A DNA stretch of 64,000 bases, taken from the NCBI GenBank assembly GCA_903813345.2, contig CAIIXF020000010.1, positions 10,840,349 to 10,904,348 on the forward strand, written 5' to 3'. The notes beneath the pieces were generated by a model. The model was not told the DNA's origin. It made no database searches and worked only from the letters and a program-made list of their open reading frames with translations. A program made the translations under genes and the position numbers. Position 1 is the stretch's first letter, and every line of letters begins with the position of its first letter. The stretch is from Owenia fusiformis. Taxonomy: Eukaryota; Annelida; Polychaeta; Sabellida; Oweniidae. Shown one piece after another: positions 1 to 64,000 of the stretch.

Positions 1-836
1 ATCCATTTGAGATCGTAATATTTACATTTGTGGTCAACTGTACGGTGTATCAGATATCAAATGTTTGATATGGTTAATGTTTTGCGTGAACTATTATGGT
101 ATGTTCTAGATGGTATGTTCTAGTGTGACCTAGTCGTTGATGCACTACAGGTAAACACATTTTAAATTAAATCTGATTATATCTAATTGGTATTTTGCTT
201 TTTTTTAAATATTATAAAGTCCAAGGTTTTGAATTTTAAATTAAAAATCAAGAATCAAAAATTAGCAATGGGGACTTGTAGTCATGTTGAGCTAGTCTAA
301 GATAGCGTATACAGGCTAATTGTCCCTTTCCTGGTCGAACAAATAAATTTATAAATTTATTTGAGTACGAATTAAATAGTTCCAGAAGTGTAGTAATATT
401 TGATTGCGTGCAACTGAAATTGCGCACAATCTGGTTTGTTGATATTTCCTAATCCCGTTATATCATTCCGCGTAAGGTTCTACCATTCAATACAGGACAT
501 TTTAGAAGAAACACCATATTTGGCAGCTAGAAATTAAAAAAATGTCAACCGAAAAATAATCAATCAATGTAGATTAATTCTATAATTGCAACAAATGAGA
601 TGACTGGATTGATTGAAGGAGGGAACAGTGGGCGGCAAGCCATAGCATAGATGATGAAGGATTTGTCGCCCAGTAGGGGTACGTAAATGCAATCACTTCA
701 TCGTGAGGAGCATCGAATTAACATAAAACACAAGCCATCTCAATTTACAATGGATATATAAGTGAGATCCCTGCGCGATGTCACATTATTAGCGTAAGCC
801 TTCAATGTGAAGAAGAAACTGAATTTGAAAAAGAAA
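1..836. other. 5' flank of the Bsx gene
   Basis: AT-rich DNA without a recognisable coding exon. It must contain the proximal promoter and 5' UTR of the homeobox gene that starts at 837. Apart from the TATA-like site at 755-762 I see no feature I can name. Confidence 0.5.
755..762 (+). promoter_or_regulatory. TATA-like box upstream of Bsx
   Basis: TATATAAG lies about 75-80 bases before the Bsx start codon, which would place transcription start near 785-795 and give a short 5' UTR. This is a sequence match only; in AT-rich DNA such matches also arise by chance. Confidence 0.35.
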
Positions 837-3800
837 ATGAGCTTCGTGCCAAGAATCCCTGGGACTAATGGACAGCCAAGATCGTCGTTTCTGATAGATG
901 ACATTTTATTAAGCAAGCCTAAATCTGTCATACGTGAGGTGCCAGTTTCCGTTGGTGTACCCAGGTTGTCACTTACTGATTATGGCTACGCGTATGTCCC
1001 GAATCCAGCGTTTCTACAACATCCTTCCATCTTTGCGCCCCATTTGGCGTCTAAAACTGCAGAGCATTCCTTTCTGCTACCAGCATCGGGTGAGTTTAAA
1101 TAACACTTTTTATATAAAATATATTTCAAAAAGTTTTGGGTTATATTTTTTATTATTAACGCTTTAAACACTTACGTCGTGTGATTTAAAATTTCAAGTG
1201 TTGACCTAGAATTTCAAGTTTCGTAATATTATGCGACTACTATGGAAGAATTTGTTGTATTTTATGGATGTTTTGAATTATTTTGAGCACTTTCTTGAAG
1301 AAATCATAAAACTTGTCAAATAGATGTATTCTAAAATTTACCCACTTTTAAGGAAAAATACAAACTTAATTTATATTAAACTAACAAATGCTGAAATGAT
1401 GATTTTAGTTTCTGAAATTTCATTTTATTTCGTGAAAATTCAAGATGTCGGACAACTTCTAAGTTTCTACTTGAAACGGAAAGTATATTTACTTATACTT
1501 TGTATCAGGTGTTTATGTATCTTACCAGATTTTGACATAAATCTGGATGGCAATTTTACTTAAGTCGTAGCTACTTGTTTAGAATGGTACAGGAATCTAG
1601 TGATGAAATTCGATCAAAACATGAAAACTGGAAAGAATTAAACGGAGTTTTTGATTGCAATCGTGGGGTCCAGACCGACTGATTGCAATTTGCTTGTGTT
1701 CATCACGCATTGGCAAACTCCAGATTTTCTTTACAAACAGGGAAGGTAATCATAATCGCTTGAAAGTATCCACAATCAATTAAAGCCATTAATACACCCA
1801 AGACACGAAAACATGCATTGTTACGTGAGAATAGTTCTACTTAGAAAATATTTTGTCGAGATAGACTTGACCAAAAATTATCATCAATTAATCAATCATT
1901 CATTTTACAGATGATTTCATAATAAATTAAAACCAATGCTCTTTTTGAAAATGAATCGTTGCCGACAAGTCATGGTTTCATTTTATTTAACTGTAGACTG
2001 ACTCAACTGACGCAACGTAAAATGTAAATAAAAATACCTTACATGATGTGGTCTGGTTTACCTGGAATAAATACACTAAAAACCTGGAATAGATAAATAA
2101 TAAACAAACATTTTGTTCAACATGAATTAACACTTTTTTCTAACGATAGCAATCACTCAGCGATATATATTAATAGAAACAAAAATTTGAAAATTTAATC
2201 AAAACTAACATGTTTAAACAATTTTTAATGTACAAACACATATATGCAATATCCGAATAGAATCTATGAGTTTTTCTGCCAGATATATGGCTAGATTATT
2301 GATTTGGCTCATTTGACAGACATATGGAATCATTAATTTCAATAACTTGTATCCTTAGAAGACGGGCCCCTGATTGTCGTCCTAATTGTAAAATTGATAC
2401 CCCATCGGGGTTTAATTGATTAAGTAGGATATCTTTATCTTTGCTTTCTCTTATGATAATCTTGACAGACGTGAAGTGCTCTTGAAGTCATAATAATGAC
2501 GAAAATATTTTCAAGATTTAACGCCAAAATGATTTCTCCAATACTAAATCAATCAAAAAGTTTTGGCTGTGTTGATTTTCGCTCCAAGGTTTTTAAAATA
2601 TTTATATTTTAGTTGGCTTATCCAATACTGATGTGTTTGTTAACAAGCAACTTACATTTAAAATACGATCTGACACCAGAATTGAAGTATATAATGGTCA
2701 GAATTTCATTTTCAGGCGGTGTCTTAGTCCAAGGGTCTTACCTTTCTTCACTGGTCGTTGTAAAAGTTGTAAAATTTCGATTGAACAAATGCCTTTTTTT
2801 GAGCGTCCTTAGAATAATGAATGAAAAACTCAGAAACTAATGGAAGAATGGAATTTATAAGGCTACCAACAACGTTTATATATCAAACTAAAAACAGATA
2901 TGGCTATCTAATAAAATTTGATTTTTAAAATTTTATTTTCTAAATGAGAGCAAAATTAAAAAAAAGTAGACACATACTGTTAAATAAGCTACAAATCAAA
3001 ATAATGTAAAAGTGAAAGTAATTTAATCAGACAATAATTATATCAAGCCATAGGGTATATGATCCTTAATTACCAATATTTCTGTTATTCAAATGCATAA
3101 CCATGATAGAGTAACAAAAGACGTCATTTTGATTACCATTGGGAACGGCAATTACCGTCAATTTCACACATATTGCGTGTAACAGGAGTTTTGTCACACG
3201 TTCTTGTCAAATTATCTCATATTGCAGTTGTTTCTGTCACACTTCTCGACCTGTTATACCAGTTTTACATTGTTAGCATTTAGAATGAGCATCTGATCAT
3301 GATCGAATGACTGTCATGCTATGTTGATAACTCTATATAAATTGGTTAAGAATCAAGCCTGTCAAAATGGTAGGCAAACTTTTCGCTAATTCACAGTTAT
3401 ACCTGCATTAAAATCCAAACACAACATGTGACGTAGGTTTGATTGAATATTTTGCATGTTAGTTTGAATATCGACCATAAACTTAATATTTTCACAGCCG
3501 AATCATATCATTATTAATAAATAAAACGGAATAAATTCATTATTCGACTGACACGATATTGATTTGAAATATAATGCAATGTTTTTAAAAAAATGTAAAC
3601 CTCATTTTCTTTAGTTACAATATTCTATACGGTTTATATTGGATAAAACCCCGATTCTGGTTTAACCATAACGATGAATCGACATCCAAGTGGTACAAAA
3701 TTTGAGGTTTGATTGCAACTATACCGTCTGCAACCCGACTTAGACCTGATTGCAATCCATGGCGTAACTGGAGTAGAGATTTATTTGATCTTTTCGCCCA

Positions 3801-5075
3801 ATGACAATATCAATACACCTCTAACTGTGAATGACTTAGAGAATCTAATCGCTCTTAAGAAGTGATTGGTTTGCTAATTACCTACAATTGTCACATACTT
3901 ATGCCAGTACACTCCCGCCTCTATGAGGTATTTGTTCGACAGTGGCCTGCAGTGCTTGATATAAACCTAAGCTCATGCCTTTTAGAATTGATATCATCAA
4001 TTATGTGATAAGTTTTATTTGAGTCAGTTCGCAATTTGTGTATCGATACATATTCCAGATATTCTTTCTCTGTTGATAAGATAATATATTTTGAATACTA
4101 TTGATAATAAACATATCTTTCGAAGCTTTTATCCATGTATCGGGGCTTATATATCTTTTTTTAATTTTCTGTTACAGGTTTTCCCCTTCACCCGGTGTTT
4201 CCACACGACAGCCCGGGGAAACATTGTAGAAGGCGCAAAGCGAGGACCGTGTTCAGCGACCAGCAGCTTAACGGACTGGAGAAAAGATTCGAGTCTCAAC
4301 GATACTTGTCCACTCCAGAGAGAGTTGACCTCGCTAACCAACTGAGCCTATCAGAGACACAGGTAGGTCGACCGGTCCGATGAAAAGAAATTATGATCCT
4401 AAGGGATGAAGGTACCCCTTTGGGGAGGGGGAGGGGGTCAAAAGGGCTTGTAGCTAGTACAGGCATAGGTACAGAATAATTTTTAAATAAATTAAACTAA
4501 TATCATCTGAAGTGCGATACTGAAGAGGAACTCTATCAAATAAGCCTCTAAGTGTTTTAAAAACAATGGGAATGGTAGTCTACTTGCATCCTTGATCCAA
4601 GGGTATTCCAGTTCATTCCATGAGCTTGGACAGTGAATGCTCAATCTTAAGGATGGCCTATTTGGATATGACATCAACTTTTACATTATAGGTAAAGACA
4701 TGGTTCCAAAACAGACGTATGAAGCACAAGAAGTTAAACAGGAAAGGGGCGGGTGGTGATAGACCAGAAGCCGGGATAGATGACAATGACGATGATGACT
4801 CTAATGACGCTGCAGAGATGGAAGAAAGACTATCTGAAGGAGAGAGTGGGGAAAATACCCCTAGAGACTATTCAATGACAGGAAGCCTATGTGGATACCC
4901 ACATACTCAAACACAAACAGCCACTATAACTGCGCATAGATCTGGCTACCATAGCAACCAGAGTTTCCATAGTAATTCAACTGTTGCCATAGACAATGAA
5001 GAAATTAATGTTGTCGACACTGATGATTCGCCAATCGTTGGAGTATCGTTGAGGGTTCCGAAAACCATTTCGTGA
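837..5075 (+). CDS. BSX: Brain-specific homeobox transcription factor (Bsx/Bsh), 3 exons
   Basis: Exons are 837-1089, 4178-4362 and 4692-5075, with GT-AG introns in phases 1 and 0, giving 273 aa. The in-frame GTG at 807 is not a start; ATG 837 is the first. The N-terminus carries the Bsx-type sequence [15 protein letters not shown], similar to the region that opens vertebrate BSX. The homeodomain starts [13 protein letters not shown] and ends [13 protein letters not shown], with Gln50 and Asn51. The family-typical [15 protein letters not shown] and [14 protein letters not shown] stretches make the assignment firm. Intron 2 splits the homeodomain between positions 44 and 45, a classic homeobox intron site. 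After the homeodomain comes an acidic tail ([20 protein letters not shown]) and a Ser/Thr/His-rich end. The family acts in the nucleus as a sequence-specific DNA-binding regulator of anterior neural cell types. Intron 1 is 3.1 kb and noncoding. Confidence 0.95.
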
Positions 5076-6207
5076 AACAGACTTTTGAACACTGCAATCA
5101 GAGACATAAAACAGGCCAAGAACATGTATAGTTTGTGCATTTTTCGCTTTTGCTTGAATTATTCATCTTCCTGGTCTATGCATATGATAGACATAATATT
5201 AAAGTATATTTGTATTAAAAGCTCTTTAATTTTCTTAATTTGCCAAAATCCAATGATATGGCAGCTCTTTGAAAGTTTTAAAACTATATTAAAGCGAAAA
5301 ATACATCTGATTAGTAAAAGCAGAAGTCAATCGGGTGTTTAGCAATACAAATAGAGAAAATATTTGGACATACTACTCAGGGTGTGAAATAGAATACATT
5401 TGTAAAATTATTTGATTATAGGTCATAGTTCATTATAGTTGCTCATAAACATGGAATGTTGGTCACTTAGATGAAAGTGTATATGTTTTATCAATTGTCA
5501 AATATCCCATGATTATGAGCGACTGTTTACTCGGATTTCCTTAACTTTTGAATGTTATAAATATTTTTTGTGATTTTGTGTTCGTTCGTCAAAAGTGTGC
5601 AATTTAATGGCTACTGGTAATAAGGTGCATTTTTACAGATAGTTCCCGCGGAACAGGGTGTTCCAAATGCTTGGGGAATTTAATCATTATAAGCGAGTGT
5701 AATTTCTTTGGGATGTCCAGGTATAATCATTGTAAATAGATTAGCTGAAGGACCAAGAGAAGAAGTGCACATGGTTTTCATAAACGGATTTCCCAATGCA
5801 TTTACAACTTGTAATGTGTTTTCTTTGTAATTGCAATATAACAACTCTTGAACATTATATTATATAAGTCAAATAAATTTCGAACACAAGCGAACTTTTA
5901 TTATTGTTCAGTTGCTGTCTACCAATGCATGTGAAATTACATGTTTTAAAAATAACAATTGCCTTGAAAACCAACTGAATTGGCGGGTTTGTCGCAAATA
6001 AATAACAGTTAATACTCTTTTATCAAAATCTTCGTGAAAATATTTTCTATGTGTTTGAGGTCTTCAAAGTCAAAAATTGTCTTCCGAAAAAAGCTCTCAA
6101 ATTGATTTAGTACAAGCAAGAGAGAAATTGTTTTCAAAAATGACAGAGACTTGATTAACTGTGTTCAAGACAGTGTATAAAAACAACATTTCTACGAATA
6201 TTTTTAT
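5076..6207. other. 3' UTR and flank of Bsx
   Basis: No coding exon seen. The first convincing AATAAA on the plus strand is at 5872-5877, about 800 bases after the Bsx stop, so a long 3' UTR is possible. The rest is AT-rich. Confidence 0.4.
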
Positions 6208-7295
6208 TTCATAAACAATAAAAACGCAATATTAGCAGCCTTGTGAACAGTTCAAATTTATTGAATATACTAAACTTTTGAAAAAGTGTGTCTTTTGATA
6301 TTTAAAAAGCTTTGAATTGTATAGTATAATACATAATAGGATCCTAATGTATATATCTAGTGTTAAGGATAGTATAGGTTACTCATTAGAAACGACCCCC
6401 CTGAGGTCAAGATTGCGAAATTCATTTCCAAACTTTTCAAGTGACATATATTAAACTTTAAGTGAGAACAAAAAAGTACGAGTCATTTTAACAAATGTCA
6501 TTGAAAGCGGGTTATATTTCTTAGAGAGTGAGTGAGATAGATTTAATTTAATTAGCTGACAGTATAGTGTGCAGTAGGTGATTTCATTGATAAAATAATA
6601 ACAAAACCGTTAACCAAATTATATAAAATTACGTACAATTGAACCACACACGGTAATTCAATTAACCTTGGTTTACTGCCTTGATTTTGACATTATTACA
6701 TAAGAGTGTCAGATATGATTCAATATAAATAAGTAAATAATGAAATACACGCGTGGACTCCCTGGGTTCATATTAAAAAGAACATACTGTTATTGTATTC
6801 ATTTCGGATAATTATATAATTCAAAACGCAAGCTACTAGATACGAGTTGAGGAACTTTTTAGATTGTTCACTTCTTTTACCCACAACATTCATTCCACAT
6901 CATGCTTGTTTCAGTCAGACAGACTTTATACATTGATAATTCGTTGATTTTAAGGTGCTTAAATTGATTTAGCAATAAATTATAAAAAAGTGGACGTTCC
7001 CTTTTTACCACTCGCATTCGTTTGACTTAAGGACTAACCTTTGTACTCGGGGTATTCTCTCTTTCGATTCTAATAAATGCATTTGGACATTATTTCTGCA
7101 ATTTCGTTTCCTTTTTTGATACGATATCTCAAATCTGTTCTCAGGCAATGCAATCAGGATTGTAAATGAAACATCGACATGTTTTTAAAAAATTGCTTCC
7201 AATATTTTGGCAGTGTACTGTTTACTGTAATTCCTTTTGGACTGAACTGTTCACAAGGCTGCTACATGTAATATTGCGTTTTTATTGTTTATGAA
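6208..7295. mobile_element. 1.09-kb non-autonomous DNA element with long terminal inverted repeats
   Basis: The left end (6208-6253, beginning TTCATAAACAATAAAAACGC) is the reverse complement of the right end (7244-7295), which also holds a 6-base insertion. Both arms end internally in GAACAGTTC. No transposase ORF lies between. I read it as a TIR-bounded, non-autonomous DNA transposon; family unknown. Confidence 0.6.
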
Positions 7296-7801
7296 TTTTC
7301 ATTGTAAATGAAGTTAGGATATTGGATATAAGATATTTTTAATCAAGAATAGAAGCATTGATGAGTCTTATGGTGACGATTTTATCAATTCGGGAGTTGC
7401 ATGAGATTGCCCTAAACTACGGTAATCTCTCCCATTTACATACTTTACCCGCTAATTGGCTGTTAGCTTCGTCTAAGTCTAAAAATGTTCAAATTGAAAT
7501 ACAAATCCCATCTGAGAGCACGCGAGCCATTTCAAGTAATTACAGTCGAGAGGGATTGAATCATAAGTTTTGCATATCGAGTAAACAAACGTGATTTTTA
7601 TATATTAGAATATTATTTTACAACGTTAAAACTAAAGACAGCTATTGGCATTTTCTTTTTCAAAATACTTAAATTTCACGCCATTTCTAACAGTAACAGT
7701 AATGGTAACTCGGCTTGTTGTTAAGAAGCTGAGTTATATAATGGGCCTGCATGGTACACATTGTCGTAAGGTAGTTCCGCAACAGTAGCCCCAGCTTCAG
7801 T

Positions 7802-7826
7802 GGGGGGGGGGGGGGGGGGGGGGGGG
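7802..7826 (+). repeat. Poly-G tract (25 G)
   Basis: Run of 25 G. Further runs lie at 8018-8031 (14), 9151-9163 (13), 41917-41932 (16), 50068-50077 (10), 50437-50450 (14) and 58503-58513 (11), all on the plus strand. Exact lengths are prone to sequencing error and may vary between individuals. Confidence 0.9.
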
Positions 7827-7839
7827 AGATCGCGGTTTT

Positions 7840-8072
7840 CAGGCCTTATTCAAACATGTGCGATTGTGGCATAGGCCTAAAAAGCCAAAAAATGATATGT
7901 TGAACTTTACAAAAATTGATGCAACTTCCTTCAAGATTGAGCTAGAACCTTCAAATAAAAAGTAATTTAAAGCTCTTTTCTTCTTCTTTTTCATGGTTTT
8001 ATTTTTTTATTGGTTATGGGGGGGGGGGGGGTCGCACCCATCACACCCCTGGCTACGCCCATGCACACTTTC
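7840..8072 (+). repeat. Dispersed repeat with G-rich core, copy 1
   Basis: Shares with 9423-9625 (opposite strand) the order: a stretch containing TTTAAAGCTC, then TTATTGGTTATGGG, a G run, a GCGAC/TCGCACCC block, and ctacgccaatgcac-like ends. Two diverged copies in inverse orientation 1.4 kb apart mark a mobile or duplicated family, identity unknown. Confidence 0.5.
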
Positions 8073-8847
8073 AAAAAATGTCAAAGGAATGTCAGTCATT
8101 CAACATACGAAATAGTTTGATTTTGAACAATGTATTCTACCACATCACTATATCTACAATACAAATGTGAAAAGCATTTAGACTAATTACCATTGTTTTC
8201 ATTTATTGGTAATAATAAATATGAAAATAATTTCATAAATTCTCAGATCGAAACTTATCCAGGACCTCCATGGCAACCCAGGATTACGAATGAAAGTACG
8301 TAGGTGAGAACATGGACCTATTATATTTTCTGTCCGTGACTAAACATCGATTGTGACTTGGTCCCTCTAACTAATTACAGGCTACAATTGGGAATTATCA
8401 TAAAGATTCGTGTAAAACGTTATATCATTATTGTCAATCACAAATATCTTGTCAAGGCAAATAGGATTTAAAAATTGAATTAGAAAATGTTTTTCCCAGA
8501 GGTCGCCCTTAGACTACGGCTCTCAAGCAATCATTTAATAAACCAATTTCCTTGTATAATTATTGTCATTTTATCTCATCTCATTATCACCCCCACTGAA
8601 GGCTCAGAAGAAGTAACTAAGCTCTTAAATTAATAGTGATTTAGTTATATTATGTTTCTATAAACGTTATTAATTCATCTTGCTCGTACTGCGGTTGCAG
8701 CTTAGCCCAGCGTTCTAATCATGAATTGTCGGATGTTCATATGAAGTCATGTGGCTGAAAACTTCATCAGGGAAAAGATAAGATGTCAGTTATTAGCGTT
8801 CGTCAGTGAGTTATATCCAATGAGTTATACCAGAATCACAAAGAGCA

Positions 8848-8990
8848 ATTTTACAGATTTTTAGATCCACTCAACTGCCAATTTGAAATTATTATGTATG
8901 AAATCAATTTCATAATTTCAAGTTGGCAGTGGTAATAGAAATAACGTTAATAATGTAAAAAAGATGGCAGTATAATAAAAATCTGTAAAT
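8848..8990. repeat. Inverted repeat / small MITE-like hairpin
   Basis: Outer arms TTTTACAGATTTTTAG and AAAAATCTGTAAA flank a strong inner palindrome around ACTGCCAATTTGAAATTAT and its complement ending GGCAGT. Length about 140 bp; no coding content. Confidence 0.5.
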
Positions 8991-9422
8991 ATCTTCTCTT
9001 ATGACAGATATTTCCATTTATTGATTTCATTTCAATGGGCTCATGTACATCATTAAATACCATATAAAATCAGAACCCAACAAAACGTTCCCAGACAACC
9101 AAATAAACCAAATTAGACTTACCTGCTCAATATATATCACTGGCGGATTCGGGGGGGGGGGGGACAAACCTAAAAATGGTTGTAATAATATTGCATCGAC
9201 GCTTACAAGTCTGTTCTCACTTTATTATAAAATGAGCATTTCATCATAAAATCCTGTTCATTTAAAACTGCACATGAAACAGTGCCATATAAAACACATA
9301 ACATATAAAACTTCATCATGGAATACCATGGCCCTCTCTTGCATCATAGATCATAAAGAGAGACAGACAGGTTTTTAGTTGCGATGTGTATCAGAATGAT
9401 AAAAGTCCTGCTCGGGAATACT

Positions 9423-9625
9423 TTCAAAGTGCATTGGCGTAGTCGCACCCCCTCCCATAACCAATAAAAATAAGTCCATTAGATAGGAAAAGAAAGGAGC
9501 TTTAAAATGCTTTTTTGAAGCTTCTAATTCAATTTCTGACTGAAAAATCCTGACTGAAATTCCGACTGAAATTGAAATTTTTGGTGATCGCATCCCCTGA
9601 CTGAAAGCCGGCTACGCCCCTGAAG
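9423..9625 (-). repeat. Dispersed repeat with G-rich core, copy 2
   Basis: Minus-strand relative of 7840-8072: on the minus strand it reads TTTAAAGCTCCTTTC, then TTATTGGTTATGGG, a G-rich run, and CTACGCCAATGCAC. A short ORF across it is accidental. Confidence 0.45.
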
Positions 9626-11583
9626 TGCCTTGTTTCTATTCGCACCTGATTGAGATGCAAAAGCCCCTCTCTATGAATGGGGTGTGCCCAATGCTATATG
9701 CATCAAGCGTTAATGTGATCATATGTTCCATTTTAGGTAGGTTTTGCAAGTCTTCCACATGTGTTAGGCGAGTCTTCGAAATGAACTATGATGGTGAGTT
9801 GACGCATCATCGATGCCATCTATATATCAGCTTGTCAGTTACATTATAATGTCGCAATATAATATACATCAGCAATTGTTGTCCCATACCTAAATTGAAC
9901 TAAATTGGTTTTAACCACTTACTTAAAAGTAATAAAAAAGTTATGACCAAATTACCATATTTCAAAATTATCAAATGCGACGCATTACATGGTAAAATGT
10001 GCACTTTAAAACTCAATAGAGTCTTTTAAGCGTCCCTTATCTAAAAATAAAAAATTAAATATTAAAAAACCATATAATTTTCATTTCAGTTACCCATGTT
10101 TTGATATCTAACATGTTATATATTATGCTAAAACCATTGTTCAAGAGTCTTCCGAAAATAGATGTACCATTACGTGTTAGTAATTCTGTAAATGTACATG
10201 CGATCGGGACATAGTATGATAAAAAATTTGAAAGATAAATCTTCAATTTTTGTAAAATGGCAATCAGAACCGCTGAATAGCTTCAATGCCACACATAACA
10301 ACACTTTAGTAATTTTAATTGCAAAAAGTGATATTACCCCACAAAAACATGAAACCGTCAATCCCTAAAAGGTTTTTCGCACTTCTGTATTGCCCGGGTA
10401 CATTGATCCTTTTAGATGTTTTTGTCTTTGTCTAAGGAAATCACCCTCCAAACTTTAATGCCAGTCATGCTTGTACTTTCCTCATCCGATGTTTTGCTTT
10501 TCAGGAGGTTCATTTACTGAATGAATATAAAGATCTCATTTTTATTGCCTAACACTGGATGAAAATACATTCCCAAGAATTTCGCTAATACTACTTTTCG
10601 CGACTAAGAACTACTGAAATTCGCGGCTTTTATGTTTGCGATTTTGGCGGAAAGCGCAAAATATAGTTGCCCGCAAAATTCATCGAGAGTACAATATCTT
10701 AAGAGGGAATGGAATACAAGAATCGATGTAGACATGCATTAACTTTTTCCGATATCATAATCCTTACAATTTACATAGCTGAATAATTGGGTACGTAATT
10801 GTTTCTTATTCATTACATTATTGATTGTTCCAAGCTATTAAGTCATACTCGTTTACCAGTTTGATTTAAGAGTTCAGTTCAGTTCAAACATGTAAAAGTA
10901 ACGTAACACAATTAGAGAACTACGTCATTCAGAGAGCGAACCCCTAATCTCAAAATTTTATCTGATGCGTGTAGCCCAGAGCCAACAAAAAGTTCTAAAA
11001 AGCAAGCCCAATGTCCTGCTCGGGAACCCCTATTCTTGCTATTGAAAATGGATGCCAACTTGAAAGCCCATGGTTAAACAGAACAAAGGAAAAGTAGGAT
11101 GGAATGGTTCCTTTTTAATCACGGTTGAAGAACATTTCATTCATACTGATTACATAAAAATGCACGTTGAAAACGGATTAAAAAGATTAGAAGTACATGT
11201 AAAAGTTTGTTTCTAGGGTCAATTTCTTCCTAAGAGGCCATCAGCATGGTGCACTGTGTTGTGTATTGCAATTCCACCACACTACTATTACTATTTACTA
11301 CACTATATTAGGTCTATTAAACATATGCCGCGTGTCGTTCTTTCATCCATCAGCTAAGATATTACTTTGGTCAGAGCTCTGGAAGTGATTCTCCAAAATA
11401 ATTGTATCCAGAATGCTTCAAATACTAACCAGGTCTAGATTCAACAGTCATAGTTAGATAAATAAAGATACACCTCTGCAAACATTAATGAGGTAAAACG
11501 CTATTTTGCCTAGTTTCCACCATAACAGTTTCCCTTACATTGTAAAATAAATAATAATTTATCGTGTACCTGTCTACCAGGAT
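9626..11583. other. Noncoding spacer between repeats and the DEG/ENaC gene
   Basis: AT-rich, with only short accidental ORFs. It must contain the 3' UTR of the minus-strand channel gene at its right edge. I see no RNA gene or recognisable element. Confidence 0.4.
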
Positions 11584-13338
11584 CTAATATTTAAAAGCAC
11601 TTGAAAAATCATTCGCTTGTGTAGTGTTCATATGTATGTCATGATGCTTCTGAGTTGGAGCAATTTTATTGTCTATTTGCGTCTTGCCATAATACATAGA
11701 TTGGTTAGTCTCCCTCCCTTTCATTACTTCAACCACGTCGGATTTTCTTGCCCCAGCCGATTTGCATTTTCGCGAGCACGCTACAATCAGCATCCAGAAT
11801 ACGCTCAAAAACTCACAGAGAGTGACAACGCTGATACCTACGTAGAACCCCAGAGTCCCTCCGATGTCTGATACCATGTTATTGAGACCATAAGCGATGG
11901 TTTGTTGAGTAGTCTCAACTGTAAAGTCCTTGAAGTAGATATTGACACGAAGGAAATTCTTACGAATCATTCCCGTGTTAATAAGATAATCTTTATTAGC
12001 TGGCCATTCTCCGAGGAAATCTTCAAAGAGCTTATTTGATCGTCGTGTATTGTTGTCATGAATATTGAACAGTTCTTGTAGAAACATTGCCTGGACATGA
12101 TCAAATGGCCAATACGCTTGGGAAATTGTCTGTTCATATTTCATCACTTTACAAGGCGCCAAACATTGTGGACATCGTTCTGTCATATTATCTACAAACC
12201 CTTGGTTCATGAGCCTGTCCTCACATTCCAGACTATTGAAGTCATCATCCAATAAAGTAACATTGGGTCCAAGTGGGTTTAAGAAATTATCAAGGTCCAG
12301 ATCACCACAGTAAATCATTCCTTGTGTGTCGTTAGGATATGGTAAATAGGCAGATATACATCCACACTGAACCATTATCTCTTTCTGAGCACATTGACCA
12401 AAACAACCCAACTCAGAGTACCGAAAATCAGTTCCTTCTATGTACTCCTGGCTTGTACAGACTCCATAGGGTTCAGGAAGCTTCTCCCTTGCTATAGGAG
12501 TCAAACCAATAGTTGTTGAGTAACCAGGGGGTACATCGAATCCCTCTATCGTCGGATATGGTATAGTTTGCGGAGAGTGTATCGTGACATGTATCCCGGT
12601 GGTCCCACTATTCGGGTTCTCTGGGTTGTAGACCATACCATTTTCGAGACTATAATTTGATTTGTACGCATCAAGGAAAAGAACCATACTTAAACCAGAG
12701 TTCGGGTCAGTACGCAACGCTGTCATATTCGTCAGATTGAGCCCAGCTCCATTGAAGGTAAAACACTTTTGATAGTTCGCATTGCTTATTTCCGAGAAGA
12801 ACGAAGTGTCACATGGTTTACCATTAAAGAAGCATTGTTCCAACATGCTTGGCAGATCATGATTGTACAACATCTTTTGGTCATCCTCAGTATTCTCAAA
12901 CAATGCGGCGTACGAGTTTATCCTATTCTTATGCGAAGTAAATTCCTTTTTACGCTCTCCATTCGTAATACCATTGGTGTAAGAATGGAAGAGGGTTACA
13001 AGTTTATATAGTTCTGTGTTTGGGTCAGGCTGAATACTTGCCATTGAAGAAATGGTGAATGGAAAAAGGCTGCATATGGTCACGGATGGAATCTCCAAGT
13101 TTTTGCGAGCATATGTTACAGTATCTGTTGTTGGGTAACCAAAGTATCTGATGAAAATGGCAACCAGTCCTTGACATGCAGTGACGATGCACGTGATAAA
13201 TATGACGCTCCATATGAATTTTCCAAATTTATGATTGGACCTGCTTATAGAGCCACAACCATGGGCAGTAGTGTTGTCCGCAAATGTTTTGAGGATTTCA
13301 CCCGCAGTTGCTTTCTGTTCTTTCCTTTCTTTGGTCAT
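11584..13338 (-). CDS. DEG/ENaC (amiloride-sensitive/ASIC- or FaNaC-like) sodium channel, intronless
   Basis: A single uninterrupted 584-aa ORF from ATG 13338 covers the whole family architecture. The cytoplasmic N-terminus has the gating His-Gly motif (H26-G27 in AHGCGS). TM1 follows at about residues 40-64 (FIWSVIFITCIV). The large extracellular loop is Cys-rich and has many N-glycosylation sequons. The pre-TM2/TM2 signature is at about 488-523, including DIGGTLGFYVGISVVTLCEF, with the G-x-S selectivity-filter position as GIS. A 61-residue cytoplasmic tail ends the protein. Family members form trimeric Na+ channels gated by protons, peptides or mechanical force. Which ligand applies here cannot be read from sequence. 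The absence of introns is notable, since most relatives are multi-exon. No neighbouring gene suggests a specific role. Confidence 0.92.
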   Translation of the reverse strand: MTKERKEQKATAGEILKTFADNTTAHGCGSISRSNHKFGKFIWSVIFITCIVTACQGLVAIFIRYFGYPTTDTVTYARKNLEIPSVTICSLFPFTISSMASIQPDPNTELYKLVTLFHSYTNGITNGERKKEFTSHKNRINSYAALFENTEDDQKMLYNHDLPSMLEQCFFNGKPCDTSFFSEISNANYQKCFTFNGAGLNLTNMTALRTDPNSGLSMVLFLDAYKSNYSLENGMVYNPENPNSGTTGIHVTIHSPQTIPYPTIEGFDVPPGYSTTIGLTPIAREKLPEPYGVCTSQEYIEGTDFRYSELGCFGQCAQKEIMVQCGCISAYLPYPNDTQGMIYCGDLDLDNFLNPLGPNVTLLDDDFNSLECEDRLMNQGFVDNMTERCPQCLAPCKVMKYEQTISQAYWPFDHVQAMFLQELFNIHDNNTRRSNKLFEDFLGEWPANKDYLINTGMIRKNFLRVNIYFKDFTVETTQQTIAYGLNNMVSDIGGTLGFYVGISVVTLCEFLSVFWMLIVACSRKCKSAGARKSDVVEVMKGRETNQSMYYGKTQIDNKIAPTQKHHDIHMNTTQANDFSSAFKY

Positions 13339-13945
13339 ACTTTTTAACTTGTCCCTTGCAGCTTATAAGTGTAATTGTATTTGTTCTTGTTTTGTCGGCA
13401 AGTGCTTGGAGAATTTCATCTACAATTGCGCGTGCTTTTTCTTGTCATTATGATTTAAGTTCTGCTGTCCATTAGTGTACCAATTGTTGTTATATAAGGC
13501 AACTATTACTTGTGCTTAATATTACACCATTATTCCTGATCTGACTTTTGTTATGCTAAATATTACATTTTAAGTATAATGATATATAATAACATAATCG
13601 TCAGATTTCTTTTGTATGTTGTTCGCTGCCATGCAATTGTTTTATCTATTTGTTGGATATAGCAAATTGATCGTGTATGATGGCTGGCTTATTGCACATA
13701 TAGAATGACCATACGATATTCGGACTAAGCCAATATGTTTAGTCTATCCGGCGCGGTTCTATAGTACAGCGTGACAAAAAATACTACCGACTAATCGGAA
13801 TAACTTTCTCAATAGTTATGGAATCATCATGATCTTGTATGTGTGGAGTGATTGTTCACAACCTGGAAATTCAGAGATATCTCATTTTCTGTGAAGGCAT
13901 GCTCTGACACAAAATCACTCAAAATTTACCCAATATGTTATCATC
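13339..13945. other. Upstream region of the DEG/ENaC gene
   Basis: Noncoding, AT-rich; presumably holds the promoter of the minus-strand channel gene. No motif distinct enough to name. Confidence 0.4.
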
Positions 13946-14639
13946 AAAGGATTGGTATCGGTATGGCGAACTGAATTGAACACATGTTTCTCTTAAACCA
14001 GTCATCAAAAAATTCTGAAAATTTTAGACATCGGCAATCTATTGATCATATTTTGAATGGTGACAGTTTATTTTGAAAAATATACTTTTCTCTAGGGTTA
14101 GAAAATACATCAGACACTTCTTTTGTTCTTGGTATCACATGTTCGGAATGAAACGTAACATCTATCCGAACCTCATTGGAACAAAACGACATACTAGTAT
14201 ACACAACGTGTTTAGGTAAAGGAAAAGTTGATTTAAAAACGTATCTTGTTAATAAGATAAAAAGGTTTACTTTAATTAATTTTTAACTATTTTTGGGATT
14301 TTTGTATCAAATATTTGAATACTCTTTGTCAAATCAACCAAATTTTCCTTTGTATAACTATATTATTGAGAGGTTTGAGAAAATTTTGTATATGCTATTT
14401 TGTTCCAAAAAGGTTCAGAAAACTATTGTATTTCATTCTAAAAAATTGGTAGAAAGGAACAAAAAACAATTGCACTAAAAATCAAAAAAATGTTAACAAA
14501 CACAGTTATGAAAAATTAAAATTGTTGCCAATCAGTGACCATTACATAAATGATCATGTTTTTTACAGAATGTCTTCATTAATTGGTTTTAAGGAAAAAG
14601 AATGTTGAATTCAGCTCGCCAAATCGATACCAATCCTTT
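13946..14639. mobile_element. Foldback DNA element, copy 1 (694 bp)
   Basis: Begins AAAGGATTGGTATCGGTATG and ends CGATACCAATCCTTT, so the ends are inverted repeats. The inner sequence is also largely self-complementary: TCATTGGAACAAAACGAC on the left faces TTTTGTTCCAAAAAGGTTC on the right, and CAAATCAACC faces a GGTTGATTT-type stretch. A second copy is at 40676-41400, and right-end fragments lie near 55740-55820 and 56760-56877. No transposase is encoded. Confidence 0.7.
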
Positions 14640-15189
14640 GACAAAATTGTTTAAAAATGGGTAGATATGACATTCTATTGATAATATACATGTAGGTGTA
14701 AAGTATTGGAAGCAATCCAGAAATGACTCAAATATTGGCAAAGACAGAAATCCCAATTTAAGAAAATTGCATTTTTGAACATTTTTTGATGATTTCGCCG
14801 GGAGCATGCCTGGACAGAAAACCAGCGAGATGTTGATGCTTTCCAAGTGCAACAATCTTTTTTCCATTGAACACTCTACCTACACAGAAAATCACGTAGA
14901 TTTCTTGATTATTGAGAAAGTTATTCCAAAATTAGTGGGTGGGATTTTTGTGTCACCCTGTAGATGCATTTGACGGAATTACCAATATGTAGCTGTAATC
15001 CAAAGAAAACCTCCAGTCATCAATTTACATAATTTACTAAGATATTAATAATGAATCAAGACATGCTAATCTTCGTAATACATGCAGAATCGATTCATTC
15101 CTTGGGTGTTCAAACATTGGTAGGGATCACGTTCTTGTATTTGTAATTATAGTCATTCGTAGCAATGGCAATTTCGAATTGTTTAAAAT

Positions 15190-15345
15190 TAGTACTATAA
15201 TGTAAATCGATGTCAGTCTAAACAGTATTTGTTATGTACGAGTTTGTTACAGACGGCAATTGCCAACCACCATCCGCCAACCACCGTTACAAAAAAGGAG
15301 ACCATAACAATATGTCACCACTTTTTGCTGGTGACATAATAACTA
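15190..15345 (+). repeat. Dispersed repeat with GCCAACCACC motif, copy 1
   Basis: Contains GTCAGTCTAAACAGTATTTG, TTACAGACG, repeats of GCCAACCACC, and GGAGACCATAACAATATGTC followed by a small hairpin (GTCACCA...TGGTGAC). The same order recurs at 61190-61345 on the same strand, there with more copies of the GCCAACCACC unit. Confidence 0.6.
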
Positions 15346-15447
15346 TGGCTAAACGAGATGAGGATTTGCCCACTTGAAAACAACTTTTTAAGCGATGGTT
15401 CCCTGTGAACGGATAGAGCTGCATGACAACAAACGACGAAGTACATA

Positions 15448-15766
15448 CCAGGTCGTTCAATAAGTTCACGGAAAAATGCTCTCATTTCAAGGATTTTTGA
15501 TATATTTTCTTATGAAATTTTTACACAATGTGTATAAATCATTTTCAAATTGATTCTTAAAATATTACAGCGTCAAAAGTGCTCCGCCTACCCAAAAGTT
15601 AAGTTATCGTAGTAACCATTTTGACCAATCAAATTATAGATCAGTGGATGTTGATACTAATGAATCAATAAAAATGTTTTTTACACATTATGTGAAAATT
15701 TCATGAGAAAATATCAAAAATCTTTGAAATGAAAACATTTTTCCTTGAACTTATTGAACGACCTGG
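15448..15766. mobile_element. Mariner-type MITE (319 bp) with TA target duplication
   Basis: Left end CCAGGTCGTTCAATAAGTTC and right end GAACTTATTGAACGACCTGG are exact inverted repeats, flanked on both sides by TA (15446-15447 and 15767-15768). The inverted arms continue, imperfectly, for about 85 bp. TA duplication and this terminal sequence fit the Tc1/mariner superfamily. No transposase remains. Confidence 0.85.
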
Positions 15767-15779
15767 TAAACGTATTAAG

Positions 15780-17380
15780 TTATAAACATAAGGGATATAT
15801 AAATACACAAAGTGCGTTACGAAATGCCTCTAATGACTACTCAAATTATAAGTGCATATTGCATATTGAAGGAGTGTTATTTGATTTATGAATAAAACAT
15901 CATCAACGATAGTTATTCCTCATGATTGGTTGGCTCAAAATCTAGCATCGTATAGGTTTGTTGGTTTGTTGAATAATACTTGCTTAATTTTCACACCGGA
16001 ATAGCCTGACAACGGTAAAGTCAGATACCGTTGTCACAAATGGCCGTCGCTTCAATTCTTCAATCACTTCGTCCTCGTTTCATGGGACTTTATCGTTGCC
16101 ATCCTTGCAGCAAGGGTATTTTACAAGTACATGTATATATGAATTTAAGCATAAATGAAGTCCTTTGAAGAAGGATGATCGTTGCTAACGGAATCGGAAT
16201 TTGGGATAATTTACAAAGACAACGGCATATAATAAATTATTTAACTAGTATCAGAATGGAAGGTAACTGGGATTTTGGTTTTACAGATGATAAGATAACT
16301 GATGTGCAGTGATGCGGTTACGTTATGAGAGTTTATAATGGAGAGCTAAGATGTCAAGTTACCGCGAATTGAAAACTAACATGACCGTTACCGTATCATA
16401 AATTTCCAGTTACCTTCCCTTACGCGGTGGGAGATATTGTTGGACTGTGGTGCCCACGTACAATATATGAGGAAAGTATCATGCTCCATAGTTCCCTTGT
16501 CATAAGCCTGATTTGGTTCAAATATCAAAGCATTACGTCGACTATAAAGTAGTTTAATTCAATGAAAACTAAAAAAATATCGAAATCGCCAATTACCGTC
16601 CGACATTTTAGATGCGAAGTTTACGGCCGTTATCTACGCTTGATACTGACTAGTGAATATGTAACGTTAATATTTCAAAGATTCAATCATCTTTTTCTCT
16701 TGTTCAACAGAAAATTTTAGTTAGATATTGCTCTTGACGGTATATGGTCGTTTTTATTTCACTTGAAATCGTTTTTGTTTTCATCAAATTAATTTTGTAA
16801 AACCCTCATCATAGATTTTGCTTCAAATCAGTTAAGTAATCGTCAACGTACAGAGAACCGCACGGCGCTATTTTCGACGCTGTACGGTGACGATGGTTAG
16901 GTGTGTATAAGAGAGATTTTGATTAAAAGTGAAAGTATAACTTATACGCTTGCTATAAAGTGAATTGAAATTTTGCTTTTCGCAAAAATATTAGTTTGTA
17001 GAAATGTATATTTCAACAATCATTTCTAACGTTCTTTTCACGAAAATGAATATACAGGGTGTCCCGATAGTATGCCCCCCCTAGGCAGACATATACCAAT
17101 GTTTCTATAGTATGTGTCATATATCTTTTTAAAGCGTATCCAAAGTAACATTGAGTAATCCCTTATTTATAATGTGGATGGGATAGTAATATGTCTTCAT
17201 GCCAAGTATTACTGCCCATACCAATAACTATGTATAACAATCATACTAAGTGTCATATTGAAGGAGTGTTAAGTTGATTCATGAATAAAACTACATGTAT
17301 CATTACCGAGCGATGGACGGTTCATTTCGGTAACAAAATGTCGGAACCTCGAAGGTACGAATTTTCCTTATTTCACGCGT
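15780..17380. other. Noncoding spacer upstream of the P450 gene
   Basis: No coding exon. It contains a weak inverted repeat (GGAAGGTAACTGG at about 16258 and CCAGTTACCTTCC at about 16408) and a solitary ACAGGGTGTCCC at about 17055, which resembles a mariner terminus without a visible partner. Confidence 0.4.
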
Positions 17381-17394
17381 TGTAGGCAGAATCC

Positions 17395-17640
17395 CACGCA
17401 GAAATGACGTTATTAGTATTATAACCACCGTTAATGCCCAGGGCTGAAATAGCAAAAGTTATACGCATTGAACGATATCTCATTTCCCGGGGGAAATTGC
17501 CGGGCGTTAATGCATTATTGGCCCGCCACTATGGCCCACCACTTTGACGACACATATTGCTCAGGTCGATATACTAAAATAAATGCCTTCTAAACTAGCG
17601 CTTATACCCCTAGAACAAGCCTGGCAAGGTAGTAATAATA
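17395..17640 (+). repeat. Dispersed repeat copy (related to 44805-45065)
   Basis: Shares CGTTAATGCCCAGGGCTGAA, GAACGATATC, CCGGGCG, ATAAATGCCTTCT and CCCCTAGAACA, in that order, with 44805-45065 on the same strand. Noncoding interspersed repeat; family unknown. Confidence 0.6.
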
Positions 17641-18186
17641 TAAATATCATCGATCAAACGTGGTTTATTTTGTAACATTGTTTTACTTTTATAATGTCAT
17701 ACTTAATTAAAGTTGGGTTAAAAGTTGTATTTTGATCAAATGAACTCTGTAAATATTTTTTTCTTAAAGGTGAAGCTATAGTGACATCTAAAAACAAAAA
17801 CGTGTACATAATGTAACTTATTTTCAAGTATTCCAGTTTTCAAACGTTCACAAATGATCAATCATTAACGAACACTGGGATGTAAACCTTTATGCAAACA
17901 TACTTTTGCTTATAAAAAGTATCGAAATATGAGTCCTCCCTTTAACAACATTCCTTGACAGAACTTTTGCTGCGAAGAATGCAGTGGTTAAATTGAATAT
18001 ATGCTAAATAGAATAATCCAAAATGTCATTAAACTCTCAAAACTGACAATATAAAAGGAAAGTCAAACACATCTCTGGTAGTACTTACCGATACTTTGAT
18101 TTATAATAATAGTCAAATCACATACCATAAAACTACAAAGAAAAAAGTTGGAAGAAGATTTTACCCAACATAACGATTTCTTTAGG

Positions 18187-21100
18187 ATGGTGTTTGAATT
18201 CACGGACGCAAGTACCATAATATCATATGGTAGACTATCAGTTACTATAGGTTGTATTATCATAGTGCTATGTATCGTATATGCTGTCAAAACAATACGA
18301 CATATTGTTTCGTTACCCCCAGGGCCATGGGGATATCCTGTTGTGGGGGTCCTTCCTTTACTAGGAGATAACCCAAACAGATATTTTCAACAGATGAGCA
18401 AGAAGTTTGGACATGTATGCAGTATGATGATTGGGTCGAGGTATGTATGTTTTAATGGACGTTGGTTCGAGGTATGTATGTTTTAATGTACGTACGTCTT
18501 GGGAACCAACTTGCGCATTACACAATATTTTATTATCTAAATCCATTTATTATCTAAATCCAAATTAGCTTATCTTCAAAAATTCAAATATCACTAGTAT
18601 TATTAAGCCTCCATCACATTTACTACTATGATCGTGTGATCTGAAATTTCTACGGTCAACAGTAATGATAAGGTCGCCGTAGAATTTCCACGGTCACATA
18701 CTGTAGCAGTTACATATGCTACGGTAACCGTATTTTTAATTCATTACGACAAAAAGTATAAAAGTTGCCACAAAAGTGCTGTATATGTTTTGGGTCATTT
18801 AGACTAGTGGTGATAGTGTCAGGGACGACGGCTTTGAAGGAGTTTCTCCTCAAGAATGGGGACAACTTTGCAGCACGGCCAGATACTGTAGTACAAGCTG
18901 TGGCAGAATCACACGGTATACATGACAATGATTTACATTTTTTATACACATACCAATGCACTTTTGGTTACTTTAAAGGCTATTACGCCACATTTAATGG
19001 ATCCTATGGCACAGATCCTCAAATGGCTCAATTAAGTCAAGCAGTTTTGTACCAATTACATGTAGAAACAAAAGAAAAGCCTTGGAGTTCATAACTCTAT
19101 GTTTTGTGGTTCAACTTTGACATGATTTTGAGGGCGTTGGGGGAAACCCTTTACATATTTTTTCATGATATTTAATCAAGGTATCATTTGGACGGAGGGA
19201 GATATGTGGAAAGAGCAGCGGAGATTCTCACTCACAGCTTTGCGTAACTTTGGAATGGGAAAACTTCGTGCTGAAGAAGTGACACATCATGAGCTGCAAA
19301 TATTGACGTCAGGGCTTGAACAACTGGACGGTTTGACGCACTTTCATTTATATTCATCTCACATATTGATTGTTCAAGATTAAAGATAAACTAATTCAAC
19401 GTTTCAAGTTTTACCGCTTTTTAATGAGTTAAAAAAGGTTTTACCCTTTCAGACGCTGAACGGCATTGAACTTACAATTTTTCACTTGCCACATTTTGAG
19501 GTGGATCACGGTTTTGGCATTAATGGTTGAGGAATAGGGATCAAAACCAGCAATAGTTTTCTCCTGATGATCATACATTGTGATAATGGATTATGGCAAT
19601 GGCTTTGCGAATGAATGTTGACCCTCTGAAACACTTATGGACTTTGAGACTGGATTTTGTCTGTCCCACATCATTTGAGATTGAATGATCTATCTTGTAT
19701 TCAGAGTACTTGTATCTACAATTATTTTTGATGTTATGAGTATTGGCTATCACTTTCTATTTTTTTCAACGTATGTTGTAATAACTTCAGTATAATGAAA
19801 TGTCCCTTAGTGTTCTGGTCTTGGATTGTGATATTGGTTCTTGAATGGCAGAGGAAAGGGGTTATTAGACGTTGTTTCATTTCACGTTAGATCATGGTTT
19901 TGGGATTCCTGGTGTTTGTTTTTCTTACGACTGGTATACACTTAAAGTTTGCTTTTTTGCTAGGTAACAATGCAACTTTTGGTCCTTCCCCTTTGGCACT
20001 TATCTGCTTGTGCGTACATTATATTGTAATATTTACTGAGTACAATGCACACTTATTGTGACCAAAATGAACTAGAATTGTCATAATTTACAATAAAATA
20101 ATGATGTTAATGTTATCGTTTGAAAAACGTATCTCTATAGTGATGATATCCTCCATTGTCCACATGGTTTCCCCCTTTACACACTAGGAAGATTTCCTCT
20201 CAAAAGGGTTGGCCTTAATCTGTTAATATGGAATATCATTTGTTACAGGTCAGTCAGTGGACTTGAAGAAGTATATCTTGGCTAGCGTTGGAAATGTCGT
20301 TGGTACAATACTTTTTGGGAGACGGTTTGAAAATACTGAACCCATTTATGCCATGTTGAACGACACAGCAGATGTCCAAGTGAGTAAAGTATAGATACAA
20401 ACCCAAGTTTAGGGATGATGTTTGTTGTTAGGGGTGCAGAGATTTATTGGATTTACAATAAGCCATTTTGAAATATTTTAGACATAAGAGTATTGCTATT
20501 CTCTTGTTCATGTGTTACTCAAAATGAATTTTAATGGAAAATGTGATTTTCGAGTTTGATAACTATTCCCGAATGATATGGGAAGGGAGGAGTTATGCAT
20601 TATTTGGACATCAGACCATTGTTTAGAATATTAGGAGCTTTGAGTATGGCCGCTTGCACTCTTGGATGTTTCTTTTTCTAAATATGTTTTGTTACATATA
20701 TATTTTGTTTCAACTTTTTGCACTTGCTTTTGTGTTTCCATATTTAGGTGGAAATGTTTTTCAATGAGACAATGTTCACTTACTTCCCCGCACTCAGAGA
20801 CAGCCTGTTCACACGGAGTTTTCTGCGGAGTCATAAAAAGCGTCTGGACGACATGTTTGAGCGCGAGAATGCCATGCGGACTATTATGAAAAGTTTCATC
20901 AATGAGAGCCTAACTCAGTTGGATGTGGACAATCCGAAGGGGTTTCTAGATGCGTACCTGATAAAAAGACGAGCCCTTGAAGATGAAGGGAACCAGACTC
21001 CTTTCTCTAGTAATTGTTTTGATTACCTATCTATAGATATACCTATATCATTTCTGTAAGCTTATATGTCTTAAACGCACTTAGTGTTATTTTAGCGATA

Positions 21101-23190
21101 CGTTCATGTACAATAATCGCCACTATGCAGATATCTGGATGTTTATACAAATATTCATATTCAGAAAGAAAGAAACAAATAAGATGTCATATAATTATAG
21201 TAGGCCTTTTTATGAAGAGCAAAAAATCAACATTACATGTACGCTGACTTATTTCAGATGATGACCAGCTTGCGCAACTCATGGTTGAGCTATTTGACGC
21301 AGGCCATGATACCACAGCCATGACGATAATGACAGGGATCCTCTACTTGGCGAGAAACACAGACGTTCAAAGAAACATGCAAATCGAGATTGATGACATT
21401 GTCGGTGGCTCGCGAATGCCATCTTCCGCAGACCGCACTCGATTGGTTTACACGGATGCGGCTATAATGGAAATACAAAGGTTGAGCTGTCTCTTCCTCC
21501 CAAATACTCTCCCATACCGGAGTATTAGATCTGTGAATATATGCGGTTTCGAGATACCCAAAGACGCCTGGGTATATCCAAATTGGTTCGCTACGATGAG
21601 AGGCTCGGAACATTGGGAGAATTCACTGAGTTTTGAACCAAAGCGTTTTATAGATCAAGATGGAAAAATTCGCCAATTGGATGCATTCCTACCTTTTGGA
21701 CTGGGTAAAACACCTTTTTGATATTTTTGCCAGGTCATATACATTTCGTGATACTAGACACTTTAGTAATGGAACTCTTAAAGTCCCCATCTAAAGTTTA
21801 AACCACTTTGGCTTATATTGTAGTCTTACCCAATGTTATCAAAGTGTGATATGTGAAACTTTTTTTTTAAATTTCAAAAAGTGGTTTTTGATAGACTTTT
21901 TGTTCCAAAATTTGTGAATTTATTTAAAACTACATTTTAGAGGTCACACATATCTTTTAATTAGCAACAACACATACCAATGCAAAGCATTCATCCTCGC
22001 ATGTTTTTTGCCGAAAAAATTAAGAAAATCGGTTCATAAATAAGCGAGAAATGAACTTATCAGTGCATGAAAATGGTTCCGAGAAAAATGCATTTAAAAA
22101 TTCTAGTTCTCATAGAAACCAATGGTACAATGATATCTAAAACATAATATATTCTTCCTTTTAACCTGGTTAGACAATCAACATTGGTATATTATTGAAG
22201 TCTAGCATAATTAGAAAAGATTGACGTCGAAAAAAAATTTCAATTATTTTCAAAAAGTTTTTGGTACCTTAGTGACATCACTAATGGTGCAAAATATTTT
22301 TGATATGCTAAAACATGGAAGTGGCCCATTAAATATGGCATTTTATTATTGAAATAGTGTGTCCTTTGATCAATCTTTGCATTGGTGTTAAAAAGATAAT
22401 CTTTTTTGAAATGCATTAAGAAATATTTGATGATTAAAAAATTTCAACTTTTTTTGAAAAATGGCGGGAAATTTGAATATTTGAAAAATGAAATGCTCAC
22501 AACTTTTTTTTGAAAAAAATTTTTCTTTCAAAAATCTCTAGAATAACTTTTTAAGTCATGACAAATAGTAAATGAATGATACAAAAATATTTTCAAACTT
22601 TAGACGGGGACGTAAAAAATTAATGCTGACCTATAAATCATATTTCCTTTAAATCTTTAAATTAGCTATTATATTATTCTATGTGCAGAAATGAATATTG
22701 TTTAATTTCGAAGAAAACAGGGAACTAAAGCTGCACGTTTTTAAGATAAGGTCCCCCAAAAAAGCAATTGACGTTCACGTACTTGAAAACGTAACCTCTC
22801 TATTATATCCCCTCAGCCCCCTGCTCTCCCCAACATGGGGGAGGGGAGGTCCAAAATATTTTATGTAAAAAACGTCAATGAAACACTTTTTCTAAAGTTA
22901 TGAGACATGTAATTTTTAGTATATTTGTATTGCTCAATGAGTAGGCCTATACTGACAAAAGTAATTTACTATGAGGATTGAACATAAGAATTTGTTTTCT
23001 TTCAGGTCGGCGAGAGTGCCTTGGAAAGACTCTGGCCAAGGTTGAACTTTTCCTTTTCTTCACAAGTCTTCTGCAACAATTCACATTCACAGCGCCACCT
23101 GGGGAGGATTTACCGTCGCCAGAATCCTCCATTTGCTCGAATTTGATGCGTCCACCTCTGTTTAACGTACTCATCACAAAACGTCACTGA
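18187..23190 (+). CDS. Cytochrome P450, clan 2 (CYP2-like), 7 exons
   Basis: Exons: 18187-18440, 18803-18915, 19181-19330, 20249-20379, 20748-21009, 21258-21704 and 23006-23190. All are GT-AG and phases match throughout, giving 513 aa. ATG 18187 is chosen because the longer frame opens on TTG. N-terminal anchor at about residues 17-35, then the PPGP hinge (44-47). I-helix oxygen-activation motif AGHDTT (318-323), K-helix ExxR as EIQR (375-378), and FEPKRF (429-434). Heme loop FGLGRRECLG carries axial Cys457 and is split by a phase-1 intron after Gly452. Length and motifs are those of an intact microsomal monooxygenase that would use P450 reductase; the substrate cannot be inferred. An AATAAA lies at 23323. 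Intron 6 holds an 829-bp foldback element. The first splice donor is tandemly duplicated (see separate entry). Confidence 0.94.
18436..18497 (+). repeat. 31-bp tandem duplication covering the exon-1 splice donor
   Basis: TCGAGGTATGTATGTTTTAA occurs twice, with donor GT dinucleotides at 18441 and 18472. The upstream donor gives the in-phase transcript. Use of the second adds 31 bases and shifts the frame. Confidence 0.85.
19615..19990 (+). repeat. Dispersed repeat, uninterrupted copy, in P450 intron 3
   Basis: Aligns with two separated pieces at about 51145-51260 and 54576-54790. Shared markers are TACTTGTATCTACAATTATT, then AGTATTGGC, TGTCCCTTAGTGTTCTGG (C/G variants) and TTAGATCATGGTTTTGGGA. 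It serves as the empty-site reference for the 3.3-kb insertion there. Confidence 0.7.
21783..22611. mobile_element. 829-bp foldback DNA element in P450 intron 6
   Basis: Terminal inverted repeats GTCCCCATCTAAAGTTT and AAACTTTAGACGGGGAC bound it. Inner segments also pair (ACCAATGCAAAG on the left, CTTTGCATTGGT on the right). Rich in A and T runs, no ORF. Confidence 0.65.
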
Positions 23191-23322
23191 TGTGTCCCAC
23201 ATACTACATAGTAACGCAAGCAAAATCAGTGCTCTCACTCATTGAAGTTTCACTCTAAAGACAAATTGCCCCATCTACGGTGGAGATCACACGAAAACAA
23301 ATGTGAAGTTCATTTGAATAAC

Positions 23323-23328
23323 AATAAA
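23323..23328 (+). terminator. Polyadenylation signal of the P450 gene
   Basis: AATAAA 133 bases after the TGA at 23188-23190, a normal distance for a short 3' UTR. Confidence 0.6.
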
Positions 23329-23810
23329 CTAATAGAGAAAGACAGTACTAAATATGCCATCTATTGATTTTGATTTCCTTATTGTTTCAGTGCAAAAATA
23401 GGATTGATCTAAACTTATTATCTTTTATCTAGCTTCTTCATTCTAGATGTCATATTTACTTATTGATATTTTTTTCATAACTTTCAATTTGCTAACAAAT
23501 GATAATAAATCTAGCTAATATACCAACGTTTCTTTTGTTCACCAAAAGGAGCAATACAGGAAATTACTAAAATCACACGCGTTCTTTATCACACTTTCAT
23601 AAAGAATTCCGCAAACCAGAATGTGTAAAACGCCACATTTCTTGCACTACACAGCGTCGCTAATGCTCAGTGGAATTATGTTACACTGGGAGAACAAACA
23701 TTTTCAATGAATTATTCAGGGGAGGGGTTATCGCAGTACGTGGTGCCATTCATATATAGGGCTATGATGGCGAAAGAATAAGTAAAACTAGCTAAATTCA
23801 ATGAAAAGTC

Positions 23811-23892
23811 TACGCTGCGCACAGAGTCTAGATGTAAACTAACGAAGACGAAGATCTCTTTAAGAAACAAAGTTGAACGAATGCAAAGGGTA
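23811..23892 (-). repeat. Approx. 80-bp mini-element, copy 1 of 4
   Basis: On the minus strand it opens ACCCTTTGCATTCGTTCAAC and closes with an AGACTCTGTGCGCAG-type segment. Other copies are at 26776-26859 (+), 49366-49445 (+) and 57417-57494 (-). The other three copies end in TACCC/GGGTA; here one end is altered to TACGC. Confidence 0.7.
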
Positions 23893-24083
23893 TGAACAGT
23901 CCAAGTAATGTTATACTTATCCCTACCGACTTATGTTATACCTCAAAAATATAGACAACTCCTGGATTATCAGCGACAAATGGTTCATTTACATGTAAAC
24001 ACCCATGAAAAGACTTTTAGAATATAAATCGCATAATTGGAAAATACATGCATGTGTTTTGTTTTTTTGGTTTTAATTAAGAA

Positions 24084-24218
24084 ATATAGACCGAAAAGCA
24101 GGGGTAATATCGTCGAATACACCCCATAGGGCTAGGCACAAACGTTTTCTTCGAAAGCTTTTGTGCCTAGCCCCAAGGGGGGTATTCGACGATATAACCT
24201 CTGCTCTGAGGTCTATAT
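24084..24218. repeat. Large palindrome (about 135 bp)
   Basis: Arms from ATATAGACC to its complement GGTCTATAT include CGTCGAATAC/GTATTCGACG and GGGCTAGGCACAAA/TTTTGTGCCTAGCCC, with a short loop near 24147-24152. A diverged relative, broken by a transposon, spans 45238-46200. Confidence 0.75.
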
Positions 24219-24948
24219 TACGATTCGAACATGAAAACTAACCAAATTGTTTCGAATATTCATCATGGTCCGCCATTACTACGACCCACCGTTATGACGT
24301 CACACATTACACGTATTTACAGGGGTATTGATCGCGAATATATCCCAGGTGAAATGTTGACTTTGTTTACAGTTTATAGAAGGCGTGAATACAGTCAAGT
24401 TCGAATCGCTGTTAGTACACATGACCTACCTGTCTGTCTAGCTATAAATTATATTATTGGACTTTGAAATTGATTTAAATCAAATAACCTTTTATTAACA
24501 GTGAAGTGTTCTTAAAAACATATCGCGATTTGTGAATCACATCGCATCGGAGGTGGCATTATTTGATGTGGGGCCATTTAGGAGTCGCAGAACCACATAC
24601 CCATGGTAGAATACGTCAGTGAAGTATGATCCGAAAGGACTCTTTCCTGGCTAAACTCTCGTTTTTTCGAGAGGCGATGGAATATGACTTGCGTGACAAC
24701 ATACATGTAAAAACAGGTTTACAACAATATTAGTACGTATTCGTTTTAGTTTATGCATCTGAATACTATATTCAACTTAGTTAAGCGACAAGAAATATAC
24801 CATCAATAGCTAGTTTTTGTTATTAAAATCTTGTTGGTAGGCATAATGTAGATTGTTTACCAAGCACAAAAACGTCAAAAACGTATCTATCGAAATTTCA
24901 CTTCAAGTATCATTTTAATTTTTGTGTTATGTATTTAGGTTAAGAATC

Positions 24949-27900
24949 ATGGGGATCAGTATCGAGCAGTGGCGATGTACCATTGGTTCATTTCATCCAC
25001 GTCATTTGAACACTGGACGCATAGTTGTCGTCCACGTACGAAGCAAACCAGTAAAACCATCCGAAACAAATGGCCTTGAGGAGACTCGAGAGGGAAGGGT
25101 AAATACAATGGATGACCCATATGGTTATGGAAGAATATTCTCTTGGATTCGGTCATTGAGAATCGACCCTCGGTTGTTAGTAGTCATTGCATTTCTGCTG
25201 TTGATTGGAGGTGTAGAAGTCAACCCAGGGCCCTTGACACCTGATAGTAACAATGGTATGATTACTATGCTTGACTAGATAATGTTAGTGAGAAGAACGA
25301 AAGCATTGAAATTAAAGTTTTGTGCTTGAAAACATGTTTTATGAATGGGCCATTTGCTATATAGTTAAACAGATATGTAAGCGCAAGTACCAACGGGGAA
25401 ATACCAAAAAATAGTTACAGAACACAGCCAGAAAAAGAAAACGTCTAAGTGAATACAAAGCAAAATTATAAACAGTATACTAACACAATATTTCATAAAA
25501 AAGTTTGTCATCGTTTTTGATTTTGTATCTCATGTTTCTGTCTTTCAGGAACACAGTTGAATGAACTACGTGTTAAGATTAAGGGGAAACTAAGACACAT
25601 GGATGAGTCAATGACAAGATTGAAGAATAAAGGTGATAATTGGTTCGATGTATTGCAGTACTCTAATGTGAATACCAGCCTCTAAAAGGGTTTAAAACCA
25701 GAGCATTTTTCATTTTCTGCTAGTTTTCTGGATATTTCAATCTAAAAATACAATGTTTGATATTTGATTTCATGAGAATAGTAAACATAGACCTATTACA
25801 TACATTCTAATACATAATTTGTGAAGATTGGATAAAAAATGCCAAAGTTAGAGCAGTTTTAGTGGAAATTCTGTGACATATATATGATATATCTGTCGTT
25901 CTGGGTTCCAAATGGATTTTATTTGTGACAGATATATCCGTCATTCTGGGTATTCAAGAGGTTAATATTAGAAATATTTAAATCGTACATAATAATGTAT
26001 AGCATATGTATATATTATAAAGAGTATTATTAATGATGATTCAATATATTTTCCATTCCTACATAGTACTTGGTACACAGAATATGATTTCTGTCAATAA
26101 TGACGTTCACCTGGATAGTGGCTCTGATAATGAAGCTGAAATCGAACTCCAAGACATGGACGATGAAGGTAAACACTGTGCATACAAATTATTCAAACGG
26201 TGTCGTTTATATTATTCCGTATTGATAGTTTTGTTTACATTAATACGGAATAAAACATACCATTTTATGAAAAATGGTGACCTTTTGCTACGAGATATGG
26301 ACCTTCATGAATTTCAGATCTTCAAATCCTAGACCTTTTGCTTGAAATGGTAATGGACATAGATGAGAAAGTAAAAGAAGAACACAGTGGGAAAGGATCT
26401 CCATCTCAAGTCTCCATCACAACAAATGGTAATTAGTATTATTGTATTTGCGAATGTAACTGACGGCTAGCGGCTACCGGATTAACTTACTATTTTATGA
26501 CCAAATCATTTTATTATGAATAGTACCTGCCACTATTCCATATATATTGAAATGAGTTGACCATAAAATAGAAGGTTTATCCGATAGCCGACAGGTGTTA
26601 GTTGCATTCGCGAATACAAGCTTAGTGACTTGTCAGCTAGTTTGGCTCGTGCGCTACTATACCCATCTGATCTTAAAGAACATATTTCATGAATGTATAG
26701 AATATATGTTGTAAAGCAAAATAGGGTTTGTTTCATATCCAACTGATGTGTCCAAAGTGATGGCATAGCTTTATTTACCCTTTGCATTCGTTTGACTTCA
26801 CTTCTTAAAAGAGAGCTTCGTCTTCACTTGTAGTTTAACTAGACTCTGCACGCAGGGTAAGCTTTATTAGGTACTGTGTGATGTTTCTTTGTACTTCGGA
26901 TTATTGTTTGTGATGCTGGGGATCCGTTTTCTCATCCAGTTGTACTAAGTTTATCAGAATTAACCAGTTGTTGTTTAAATGGAAATCCATGAAATGCACA
27001 AAATAAAGTATCGTCAAGATTTTCATAATTTCAACATAGATTTGTCAAATGGCGAATGATATGAGCTCAACATGTCTTAAAGTCATTATCGATATTGCTC
27101 CCATTGATAGTTTGTAGCGATGCATCGTTGATGTTTATTTGAAATATTATTACAGATCTAGACACAAACGACGAGGCGAGTAACAAAGTCACATGGGCAA
27201 AGGAACTGCTTGAACAACTAGATGATACACTGAAGGTGCTTCGAGTGTTTGAGGCTTACCTAATGCTAGGTAAATAGTATGTAAGATACAGTGCTATAAG
27301 GGGAAAAAACAGAACGTTTTAAAGATATAGATGTAAAGGGAACTTGTACGGTTCAGTTCAGTTCAGTGTCTTTATTTCCTCCACATAGGTGAAGATTTAA
27401 ACATTACATATAATTACAAACAATTTACATTAACAGATTATTTACATTTGTACATATCAATTGTTACATATAGATTTACATTTAGAGTTTTACATTTCTG
27501 TTTGTTTGATTACTGTTTTTACCATTAGATCAATGTAATATGCACTATTCAATAGGAACTGTTCAACAGTAGAACTTTGAACATGCTCAAAATGTTCTCT
27601 TGGTCGTCACGTTCTACAATCAGAACGAGTGACAACCTACTAACGACGAGCTGGACGTACTACGAACGGAACCGTCGTACTTCAATCCTACTAGGGACGT
27701 TTTTACAACGAGTTGAACTGTCTGAGAACTTATTGAGAACGAGGTAGAACTAATTGTAAACGGGTTAAAACTGTAATAAGAACGTATTTATCAACGAGAT
27801 ATAGCTATCACACCAAGCAAGTTGCCACTGCGTTCTTCAAAACTGGTTTTAAACTGTGTGCGAACGGAATGAACGTAGCTACAACGTTCTACGGTCTGTT

Positions 27901-30900
27901 TACGAACTTCGTGGACTTCCCCGGTCATGATGACCTTCTAGACTAAGGGACGCGTTATACGACGTTGCACACCGACGTAGTGCGAGCTGATTGAACGAAC
28001 TGTGAATGAGATGGACGTATTGAAGACTGTTTATGAACGAAGTAGCTAATTATTTTAGACATATTTCCCGACCACAGCCAGATTGAGCCCGTTTTACGAC
28101 GTTTTCGTAGGACTGGCAATAACGGGTAAGAACTAGTTTGGTGTGATAGGGGGTAAGTAAACGAATCCCAAGTATCCAAAACAATGATATAACACAAAGA
28201 TACGGTGTGTATCATATTTCAAATTTGCCTCTCCATATTAAATGACCGGAAAACATACGACAACATATGGATGCATCCTTCAAGATCGGTCCTTCACTGC
28301 TTTCATAGCAGATCATGTTATGCAATGAATTACTCTTGGGCCAAGGATTTATGGATGCTATGAACACGTTTTCATATGTTATGCTATGTTTTAAGAATGG
28401 AACATACAGTAAGCATTGATGATGCAGCTTTGATGTAAATGTGTAGTTCATAATATTTTAATATTGTAATATTTATCATTTTAAATCAAGTGAGTGCACC
28501 ACCAAATAAATCGGCTTTTCCGAAAGAGATGTCAACATTTCAACATCTGAATACCATTATCAACAGTAAAAAGGAATGGTCATCAGATACTGGATCCATG
28601 AAAACGTCGCTGAGTTATCTCATTCTCAAGGCATTGGTTAAGAAATGTGGTTGGTCGATAGAAGGCAACACTCCGGATCAGAACACAGGCGACAGTCTAT
28701 TTGAGGCTCTCTGCCATCAACTCGTTTACACGAAAACGACTAATACAACCCCTACGGAGTTGAGACAGAAACTAGTGGCTTATGTAAAGCAAAATACACA
28801 ACTGGTAAATTCATGTTATTCGTTGGCTTATATTTATCAGATTGATTAACTTAAGTCGTTCTGGCACTTTTTCTTATCCCACAGAACAAAGTGCCGTAGG
28901 GATATAAAGAAACCATTCGTGCGTTCGTCTGTTCCTCCGTCCGTGCATTCGTCCGTCCGTCCGTTTGTCCGGATGATAACTCAAATACCGGTTGACGGAT
29001 TTGATTCAAATTTAATAGGTTCATGTCTTTATGGGTGTAGAATTTCTCCTCGAGAAGTAATTTTCAACATGGCCGCTCAATTCAAAATGGCCGCCATTTT
29101 TTCATAAAAATGTTATCTTTGATAACTCAAATACTAGTTCACGGATTTGGTTCACATTTTATATGCTGATGCTTAGGGACAAAGAAGCTTTGCTTATGAA
29201 GAGATTTTCAAGATGGCCACTGAATTTCAAAATGACCATCAATTTTCGTAAATGAATGTAATATTTGATAACTTAAATACAAATGGATGGATTTGGTTCG
29301 AATTTTGTAAGATGATGCCTAGGGGCAAAGGAGATTGCTCAAAAAGGAATTTTTAAGATGTCTACTGAATTTCAAAATGGCTGTCATTTTTCGTAAAAAT
29401 GTAATCTTCGATAACTCAAATACCAGTGGACTGATGTGATTCAGATTTTACAGGGTGGTCTAAAAATCATTTACACTTTTGATTGCATAGCATTTTCTAC
29501 CTTCAGTGTTGTTTCAGTTTAACTATCATAGAAGCACCATAATGTGAGCACAGATCATGTAGTTTTTTAATGTGCTCAATCCAACCCTATTGCATACATT
29601 GTATGAGATCATACGATGGGACACGAGTCTGTCTTTTCCTGATCTCTGTTTTAATATTCTTTAGCTCATCAATAGTTTGCTGATTATTTGCAATGATCCT
29701 GCCTTGAAAGTATCCCCACCAAAAAACTGTAAAGGGGAATGTCTTGAGAATTTGCAGGTCAGGTGTGATTCATACGATGAGAGATGAGTCTGTCTTCAGG
29801 GAATAGTTATGACGGAGGTATTCAGGTGAAGCACTGAAGCAGTGCAATGTTTTGCTTCATCTTGCCGATAGATAACAGTATCCATGTCAACCTCTCGCTT
29901 CTGCACCAGTGCCAGAGTGATTATTTCTCCTCATAACTTCAATGTTTCAGTCCATGTTCACAGGAAATGAACGTCCATTAGCGTCCTCAAACCAGTACGG
30001 CCCAGTATCACCATTATGACATAACTTTCATCAGTCAACTTCTTTACATCATGCTGATGCTCACAAGGCTCAACCTGGGCCAGAAAGTGCATTTTCTATT
30101 TGTTGAAGGTCGCTACAAACTTAATGTGCAATCAAAGATGCATTATGCCATAGGTTTCTCCCCCAGACAATCAATGAAGTCCTATTGTTATTGCTCATAT
30201 AATATCTCACATACAATGGATATATCTTGAGAATAACTTTTGATATATTATTGCCGAAACATCGGAAATAATCAACAGAACAACCAAACTCCAGAATTAA
30301 ACACAATCGATTCCTTGGCTAGCGAGGGGAATCCTCATTGAGTCACAAAGCGCCCACAAGCGCCTTGAACCAGGCAGCCAATCAGGTTTATGATAAACAA
30401 ATTCAACGACCAATCAGATAACAGGATGACTTTCCCGGTATATTCAAACATCAGATTGAATTAATTTCTTCGAAAATAATTAGATCGGCCAGTACAATCG
30501 CAATCTTGATTGTGGCATCCTGTGGCATAGAGCCTTTTTAACTATACAGCGATCAGCACCAACGTGCTAGGATTGAGCACATCACAAACTATGTTAGGGT
30601 GGTATATCAAAATAAAACAGGTGCACAGGTCTATAAAAAATGTGAAATTTTCCTGTCTTTAGAAAAGCTGCTTTGTCAAAAATGTAAATGATTTTTCGGA
30701 TCACCCTGCATAGAAAATCATTTTAAAACGATTCGTTTCAAAATGAATGATTTATTAATTTATGAGTGAAAAGTATATCTATCTACAGGAGAATGGAGAC
30801 CATGTTATGGCACTATTTGACACAACTACGAATGATGAATGGAGAATACATTGTGAGCAAAATGAGGGGAAATTTGACAATGAAATGAAACTACAGTACT

Positions 30901-33900
30901 ACACAGGTTCGCACATGAACAAACCAGGGACACCGGGAGATATGTTGATGATATGGGCGTGCACGCAACTGTATAATGTTGACGTGGAAATATTCCCAGC
31001 TGCCTCCGATCGGTCGTATAAAATATCTGTAAAAGATGATCACGACAAGAGCATAAGAGCGACTATCAGACTTGGGTTCATCGGTCAGGCTTGTTTCGTG
31101 AGCCTTGTCAGCACCAACAAAGGTAGGACCAGCACCACATTCTAATAAGTATGTGAAAATAGTTGCATATGATTATAAAAACGTGAACCACATCTAAGAA
31201 CTAGTAAGTATTTGATTTGAAATTAACATAAGGCAATGTATGATGAAAATGAACAATCAAAACGCGAACGTTCTGTCAAGTATTTAAGTAGGGCCGTAGG
31301 GCTGTCAAATCCTCTCAAACACGCACAACATCCACAAATGAAAATATATCGCGTTTGTAAATTACAACACATGTGTTACATTATTTGTTGCTCTGTTACT
31401 TCACTTATTTCATCAACTATTTTAGAGTCAACCGAATACATGTACCATCTCGGACGTCAAATTACAGCCTGTGACCAGGTATCCGAAGCTAAGAAACAAG
31501 CGGGACTAATGACCGAATTGGGCTTAGAATACGCAGCGTTGGCCCTGGAAACACAAGATGGCTGGCATTTTAATTACGCAGCAACTCTGTTTAATGCAGC
31601 TCTACGACGCGTTGAGGGATGTGCGGCAGATTGCCCCGAAGGTGAGATAATTGTGAGAAACAAGCCTCTCACCGCTGAATATTTACATCATGAACTCCAA
31701 CAAATAGAGACTGCTTTCCTTAAACTACAATCAAGTGAAAACAATGAGCCAACACTTAGTTGTACCAAAAGGTACAAAGAAATACTGAAGACAATAAGAA
31801 CATATTCAACAGAAACAATCAATGACATCCATACCAATGATATGCAAATTGACAGTATTACGTCAGACATGAGTCTTGACAATGAGAAGCAAACAATTTC
31901 AAACAGTAAAGGATACTATGCTAAATTAACAGACTTGATTAAAGCATTCCATAAGCAGTTAGTAGATGAGTGTGTAGCGGTATTAGGTGAACCCGACTGT
32001 AAGTATGTCATGTTAGGGTTAGGGTCGCTTGCTAGAAAGGAAGCAACCGCTTGGTCAGATCTTGAGTCGGCGATCATATTTGATCCTACAAGGAAAACAC
32101 ATAAGGAATGTGATGAGATAAAACGGAAGTTCAGAGTATTTGTTCATTACGTCCACATGAAAGTGATCAACTTAGGGGAAACCAAAGTCAATGTTCTGGA
32201 CATCCCCGTACTCACTGATTTCAATTCCAGACTCCCCCATAATGTTGATGATAATGATTTCTTCGATAGGGCTACCCCTCAAGGGTTATGTTTTGATGGA
32301 ACCTTACCCAAGGCAAGTAAACATCCACTAGGAAGAAGCTCAACTAGTGTTCCACATAAAAAATCGGCTAGTCTAGAACTCATAATGACACTTAAGGAAA
32401 TTGTCAAATGTCAGTCGGAAGATGTGGCTATCAAAGAAGGATATCACCTTAGCGATGTGTTGATGACATCTACTCTAATACACGGTGATCAATCTCTTTG
32501 GAAAACATACAATGATGAAGTCCATAAAATTCTTGCCTCACCGTCTACCACAAATCCCAAAGTAACCATTGGAACAGAACGTGGACAGAATACATTGAAA
32601 GATGATTTGAAAACCTATATCAGACGTCCTCTGATACCAGAATCATTTCAAAAACAGTTACGAACAAAGCACGACATCTATAGATTTGCTACGATTTCTA
32701 TCAATACTCTGAAACTTCTGTATAACTGCATCTCATTCAACCCACTTGATATCATCGAGGAATTGTACCAAAGAAATGTTCTCAAAGAGCGAGCGAAGAT
32801 AGATTTACAGCTCATGGTCTGTATTACGATAAACATGAGACATCTCGTGTACAGTAGGTATGACCAGCAACGAGATATCATATCCTTTATCATTCCGAGA
32901 GCTGAACAAGATGATACACAGGTATCCCCTAAAGTAGTTTCTGTGAGGGACTTTACATCGATCTACAGGTTTTATGCTACATTTTTACCTTGGTCACAAT
33001 TCTTAGAGGCGCATAGAGGTGACATAGCTACCTGTAGACACGAGGAAAGATACTATGACAGTAGCAATACTATGAAGGGGGAACTTCATCAAGAAATGTA
33101 TTTTACTAAAAATGCAATCAAAGCTTTCGAACTTGAACACATAAGACTTCAGTCACTTGATACAACGTATAACAATACATTAAAACTTGCTGGTGTTAAA
33201 CATACCTTGGGTTTGCTTCATAACTCACTGGGAAATAATGATATTTCAATAAAATACTGCAATCAAGCTCTCGAAGAAGTCTTACATGTCCACGGAGATG
33301 CGCCCAATGAGCAAGTAGCATGGATAAGAAATAGCATTGGCATTGCATATGATGATAAGGGAAACTATAGTGAGGCCATCAAATATCACGAGCAAAGTCT
33401 TGCAATGGAAAAATTACTTAACGAGGACCAACCTCATGAAGGAATAGCTATATCACTGGGTCATATTGGCACATCGTACAGGCAAATGGGAGATAACAAC
33501 CAGGCCATTAAATATCATGGACAGAGTCTTTCAATGCAAAAACTACTTAACGGGAACAAACCACATTCAGGAATAGCTATATCGTTGCGTAATATTGGTG
33601 CAACATACATGCAAATGGGAAATAATAAAAAGGCTATCGAACATTATGAGCAGGCTCTTACAATGCAAGAACAACTTAACGGGAATCAACCTCATCCAGG
33701 AGTAGCTGCCTTGTTTGGTAATATTGGCACAGCATATATGCAAATGGGAGATAACAACAAGGCCATTGAATATCACGAGCAAAGTCTTGCAATGCAAAAA
33801 GTTTTTCATGAGGACCAACTTCATCCAGGAATAGCTGCATCATTTGGTAATATTGGCATCACATATGACAATAAGGGAGACTATGATAAGGCCATTGAAT

Positions 33901-36900
33901 ATCATGAGCAGAGTCTTGCGATGCAAAAACTATTTGATTCGGATCAACCTCATCCAGGAATAGCCATGTCGTTGTGTAATATTGGTACGGCGTACAGTCA
34001 TATGGGGAATAGCAACAAGGCCATTACTTATCACGAACAGAGTCTCGCAATACAAAAACAACTTTATGGGGACACACCCAATCCGGGAATAGCTACATCT
34101 TTGGGTAATATAGGCATCGCATATGACAATAAGGGAGACTATAATAAGGCCATTGAATTTCTTGAGCAGAGTCTTGCGATGCAAAAACTACTTTACGGAG
34201 ACCAACCTCATCAAGAAATAGCTGCATCGTTGGGTAATATTGGTACAGCATACATGCGAATTGGAAATAACAGCAAGGCCATTGAATATCACGAGCAGAG
34301 TCTTAGAATAAAAAAAAAACTTAACGGAGACCAACCTCATCCAAAAATAGCAACATCGTTGAGTAATATTGGTGCAGCTTACAGACAAATGGGGGATAAC
34401 AACAAAGCCATTAAATATCTTGAGCAGAGTCTCATTATGCAAAAACTACTTTACGGGGACCAATCTCATCCAGGAATAGCTACATCGTTGAGTAATATTG
34501 GTACAGCGTACATGCAAATGGGAGATAACAACAAAGCCATTGAATATCACGAGCAGAGTCTTGCAATGAAAAAAATGCTTCACAGAGATAAATCTCATCC
34601 AGGAATAGCTACATCGTTGGGAAATATTGGTATCACATATTTGCAAATGGGAGATTTCACCAAGGCTATAGGATATCATGAGCAAAGTCTTGCAATGAAA
34701 AAAATACTTTACGGGAGCCAACCTCATCCAGAAATAGCTGCCTCGTTGGGTAATATTGGAAAAGCATACATGCAAATGGGAGATAACAACAAAGCCATTG
34801 AATATTGTGAGCAGAGTCTTGCAATGCATAAACTTTTTAACGGAGATCAACCTCATCCAGGAATAGCCACATCGTTTGGTAATATTGGTACAGCATATAT
34901 GCAAATGGGAAATAATAACAAGGCCTTTGAATATCATAAACAGAGTCTTACAATGAAAAGGGTACTTTACAGGGACCAACCTCATCCAGAAATAGCTGCG
35001 TCTTTGGGTAATATCGGAAAAACGTACATGCGAATGAGAGATTACAACAACGCCATCGAATATTATGATCAGAGTCTTGGAATGTATAAACTACTTAACG
35101 GAGACCAACCTCATCCAGGAATAGCTACATCGTTGTGTAATATTGGTACAGCATATATGCAAATGGGAGATAACAACAAAGCCATTGAATATTATGAGCA
35201 GAGTCTTAAAATGCAAAAAATTCTTTACGGGGCCCAGTCTCATCCAGAAGTAGCTACATTGTTGAGTAATATTGGTACAGCGTACATGCAAATTGGAGAT
35301 AACTACAAAGCCATCGAATATCACGCACAGAGTCTTGCAATGAAAAAAATGCTTCACAGAGATCAATCTCATCCAGATATCGCTACATCGTTGGGAAATA
35401 TGGGTATCACATATTTGCAAATGGGAGATTTCACCAAGGCTATTGGATACCATGAGCAAAGTCTTGCAATGAAAAAGCTACTTTACGGGAGCCAACCTCA
35501 TCCAGGAATAGCTGTCGCGTTGGGTAATATTGGAAAAGCATACATGCAAATGGGAGATAACAACAAAGCCATTGAATATAATGAGCAGAGTCTTAAAATG
35601 CAAAAACAACTTTACAGAAACCAACCTCATCCAGGAATAGCCACATCGTTGTGTAATATTGGTACAGCATATTTTCAAATGGGAAATAACAACAAAGCCA
35701 TTGAATATTATGAGCAGAGTCTTGCGATGCATAAGCTACTTAACGGAGATCAACCTCATCCAGGAATAGCCGCATCGTTGGGTAATATTGGTACAGCATA
35801 TATGCAAATGGGAGATAACAATAAAGCCATTGAATGTTATGAGCAGAGTCTGAGAATGCAAAAACTACTTTACAGGGACCAGTCTAATCCAGGAATAGCT
35901 ACATCGTTGAGTAATATTGGTACAGCGTACATGCAAATGGGAGATAACAACAAAGCCATTGAATATCACGTACAGAGTCTTGCAATGAAAAAAATGCTTC
36001 ACAGAGATAAATCTCATCCAGGAATAGCTACATCGTTGGGAAATATTGGTATCACATATTTGCAAATGGGAGATTTCACCAAGGGTATAGGATATCATGA
36101 GCAAAGTCTTGCAATGAAAAAGCTACTTTACGGGAGCCAACCTCATCCAGAAATAGCTGCCTCGTTGGGCAATATTGGAAAAGCATACATGCATATGGGA
36201 GATAACAACAAAGCCATTGAATATTATGAACAGAGTCTTGCAATGCATAAACTACTTAACAGAGATCAACCTCATCCAGGAATAGCCACATCGTTTGGTA
36301 ATATTGGTACAGCATATATGCAAATGGGAAATAATAACAAGGCCTTTGAATATCATAAACAGAGTCTTGCAATGAAAAAGGTACTTCACGGAGACCAACC
36401 TCATTCAGAAATAGCTGCATCTTTGGGCAATATAGGTACAACGTACATGCGCATGAGAGATAATAACAACGCCATCGAATATTATGAGCAGAGTCTTGCA
36501 ATGTATAAACTCCTTAACGGAGACCAACCTCATCCAGGAATAGCCACATCTTTGGGTAATATTGGTACAGCATATATGCAATTGGGAGATAACATCAACG
36601 CCATTGCATATCATGAGCAGAGTCTTGCAATGAAAGAACTACTTTACAGAGACCGATCTCATCCAGGCATAGCTACATCGTTTGATAATATTGGTGCAGT
36701 GTATAGCAAAATGGGTGATAGCAAGAAGGCCATTGAATACTATGAGAAGAGTCTCGAAATTATTAGGCAGATAAGTGATGGACAGAATTCGAATAATCAA
36801 CAGATACCAAGTTTACTGTTAAGAATCGCTCAAGCATATTTAGAGTTAGGTGAAGTGGACAAAGCTATGGAATACAGAACAAAGGGCCTGGCCATAAGAG

Positions 36901-36911
36901 AGGGGGAGTAA
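24949..36911 (+). CDS. 2A-led pseudo-OTU / nucleotidyltransferase-fold / TPR repeat protein, 8 exons
   Basis: Exons: 24949-25255, 25549-25632, 26067-26168, 26318-26428, 27156-27269, 28491-28804, 30789-31122 and 31426-36911. GT-AG throughout; phases join to 2,283 aa. Two starts are possible: ATG 24949, or ATG 25108 (residue 54, A at -3 and G at +4), placed just before a hydrophobic 2A leader. Residues 77-95 (LLVVIAFLLLIGGVEVNPGP) end in the 2A ribosome-skipping motif. Residues 103-239 are acidic, partly heptad-like, from four small exons. Residues 290-450 resemble an OTU fold (TGDSLFEALCHQL, TPTELRQKLVAYVKQN, DMLMIWACTQLYNVDVEIF, CFVSLV) without catalytic Cys/His. Residues 625-720 resemble a GlnD/DUF294 nucleotidyltransferase (GSLARKEATAWSDLE; D714 in VLDIP). 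About 29 TPRs fill residues 1038-2280. Function unknown; sensor or scaffold is inference. AATAAA at 37370. Confidence 0.85.
25174..25236 (+). other. 2A-like translational recoding / signal segment
   Basis: Encodes a hydrophobic run followed by GGVEVNPGPL. The 2A consensus is D-[VI]-E-x-N-P-G-P, with the Gly-Pro bond not formed during ribosome skipping. Here all of V-E-x-N-P-G-P is kept and the leading Asp is Gly. The hydrophobic stretch directly before it can act as a signal sequence, as described for 2A-led proteins in sea urchin and other marine invertebrates. Skipping would give a leader peptide of about 94 aa (or 41 aa from Met54) and a downstream protein beginning with Pro95. Confidence 0.75.
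26776..26859 (+). repeat. Approx. 80-bp mini-element, copy 2 of 4 (intronic)
   Basis: 84 bp from TACCCTTTGCATTCG to CGCAGGGTA in an intron of the TPR gene. Contains TTCTTAAAAGAGAGCTTCGT, shared with the 49366 copy and, as the complement, with the 57417 copy. Confidence 0.75.
27560..28153. mobile_element. TIR DNA element (approx. 800-bp family), left-truncated copy in intron
   Basis: Matches the right three quarters of the elements at 43900-44696 and 45290-46093, ending in AACTAGTTTGGTGTGATAGG. The left terminus (CCCTACTATCACACC) is missing; homology starts near CATGCTCAAAATG. Short minus-strand ORFs shared between copies (CDS-like KRRKTGSIWLWSGN) are repeat sequence, not genes. Confidence 0.75.
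28974..29452 (+). repeat. Tandem repeat, about 145-bp unit, 3.3 copies
   Basis: Units start GATAACTCAAATAC at 28974, 29119, 29267 (GATAACTTAAATAC) and 29410. Each carries GGATTTGRTTC and AAAATGGCC-type segments. It is preceded by a GTCCGTCCGTCC microsatellite-like stretch at about 28925-28970. Intronic. Confidence 0.75.
29450..30711 (-). mobile_element. Degenerate mariner-like transposon in intron 6 of the TPR gene
   Basis: Ends CAGGGTGGTCTAAAAATCAT and, on the minus strand, CAGGGTGATCCGAAAAATCA are terminal inverted repeats of about 30 bp. The length of 1.26 kb is that of a full mariner. Inside, the minus strand keeps pieces of a transposase (see next entry). Confidence 0.75.
29640..30020 (-). 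pseudogene. Tc1/mariner-type transposase remnant
   Basis: Minus-strand fragments read GPYWFEDANGRS (about 29965-30010) and FWWGYFQGRIIANNQQTIDE (about 29660-29735). The second resembles the xxFFLWGYLKxRVYxNxPxTIDEL region near the C-terminus of mariner-like transposases. Frames are broken by stops and shifts, so this is a dead copy. Confidence 0.7.
33432..36785 (+). repeat. Coding array of 26 TPR units, 129 nt each
   Basis: Every unit is exactly 43 codons with no indel from 33432 to 36785. Consensus start is PHPGIATSLGNIGTAYMQMG, followed by DNNKAIEYHEQSLAMQKLL. Two degenerate units precede and one follows. Minus-strand ORFs of 80-180 codons across the array are mirror-frame artefacts of the repeat. 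Confidence 0.95.
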
Positions 36912-36929
36912 AAGACCACACCAATGTGT

Positions 36930-37192
36930 ACACCTTGCGCTTCTATAGCATCACTTGGGTTAATAACAATGGAAAGCTATTTAAAAAAACGCGTGCTTCT
37001 ATAGCAACACTGGAAACCTATTTAGAAAAAGCTTGTGCTTCTATAGCAACACTTGGGTTGATAACAAGGCAAAGCTATTTAAAAAAAGATTGTGCTTCTG
37101 AAGCAACATTTAGGGTAATAATGGAAATATATTTTGGAAAGCCTCGTGCTTTTAAAGCAACATTTGGGCTGATAACAACAGAAAGCTATTGA
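36930..37192 (+). repeat. Degenerate tandem repeat (about 57 bp) just after the TPR stop codon
   Basis: Four to five copies of a unit containing GTGCTTCTATAGCAACACTT and AAAGCTATTTAAAAAAA, starting 20-30 bases after the TAA at 36909-36911. Probably transcribed as 3' UTR. An ORF through it (36926-37192) is a by-product of the repeat. Confidence 0.75.
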
Positions 37193-37369
37193 AAAAATGA
37201 AACTTTTATTTTTGCACAGACTGTTTTTGAGCAGAAATGGAATCTATATTATTAAAACGATGTGTCATGAAGACCCCAGATTGTTCATAGTTGATATTAA
37301 TTATATTTCATATTTAACTTTTTCAAAGCTCAGTAGGCATTTGGTGATTAAGCTGACCTAAATTTGAAA

Positions 37370-37375
37370 AATAAA
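37370..37375 (+). terminator. Polyadenylation signal of the TPR gene
   Basis: AATAAA, 458 bases after the stop codon and downstream of the 3' UTR tandem repeat. Confidence 0.5.
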
Positions 37376-37639
37376 CGTTTTTGATCTTTCGAATTATAGA
37401 GTAAACACCAAAAAAGTAATTACAAGAGAAATTCAAGAGAAATCTTCAGAGCACATAAGTTGCACATACAGCAACAACCATCTCTATGTGGGTGGAATTA
37501 CCTAGAAAAAACTCAAGCACTACTCGAGAATCTGTTAATGTAATTAGAAAGTTAAACGTCTTGCCAAGAGCATGCACAAGAAATTATACATGAAATATTT
37601 CATCATATTCTCAAATAAATCTTTGAAAACCTACATCAC

Positions 37640-38290
37640 AGTTGACCTTGACTTCGGGTCACCAAATCATGTGGCGCCAAAGATCACATTAGCCCCCAAG
37701 GTCCTTAAAATGCCAAGAACTTAGATATTCACATTTGACCTTGAGATGACCTCGACCTCAGGTCACCTAATCATGGGTTGCCAAGGGTCACAGCAGCCCA
37801 AATACCTTAAATCACCAAACACCTAGATATTGACCCTAGGAATGACCTTGACCCCAGGTCATCTAATCATGGTCGCCAAGGGTCACAACGGAATGCCCTT
37901 GGCCCAAAACGTTAACCTTGACCTCAGGTCACCTAATCGTGGGTAATCAAGGATCACAGCACAGCCCAAGGGTCTCAGAACGCCAAATACCCAGATACTG
38001 ACCTTTAACCTTGGGATGACATTGATCTCTGGCCTTCGTAGAATGCCAAACGACCCACTTAGAATATTGACCACGTATGAGGGCCCCACAAACGGTCTAG
38101 GAGGAGATCTCCAGACGGAAAGATAGACAAATAGACAGTGAAGGTCATTCCAAGGTCAAAGTTCAGTATCTAGGTATATATTTGGCTTTTTGAGACCCTT
38201 GGTCAGTGCTATGACCCGAGATTAGTTGACCTGAGGTCAAAGTCAACTTTTCGGGTCGAGGTCATTTTGTCGCAACAGAAGAATGCTAAG
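37640..38290. repeat. Degenerate TGACCT/AGGTCA-rich repeat region
   Basis: Imperfect units with CTTGACCTCAGGTCACCTAAT, in variants, at about 37650, 37750, 37850 and 37920, each followed by CAAGGRTCACAGC-type sequence; roughly 90-100 bp period, fading to the right. Lies between the convergent TPR and IgSF genes. Confidence 0.55.
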
Positions 38291-38393
38291 GAATGTAACG
38301 TTATTAAGGAGGTTCAATCCACGATGTTACAGAATTGAGAGATTTACAAATGTTTATAGGATAACATAACCATAGGGTACAATATGTATGTGT

Positions 38394-38399
38394 TTTATT
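38394..38399 (-). terminator. Polyadenylation signal of the IgSF gene
   Basis: AATAAA on the minus strand, 190 bases past the TGA at 38589-38591. Confidence 0.5.
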
Positions 38400-38588
38400 A
38401 TAAAAGCTCTTTATCGAAATACATTAAAATTTAGATAAATATGAAAAAGTTATCGAGTATGTTACAAATCCAAGCCCATTAACATTCTTTCTTAAAACAT
38501 TTATATCGATGATATATACAAGGAATGCTAGTTAGTAATTCAATTGCTGCTTCATGGCGAATTATGTTCATTGTCCCTCCATTGTCTT

Positions 38589-41500
38589 TCACTGTAATAC
38601 TATTTGTAGAATTGAGACGACAGTCAGCAACATCACAGAGAGCCCTGAAAAAATCATTTCATTTTGTTCAACATTACAGTATGTAAAGCAGAAGTAAAAG
38701 CACTATTTCTAAGATTTTTTTCTAATTATGGTGATTGCCCATGTATTTTGAAAGTGTAACTTTGAGTATCTAGTCCAAACAACTTTTACAGAAAATTAAT
38801 GCCCGTGTTTCCATTAATGAATAGTTATATTGTTTCAATAAAAGTGAATCTCCATCCATTTATATAACTGTCCTTTGTGATGCCATTGGTGGCAAAATTT
38901 TGTTTGTTTCCACCAAACGTTTACAATCCTCCTAGACTTCCAACATCGCAGACATCAGTTCTGACATCGCGAACTACGTTCCTTGCACTCGAACCACGAT
39001 TCCCACATCGCGAACACAAAAGCTGTAACCGCGCACCACCATTTCCTTGTTCCCGAACATATTTCTCCGTAACCGCGAACCACATTCCTAATCGAAAGAA
39101 TTTCGTTTCCTTGTTTCACTAAGTTGACTGTTGACATCGTCCTACATATTGGCATATAACTGGAAATCCCAAACTCCCGGATGTATAATGTACAAATTGT
39201 TAGCGGTTACGGATCTTTGTGCGCGAGCGGAGAAATAGGTTCGGGAACAAGGAAATTGTGGTGCGTTGATAAAGATTTTGCGTTCGCGATGTGAGAATCA
39301 TGGTTCGAGTGCAAGGAACATAGTTCGCGATGTCAGAATGCGCGATGTCGCGCTGTTGGAAGTCTAGGAGGCCTGGTTTATACTGGCACGAGTTTGAAAA
39401 TAGCTTTTTTTGATTATTGCTTTCAATTGTAGCTCATGCTATCTCGGTATTTACTTGTAAACATGAAATATATGATACATATACTACATTGAATTTATAA
39501 GCACAGTTTTGGACATGTCTAATAAATTATACTGGCATAACCATATCTATTGAAATATGAAAAGTTTTAGATACATGGAAGCTAATCAAACTTACCAAAC
39601 ATACTTTGAGATCCGCCAGTATAGCCTGTAAACAAGATAATTAAAAATTATATTCAAATTATATTGTATTTTATGTTTTGTTTTGTATTCTATTGCTTTG
39701 TATTACTTTATACTTTATTGTACTGCAATTGCATCGCAGATTATAGATAGATACGAGCACATATCGTATGTGAAATAAAATGTGACATGTGATATATGAA
39801 AAAAAAAAAATATCTGGAGGATGTCACAAACCATTATTACAATGAGGCACCAGTTTGATCTTACATATCACATTGCTTAGGAGGCAGAATATATACATTT
39901 AAAATGGTTAAAATGTTCTCTCTATAACCTGATAATGGTACATACCAGTGGCCACAAATGTGATATCTTTCGTTGAGTTATAGTCAGTACGATTAACTGT
40001 ATTGAATGCGGTACACATGAATGTATATTCCCCACTGAGGCCTCTTGGCACCTCGAACTGGAACCCATTCATGGTCATGTTGGCACCCCTTCCTTTGACC
40101 TTACTCCAAGTGAATTCCGGGTCAGGGTACCCCCGTGCGGTACAGTTAAGTTTGTCCCCAGTCGCGAAACGCGGCATACCAGGGCCGTCATAGTCGTGAT
40201 GGATATCGACGTCTCTTACCGAATCTGAAACGATTTACAGGAAAACATTACACATACGGGGATTTTACACATACGAGCGATAGGGGAATTCTAGTCTGTG
40301 GTTACTCGATTTCCATGATTATTGTTAGAAATTGTGCCTTTGTTAAATAATTTTTGTCACTAACATTTGAGAAAATTTTGAGAATCATAAATGTGAGAAA
40401 CGATCTAATTCAGCCTTTCAAGATTGTTCCAGCTACGAGAATTTTCTATATTTAAAAACAGCAGTATTTGCTTATCAAACATGGCCAAATATTCTCAGCC
40501 AACAAAATTCCTTTTTTACTGTTCATTATTAGACAACAACGAACACTTTTTATGCACGTATCTCTATAAATGATATTGTTCTAAATCGATTTGACTTTTA
40601 CAGTAGTGTATTATTATAGGTTATGTTGTTTAGTATTCCTACACTAACAATCAAGTCAACGGTGAAATAAAATACAAAGAATGGGTATCGATATGGCGAA
40701 CTTTTTGAACACACGTTTCTCTTAAACCAGTCATCAAAAGTTTCTGAAAATCATACAAATTGTCACTTTAATGGCCATCTTTTGAATGGTAACAATATAA
40801 TTTGAAATAGATATACATACTTTCATCTATATTGTTTTAAAAAACACATCAAACACTTGTTTTGTTCTATGTATCATGTTTCCAGAGTGAAATGAAACAT
40901 CTTTCCGAACCTCATTGGAACAAAACGACATAAACACTTGTTTAGGTCTCTCAATATTGTAATTGTACAAAGAAATTTTGGTTGATTTTAAAAAAGTATC
41001 TTGTTAATGAAATAAACGTTTTTTCTTGATTTTTATATATTTTGGGGAGATTTTGTTTTAATTTTTTTGAATACTTTTTTAAAATCAACCAAAAATTCCT
41101 TTGTATAACTTTAATATTGAGAGGTCTAAAAACATGTTGTATATGCTATTTTGTTCCAACAAGGTTCGGAAAGACATTTTATTTCATTCTCAAGAATTGG
41201 TAGAAAGGAGTAAAAACAATTGCACTAAAAAAAAAAAAAAAAATGTTAACAAAAACAGTTATATAAAATATTTCTAAATAATTTTTGCATTAAATTGTTG
41301 TCAATCAGTCAACATTACATAAAATACAGAATGTTTTCAATGATTGGTTTAAGAGAAAAACATTGTTGAATTCAGTTCTCCATATCGATACCTATCCTTT
41401 GCTCAAGCTGGTCCCGAGTACTTACAGATCACTCTCATTGGAGACGACAACGTACAGTTATCGTTATAAGGAGTCCCAGCGACGGTCACTTGGCACCTGG

Positions 41501-44500
41501 GCAGTGTATCGTCATGTTGATCGTTAGTTGTAAAATTAGTTGACTTCACTGCTACCCCTGTAACGTCCCTGGCATACTGCATAGGTAGCTATTGAAATAA
41601 GATGTGGCGTATAATTTTTGGGAAGTGCATTTTATGGTATGCCTTTGCATTTTTCGTACAGATATAAGATAATAATTTATAGTCATGTCTAATTCTTAGA
41701 GGTAGCAACCTTACTTATGTATGCAGAATTTTAAACTAAATTCAACTAATCAGATTGCTAAAGTTACTGTGCATTATTGAACAAAAAATGAACGATTCAT
41801 TAATTATAAATTCCACCAGTTTATCATAACTAGACAACATCTCATTTTTTACTCCATAATTCTTTGAATAAACGATGTCTTTCTATCAGAATGAGTCTGA
41901 AACACATGTATTTCAAGGGGGGGGGGGGGGGGAGAAATGCGACATACACACGGGCATCATGTTATGTTTAAGTGAAATAGACAGAGTTGATGAGTATTGC
42001 AATACCATACAGTAGAACCTGTATATCTGAACACCTGGCTAATCCGAACACCTCCCAATCTGAACACTTTTTAGGTCCCATTTTTTCCTCCCATTGACTC
42101 CCATGTTAAAAAAACCTTGAAATGTGAACACATCCCAATTTGAACAGTGAACAGTCATATTTGAAAAATTCACTTGTCTAATCCGAACACTTTTCATAAA
42201 ATTTCTGATGTTTTATACAAAACTGCTCAAATTTTGTCATGATATCAAAACTTTGGGAAATAATCTTGAATGGTCACATTCATAATGGGGCTTTACAGCA
42301 TGATTAGATTCATTTGAATCAAATTTTCAAATTTCTGGAATGCCATAAAGCTATGTGGTCAAAAGAACTATCAATATTTACCGAGAATGTGTTCACATTT
42401 CTTCAGAATCCGGATTATTGCGGATGCAAAAACCTCGAAATGTGAACGCACCTCCTAATCTGAACGCTTTTATCCGGTCCCAATGGCGTTCGGACTAGAC
42501 AGGTTTATACAGTTATTGAATTCATGATTCCAAAGAGGGTCATCTTTAGATGGAGTAAGGTTAATATTATTTAATTTCGGGGTTCCCCTCCTTGTAATTT
42601 GATTATATTATTTTACTGACTGACATTCAAACATTTAATTGCTATTAAATACCGTCCTTTTGTTCATTTTATCCTACATTTTATTCTCTTGAAAGCCCAT
42701 GATTTTATATAATATTATTTTCATCTTATGCTTTGTAAAAATCTATTCATGGGAAACTGCACTGCCATCTTTCCTTATCAAAGAAACAACAAATGTAGGT
42801 TTTGGGCTTTGGCCAAGGAGGATAGGCTCCCAGAATGCAACCTCGATATTTTCAAACAATGAACTTGTCGTTATTGTCTGTTGTTAACTGACAATGAATT
42901 CATAATCAGCAATACAAAATATTTGAGCTAATATTTTGATCACTTCGGTTCTTGTGTGTTTTGTAATAATAAGACCAAAACGCGCGATTCAAAATCTGAA
43001 GTGAAAAATAGCAACTGTTTAATTTTGGATTTCGTAATCATGACATCCTTCAAAATTGGGCTTATTCAATTTGTATAAAAAATGGGCTATCAACAGAAAG
43101 CCCAGTCTGTGGCTTTAAGTATGTGTACTGAATATCGAAATGGCATTCTGGGAGCCAATCTACCTACCTTTGGCTTTGGTCATATTATAAGATGAGTGAA
43201 ACAGTGTACAAAAGTTTCAAGACTTACCTGAGAACCTTGTTCTGTGTACCACATAGGAACAGGGACTCTGTTACCTCTATACTCGACTTGACACGTCAGC
43301 TCGGCATTCTCACCTTCATGAGGGGGATTAGATGCTCGCTGGTTCCGACAATCGGGCGATTCTAAAAAATAAAGACAAATGAAAAGGAAAATTCAGTCAA
43401 AGCGATGTCATATTTGAAATCCACATGTAAAAGTACATCTAGAAATATGGTTTTGAAAATTGTTTATGAACTAAAAATTTCAATTTTTGGAAAATGTGAT
43501 TTCTAGACCCCATGTTATAAAATCATAAAAAGTGAAATATCTTTCTTGTATTGGACATATCATATTTTCCTCAACTGGACATAATATCTTAATTTACAAA
43601 ACTATTAGATATATAAGGGTGATATGAAAATTGAACCACTAAAACTGATAACATTTAAGTTAAAGGGAACTTTCTACTCCCGGGTTTCTATACCCGCCAT
43701 GTAATCTGACCCGAATGAGCCACCTGGTGATGAAACTAGAAACTATCTTCCCGCATCTGAGTTATTCAGCTGAGTTTCGCCTACAGGGAATGTGGTCTTT
43801 TTGTGATTTTAATAATAATGATGCTTTTATCAATCTAGATACCCCTTTTAAAGAAATTTATCTATCGATAGTTTAAACAAGTGACATCTTTGTTCCTTAC
43901 CCTACTATCACACCAAACTAGTTCCCACTACGTTCTCGAAAACGGGCTTCAACTGTGTACGAACGGACTGGACCTACTAAGGACCGTTTGGGATCTTTTT
44001 ACAAACTTCATCGAACGTACTCGACCGGGTAGGTCCTTTAGAACTTAGACAATGCTCAAAATGTTCTCGTGGTCGTCACGTTCTACAATTAGAACGAGTG
44101 ACAACGTACTAACGACGAGCTGGACGTACTACGAACGGAACCGTCGTACTTCAATCCTACTAGGGACGTTTTAACAACGAGTTGAACTGTCTGAGGACGT
44201 GTTGAGAACGAGGTAGAACTAATTGCAAACGGATTTAAACTGATTAAGAACGTATTTAACACTGCTTATTAACGAGTTAGCAAAAATATAGCTATCACAC
44301 CAAACAAGTTGCCACTGCGTTCTTCAAAACTGTGTGCGAACGAAATGAACGTAGCTGCAACTTTCTAAGGTCTATTTACGAACTTTATGAACGTTCTCAG
44401 ACGGGAATGTGATTTTAGAATTTTGAATCGATTCAAAATTCGATGGCGACCATACCGTTCTATAATCAGGTCATAATGACCTTCTAGACTAAGGGACGCG

Positions 44501-47500
44501 TTCTACGACGTTGCACACCGACCTGGTGCGACCTGAACGAACTGCGAACGAGATGAACGTATTGAAGACTGTTTAAGAACGAAGAAGCTAATTATTTCAG
44601 ACATATTTCCCGACCAAAGCCAGATTGAGCCCGTTTTACGACGTTTTCGTAGGACTGGCAAGAACGGGTAAGAACTAGTTTGGTGTGATAGGGGGGTTAA
44701 TATAGTATTAAGACTAATAGTACAATAACGTCATTTCAAAGGGCAATATAGTGAAATATTGGACCAAGGGCCGCAGGCCCAAGGTCCAATATTTCACTAT
44801 TTTGCCCGCAGAAATGACGTTATTACTATTATTACAACCGTTAATGCCCAGGGCTGAAATAGCAAATTTGAAATAGAAAATCTTACGCACTGAACGATAT
44901 CACTTTTCCCGGGAAACATAGCCGGGCGGATAATGTCATTATTGCCCGACTAAAGTCATTAACGCCCGACACAATATTGCTCACGTCAATATAGCAATTT
45001 AAATGCCTTCTCAACTAGTACTAAAACCCCTAGAACAGGCCCTGCAAGGTGGTAATAATGTTTGATATACTAGTATAGTAGCCGAACGGGGAGCCGAACA
45101 CTCATCACTTGATTTACTTTTATAATTTAAATTGCAAATTCGTCATGCACGTGTCTTGTTAAGCATATTCCTAATACAGAAATCCCTCGCAGAAAATTAA
45201 CCTTATCTAATATTTGTGAGTTTTCATGTTCGAATCATGATATAGACCTAAGATCAGGTATAACATGTAAGACTATGGGCCATACCTAACCCTACTATCA
45301 CACCAAACCAGTTCTCACTGCGTTCTCGAAAACGGGCATCAACTGTGTACGAACGGACTGGACGTACTTAGAACCGTTTGGGGTCTATTTACAAACTTCA
45401 TCGAACGTACTCGAACGATTAGGTCCTCTAGCACTTACATGTAGAGCATGCTCAAAATGTTATCTTGGTCGTCACGTTCTACAATTAGAACGAGCGACAG
45501 CCTACTAACGACGAGCTGGACGTACTACGAACGGAACCGTCGTACTTCAATCCTACTAGGGACGTTTTTACAACGAGTTGAACTGTCTGAGGACGTATTG
45601 AGAACGAGGTAGAACTAATTGCAAACGGGTTAAAACTGATTAAGAACGTATTTATCAACGAGTTAGCAAAAATATAGCTATCACACCAAGCAAGTTGCCA
45701 CTGCGTTCTTCAAAACTGGTTTTAAACTGTGTGCGAAAGGAATGAACGTAGCTGCAACGTTCTACGGTCTTTTTACGAACTTCATGGACTTTCCCGGACG
45801 GAGAATGTGATTTAGAATTTTGAATCGATTCAAAATTCGATGGCGACCATACCGTTCTGTAATCAGGTCATGATGACCTTCTAGACTAATGGACGCGTTA
45901 TACGACGTTGCACACCGACGTGGTGCGACCTGAACGAACTGTGAATGAGATGGACGTATTGGAGACTGTTTATGAAAGAAGTAGTTAATTATTTTAGACA
46001 TATTTCCCGACCACAGCCAGATTGAGCCCGTTTTACGACGTTTTCGTAGGACTGGCAAGAACGGGTAAGAACTAGTTTGGTGTGATAGGGGGGTTAGGAC
46101 GAGGCACAAACATTTTCAAAAGCTTATGGAAAACGTTTGCATTGTGCCTAGCCCTGTGGTGTTTATTCATCGATATAATACCTGCTCTACGGTCTGTATT
46201 TAACATATGATACTGACACACGATTGTGATAAAAATGTTGAGGAGATTTTGCCTCACAACTCGTAAATAAAGGAAAAGGAAGAGTGCAGTATTTTAGAAC
46301 GTTTGAACGGTAAAAGATTTCAGATTCTAACTGAGTGTAAGCCATCGTATCAGAATTTTAAATACTCACTTAACACAATAAGCTCAACTGGGTGATTTGA
46401 TGCGTCCACCAGCCTTCTACACTCATATTTTCCACCAGCACTCAACATCGGAGATTTAATCGTGAAATTTCTCCCTGCATTGGCAAAATCATACCTGGTG
46501 CTATCATACTCATTTGGCTGTAAATATAGGACGAATGAAGTTAAAACGCTAGTGCCATTTTAAAAGTAAGAGACGACGTCCAACATGTATATAATTTGGT
46601 TCATTTATCTCTTGATGGAATCTTCATTTAATTATCTTGATTGAATTCTGTTTTACAACGTTAACCTCGGTAAACGCTAAAAATATATATTTTTGTATCT
46701 GAATATTGTATTCATTGTTTACCCCTCGTATTTCGTTTTTAACCCCTTGCGTTCCATGATTTTAACACCTTATTTGCCATAGTTTAAACATATTCCACAT
46801 GCCATAATTAATTAAAATGTAAAATATAACACATTTGAAATGTATTACTTTGTTTATTACCTTGGCTGGATTAAATATAAGGTTCGGTGTGGTTGATGAC
46901 GTCACAAACTCCCACCATTGGATATATTCCTGTGGTTCTGGTTGTCCAGGGTCACATGTAAAGGTCACTGATACCCCTTCCCGCGTTGCATGATCCTTTG
47001 GCTCCACGATGGCTCTTGAAGTATAAGCTTAAACAAAATATAATATATCTCATGGATCACGATAAAGATAATTTCCACAAAAATAAATAAAACCAGATCG
47101 GCTCACTCATGCATAAATTATACATTGATTAATAAAGTGAATAGACGAGACAAATAAAAGTAAACATTGTAAAAGTTAATTCCAAATGGTTCAAAAGTGT
47201 ATAAAAAACGATATTCATGTTTTTCAAATTGATGGATGGGCACAGGAGGACAATGGTGGTATGTGTGCTTTTCTTCGCATATATCGCCTTTGCACATCAC
47301 AATATGAAAAGATCAATCTCCCAAACCACACTTTTCAATAGGCCTGGGAACGTGTATAAAAATCGGGTCACATTGTCTTTTTCTTAGGGAACTTGCAAGG
47401 CTACCAGTTAATGCAATCTCGATATTTTTCAAACTTCCCTGGGAAACTCAACTTGATTTTTTGTACATGTTTCTTTGGCATACGCACGCACTTTTCCTCT

Positions 47501-48616
47501 TTCTTTCCCCCTCTGTCTCTTCCTCTTTATATGGTTAAAAACGTATACGCTTTTTTGAATTTTGACCCACGCTGTACTATTGTATTTGTTAATTATTAAT
47601 CCGTTATCATTAGGGACTACAATTCGCAGATATCATTTATACGTCGAGTCATGATATTGACACATGTGATAAAACCGGTGAATGGAACCTATGTGTGGTA
47701 GTAAGCCATAAAGTTGAGCTCTTTGTGTGGTAAAAGTCTAGAATTTCCCTAGGATTCCCTCTCTGGGTTGACAATGGTCTAAGTACAACCAACATTGTAA
47801 TATCCGTTTCCTTGAAATTTTCATTTAGAAAGACAGTTTATTCCCAGGAAGAAAACAAACTCATTTTACGCGCCATCAGACCCACATACACTGCCACAAT
47901 GAGAGTTGTTGTTTGGAGAGGTTTGCAATTCCTTTATTTTTAGTTCTATTGGCGATTGCGAGTGCTGTACCACTTTCTGTAGATATGGGCCAGTCATGCA
48001 TGATTTAATCAATAAACTAGATCGAGAACATCCTCCTTCCCTATCTCAACGGCTGGAACAACCCCGGAACAACCCCTGCGTGTATCTGCACGCACGATCG
48101 AATAAGAAATCAAAAGTAACAAGAGTTTCTCCACGCATGGAGGTGCATGCTCCACATGAGTTTCTTAGAACTTGCTAGTTTAGGCTCTATTCTGTATTTC
48201 AAACTGCAACGTGTTTTGTCGGGTTCAAACTGGATCTAAATAATTGTTTGTAAAAGTTGTTGATCTAATTAAAAATAACGAACAAACAAACACATTTCCG
48301 AAATTCGTCTCTAGTTGTATTGATGCAAGTATATTGATATACTTCATTATACTTCATTATTTTGGTCTGAATCTTTTGGAATAAAGATTCTCCTTTGGTA
48401 TAATAAAGCAAAACGAAAACCCTAATTAACCATTCAAAGTAAAAAGTGTTCATATACCCAGACAATCAATCCCAACATATATATTCAGTTTACTAGTTCA
48501 GTCACAAGACAGAAACTCATTATGATTCTAAAACAATTGTATAGATTTAAAACAATGCCATACGATCCCTTACCTGTAAGCGTCAGTAGCAAAATCGTTG
48601 ATAGAAACTTATCCAT
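38589..48616 (-). CDS. Three-domain immunoglobulin-superfamily surface protein, probably GPI-anchored, 8 exons
   Basis: Exons in coding order: 48574-48616, 46861-47027, 46370-46517, 43228-43361, 41426-41588, 39946-40224, 39596-39625, 38589-38644. All introns are GT-AG and the phases join to 339 aa. Exon 1 encodes a signal peptide (MDKFLSTILLLTLT). Ig1 (exons 2-3): VTFTC, WW, GGKYEC. Ig2 (exons 4-5): AELTCQ, MWY, LPRCQVTV. Ig3 sits in one phase 1-1 exon: KLNCTARG, FTW, YTFMC. Several N-glycosylation sequons (NFT, NCT, NMT, NRT, NST). The last exons give GGSQSMFGLSVMLLTVVSIL and a few more residues to the stop, a hydrophobic end with no cytoplasmic tail. That fits a GPI-attachment signal better than a signalling receptor. 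Role as adhesion or recognition protein is inferred from the fold. Introns carry four transposons. Confidence 0.88.
40676..41400. mobile_element. Foldback DNA element, copy 2 (725 bp), in IgSF intron
   Basis: Same family as 13946-14639: begins AAAGAATGGGTATCGATATG and ends CATATCGATACCTATCCTTT. Long internal self-complementarity includes CAAAGAAATTTTGGTTGATT versus AATCAACCAAAAATTCCTTTG. No ORF. Confidence 0.75.
42009..42513. mobile_element. Pogo/Tigger-like MITE (about 505 bp)
   Basis: Left end ACAGTAGAACCTGTATATCT with GAACACCTGGCTAATCCGAA; right end, minus strand, ACTGTATAAACCTGTCTAGT then CCGAACGCC. The repeated rows of AATCTGAACACTTT are typical of pogo/Tigger-type ends. A decayed relative lies at 57735-57870. 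No transposase ORF. Confidence 0.6.
43900..44696. mobile_element. TIR DNA element, complete copy A (797 bp)
   Basis: Left end CCCTACTATCACACCAAACT and right end, minus strand, CCCCCCTATCACACCAAACT; flanked by TTA on both sides (43897-43899, 44697-44699). A third, internal copy of the terminus (GCTATCACACCAAACAAGTT) sits near 44291, so the element looks composite. No transposase. Confidence 0.85.
44715..45065. repeat. Palindrome plus dispersed repeat
   Basis: 44720-44820 is a near-perfect inverted repeat (AATAACGTCATTTC... GAAATGACGTTATT), centred near 44770 on GGGCCGCAGGCCC. It continues into a dispersed repeat that also occurs at 17395-17640 (CGTTAATGCCCAGGGCTGAA). No coding content. Confidence 0.7.
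45238..46200. repeat. Palindromic element interrupted by a transposon
   Basis: 45238-45289 (TATAGACCTAAGATCAGGTA) and 46094-46200 (GAGGCACAAAC ... TTGTGCCTAGCCC ... CGGTCTGTATT) together match the uninterrupted palindrome at 24084-24218. The 804-bp TIR element sits between them. Confidence 0.65.
45290..46093. mobile_element. TIR DNA element, complete copy B (804 bp), nested
   Basis: Same termini and interior as 43900-44696, including the internal terminus copy near 45678 (GCTATCACACCAAGCAAGTT). Flanks are TAA on the left and TTA on the right, so a clean 3-bp duplication is not shown for this copy. Confidence 0.85.
47028..48573. other. First intron of the IgSF gene
   Basis: 1.5 kb, AT-rich, with only accidental short ORFs. 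No element recognised. Confidence 0.5.
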
Positions 48617-49365
48617 TTTCAGTTTTATTTTGTTGATCAGTTTGATCGGTTCCTCTTTGTTCTGTGTTGTTAATAGAATCCCAGTTCGTCCTCTACACTA
48701 GCTCTACCCTCTCTCTTTTATCCGTTGTCCTTAGTTTGATATCTCTTTACTATCTATATACAGTCAGGTACAGTCTTTGTTGCGTTGTCTTTTTTACGAT
48801 ATTTGTGATATGACTAATAAACGCCTTCAATGTATAACGTGCATATTTCAAATATGAGACACGCTTATCAGCGGAGAATATTCAAATCGATGTACAATGA
48901 TTTAAAATTTAGGTCATAAGATAAAATGCGTTATTACTTACAACATTTGCTTGGGGTGGGTGTCAAGTAGTCTAGGGAAGTACTGCCATTATTACTTATT
49001 GAACATACTAACTTCTAGAGGTAACCAAAAGTGAAATATTCTGTTTAAGGGACCTATCCTAACCATTTTTTGATTTTAGATATGCTCAGTAACATATTTC
49101 TACTGGTTGATCGAGGCTTAATCAACCAGTTAAAAAGAGGATTCCAGCAAGGGTGTATTTACTTAACATGGGGATATGCACTTTACCTAACATGGGGATA
49201 TCATCATATCCTAATATTTTCATCATGGGGATTATGAAATCCTCATTATCTCTGAAGAACACTCGTCGACTGAGTCTTAAGTTCTCAACCGAGTCCTTCA
49301 TTATGAACGTTTTCCTGATTATTTTTATTTCGTGTGATTCAGCTCTAAACTTACATATTTTGAAG
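48617..49365. other. 5' flank of the IgSF gene
   Basis: Holds the presumed promoter of the minus-strand IgSF gene. A small perfect hairpin, CTGGTTGAT...ATCAACCAG, lies at about 49096-49133. Nothing coding is seen. Confidence 0.4.
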
Positions 49366-49445
49366 TACCCTTTGCATTCATTCAACTTTACTTCTTAAAA
49401 GAGAGCTTCGTCTTCAGTTTATAACTAGGCTCTGCGCGAGGGGTA
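49366..49445 (+). repeat. Approx. 80-bp mini-element, copy 3 of 4
   Basis: Opens TACCCTTTGCATTCATTCAA and closes GAGGGGTA. Shares TTCTTAAAAGAGAGCTTCGT with the 26776 copy. A short piece of related sequence (CAAAGAGAGCTTCATCT) recurs at 49490-49510. Confidence 0.7.
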
Positions 49446-49525
49446 ATTTTGAAGTATATTTTTACAATGAATATTTTGATTTTGTTTCTTCAAAGAGAGC
49501 TTCATCTACACTAGTGTACAGTGCA

Positions 49526-49757
49526 GAATGCTCTAGACACACTGTGCCCATTCTGATACTCATAGCATCTCTCTGTTGCAAAGATAGAGATGGAGAGGGC
49601 TTGGCTTACCACGATGCACTGTATCGTATACTGACCATGTTTGCCAGAGCAATGGCCCATGGGAATACCCAAGTCAGAGCACAACTACGGGGAACAACCC
49701 AGGGGAACAAAAAGTTGATGCGAAGAATGCTCTCACGTCTCAAAAGAAAAATATGTT
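49526..49757 (+). other. Orphan exon-like ORF, unrecognised
   Basis: An open frame after a possible acceptor (GTACAGTGCAG) reads ASLCCKDRDGEGLAYHDALY then RILTMFARAMAHGNTQVRAQ and LRGTTQGNKKLMRR. GC content is higher than the surroundings, and composition and amphipathic pattern look like real helical protein. No partner exons are obvious within reach and the possible donor (TTGGTAGACG) is weak. It could be one exon of a gene with large introns, or a captured gene fragment. I do not recognise the family. Confidence 0.35.
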
Positions 49758-49859
49758 TGGTAGACGTGAAATTGTGTGTTCGTGTGGACGGGGTTCTTTT
49801 GACCTTAACTCTGTTTTTCGATCGGAGGATGGCGTTTGTGTAAAAGATTAAAATTAGTC

Positions 49860-51140
49860 AAATCAATCTTACTTCCAGGACATATCAAATTAATAGAAAT
49901 GTACATATAATTATTATCATGAGTTTGCTAGGCCAAAGTACAAGAGTATTCAAACAGTCTACAATTTGTATTGCTTAGAGCTACTACCATACCACTTCAC
50001 GAATATGGTTATCGTAATCTTATGTACAAAACAGACAATCTACAACCGTGTAACACTACTAACATAAGGGGGGGGGGTGGATGATAAATTTGAAGAACGT
50101 GTACGTAAAACGTGTAAAAGTATGGTCCCCTATGGACTATTTTCACCTCACTGATCTTTATTTTCCCGATTGTGTATGACGGTTACTGTAAGTTAATCCA
50201 ATGGAGAGGTGGACAAAAATTCCTGGGGTCATAATATTACACGTTTGCGTTTAAGCCTCAGTCACATTTGCTCAACGGCGGGCGTACCACTTTATCCCTA
50301 TATTTTTGTTGCATATTACTCACGATTGAGACCGTCGTACGGTTGCCGTATATCTTGCATCCAGCCCGTGTGTACCATCACTGGCATATTCGTGTATCAA
50401 GCCCATTAACATAATCTGACGGGAGTGTGTGTGTGTGGGGGGGGGGGGGGCGGGTGCAGCGACTTGACGCAAGACAACGAAAAACGTTTCAAGTACTAGA
50501 ACTATAAACTTTTTATGAAGTGTACCAGGAGATTGCAGTTTTTCTTCATTCTATAAAGTTTATCATTAACTGAATGCGTACTGTATCGTTCGCAGGTACT
50601 TTTAATTTTCTGATCGTAAACCCAAACTAGTCGCTAATCAATGTTTGGAAGGGTCTGTACAACATGTTATACCTTATCTTATTTTACAAACACTGCAGAT
50701 ATGAGTTAATTCAAATACTCAGCTTGTAAATAAATGGTCAAATTAGGAACCATATTTACACTGTTGGGTAGATAGAGTCAGAAAATTGTAAACGCTGAGT
50801 GTTTTAATGTCTCATCGCATTCAACTTGTTTGAAGTAATAGAAAACATGCGTTCGATGACTCGCTAGCTTACACATCGATTCTGTCAACAAATTGAGAGC
50901 TAAAATAAAGATACATTTTTGGAGAATTTAGTCCCAGTAAGGTGGTCAAAAAACCTTCATAAGTTTATCGAAAGGATGACATCATTTATACTATTTTAGT
51001 TTTCATTAGAATACAGTCATGTACGAATTAGTCACCTTGGAATATTTCCGTTTCTAAGATCCCCAGTCAATTTCAGGGTGATATTTCCTTGAGTTATCAA
51101 CTAGGATAAAGAGAAGAAAATATCCATGTATATATAGAAA
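49860..51140. other. Noncoding spacer
   Basis: AT-rich, with two poly-G runs and a short GT repeat (about 50425-50436). No coding exon or element recognised. Confidence 0.4.
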
Positions 51141-51867
51141 TATAGATATGACCCTTTGAAACGCCTACAGTATAGACTTCGAGAAACTGGATCTTGTTTA
51201 CCACACATCATTCGAGACTGAATGCTCTCTCTTGTGTGAGTACTTGTATCTACAATTATTAGACTCCAGATGAAATCTGGAGTCTATTGTTTTCGTCAGT
51301 TTTCTTATTAGACTCCAGATTGAAAATCTGGAGTCTATTGTTTTTGCCTCTTTTCTTATTCTTATTCTTATTATTCTTATACTGATCAAGTTTTCTCAAA
51401 AACTATAAGGTATCTTTTCAAGACTATTATATGGTCAATTTAGGTATAGTATCTAGTTGGTGGGAAATGGGGTCAAATTTTTATCTAGGTCAAATGTCAA
51501 GAACTAGGTCAAATCCAGTACTTTGTCACTTTTTCCCATTATCTCGGTCATCCTTCAATATTTTTGATCATGGTTTTTTTCATTGTGTTCCTCATAAGAA
51601 AGTAGAAAAACGCAATACGATTTAGATTTTTGATATCTCGAACCGATTTCGAGATATCAGTGTCCGAAAACGAGGTCCAAAAAAAAGTTCTTCAAATCCA
51701 ATGTCCAGGATATTGGTCTTATAGGAAATTTTCTCAGAATTCCGAATCTGAAAACCAAATTGAAATCTGACTTCCGGTTCAGGAGTTGTGACGTTTTAAA
51801 ATTTCGAGAAAAATCGTTCTGATTGTACCCTTATAGAAAGTCAAGAAAAGTAAAAAAAAAATTGAAA

Positions 51868-51990
51868 AAATGCCAGTCCAGTCCATTTCCAGGTCCAAGT
51901 CAAGGTCCAGTCCAGGTCCAAGTCTAGTGTTGGTCCAGGTCCAAGTCAAGTCTAGGTCCAAATCCGGTCCAGGGTCTAGGTCAAAATCTA
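51868..51990 (+). repeat. AGGTCCAAGTC minisatellite inside the Helentron-like element
   Basis: Short degenerate repeats of CAGGTCCAAGTC. They create a minus-strand frame rich in Asp-Leu dipeptides, which is not a gene. Confidence 0.7.
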
Positions 51991-52479
51991 GGTCAAATTC
52001 AAAGTTTTTCCTCATTTTTGCGATCCTGACACTACACTTTAATTATATTCCTCGAAATTGTGTATACATGTAGCCAAGAGTGTGCTAATAGCGTTAGCCT
52101 TTTGCCGTCAGAAAGTATTTTGACCCACTTTTGAGATATGGTGTCCGAAAAGTATGTCAAAATAAAAAGTTCTCCAAATTTAGCGTTTGAGTTATGAATT
52201 AGGTGTAGAATTTTATCAGGAATCCGAATCTGCAAACTAAATTTCGATCCGACTTCCAGTTCCGAAGTTATGGCGTGTCCGAAAAGTAGGTCAAAATAAA
52301 AATTCGCCAAATTTAACGTATGAATTAGGGGTAAAATTTTGTCAGGAATCCGAATCTTTAAATCAAATTTCGATCCGACTTCCAGTTCGGAAGTTATGGC
52401 ATTTTGGAATTTCGGAAAATCGATCTGATGGTATCCTGATAGAAAGTCAAGAGTAGAGAAGAAAATATTGAAAAATTCA

Positions 52480-52625
52480 TCCATCCTTCCTATCTGATCT
52501 TATCCTATCCTTCCTATCTATCCTTCCTTCGTATCTTTTCCTTCCTATCCTTCCTATCCTCTCCTATCATATCCTTTCTTCCTATTCTGTTCTATCCTAT
52601 CCTACCTTCCTATTTTATCCATCCA
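52480..52625 (+). repeat. TCCTTCCTATC microsatellite, unit 1
   Basis: Degenerate pyrimidine microsatellite near the end of the first Helentron-like unit; the equivalent tract in unit 2 is at 54292-54462, ending in ATCC repeats. Confidence 0.85.
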
Positions 52626-54575
52626 TCTTATTCTGGATGACTCAGCTTATTCTGGATGACTTGGCTTATTTTAGATGACTGGGCTTAAAAAAGTCTAGAT
52701 CTGGAGTCTGAAATTGAACTTCGTTCAATTTCCAAAGTCTAGTTCTTCTTCTTATTATTCTTTTTCTAAACCAGTTTTCTCAATAACCATAAGGTCTTCA
52801 GTAAAGTCAATCATTTGGTCAATTTAGGTCCAGTATCTAGTTCCTCGGAAATTGGGTCAAATTTTTATCTAGGTCAAAGGTCAAGAACTAGGTCAAATCC
52901 AGTACTTTGTCACTTTTTTCGATTTTCTCGGTCATCCTTCAATATTTTCGATCCGTTTTTTTTTCATTGTGTTCCTTATAAAAAAGTAGGAAACCTAGGA
53001 TCGATTTAGTTTTTTGATATCTCAAACCGATTTCGAGATATCAGTGTTCGAAAACGAGGTCCAAAAAAAAGTTCTTCGAATCAAATGTCTAGGATATTGG
53101 TCTTATGGGAAATTTTCTCAGAATTCCGAATCTGAAAACCAAATTGGAATCAGACTTCCGGTTAGGAAGTTATGGCGTTTTGAAAGCTCAAAAATCGCTA
53201 AATTTGGTGCCCATGTTAAGTCAATGGGAAAAAAGATTTTTTTGAAGTGAAAAATACGAAATATAGACTCAGCTAAATATAATGAAAGCTTTTAAAAGAA
53301 TGGGACCTCAAAAGCCATCTAGCTTTAAAATGTGGACATCAAAATGCCTAGGTCAGAATCTAGGTCAAATTCAAAGTTTTTTCTTATTTTTGCGATTCTG
53401 ACACTACAGATTAATTATATTCTTCGAAATTGTGTATACATGTAGCCAAGAGTGTGCTAATAGTGTTAGCCTTTTTGCCGTCAGAAAGTATTTTGCCCAA
53501 ATTCTCCAAATTTGACGTTTGAGTTATGAATTAAGTATAGAATTTTCTCGGGAATCCGAATTTGCAAACCAAATTTCAATCCGACTTCTGGTTCGGAAGT
53601 TATGACATTTTGAAAGCTCAAAAATCGCTAAATTTGGTGCCCCATGTTATGTCAATGGGAAAAAAGATTTTTTTGAAGTGTAAAATACAAGATATAGACT
53701 AATTACAGCTTAAAATAATGAAAGCCTATGAAAGAAGGGAACCTCGAAGGCTACCTAATTTCAAAATTTGGACACCAAAATCCCTAGGTCAAAATCTAGG
53801 TCAAATTCATAGTTTATCCTTATTTTTGCGATTCTGACACTACACTTTAATTATATTCCTCGAAATTGTGTATACATGTAGCCAAGAGTGTGCTAATAGC
53901 GTAAGCCTTTTGCCGTCAGAAAGTATTTTGACCCACTTTTGAGATATGGTGTCCGAAAAGTAGGTAAAAATAAAAAGTTCTCCAAATTTAACGTTTGAGT
54001 TATGAATTAAGAATAGAATTTTCTCAGAAAACCAAATCTGCTAACCAAATTTCGATTTGACTTCCGGTTCCGAAGTTATGGCGTGTCCGAAAAGTAGGTC
54101 AAAATAAAAATTCGCCAAATTTAACGTATGAGTTATGAATTAGGGGTAGAATTTTGTCAGGAATTCGAATCTGCAAATCAAATTTCGATCCGACTTCCGG
54201 TTCGGAAGTGATGGCGTTTTGAAATTTCAAGAAAAATCGATCTGATGGTATCCTGATAGAAAGTCAAGAGTAGAGAAGAAAATATTGAAAAATGCATCCA
54301 TCCTTCCTTTCTGATCCTATCCTATCCTTCCTATCTACCCTTGCTTCTCCTTCCTATCCTTCCTATTCTATTCTATCCTTCTTTCCTATTCTATCCTATC
54401 GTTCCTTCCTATTCTATCGTATCCTTCCTTCCCTTTTCATCCATCCATCCATCCATCCATCTTTTTCTGGATGACTTAGCTTATTTTGGATGACTTGGCT
54501 TATTCTGGATGACTCGGCTAAAAAAAGTCTAGATCTGGAGTCTGAAATTGAACTCGTTCAATTTCCAAAATCTAG

Positions 54576-55482
54576 TTTTTAATATTATCTCAGTATTGGC
54601 GATCAAATTCTAATTTTTTCTTCAACATGACTTCACAGTATGAATGAATGTCCCTTGGTGTTCTGGTATTGGGTTGTGATATTGGTTCCTGACTGGTGGG
54701 GGAATAGTCATTGTTTCTTTTCAGTTAGATCATGGTTTTGGGACATACTGGTATATGGGGCTTGTTTTTGTTACTTCTGGTGGTCGCGTAGTTTTTTTTA
54801 ATGAATGCAGGGTTTTCAATGTACAGTTTTAATCCAAATGACCTAATTTTGTTTTGGATATGTTCATAAATGATAAAAGTAACTACTTCCATGTTATTTA
54901 CAATGAAACCTTCGGGGGCATCTTTAGGTAGGCGGGGTAACGGATCCTTTAAGTTATACTGAACTGAGAAAATAACTCACATAGAACAGCGTTTGAAGTT
55001 CAGAGATCCAAAGCAGGACATGCCCATGTTTTTAAATATCTATTCCACCCCTCTTCCATTAAAAGATGACGTACGATTGAAAATTCTATCAAAAATGAAT
55101 TACACATGTGATGCAAACAACTTCGCCATCTTTCATTGGCTAAAAACTTGACATATAAAAAACTTGGCGTCTCATAAAACATCAACTACTTATCAGTCCA
55201 TTGGAAATATTATGGAGATCAAAAGTAAGCCTTCATTTTGCCAAAGAATGCTGAGAATACGCACAGAGTCCCTAAGAAGAAACAGAACTCCAGTTTTTTA
55301 ATTTAGTTTTAATTTATTTGCATTAAGTAATTATAGTTGAAAAGATACACGATACTAATTTATCAATAGTTTTCAATTCTTGATAAGTATGGTTAAAAGG
55401 CTTAAAGTTGTCATTCAGCACGTATGCGATCGAATTTACATGTAGTTGTCCTCCATGGATACAATTGTTTTCATTATACCAA
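54576..55482. other. Right half of interrupted repeat, then 3' flank of the AbfB gene
   Basis: 54576-54790 continues the dispersed repeat whose left half is 51145-51260. The remainder is AT-rich. A minus-strand AATAAA at 55313-55318 is a suitable polyadenylation signal for the AbfB gene, 165 bases past its stop. Confidence 0.5.
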
Positions 55483-58037
55483 TCAATCTGCAAAATGACA
55501 GATTTTAATACATTAAATCAATACAAGAAGAAGTTTGTCGATGCATTCTTAATAAAGGAGATTCTCAAAGCAACTGCACACAAAAAGTTATACTCCAGTA
55601 CACTGTGATGAAAACGAGGCTGCGACCCAATCGTGCAATAGTGAAAATATTTGATTTCAAATCGATTTTATTAACTACTCATGGACAAGTATGGAATAAA
55701 CTCGAGACTATTGCATTTAGTGACCATTTCATAAAGAATCGTATTGTTTTATAGAATGTTTTCAATAATATGTTTAAGAGAAAAACAATGTTGAATTCAG
55801 TTCACCACATCGATACCAATTAGTTGCGACAGGGAAAATTCAAAGAATTCATACCGTGAAGGCTGTTCAAGTCTTTAACTTCAAATTTAAAGCTGGCATC
55901 ATTCTTGAACAACTCAGATCCGTCAGATGGATGAAGCTTAAGGCGATAACCCTGATGGCGTATGAATCTTCCGGGATAGTTCACAGACTCGAAGGCGAGG
56001 TATCCTGGGAAATATTTGTCGTTTCTGATCCTGAACGTCGCATCTAGTAAGAAATGCTGAGGAACAACTGGGTCGTATTTGTTATCAATTTGCATGAGGA
56101 AACCAGTGTGTCGGAGATAGAAGCCTGGTTTTCCTTTATACGTCAAAGAAACGGTTCCTTCCTCCCCAGTCAAGCCGGGTTGCTCTATCACCCACATATT
56201 CGGGTTTGCTGCATTGGCGACGATGATATAACCCAGGCCGTTAGAATTCACATCAAGAATATAGGCCGGGTAATTCTTTGACGAAAATATAACTAGAAAT
56301 AATAATAATTTAACTTTTTTAGGTGACAATGTATGAATGCTTTATTAACTGGATTCTTCTAAACTCAAGATTTTCATGAAAATTACATTCACTAACTTTT
56401 CTTAGAAATCAACTGTGATTTCATTGTTCAGTCGTACGCCTGCCTCTATTTCTATATCATTTTTGCCTATAAACTGTAAAACAAACTTACCATCGAGATA
56501 GCCTCTACATGTACCTGGAAATTCAAAAACAAAATGACAGATTTTAATACATTAAATGAAATACACGTAGAAGTTTGTCGATGCATTCTTAATAAAGGAG
56601 ATTCTCAAAGCAACTGTACACAAAAAGTTATACTCTAGTACACTGTGATGAAAAAGCGGCTGCGACGCAATCGTGCAATATAGTGAAAATATTTGATTTC
56701 AAATCGATTTTATTAACTACTCATGGACAAGTATGGAATTAACTCGAGACTATTGCATTTAGAGACCATTACATAAATAATCGTAAGCGTATTGTTTTAT
56801 AGAATGTTTTCAATAATATATGTATCAGAGGAAAACAATGTTGAATTCAGTTCACCACATCGATATACCAATCCTTTAAAAAGAATTAGTTGCAACAGCG
56901 AAAATTCAAAGAATTCATACCGTGAAGGCTGTTCAAGTCTTTAACTTCAAATTTAAAGCTGGCATCATTCTTGAACAACTCAGATCCGTCAGATGGATGA
57001 AGCTTAAGGCGATAACCCTGATGGCGTATGAATCTTCCGGGATAGTTCACTGACTCGAAGGCGAGGTATCCTGGGAAATATTTGTCGTTTCTGATCCTGA
57101 ACGTCGCATCTAGTAAGAAATGCTGAGGAACAACTGGGTCGTATTTGTTATCAATTTGCATGAGGAAACCAGTGTGTCGAAGATAGAAGCCTGGTTTTCC
57201 TTTGTACGTCAAAGAAACGGTCCCTTCTTCCCCCGTCAAGCCGGGTTGCTCTATCACCCACATGTTCGGGTTTTCCGCATTGGGGACGATGATATAACCC
57301 AGGCCGGCAGAATTCACATCAAGAATATAGGCCGGGTAGTTCTTAGACGAAAATATAACTAGAAATAATAATTTAACTTTTTTAGGTGACAATGTATGAA
57401 TGCTTTAATTATTGGATACCCTGCGTGCAGAGTCTAGTAAAACTGAAGACGAAGCTCTCTTTTAAGAAGTGAAGTCAAACGAATGCAAAGGGTAATTATT
57501 GGATTCTTCTAAAGTCAATATTCTCATGAAAATTACATTCACTATAAACTTTTCTAAGAAATCAACTGTGATTTCATTGTTCAGTGGTACGCCTGCATTC
57601 ATTTCTTAAACCTTTTTTCCTATAAAACTGTAAAACAAACTTACCATCGAGATAGCCTCTACCTGAAAATTCAAACAGAAGTAGTGACTAATTTTCTCGA
57701 GAATGTCGTTACAATAATTACCTTATTCGAATAACATTACGCATTATCCGAGAACCTTTCAATGTGAACACCTTGCTAATTTACTATTGATTTACATGTT
57801 AATAAAACCTTCCTGCTAATCCGAACACTTTTAATCGATCCCAGGGGCGTTTGGACTAAACAGATTTTAGTTAAAAAAATATGCGTTCCGAGCATATATG
57901 AAGCTTCTAAATACATACCATCTTCAATGTCTATTTTGATTATTTAAAACATTACTATGATTCTTATAACACTTACCATAAGCTTCAACATCCGAGAAAA
58001 CGGCGACACCCAACATCAGAATCAACAAAGGAGCCAT
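55483..58037 (-). CDS. Secreted protein with two AbfB (CBM42-like) domains, 6 coding exons
   Basis: Exons in coding order: 57977-58037, 57645-57662 (18 nt), 56921-57358, 56491-56514 (24 nt), 55855-56292, and a proposed 5-nt end 55483-55487 (codon completion plus TGA). All introns are phase 1; total 327 aa. Exon 1 encodes a signal peptide (MAPLLILMLGVAVFSDVEAY). Each 146-aa domain has the AbfB beta-trefoil pattern, for example FRIRNDKYFPGYLAFESVNY then PGRFIRHQGYRLKL and LFKNDASFKFEV. The two domains differ at only three residues by my reading. In fungal arabinofuranosidases AbfB binds arabinose side chains; animal stand-alone versions are presumed secreted lectins, ligand unknown here. Likely 5' UTR exons precede (about 58038-58130 and near 58362). 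An alternative reading is two separate genes, but only one signal exon is seen. Confidence 0.82.
55490..57670. repeat. Tandem segmental duplication (two units of about 1.1 kb) inside the AbfB gene
   Basis: 55490-56520 and 56525-57665 align through the domain exon, its flanking introns, a fragment of the foldback element right end (near 55740-55820 and 56760-56877) and the stretch TTTGATTTCAAATCGATTTT. Similarity extends into introns, so the event is recent. Confidence 0.85.
57417..57494 (-). repeat. Approx. 80-bp mini-element, copy 4 of 4 (intronic)
   Basis: 78 bp bounded by TACCCTGCGTGCAGAG and GAATGCAAAGGGTA in AbfB intron 2. The equivalent place in the duplicated unit (near 56341) lacks it, where the host reads ATGCTTTATTAACTGGATTC. 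So it inserted after the duplication, or was lost from one unit. Confidence 0.8.
57735..57870. repeat. Decayed pogo/Tigger-like MITE fragment
   Basis: Contains CCTGCTAATCCGAACACTTT and GGCGTTTGGACTAAACAG, related to the 42009-42513 element. Confidence 0.5.
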
Positions 58038-59420
58038 TATGTAAACGTAAACTGAAGTAACGGTTACACCGATGTCTTTATTGAATATATTTGTATTGAG
58101 TAATTCTGGTACTCTCGTTCGTATCCTAAAAAAATAGTAAAATAAAAACCAATTAAAGTGGTGGAATTATTTTATATATATAGGAAAACGCCCCACGGTT
58201 ATATGTATAGTCAGCTGTATAGTGCATGCATCCATATGATATTCATGGCATTAAGTTTTGTTTGTTCAAAAATGTAATTCCATTAATCTGTTTTTTCAGC
58301 AGTGCGTTACCCGTATAATTAATTGCGTAATTTAAATTTCTAATGAAGAGATATAAACTTACCAGTTGCTCTCCGTTGGTAATGGATGTCAACCGATAAA
58401 TCGGGTGTGTTATATACTAGTAAAGGCTATAAAAAATATAAAATGTCATTGGTGGTTTAATTGAATCAGGAATGAGGTAGGAGAGTCCATCAAGAGTAAG
58501 TTGGGGGGGGGGGCAGTTGGCCATGTGTGTCGTCCTTCTGTGTGGTAAATTCTGAAGTGCTTCAGTGGTCTATCGCAAACTCATGCAAAAAATATTAGGC
58601 TAATACTAGGATTTTCAATGTCTTAAATTTTGATTAAAAATCAAACTGGTAATTCATAATATGTATTTGTAATCGAGTTTGATCAATAATTCCACAAAAA
58701 TGATTTTGGATAAGTCCGAATACCGGAATAGATAAGGATGATCTGGATCTGATTTTCCTTCATCCTTGATCAGGATGAAGATCTCATAGCAAATTAACTC
58801 TTTAATGATCGCAAAGAACTGTTGTCAATAAATCCATATAAGTTTGGTATCATACTGAAACAAATAAAATCTCAGTCAAAGCTCATCGGAGGATGTATGG
58901 CGACCATAGCTTCACAAAATCGATAGAGAAAATCGACATCGTCCTCATCAGTGCTTATTCCGCTGAATATTTCCGGGAATTTTGGGAAGCTACGGCGGCC
59001 GTACGGTTTCTGTAGATCAAAAGAGACTCGGGCATCAGTTTGTTCTATTTTGGCCGGACCACGGACCTATACACTTCCCTCCATAAGTTTGGCAACCTTA
59101 GCTCCCCCATTGAACTACGAGTTAAAGCCTCTTTACCTTTGAATTTTTATTTACTTAACCTGCGATGAAAATACTTATACTATTGATGGAAAAGTAATTT
59201 GACTTTGTTTCCAATTCCTTCAAATTTTCTCAATTTTTTTCCTTTAGTATCTGGATAAAGAGAGAATTGCACCAAGATCCACTTTTATTGATGTTTATGG
59301 AATTCAAAAAAACATTTAGATGTTTACGTATTGAAATGTACAAGACAATCTCGTAGTGCACATACCTCTAAATATAAAGTAAACAAGGCATTAACATGAC
59401 AAAATGTCACCACCTAAAAC
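58038..59420. other. 5' UTR region and upstream flank of the AbfB gene
   Basis: A minus-strand acceptor near 58131 (TTTTTTAG) and a donor near 58362 (AACTG then GTAAGT) suggest one or two noncoding leader exons. Beyond about 58400 I see only AT-rich DNA and a poly-G run at 58503. Confidence 0.4.
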
Positions 59421-61185
59421 AATTTGGTCAATTTAAAGCAAGTTGGAAAATACCTTTTGACCTTAAGAAGGTTTGATTTGAACTTCTTAGAACATGTAGA
59501 TGATTTTGAAAAAAAAATTCGTCAATTTGAAGCAAGTTGAAAAAATACCTCTTTGACTTTTTTTGACATTGAGAAGGTCATTGAAGGTCAAATGTCAAAT
59601 GTAAAGTCAGATTTGAACTTCTGAGAACATGTAGATGATTTTGAAAAAAAAATTAAGTAAATTTGAAGCAAGTTGAAAAAAGACCTTTTTGACCTTGAAA
59701 ATGTCATTGAAGGTCAAATGTCAAATCTATAGTCAGATTTGAACTTCTGAGAACATGTAGATGATTTTGAAAAAAAATTAGTCAATTTGAAGCAAGTTGA
59801 AAAAAGACCTTTTTGACCTTGAGAAGGTCATTGAAGGTCAAAGGTCAAATCTAAAGTCAGATTTGAACTTCTGAGAACTTGTAAAAGTCAAATTTGAACT
59901 TCTGAAAAGATGTAGATGATTTTGAAAAAAAAATTTGGTCAATTTGAAGCAAGTTGAAATCAGACCTTTTTGACCTTTTTTGACCTTGAGAAGGTCATTA
60001 AAGGTCAAATGTCAAATCTAAAGTCAGATTTGAATTTCTGAGAACATGTAGATGATTTTGAAAAAAAAATTAGTCAATTTGAAGCAAGTTGAAAAAAGAC
60101 CTTTTTGACCTTTTTTGACCTTGAGAAGGTCATTGAAGGTCAAATGTCAAATCTAAAGTCATATTTGAATTTCTGAGAACATGTAGATGATTTTGAAAAA
60201 AAAATTTAGTTAATTTGAAGCAAGATGAAAAAAGACCTTTTTGACCTTTTTTGACATTGAGAAGGTCATTGAAGGTCAAATGTCAAATCTTAAGTCAGAT
60301 TTGAATTTCTGAGAACATGTAGATGATTTTGAAAAAAAAATTAGTCAATTTGAAGCAAGTTGAAAAAAGACCTTTTTTGACTTTGAGAAGGTCATTGAAG
60401 GTCAAATGTCAAATCTTGAGTCAAATCTAAAGTCAGATTTGAATTTCTGAGAACACGTAGATGATTTTTAAATTTTTTTTTAGTCAATTTGAAGCAAGTT
60501 GAAAACAGACCTTTTTGACCTTGAGAAGGTCATCGAAGGTCAAATGTCAAATCTAAAGTCAGATTTGAATTTCTGAGAACATGTAGATGATTTTGAAAAA
60601 AAAAATTAGTCAATTTGAAGCAAGTTAAAAAAAGACCTTTTTGACCTTTTTTGACTTTGAGAAGGTCATTGAAGGTCAAATGTCAAATCTAAAGTCAAAT
60701 CTAAAGTCAGATTTGAATTTCTAAGAACACGTAGATGATTTTGAAAAAAACATTTAGTCAATTTGAAGCAAGTTGAAAACAGACCTTTTTGACCTTTTTT
60801 GACTTTGAGAAGGTCATTGAAGGTCAAATGTCAAATCTAAAGTCAGATTTGAATTTCTGAGAACACGTAGATGATTTTGAAAAAAAAATTTAGTCAATTT
60901 GAAGCAAGTTGAAAACAGACCTTTTTGACCTTTTTTGACCTTGAGAAGGTCATTGAAGGTCAAATGTCAAATCTCAAGTCAGATTTGAAGGTCAAATGTC
61001 AAATCTAAAGTCAGATTTGAATTTCTGAGAACATGTAGATGATTTTGAAAAAAAATTTAGTCAATGTGAAGCAAGTTGAAAAAAGACCTTTTTGACCTTG
61101 AGAAGGTCATTGAAGGTCAAATGTCAAATCTAAAGTCAGATTTGAACTTCTGAGAACATGTAGATAATTTAGAAAAAAATTGAAG
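59420..61185 (+). repeat. Satellite array, about 125-145-bp unit, 13 copies
   Basis: The block GTAGATGATTTTGAAAA recurs 13 times, from about 59488 to the decayed TAGATAATTTAGAAAA at about 61163. Each unit also has CAATTTGAAGCAAGTTGAAA, TGACCTTGAGAAGGTCATTG, AAGGTCAAATGTCAAATCTA and AGTCAGATTTGAAYTTCTGA. Length variation comes from an optional second TGACCTTTT and an extra AAAGTCAAATCT block. Confidence 0.9.
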
Positions 61186-61189
61186 TCAG

Positions 61190-61345
61190 TCTAAACAGTA
61201 TTTGTTAAGTTATAGGAAGTTGTAAGAATTGTTACAGACGCCAACCACCAACCGCCGGACGCCAACCACCAACCGCCGGACGCCAACCGCCGTCGCAAAA
61301 AACGGAGACCATAACAATATGTCACCATTTTTGGTGGTGACATAA
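61190..61345 (+). repeat. Dispersed repeat with GCCAACCACC motif, copy 2
   Basis: Directly abuts the satellite. Shares GTCAGTCTAAACAGTATTTG, TTACAGACG and GGAGACCATAACAATATGTC with 15190-15345. Here the GCCAACCACCAACCGCCGGA unit is expanded to about 2.5 copies. Confidence 0.65.
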
Positions 61346-61664
61346 AAACACTACTATGCGTTAGACAGGAGCCGTTAACAATTTTCACACGCAACAGCCT
61401 TCAAATACGTGTGGGAGATAATTGGTATTTTGTGAAACGAAATGCCTTCAAAACCAAGCATAAAAACAGACTTCAATAACAAGTAATAAAAAAGACACCT
61501 GGATATTATAACAATTGTGGTATTTTATTGAAAATGCCTCTCAATACTTGGAATTGAACAAAACAATTGTTTTGAACCGATTGATGTCTTTAGAGCTTTT
61601 ATGGATAGACATGGCCGTCAAACCTAAACTTTAAAATATCCTCGCTGTATCTGGCCATATATAA

Positions 61665-61804
61665 GGGTTATGTACTGGGAGGTTTTGGATACAGGGAATA
61701 TCCCGAGGGATATACAATACATCTTCCCGAGGGACCGAAGGGACCGAGGGAAGATGTATTGTATATCCCAAGGGATATTCCATGTATCCAAACCGACCGT
61801 GCAT
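61665..61804. repeat. 140-bp palindrome
   Basis: Left arm TTATGTACTGGGAGGTTTTG ... GGATATACAATACATCTTCC pairs with the right arm GGAAGATGTATTGTATATCC ... AACCGACCGTGCATAA around a GGGACCGAAGGGACC centre near 61735. It could extrude as a cruciform. The ORFs on both strands follow from the symmetry. Confidence 0.8.
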
Positions 61805-61807
61805 AAC

Positions 61808-62155
61808 TGGTGTATCTCATACTTGAGTGGGTTTAGGATAGATATAACCTTTTCCACCTTTTTTAAATGACAAGATATTTATATTTCACATTTTCGTAAT
61901 ATTCTTTTTGTTCAATACAATGAAATTGTAACATTTAAACTTAAAAAGTTTAAATTTTAAAATTAAAAAATAAAAACTTTTGATATTTAAACTTTTTTAA
62001 ACTTTTGAAAAATTCCCGGGAGCGGGATGGATATATTATATCTGCCCGCATTTGGCATGGAGCGGGACATATACAATATATCCTGCCCGCTCCTCAGATA
62101 TGATATATATTCCCGAGTGATATCTACCCCAAACCCACTTAAGTATGAGATACAT
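61808..62155. repeat. Inverted-repeat element (about 350 bp)
   Basis: Ends GTATCTCATACTTGAGTGGG and CCCACTTAAGTATGAGATAC are inverted. The interior holds a further palindromic stretch of GAGCGGGA/TCCCGCTC type at about 62010-62100. Probably the same kind of element as the adjoining palindrome. Confidence 0.7.
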
Positions 62156-63560
62156 GTAAATATGTCTCATGGTATCAATGATTTTTAAGTTTTAGGTATC
62201 GGACTAAATCGCCCCACTATACTAGCTATAGAACAGTACAGGGCCACCATGCAATCAACAAATCTTTAATAGACTGAGAATTGAACTCGCTTACTTTATT
62301 CGACAAAACGAATCCAAAAAGTGATAAAATCATTAAAAATGTAGCACGTACATGTAGGTGCACGATAAATTAATTTTTCCAAATTGATATAATTGATAGA
62401 TGAGATCTGGAGTGAAACAGGGGAATTTGCCGAAAATTAAAGGATGAAGAGTAAGTTTTATTTGGGTTGCAAACGTGTTCTGAGAGTATAGCAGACTTAA
62501 GACTAACTGTGCTTTCTGGATATATGTGTACATGAAAATATAAATTCTAGAACTAACAATCTGTCATTCCTGCTTATTGAGTTCCTCAGTCAATGTCATG
62601 TGCCTGGTTGAACTACTGCACGTTTGCGGTATCCAATACTATTAAATTGAACATTGTTTTTCAGTTACATCCTAGTTGAGGCTTCGATATCTCATAAAAT
62701 CCATTAGCATTCCATTATGGCTTAAACCACACGATGAATGAAAAACGATATAAATGTTATGGGTAACAGTTTTATTTTCATCTAAATTGACATTTAAAAT
62801 ATTAGTTTTATGGGTAGGTAATTTCAAACCACATTTGATGAACGCATGAAATGTAGCTGGTGAGCACAATATCACGTTGGTTTATATCGTCCAAGCAAGG
62901 GCTTTCTTGGATCCAATATTTTTGGATTCTAGTGACATGCAACGACTCACTCACTCATGGTAAAACGAACATGTTGACTAGGAAAAATTCTTATCCTGAA
63001 GTCAAAAGTATGGTAGACTGTGAATGAACACTAAACTTATGGTTGGCTTTTTGGAGGGGGTGTACTTACCAGTTTAAGTAGGGCTTAGTCCTGAGTAAAG
63101 GGATACACCGTCGCACTTATCGTTGGTCATTCACTTTTTCCCATAACCACTTCTCCCTTCTTGGCTCCGTGCAATACCATTTGGTAATTGATATATGGAT
63201 TGAGCATCTCTTTTGATGATTTTTTCTTTTCAAATGACACAACAGTGGTTTGAGAAAACTACTCACAGTAAAGTATTTTCATTCGTGTTCCCAAATTCGA
63301 ATGAAGGGGTTATTTTTTAAGTTCATTATCTCAAAAATTAGCCAAACAACTCATGATGATATTATAACATCAAATTAGATAATAATTGATGGATTCTACA
63401 ACTTAATAGTAAGAGTACACAATGTCTAAAACTTCTCTTCATGGATGACTACAATAGCGTACCATATGAGCTAATAAAAACATATAATACTAAAAGGATA
63501 CCTACAATTCATTTGTATTTTATTACAAAAAGTCCTTAAAACATTATCGATAATAACTAA
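62156..63560. other. Noncoding spacer before the FKBP gene
   Basis: AT-rich; no exon or named element. A minus-strand AATAAA at 63519-63524 could serve the FKBP gene, 378 bases past its stop. Confidence 0.4.
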
Positions 63561-63565
63561 TTCAG

Positions 63566-63630
63566 TACATTGTATGTTTATCGCATTGTATGTTTATCGC
63601 ATTGTATGTTTATCGCATCGTTTGTTTATC
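63566..63630 (+). repeat. 18-bp minisatellite, 3.5 copies
   Basis: Repeats of CATTGTATGTTTATCG, third and fourth units diverged. In the presumed 3' region of the FKBP gene. Confidence 0.85.
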
Positions 63631-63901
63631 AACACATGTGATGCATTAGGCACTCAAAGTAAGATTTACAACAACTATAGAAAGATGCACCTCCTTATAT
63701 ATCAATGATAAACATGAGACAAACACATCATTATGAAAAAATATATTGCATATCATTCTTAAAATGATTTTTTAATTATTCATAAAACACATGATCCACT
63801 GGCACTGTATCTGGTCATTCCATTGAAACGTCCCATTCACAAATACTGTCAAAGTGTTTAAAAGTTCTCAAGTTCTGTACGTGAGAGGTCCATGTAGTGG
63901 G

Positions 63902-63983
63902 TTAACTGACTGACTTTAGCTCGACATCAAAGACAAGTGTGTTGTTGGGTGGAATATCTGGGGGAGCCCCATTCTTGCCGTAC
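63902..63983 (-). CDS. FKBP-type peptidyl-prolyl isomerase, last coding exon (partial gene)
   Basis: A minus-strand acceptor (TTTGTATTTCAG) opens an exon reading YGKNGAPPDIPPNNTLVFDV then ELKSVS and TAA. This is the C-terminal strand of the FKBP fold: YG.xGxPxxIPPNxTLVFxVEL, which includes the conserved active-site Tyr and Ile-Pro-Pro. The gene continues upstream beyond the window, so its subtype (single-domain FKBP, ER form, or multi-domain) cannot be decided. Family members catalyse cis-trans isomerisation of prolyl bonds. Confidence 0.85.
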
Positions 63984-64000
63984 CTGAAATACAAACATGT

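Follow-up and report, generated by a model that had tools for sequence, protein, structure and literature searches.

StopGo or 2A peptides, which are of viral type and whose core consensus is (D/G/C/N)(V/I)ExNPGP, are described as very rare in cellular coding sequences (PMC12846837). In sea urchin, Roulston et al. (2016) described SpNLR2A, a set of NLR proteins with N-terminal 2A signal sequences; the introduction of that paper puts the NLRs with 2A at about 35% (85/241), its Results give 14 of 87 database entries, dual targeting by the 2A leader was demonstrated for one sea-urchin sequence, and the authors deem speculation on the origin of cellular 2As fruitless (PMC4981915). A different part of the architecture discussed here has been described in the NEX2 family of Neochlamydia, ten proteins of which carry OTU-DUF294-TPR behind an F-box (PMC4209131). 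A third point of reference is provided by the AMPylases GS-ATase and DrrA, which are treated as bacterial in a review that gives the AMPylase motif as G-X11-(D/E)-X-(D/E), with Glu allowed (PMC8097203).

The window analysed here is a 64,000-nucleotide stretch of the forward strand of contig CAIIXF020000010.1 (positions 10,840,349 to 10,904,348; assembly GCA_903813345.2) of the annelid Owenia fusiformis. A first-pass annotation, made from the letters alone, had described in it a gene with a 2A leader, an OTU-like fold, a nucleotidyltransferase (NT) core and a TPR array, had likened the leader to those of sea-urchin NLRs, and had known of no described protein with this architecture. The analogy stands, as the sea-urchin 2A is likewise N-terminal, while the statement on architecture was too strong: the core arrangement has precedent because published NEX2 proteins include OTU–DUF294–TPR. 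A literature search found no report of a 2A leader on a protein of the OTU-DUF294-TPR type. Beyond the earlier description, the gene belongs to a family of at least 78 NT loci in the 498-Mb genome, and its leader is common to retrotransposons.

Gene model of the window copy

Eight exons on the forward strand of the window, with GT-AG borders, join in phase without a stop into a protein of 2,283 aa, and the single gene first proposed is upheld; 12 variants with exon borders that differ by a few codons read through just as well. Exon 1 (24949..25255) encodes a 95-aa leader up to the end of NPGP, composed of a head (MGISIEQWRCTIGSFH), a hydrophobic stretch and the 2A core, and ends in a phase-1 donor. 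It is followed by four small exons, all of phase 1-1: exon 2 (25549..25632, 28 aa), exon 3 (26067..26168, 34 aa, acidic), exon 4 (26318..26428, 37 aa) and exon 5 (27156..27269, 38 aa). Exon 6 (28491..28804) and exon 7 (30789..31122) encode the N- and C-terminal halves of the OTU, and the one large exon 8 (31426..36911) holds the NT module, the TPR array and the stop codon. As delimited by alignment and predicted structure, the 538-residue module (31428..33041) consists of N-terminal helices, a DrrA/GlnE-like nucleotidyltransferase and a C-terminal helical domain. The TPR array (33373..36754) is a 129-bp (43-aa) unit repeated 26.2 times (TRF); Pfam places 29 TPR_1 stretches across exon 8, the number originally estimated, and TPR_12 there at E 7.5e-221. 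Neither NACHT or LRRs nor an F-box was found by Pfam in exons 1, 6 and 7 or among the best 25 of 34 families listed for exon 8.

The gene model was checked independently by blastn of window positions 24700-31500 against a sister cluster (C10:1446000-1476400), which consists of tandem copies, the recovered exons coming from several adjacent loci. All exons in this range align near their borders, exons 2-5 at 75-88% DNA identity, and alignment outside the exons is limited to 27029-27080 (52 bp) and 30134-30503 (92%), the latter probably a repeat. A first set of loci had yielded just part of exon 2, and the small exons were settled by the sister cluster. Exon 1 is 81.6% and 82.7% identical in DNA to the leaders of L005 and L006, and exon 2 shows 78.6% and 59.3% amino acid identity in L079 and L080. 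Omega values here and below were obtained by simple counting, with no test of significance; the value is 0.50 for exons 2, 4 and 5 pooled, and no constraint is seen in exon 4 alone (pN 0.30, pS 0.21, 37 codons).

The leader in the gene family and in retrotransposons

The core GVEVNPGP (25210..25233, +) fits the published StopGo motif, and the ribosome is predicted to skip the bond from Gly (codon ending at 25230) to Pro (25231-25233). In the genome, [V/I]ExNPGP is encoded at 163 sites and the reversed pattern at 8; requiring G at p12 leaves 53 against 1. By these ratios the 2A sites are beyond chance, and the 2A call is borne out. The upstream context LLVVIAFLLLIGG resembles by eye the published L-rich motif 5, which has (A/G/S)G at p12, but the window carries V at p15, where motif 5 prefers P; motif 5 is not named among the motifs assayed in its source. 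The leader head has the consensus MGxSxxQWRxAIGxF, and NPGP, QWR and IG are invariant in the 19 leaders aligned out of 29 (omitted were near-copies, the longest linker, and heads outside the fetched locus or not found), with a variable middle. Leaders of L025, L042 and L056 are weakly hydrophobic (maximum 15-aa KD 1.43, 0.99 and 1.53). N-myristoylation of the MG head was considered and dropped, as most leaders do not fit its consensus. At C11:35.43 Mb, a leader lies beside an OTU exon and a cpSF2-GREB1 helicase, a candidate joining of the leader to another gene.

The leader head and 2A tail recur in the genome's own 2A-bearing non-LTR retrotransposons, where they open the endonuclease frame. 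Twenty 2A hits were sampled, 18 of them chosen away from NT loci, and comprised 13 clear elements, two probable truncated elements (L051, L065), three family leaders and two chance matches; Endonuclease-reverse transcriptase PF14529 was present in the four elements tested. When the stretches upstream of the 2A were compared in 13 of the 15 elements (L057 and L065 left out), 10 scored higher for leader homology than any of 400 null stretches (which reached 3.8 bits), with top scores of 37.1 (L086, truncated element L051) and, in a clear element, 29.6; the head was not found in the other three of these 13 stretches. Head and 2A lie in one open frame, 134-150 codons apart, in eight of the 10, while a frame change or stops intervene in L092 and L096. 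The 2A-bearing APE-type elements share with the host leaders a head and 2A, which in the elements open the endonuclease frame, but their middle is longer and multi-hydrophobic, the endonuclease lies downstream, and p12 is mostly D (14 of 15 copies read; G in L062).

In the host family, 83 places with an NT match merge into 78 loci, one of which (C5) represents two tandem copies. Of the 65 loci with at least 44% identity, 43 are preceded on their own strand, at no more than 40 kb, by a p12=G site, G(V/I)ExNPGP; the remaining 22, and all 13 loci below 44%, are without one in that range. Of 15 paralogs tested, 13 show a (C/T)AG|AG acceptor at the NT exon that puts it in phase 1 with the leader (L016 is without a good acceptor and L029 has TAG|AA), and the donor lies within 9 codons after NPGP in 14 and 53 codons after it in L021, by a permissive search (at most eight pairs per locus listed, common donor words) in which some loci also allow phase 0. 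Homology of the leaders to element starts, together with the abundance of elements in the 2A sample, might indicate that the leaders are transposon debris near NT-TPR genes and outside their mRNAs, with the real start elsewhere. This appears very improbable, as 37 of the 53 p12=G sites are followed within 10 kb by an NT locus on their own strand, compared to three that lie up to 10 kb downstream of one and none on the opposite strand. At 40 kb the opposite-strand count is still 0/53, and 13/53 sites also have an NT locus upstream of them, which is what tandem clusters should give. Leader omega is 0.29-0.48 (window leader 0.38-0.48), the phase-1 donor and acceptor recur within the limits of the permissive search, and host leaders whose head was read measure 54-120 aa (others are longer) against the head-to-2A spacing of the elements, all of which argue against debris. 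At the level of sequence, a leader exon with the 2A core is shown to be splice-compatible, in phase 1, with the large NT-TPR exon, and an OTU module lies between them in some members.

Because the head and 2A tail recur in these elements, the leader looks like a captured transposon leader, and we infer that it was captured from such a non-LTR element. Homology alone carries no direction, and the retrotransposons could have taken the leader from a host gene; we find this reverse move quite improbable, since the head is present in 11 different element copies, host leaders resemble shortened versions, and 2A has been reported in APE-type elements of multicellular organisms (as cited in PMC4981915).

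The OTU and nucleotidyltransferase modules

The window OTU itself falls below the Pfam cut-off for PF02338 (exon 6 alone E 0.072, 14 bits versus 23.3; exon 7 alone no match), while three homologous paralogs, with OTU halves 29-51% identical to those of the window, pass it (E 4.9e-12, 8.4e-12 and 1.7e-6; 46.9, 46.1 and 29 bits). At what we take to be the catalytic positions, the window copy has Ser for Cys in exon 6 (TGDSLF) and Cys for His in exon 7 (GQACFVSL). The first-pass annotation was therefore right about an OTU without catalytic residues in this copy, but the description does not extend to the family, in which 11 of 13 N halves retain the Cys and 10 of 13 C halves the His (window included), as scanned in 18 loci with fixed motifs that halves with other changes would escape. 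Among the nine loci with both halves seen, both residues are lost in the window copy only and both are kept in five. Omega is 0.21-0.48 in the window OTU halves. Judged from these comparisons, the window OTU appears to be a real domain that has lost both catalytic residues and is under constraint.

DUF294 (PF03445) is detected in exon 8 at 32.7 bits, versus a cut-off of 21. This confirms one half of the original GlnD/DUF294-like assignment; GlnD is not among the structure matches listed, and GlnE and DrrA are matched instead. The predicted structure of the 538-residue module (pLDDT 89.1, pTM 0.90) matches DrrA 6yx5_B with a VIA Z of 22.5 (321 aligned, rmsd 4.1), followed by 1v4a (Z 19.9) and 3k7d_B (19.5), then DrrA fragments (10.7, 10.3) and then matches of about 8; Foldseek E values for the GlnE/DrrA-type folds are 2.4e-7 to 4.0e-6. 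The match to GlnE and DrrA spans the nucleotidyltransferase and C-terminal domains. On this model the worm module has the GlnE/DrrA AMPylase fold and may, by extension, AMPylate proteins.

The active-site motif G199-X11-D211-X-E213 (GSLARKEATAWSDLE; 32022..32066, +) is present in 39/39 aligned rows, as are G199, T207, S210, D211, E213, E251, T252 and D280; these comprise 28 animal rows chosen from the 83 places, 10 plasmid proteins (10 of 12 places, a split gene left out) and one MAG protein (L046 left out). A nucleotidyltransferase that no longer works, leaving the protein as a TPR scaffold or decoy, would be in keeping with the second acidic residue, which is Glu (DxE) where DrrA has Asp (DxD), and with the degenerate OTU of the window copy. 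We consider this unlikely, in view of the complete retention of the eight residues in animal and bacterial rows, an NT omega of 0.16-0.23, and a published motif that permits Glu (PMC8097203).

The NT module matches Neochlamydia F-box–DUF294–TPR proteins over about 500 residues, with homology at 10 places on parts of Neochlamydia plasmid NZ_AP017978 (E 5.9e-66 to 2.1e-72). Long bacterial matches were found in Neochlamydia and two MAGs only, within limited searches (Chlamydiota chromosomes were outside the scope, and genome contigs were scanned with a single peptide pattern, giving 2 loci); 60 of 397 other Pseudomonadota match over a short core only, at E no better than 5.7e-9. No NCBIfam family matches the window module at E 0.01 or below, PADLOC returned TPR models and weak partial matches only, and viral contigs held no relative (18 pattern hits, none confirmed). 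None of the six Neochlamydia plasmid N-termini scanned has an OTU above cut-off, two having sub-threshold otubain (E 0.0092, 0.087). The window OTU has no Neochlamydia match among the plasmids (two weak unrelated rows), so no sequence tie between the animal and NEX2 OTUs is shown. The 23 close animal rows group together in the tree with support of 100/100. We claim no direction of transfer, because the tree places the five distant animal rows, Neochlamydia and the Rickettsia-titled MAG in a poorly supported order and long branches meet. The occurrence of the full module in Neochlamydia as well suggests that animals and intracellular bacteria have either exchanged genes or shared a conflict module since very early times.

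Proposed function and comparison with known systems

We lean towards reading the window gene as a member of a lineage-expanded family of cytosolic sensor or effector proteins with an AMPylase-type enzyme. The leader would derive from a 2A-bearing non-LTR retrotransposon. At the window 2A, the Gly-Pro bond would mostly not be made, releasing a short hydrophobic leader and leaving a Pro-starting OTU-NTase-TPR protein in the cytosol; where skipping fails, the retained leader may send or anchor the same protein to the ER or membrane; a dual-targeting 2A leader has its precedent in sea urchin (PMC4981915). The TPR array might bind a target, microbial or host, to which the nucleotidyltransferase, with its G-X11-D-X-E site kept, would attach AMP or another nucleotide. 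The OTU may edit ubiquitin in paralogs with Cys and His, whereas that of the window copy, constrained and without these residues, probably only binds ubiquitin.

Defence against intracellular microbes would be the most likely setting, and an immune role of the family is our inference. The family combines lineage expansion with tandem clusters, repeat arrays and shuffled modules, traits typical of conflict genes. They speak against a non-immune role, such as control of vesicle traffic via small GTPase modification, or a part in reproduction or larval life, as does the distribution of long bacterial matches within the limited searches; such a role, which would suit the best fold match, as DrrA modifies Rab1 (PMC8097203), seems to us somewhat unlikely.

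Returning to the sensor or effector reading, a more specific proposal, which we advance tentatively and at somewhat less than even confidence, is that the annelid has domesticated the StopGo leader found in its own retrotransposons, turning it into a dual-targeting switch for about 40 to 65 AMPylating TPR sensors whose enzyme module also occurs in effector-like proteins of intracellular bacteria. Were this true, symbiont and host would share one weapon, animals would possess an AMPylase type in addition to FicD and SelO, and a cellular 2A leader would have a traceable origin. The enzyme fold of the worm family is so far known mainly from bacteria, and the prediction of a DrrA/GlnE-fold enzyme in a worm points towards an additional way in which animals AMPylate proteins. 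Since the family keeps a StopGo motif and the second conserved motif of the leader links it to retrotransposons, the origin of cellular 2A leaders becomes testable.

Like the AMPylating enzymes DrrA/SidM and GlnE, the worm protein has the fold of the NT and C-terminal domains and the G-X11-D/E-X-D/E motif; unlike them, it is eukaryotic, is only 10-13% identical, and has TPRs after the NT. The Neochlamydia NEX2 proteins likewise form a large family with a mid-protein DUF294 and C-terminal TPRs, with the OTU before DUF294 in the ten members noted above, but are bacterial and, in the majority of members, have an N-terminal F-box in place of the 2A leader (PMC4209131). With SpNLR2A, as published, the worm family shares the form of an expanded, sensor-like family in which a hydrophobic N-terminal leader ends in a 2A core. 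It differs in joining this leader to an NTase and TPRs rather than NACHT and LRRs, and the leader itself, 26 aa in SpNLR2A, is longer in the worm and is an exon of its own with a conserved head and G at p12. This extra head motif ties the worm leader to retrotransposons, whereas the question of origin was left aside in the SpNLR2A paper.

Gene structure and the OTU and nucleotidyltransferase domains

The first-pass annotation had joined eight exons (24949-36911, forward strand) into one protein of about 2,283 aa, and this model is borne out: the exons join in phase to give 2,283 aa, exons 2-5 each being phase 1-1, and all of them were recovered, with alignment ends near the exon borders, in a sister cluster at C10:1446000-1476400. 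DNA identity to this cluster is 82-83% in the leader exon, 75-88% in exons 2-5 and 78-83% in the OTU halves, and non-exon sequence aligns only at 27029-27080 and 30134-30503, the latter a probable repeat. This second stretch, which lies in an intron, is 92% identical to the sister locus L080 in the opposite orientation and is likely a repeat copy. Pairwise omega against the sisters, obtained by simple counting with no significance test, lies below 1 in the leader (0.38-0.48), the OTU halves (0.21-0.48) and the nucleotidyltransferase (NT) region (0.16-0.23), and is 0.50 for exons 2, 4 and 5 pooled; exon 4 by itself shows no constraint in this comparison. Judged from its sequence, the gene in the window is real. 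The window spans C10:10840349-10904348, and its G+C content is 31-41% in 2-kb steps. Neighboring genes identified by eye are a homeobox exon (4692-5075), a DEG/ENaC-type channel (11584-13362) and cytochrome P450 exons (18100-21721), together with two near-identical, AbfB-like open frames of 172-173 aa in tandem (55820-57404, reverse strand). Two reverse-strand copies of a repeat sharing LRKRRKTGSIWLWSGNMSKI lie at 27955-28218 and 45762-46115, one of them inside an intron of the gene.

The OTU domain falls below the Pfam cut-off when the window exons are scanned singly; homologous paralogs score above it, with E down to 4.9e-12. Among 18 loci scanned, the catalytic Cys is present in 11 of the 13 N halves found and the His in 10 of the 13 C halves. 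Of the nine loci where both halves were found, five retain Cys as well as His, three (L005, L007 and L073) retain one of the two, and the window copy alone has lost both. The earlier description of an OTU-like fold without catalytic residues thus holds for the window copy but not across the family. Because omega in its halves is 0.21-0.48, the dead window OTU looks maintained as a pseudo-deubiquitinase, which probably still binds.

The predicted structure of the 538-residue NT module (31428-33041) has a mean pLDDT of 89.1 and a pTM of 0.90. With an E limit of 0.001, Foldseek returned four matches, each to GlnE or DrrA. VIA-align gave Z 22.5 for DrrA, with 321 residues aligned between model positions 47 and 532, then 19.9 and 19.5 for the two halves of GlnE, 10.7 and 10.3 for DrrA fragments, and about 8 and below for other rows. 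DrrA was also picked from the PDB by a sequence profile (E 2.6e-4), and the active site is kept in its DxE form. The nucleotidyltransferase core proposed earlier is therefore seen in the structure model, but the GlnD-like label gives way to GlnE/DrrA.

The 2A leader in the gene family

Searches of the 498-Mb genome (525 contigs) placed the NT region, as a protein query, at no fewer than 83 places merging to at least 78 loci, the OTU halves at 24 or more, and leaders, recognized by similarity of their protein sequence, at 18 or more, all of these counts being lower bounds. The coding pattern [V/I]ExNPGP occurs at 163 sites (100 of them listed) versus 8 for the reversed pattern, and with Gly at the preceding position (p12) at 53 versus 1, all listed; the 2A site is spread more widely in the genome than the leaders found by similarity. 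Two leaders on contig C7 read GGVQLNPGP and were missed by the pattern. Within 10 kb of an NT locus, 37 of the 53 Gly-p12 sites lie upstream on the same strand, three downstream and none on the opposite strand; within 40 kb the figures are 43, 13 and 0, the 13 downstream sites being due to tandem clusters. Among the 65 NT loci sharing 44% identity or more with the window, 43 have such a site within 40 kb upstream, and among the 13 loci below 44% none has. One family-type 2A leader (C1:60903230 and L083) has none of these NT loci within 40 kb downstream, and a run of N is nearby.

Residues M1, G2, Q7, W8, R9, I12 and G13, and N92, P93, G94 and P95 (window numbering), are invariant in all 19 aligned leaders, with a middle variable in both length and sequence. 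The hydrophobic stretch ends 4-10 residues ahead of the last Pro, and 15-residue mean hydropathy exceeds 2.2 in 16 of 19, L025, L042 and L056 being below. The window core matches the expanded motif for StopGo, (D/G/C/N)(V/I)ExNPGP, of PMC12846837. By eye, the L-rich sequence around it is similar to motif 5 in the same paper, a motif outside those assayed in the relevant section. In all 15 paralogs tested, a phase-1 donor past NPGP can join a phase-1 acceptor at the NT exon, which is (C/T)AG|AG in 13; the simplest family gene would therefore be a leader exon plus an NT-TPR exon, and the OTU and small exons appear to form one phase 1-1 block between them.

A shared leader in non-LTR retrotransposons

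Twenty of the 100 listed 2A matches were sampled (18 chosen at a distance from NT loci), and 13 proved to be clear open frames of non-LTR elements; all four tested matched the Endonuclease-reverse transcriptase family PF14529. A frame-broken element at L015 holds a frame beginning MGVSINTWRARIGLFNG. A profile of 21 host leader heads (MGxSxxQWRxAIGxF) detected a head upstream of the 2A on the element strand in 10 of 13 elements examined there, the truncated L051 among them, at 7.6 to 37.1 bits against a maximum of 3.8 in 400 window stretches, and found none there in L088-L090. Head and 2A share one open frame in eight of these ten, 134-142 codons apart (150 in L086); L092 has a frame change and L096 stops between them. 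The L086 head (element L051) reads MGVSIMQWRSAIGMFR versus MGVTIDQWRSAIGNFH in host genes; this element is a truncated one, and among clear elements the top score is 29.6 bits. Because the two conserved ends occur in the same order at the protein start, host and element leaders are very likely of common descent. Capture of the leader by the host from an element would be the simpler direction, though not a proven one.

Bacterial counterparts, proposed role and known systems

Against 72,556 plasmid records, the NT module gave one strong match, in Neochlamydia sp. S13 (E 2e-29; next E 0.08). By profile, this plasmid (NZ_AP017978) carries 12 NT-module places: ten at E 5.9e-66 to 2.1e-72, nine of which span nearly the whole module and one from position 154, and two that are one split gene. 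A Rickettsia-titled MAG has one place (2.3e-63), and 60 of 397 other Pseudomonadota match over 46-152 residues near the core (best E 5.7e-9). The NT-module tree gave no answer on the direction of transfer between animal and bacteria. Eight plasmid proteins scanned whole all contain DUF294 and TPR_12, and F-box is listed in seven. Transposase genes lie near several of the 12 places. A NEX2 family was reportedly described by Domman et al. According to PMC4209131, NEX2 comprises 50 proteins: a majority carry an F-box, most have DUF294 and ten have OTU. Because the architecture is shared, we read the plasmid proteins as belonging to NEX2.

We infer a two-form sensor, in which StopGo would free the leader to leave a cytosolic TPR-AMPylase, while failed skipping would retain the hydrophobic leader and send the protein to membranes, by analogy with the one sea-urchin NLR leader sequence for which such diversion has been shown (PMC4981915). 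The TPR array would select a target for the nucleotidyltransferase to modify, and the OTU would read or trim ubiquitin. On contig C11, a TPR-TRAF/MATH open frame (L075 and L081, C11:27958500-27966900; TRAF/MATH E 1.2e-31) has a 2A core about 2.9 kb upstream that follows a hydrophobic stretch, with no head seen in the sequence examined there. Together with the growth of the family and the related module in bacteria that live inside cells, this arrangement favors defense as the putative role. Elsewhere on C11, L076 (C11:27982300-27983200) has a head MGMSIEQWRGAIGKF and then two tandem 2A cores (GIEKNPGPRVIETD twice, at a spacing of 42 bp); a TPR open frame (L082) lies about 5.7 kb downstream. 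L014 and L015 (C11:35430500-35452500) hold in a row a 2A leader, an OTU half keeping His and a GREB1-type circularly permuted SF2 helicase (E 4.2e-33); a non-LTR element separates the helicase from the OTU exon.

Our searches of the open-licence PMC literature yielded no paper on a 2A-led OTU-NT-TPR family. The first-pass view that no described protein has this architecture does not stand for the OTU-DUF294-TPR core, which has a precedent in Neochlamydia; the 2A-led combination is still without a counterpart found. Its mention of 2A leaders on sea-urchin NLR-type proteins agrees with PMC4981915. The known parts are thus 2A leaders on immune genes, as in sea urchin, and OTU-DUF294-TPR proteins, as in Neochlamydia; what is new, as far as our searches go, is the combination of 2A leader, OTU, NT and TPR, the scale of the family in an animal, the animal occurrence of a DrrA/GlnE-type enzyme and the leader's connection to transposons.
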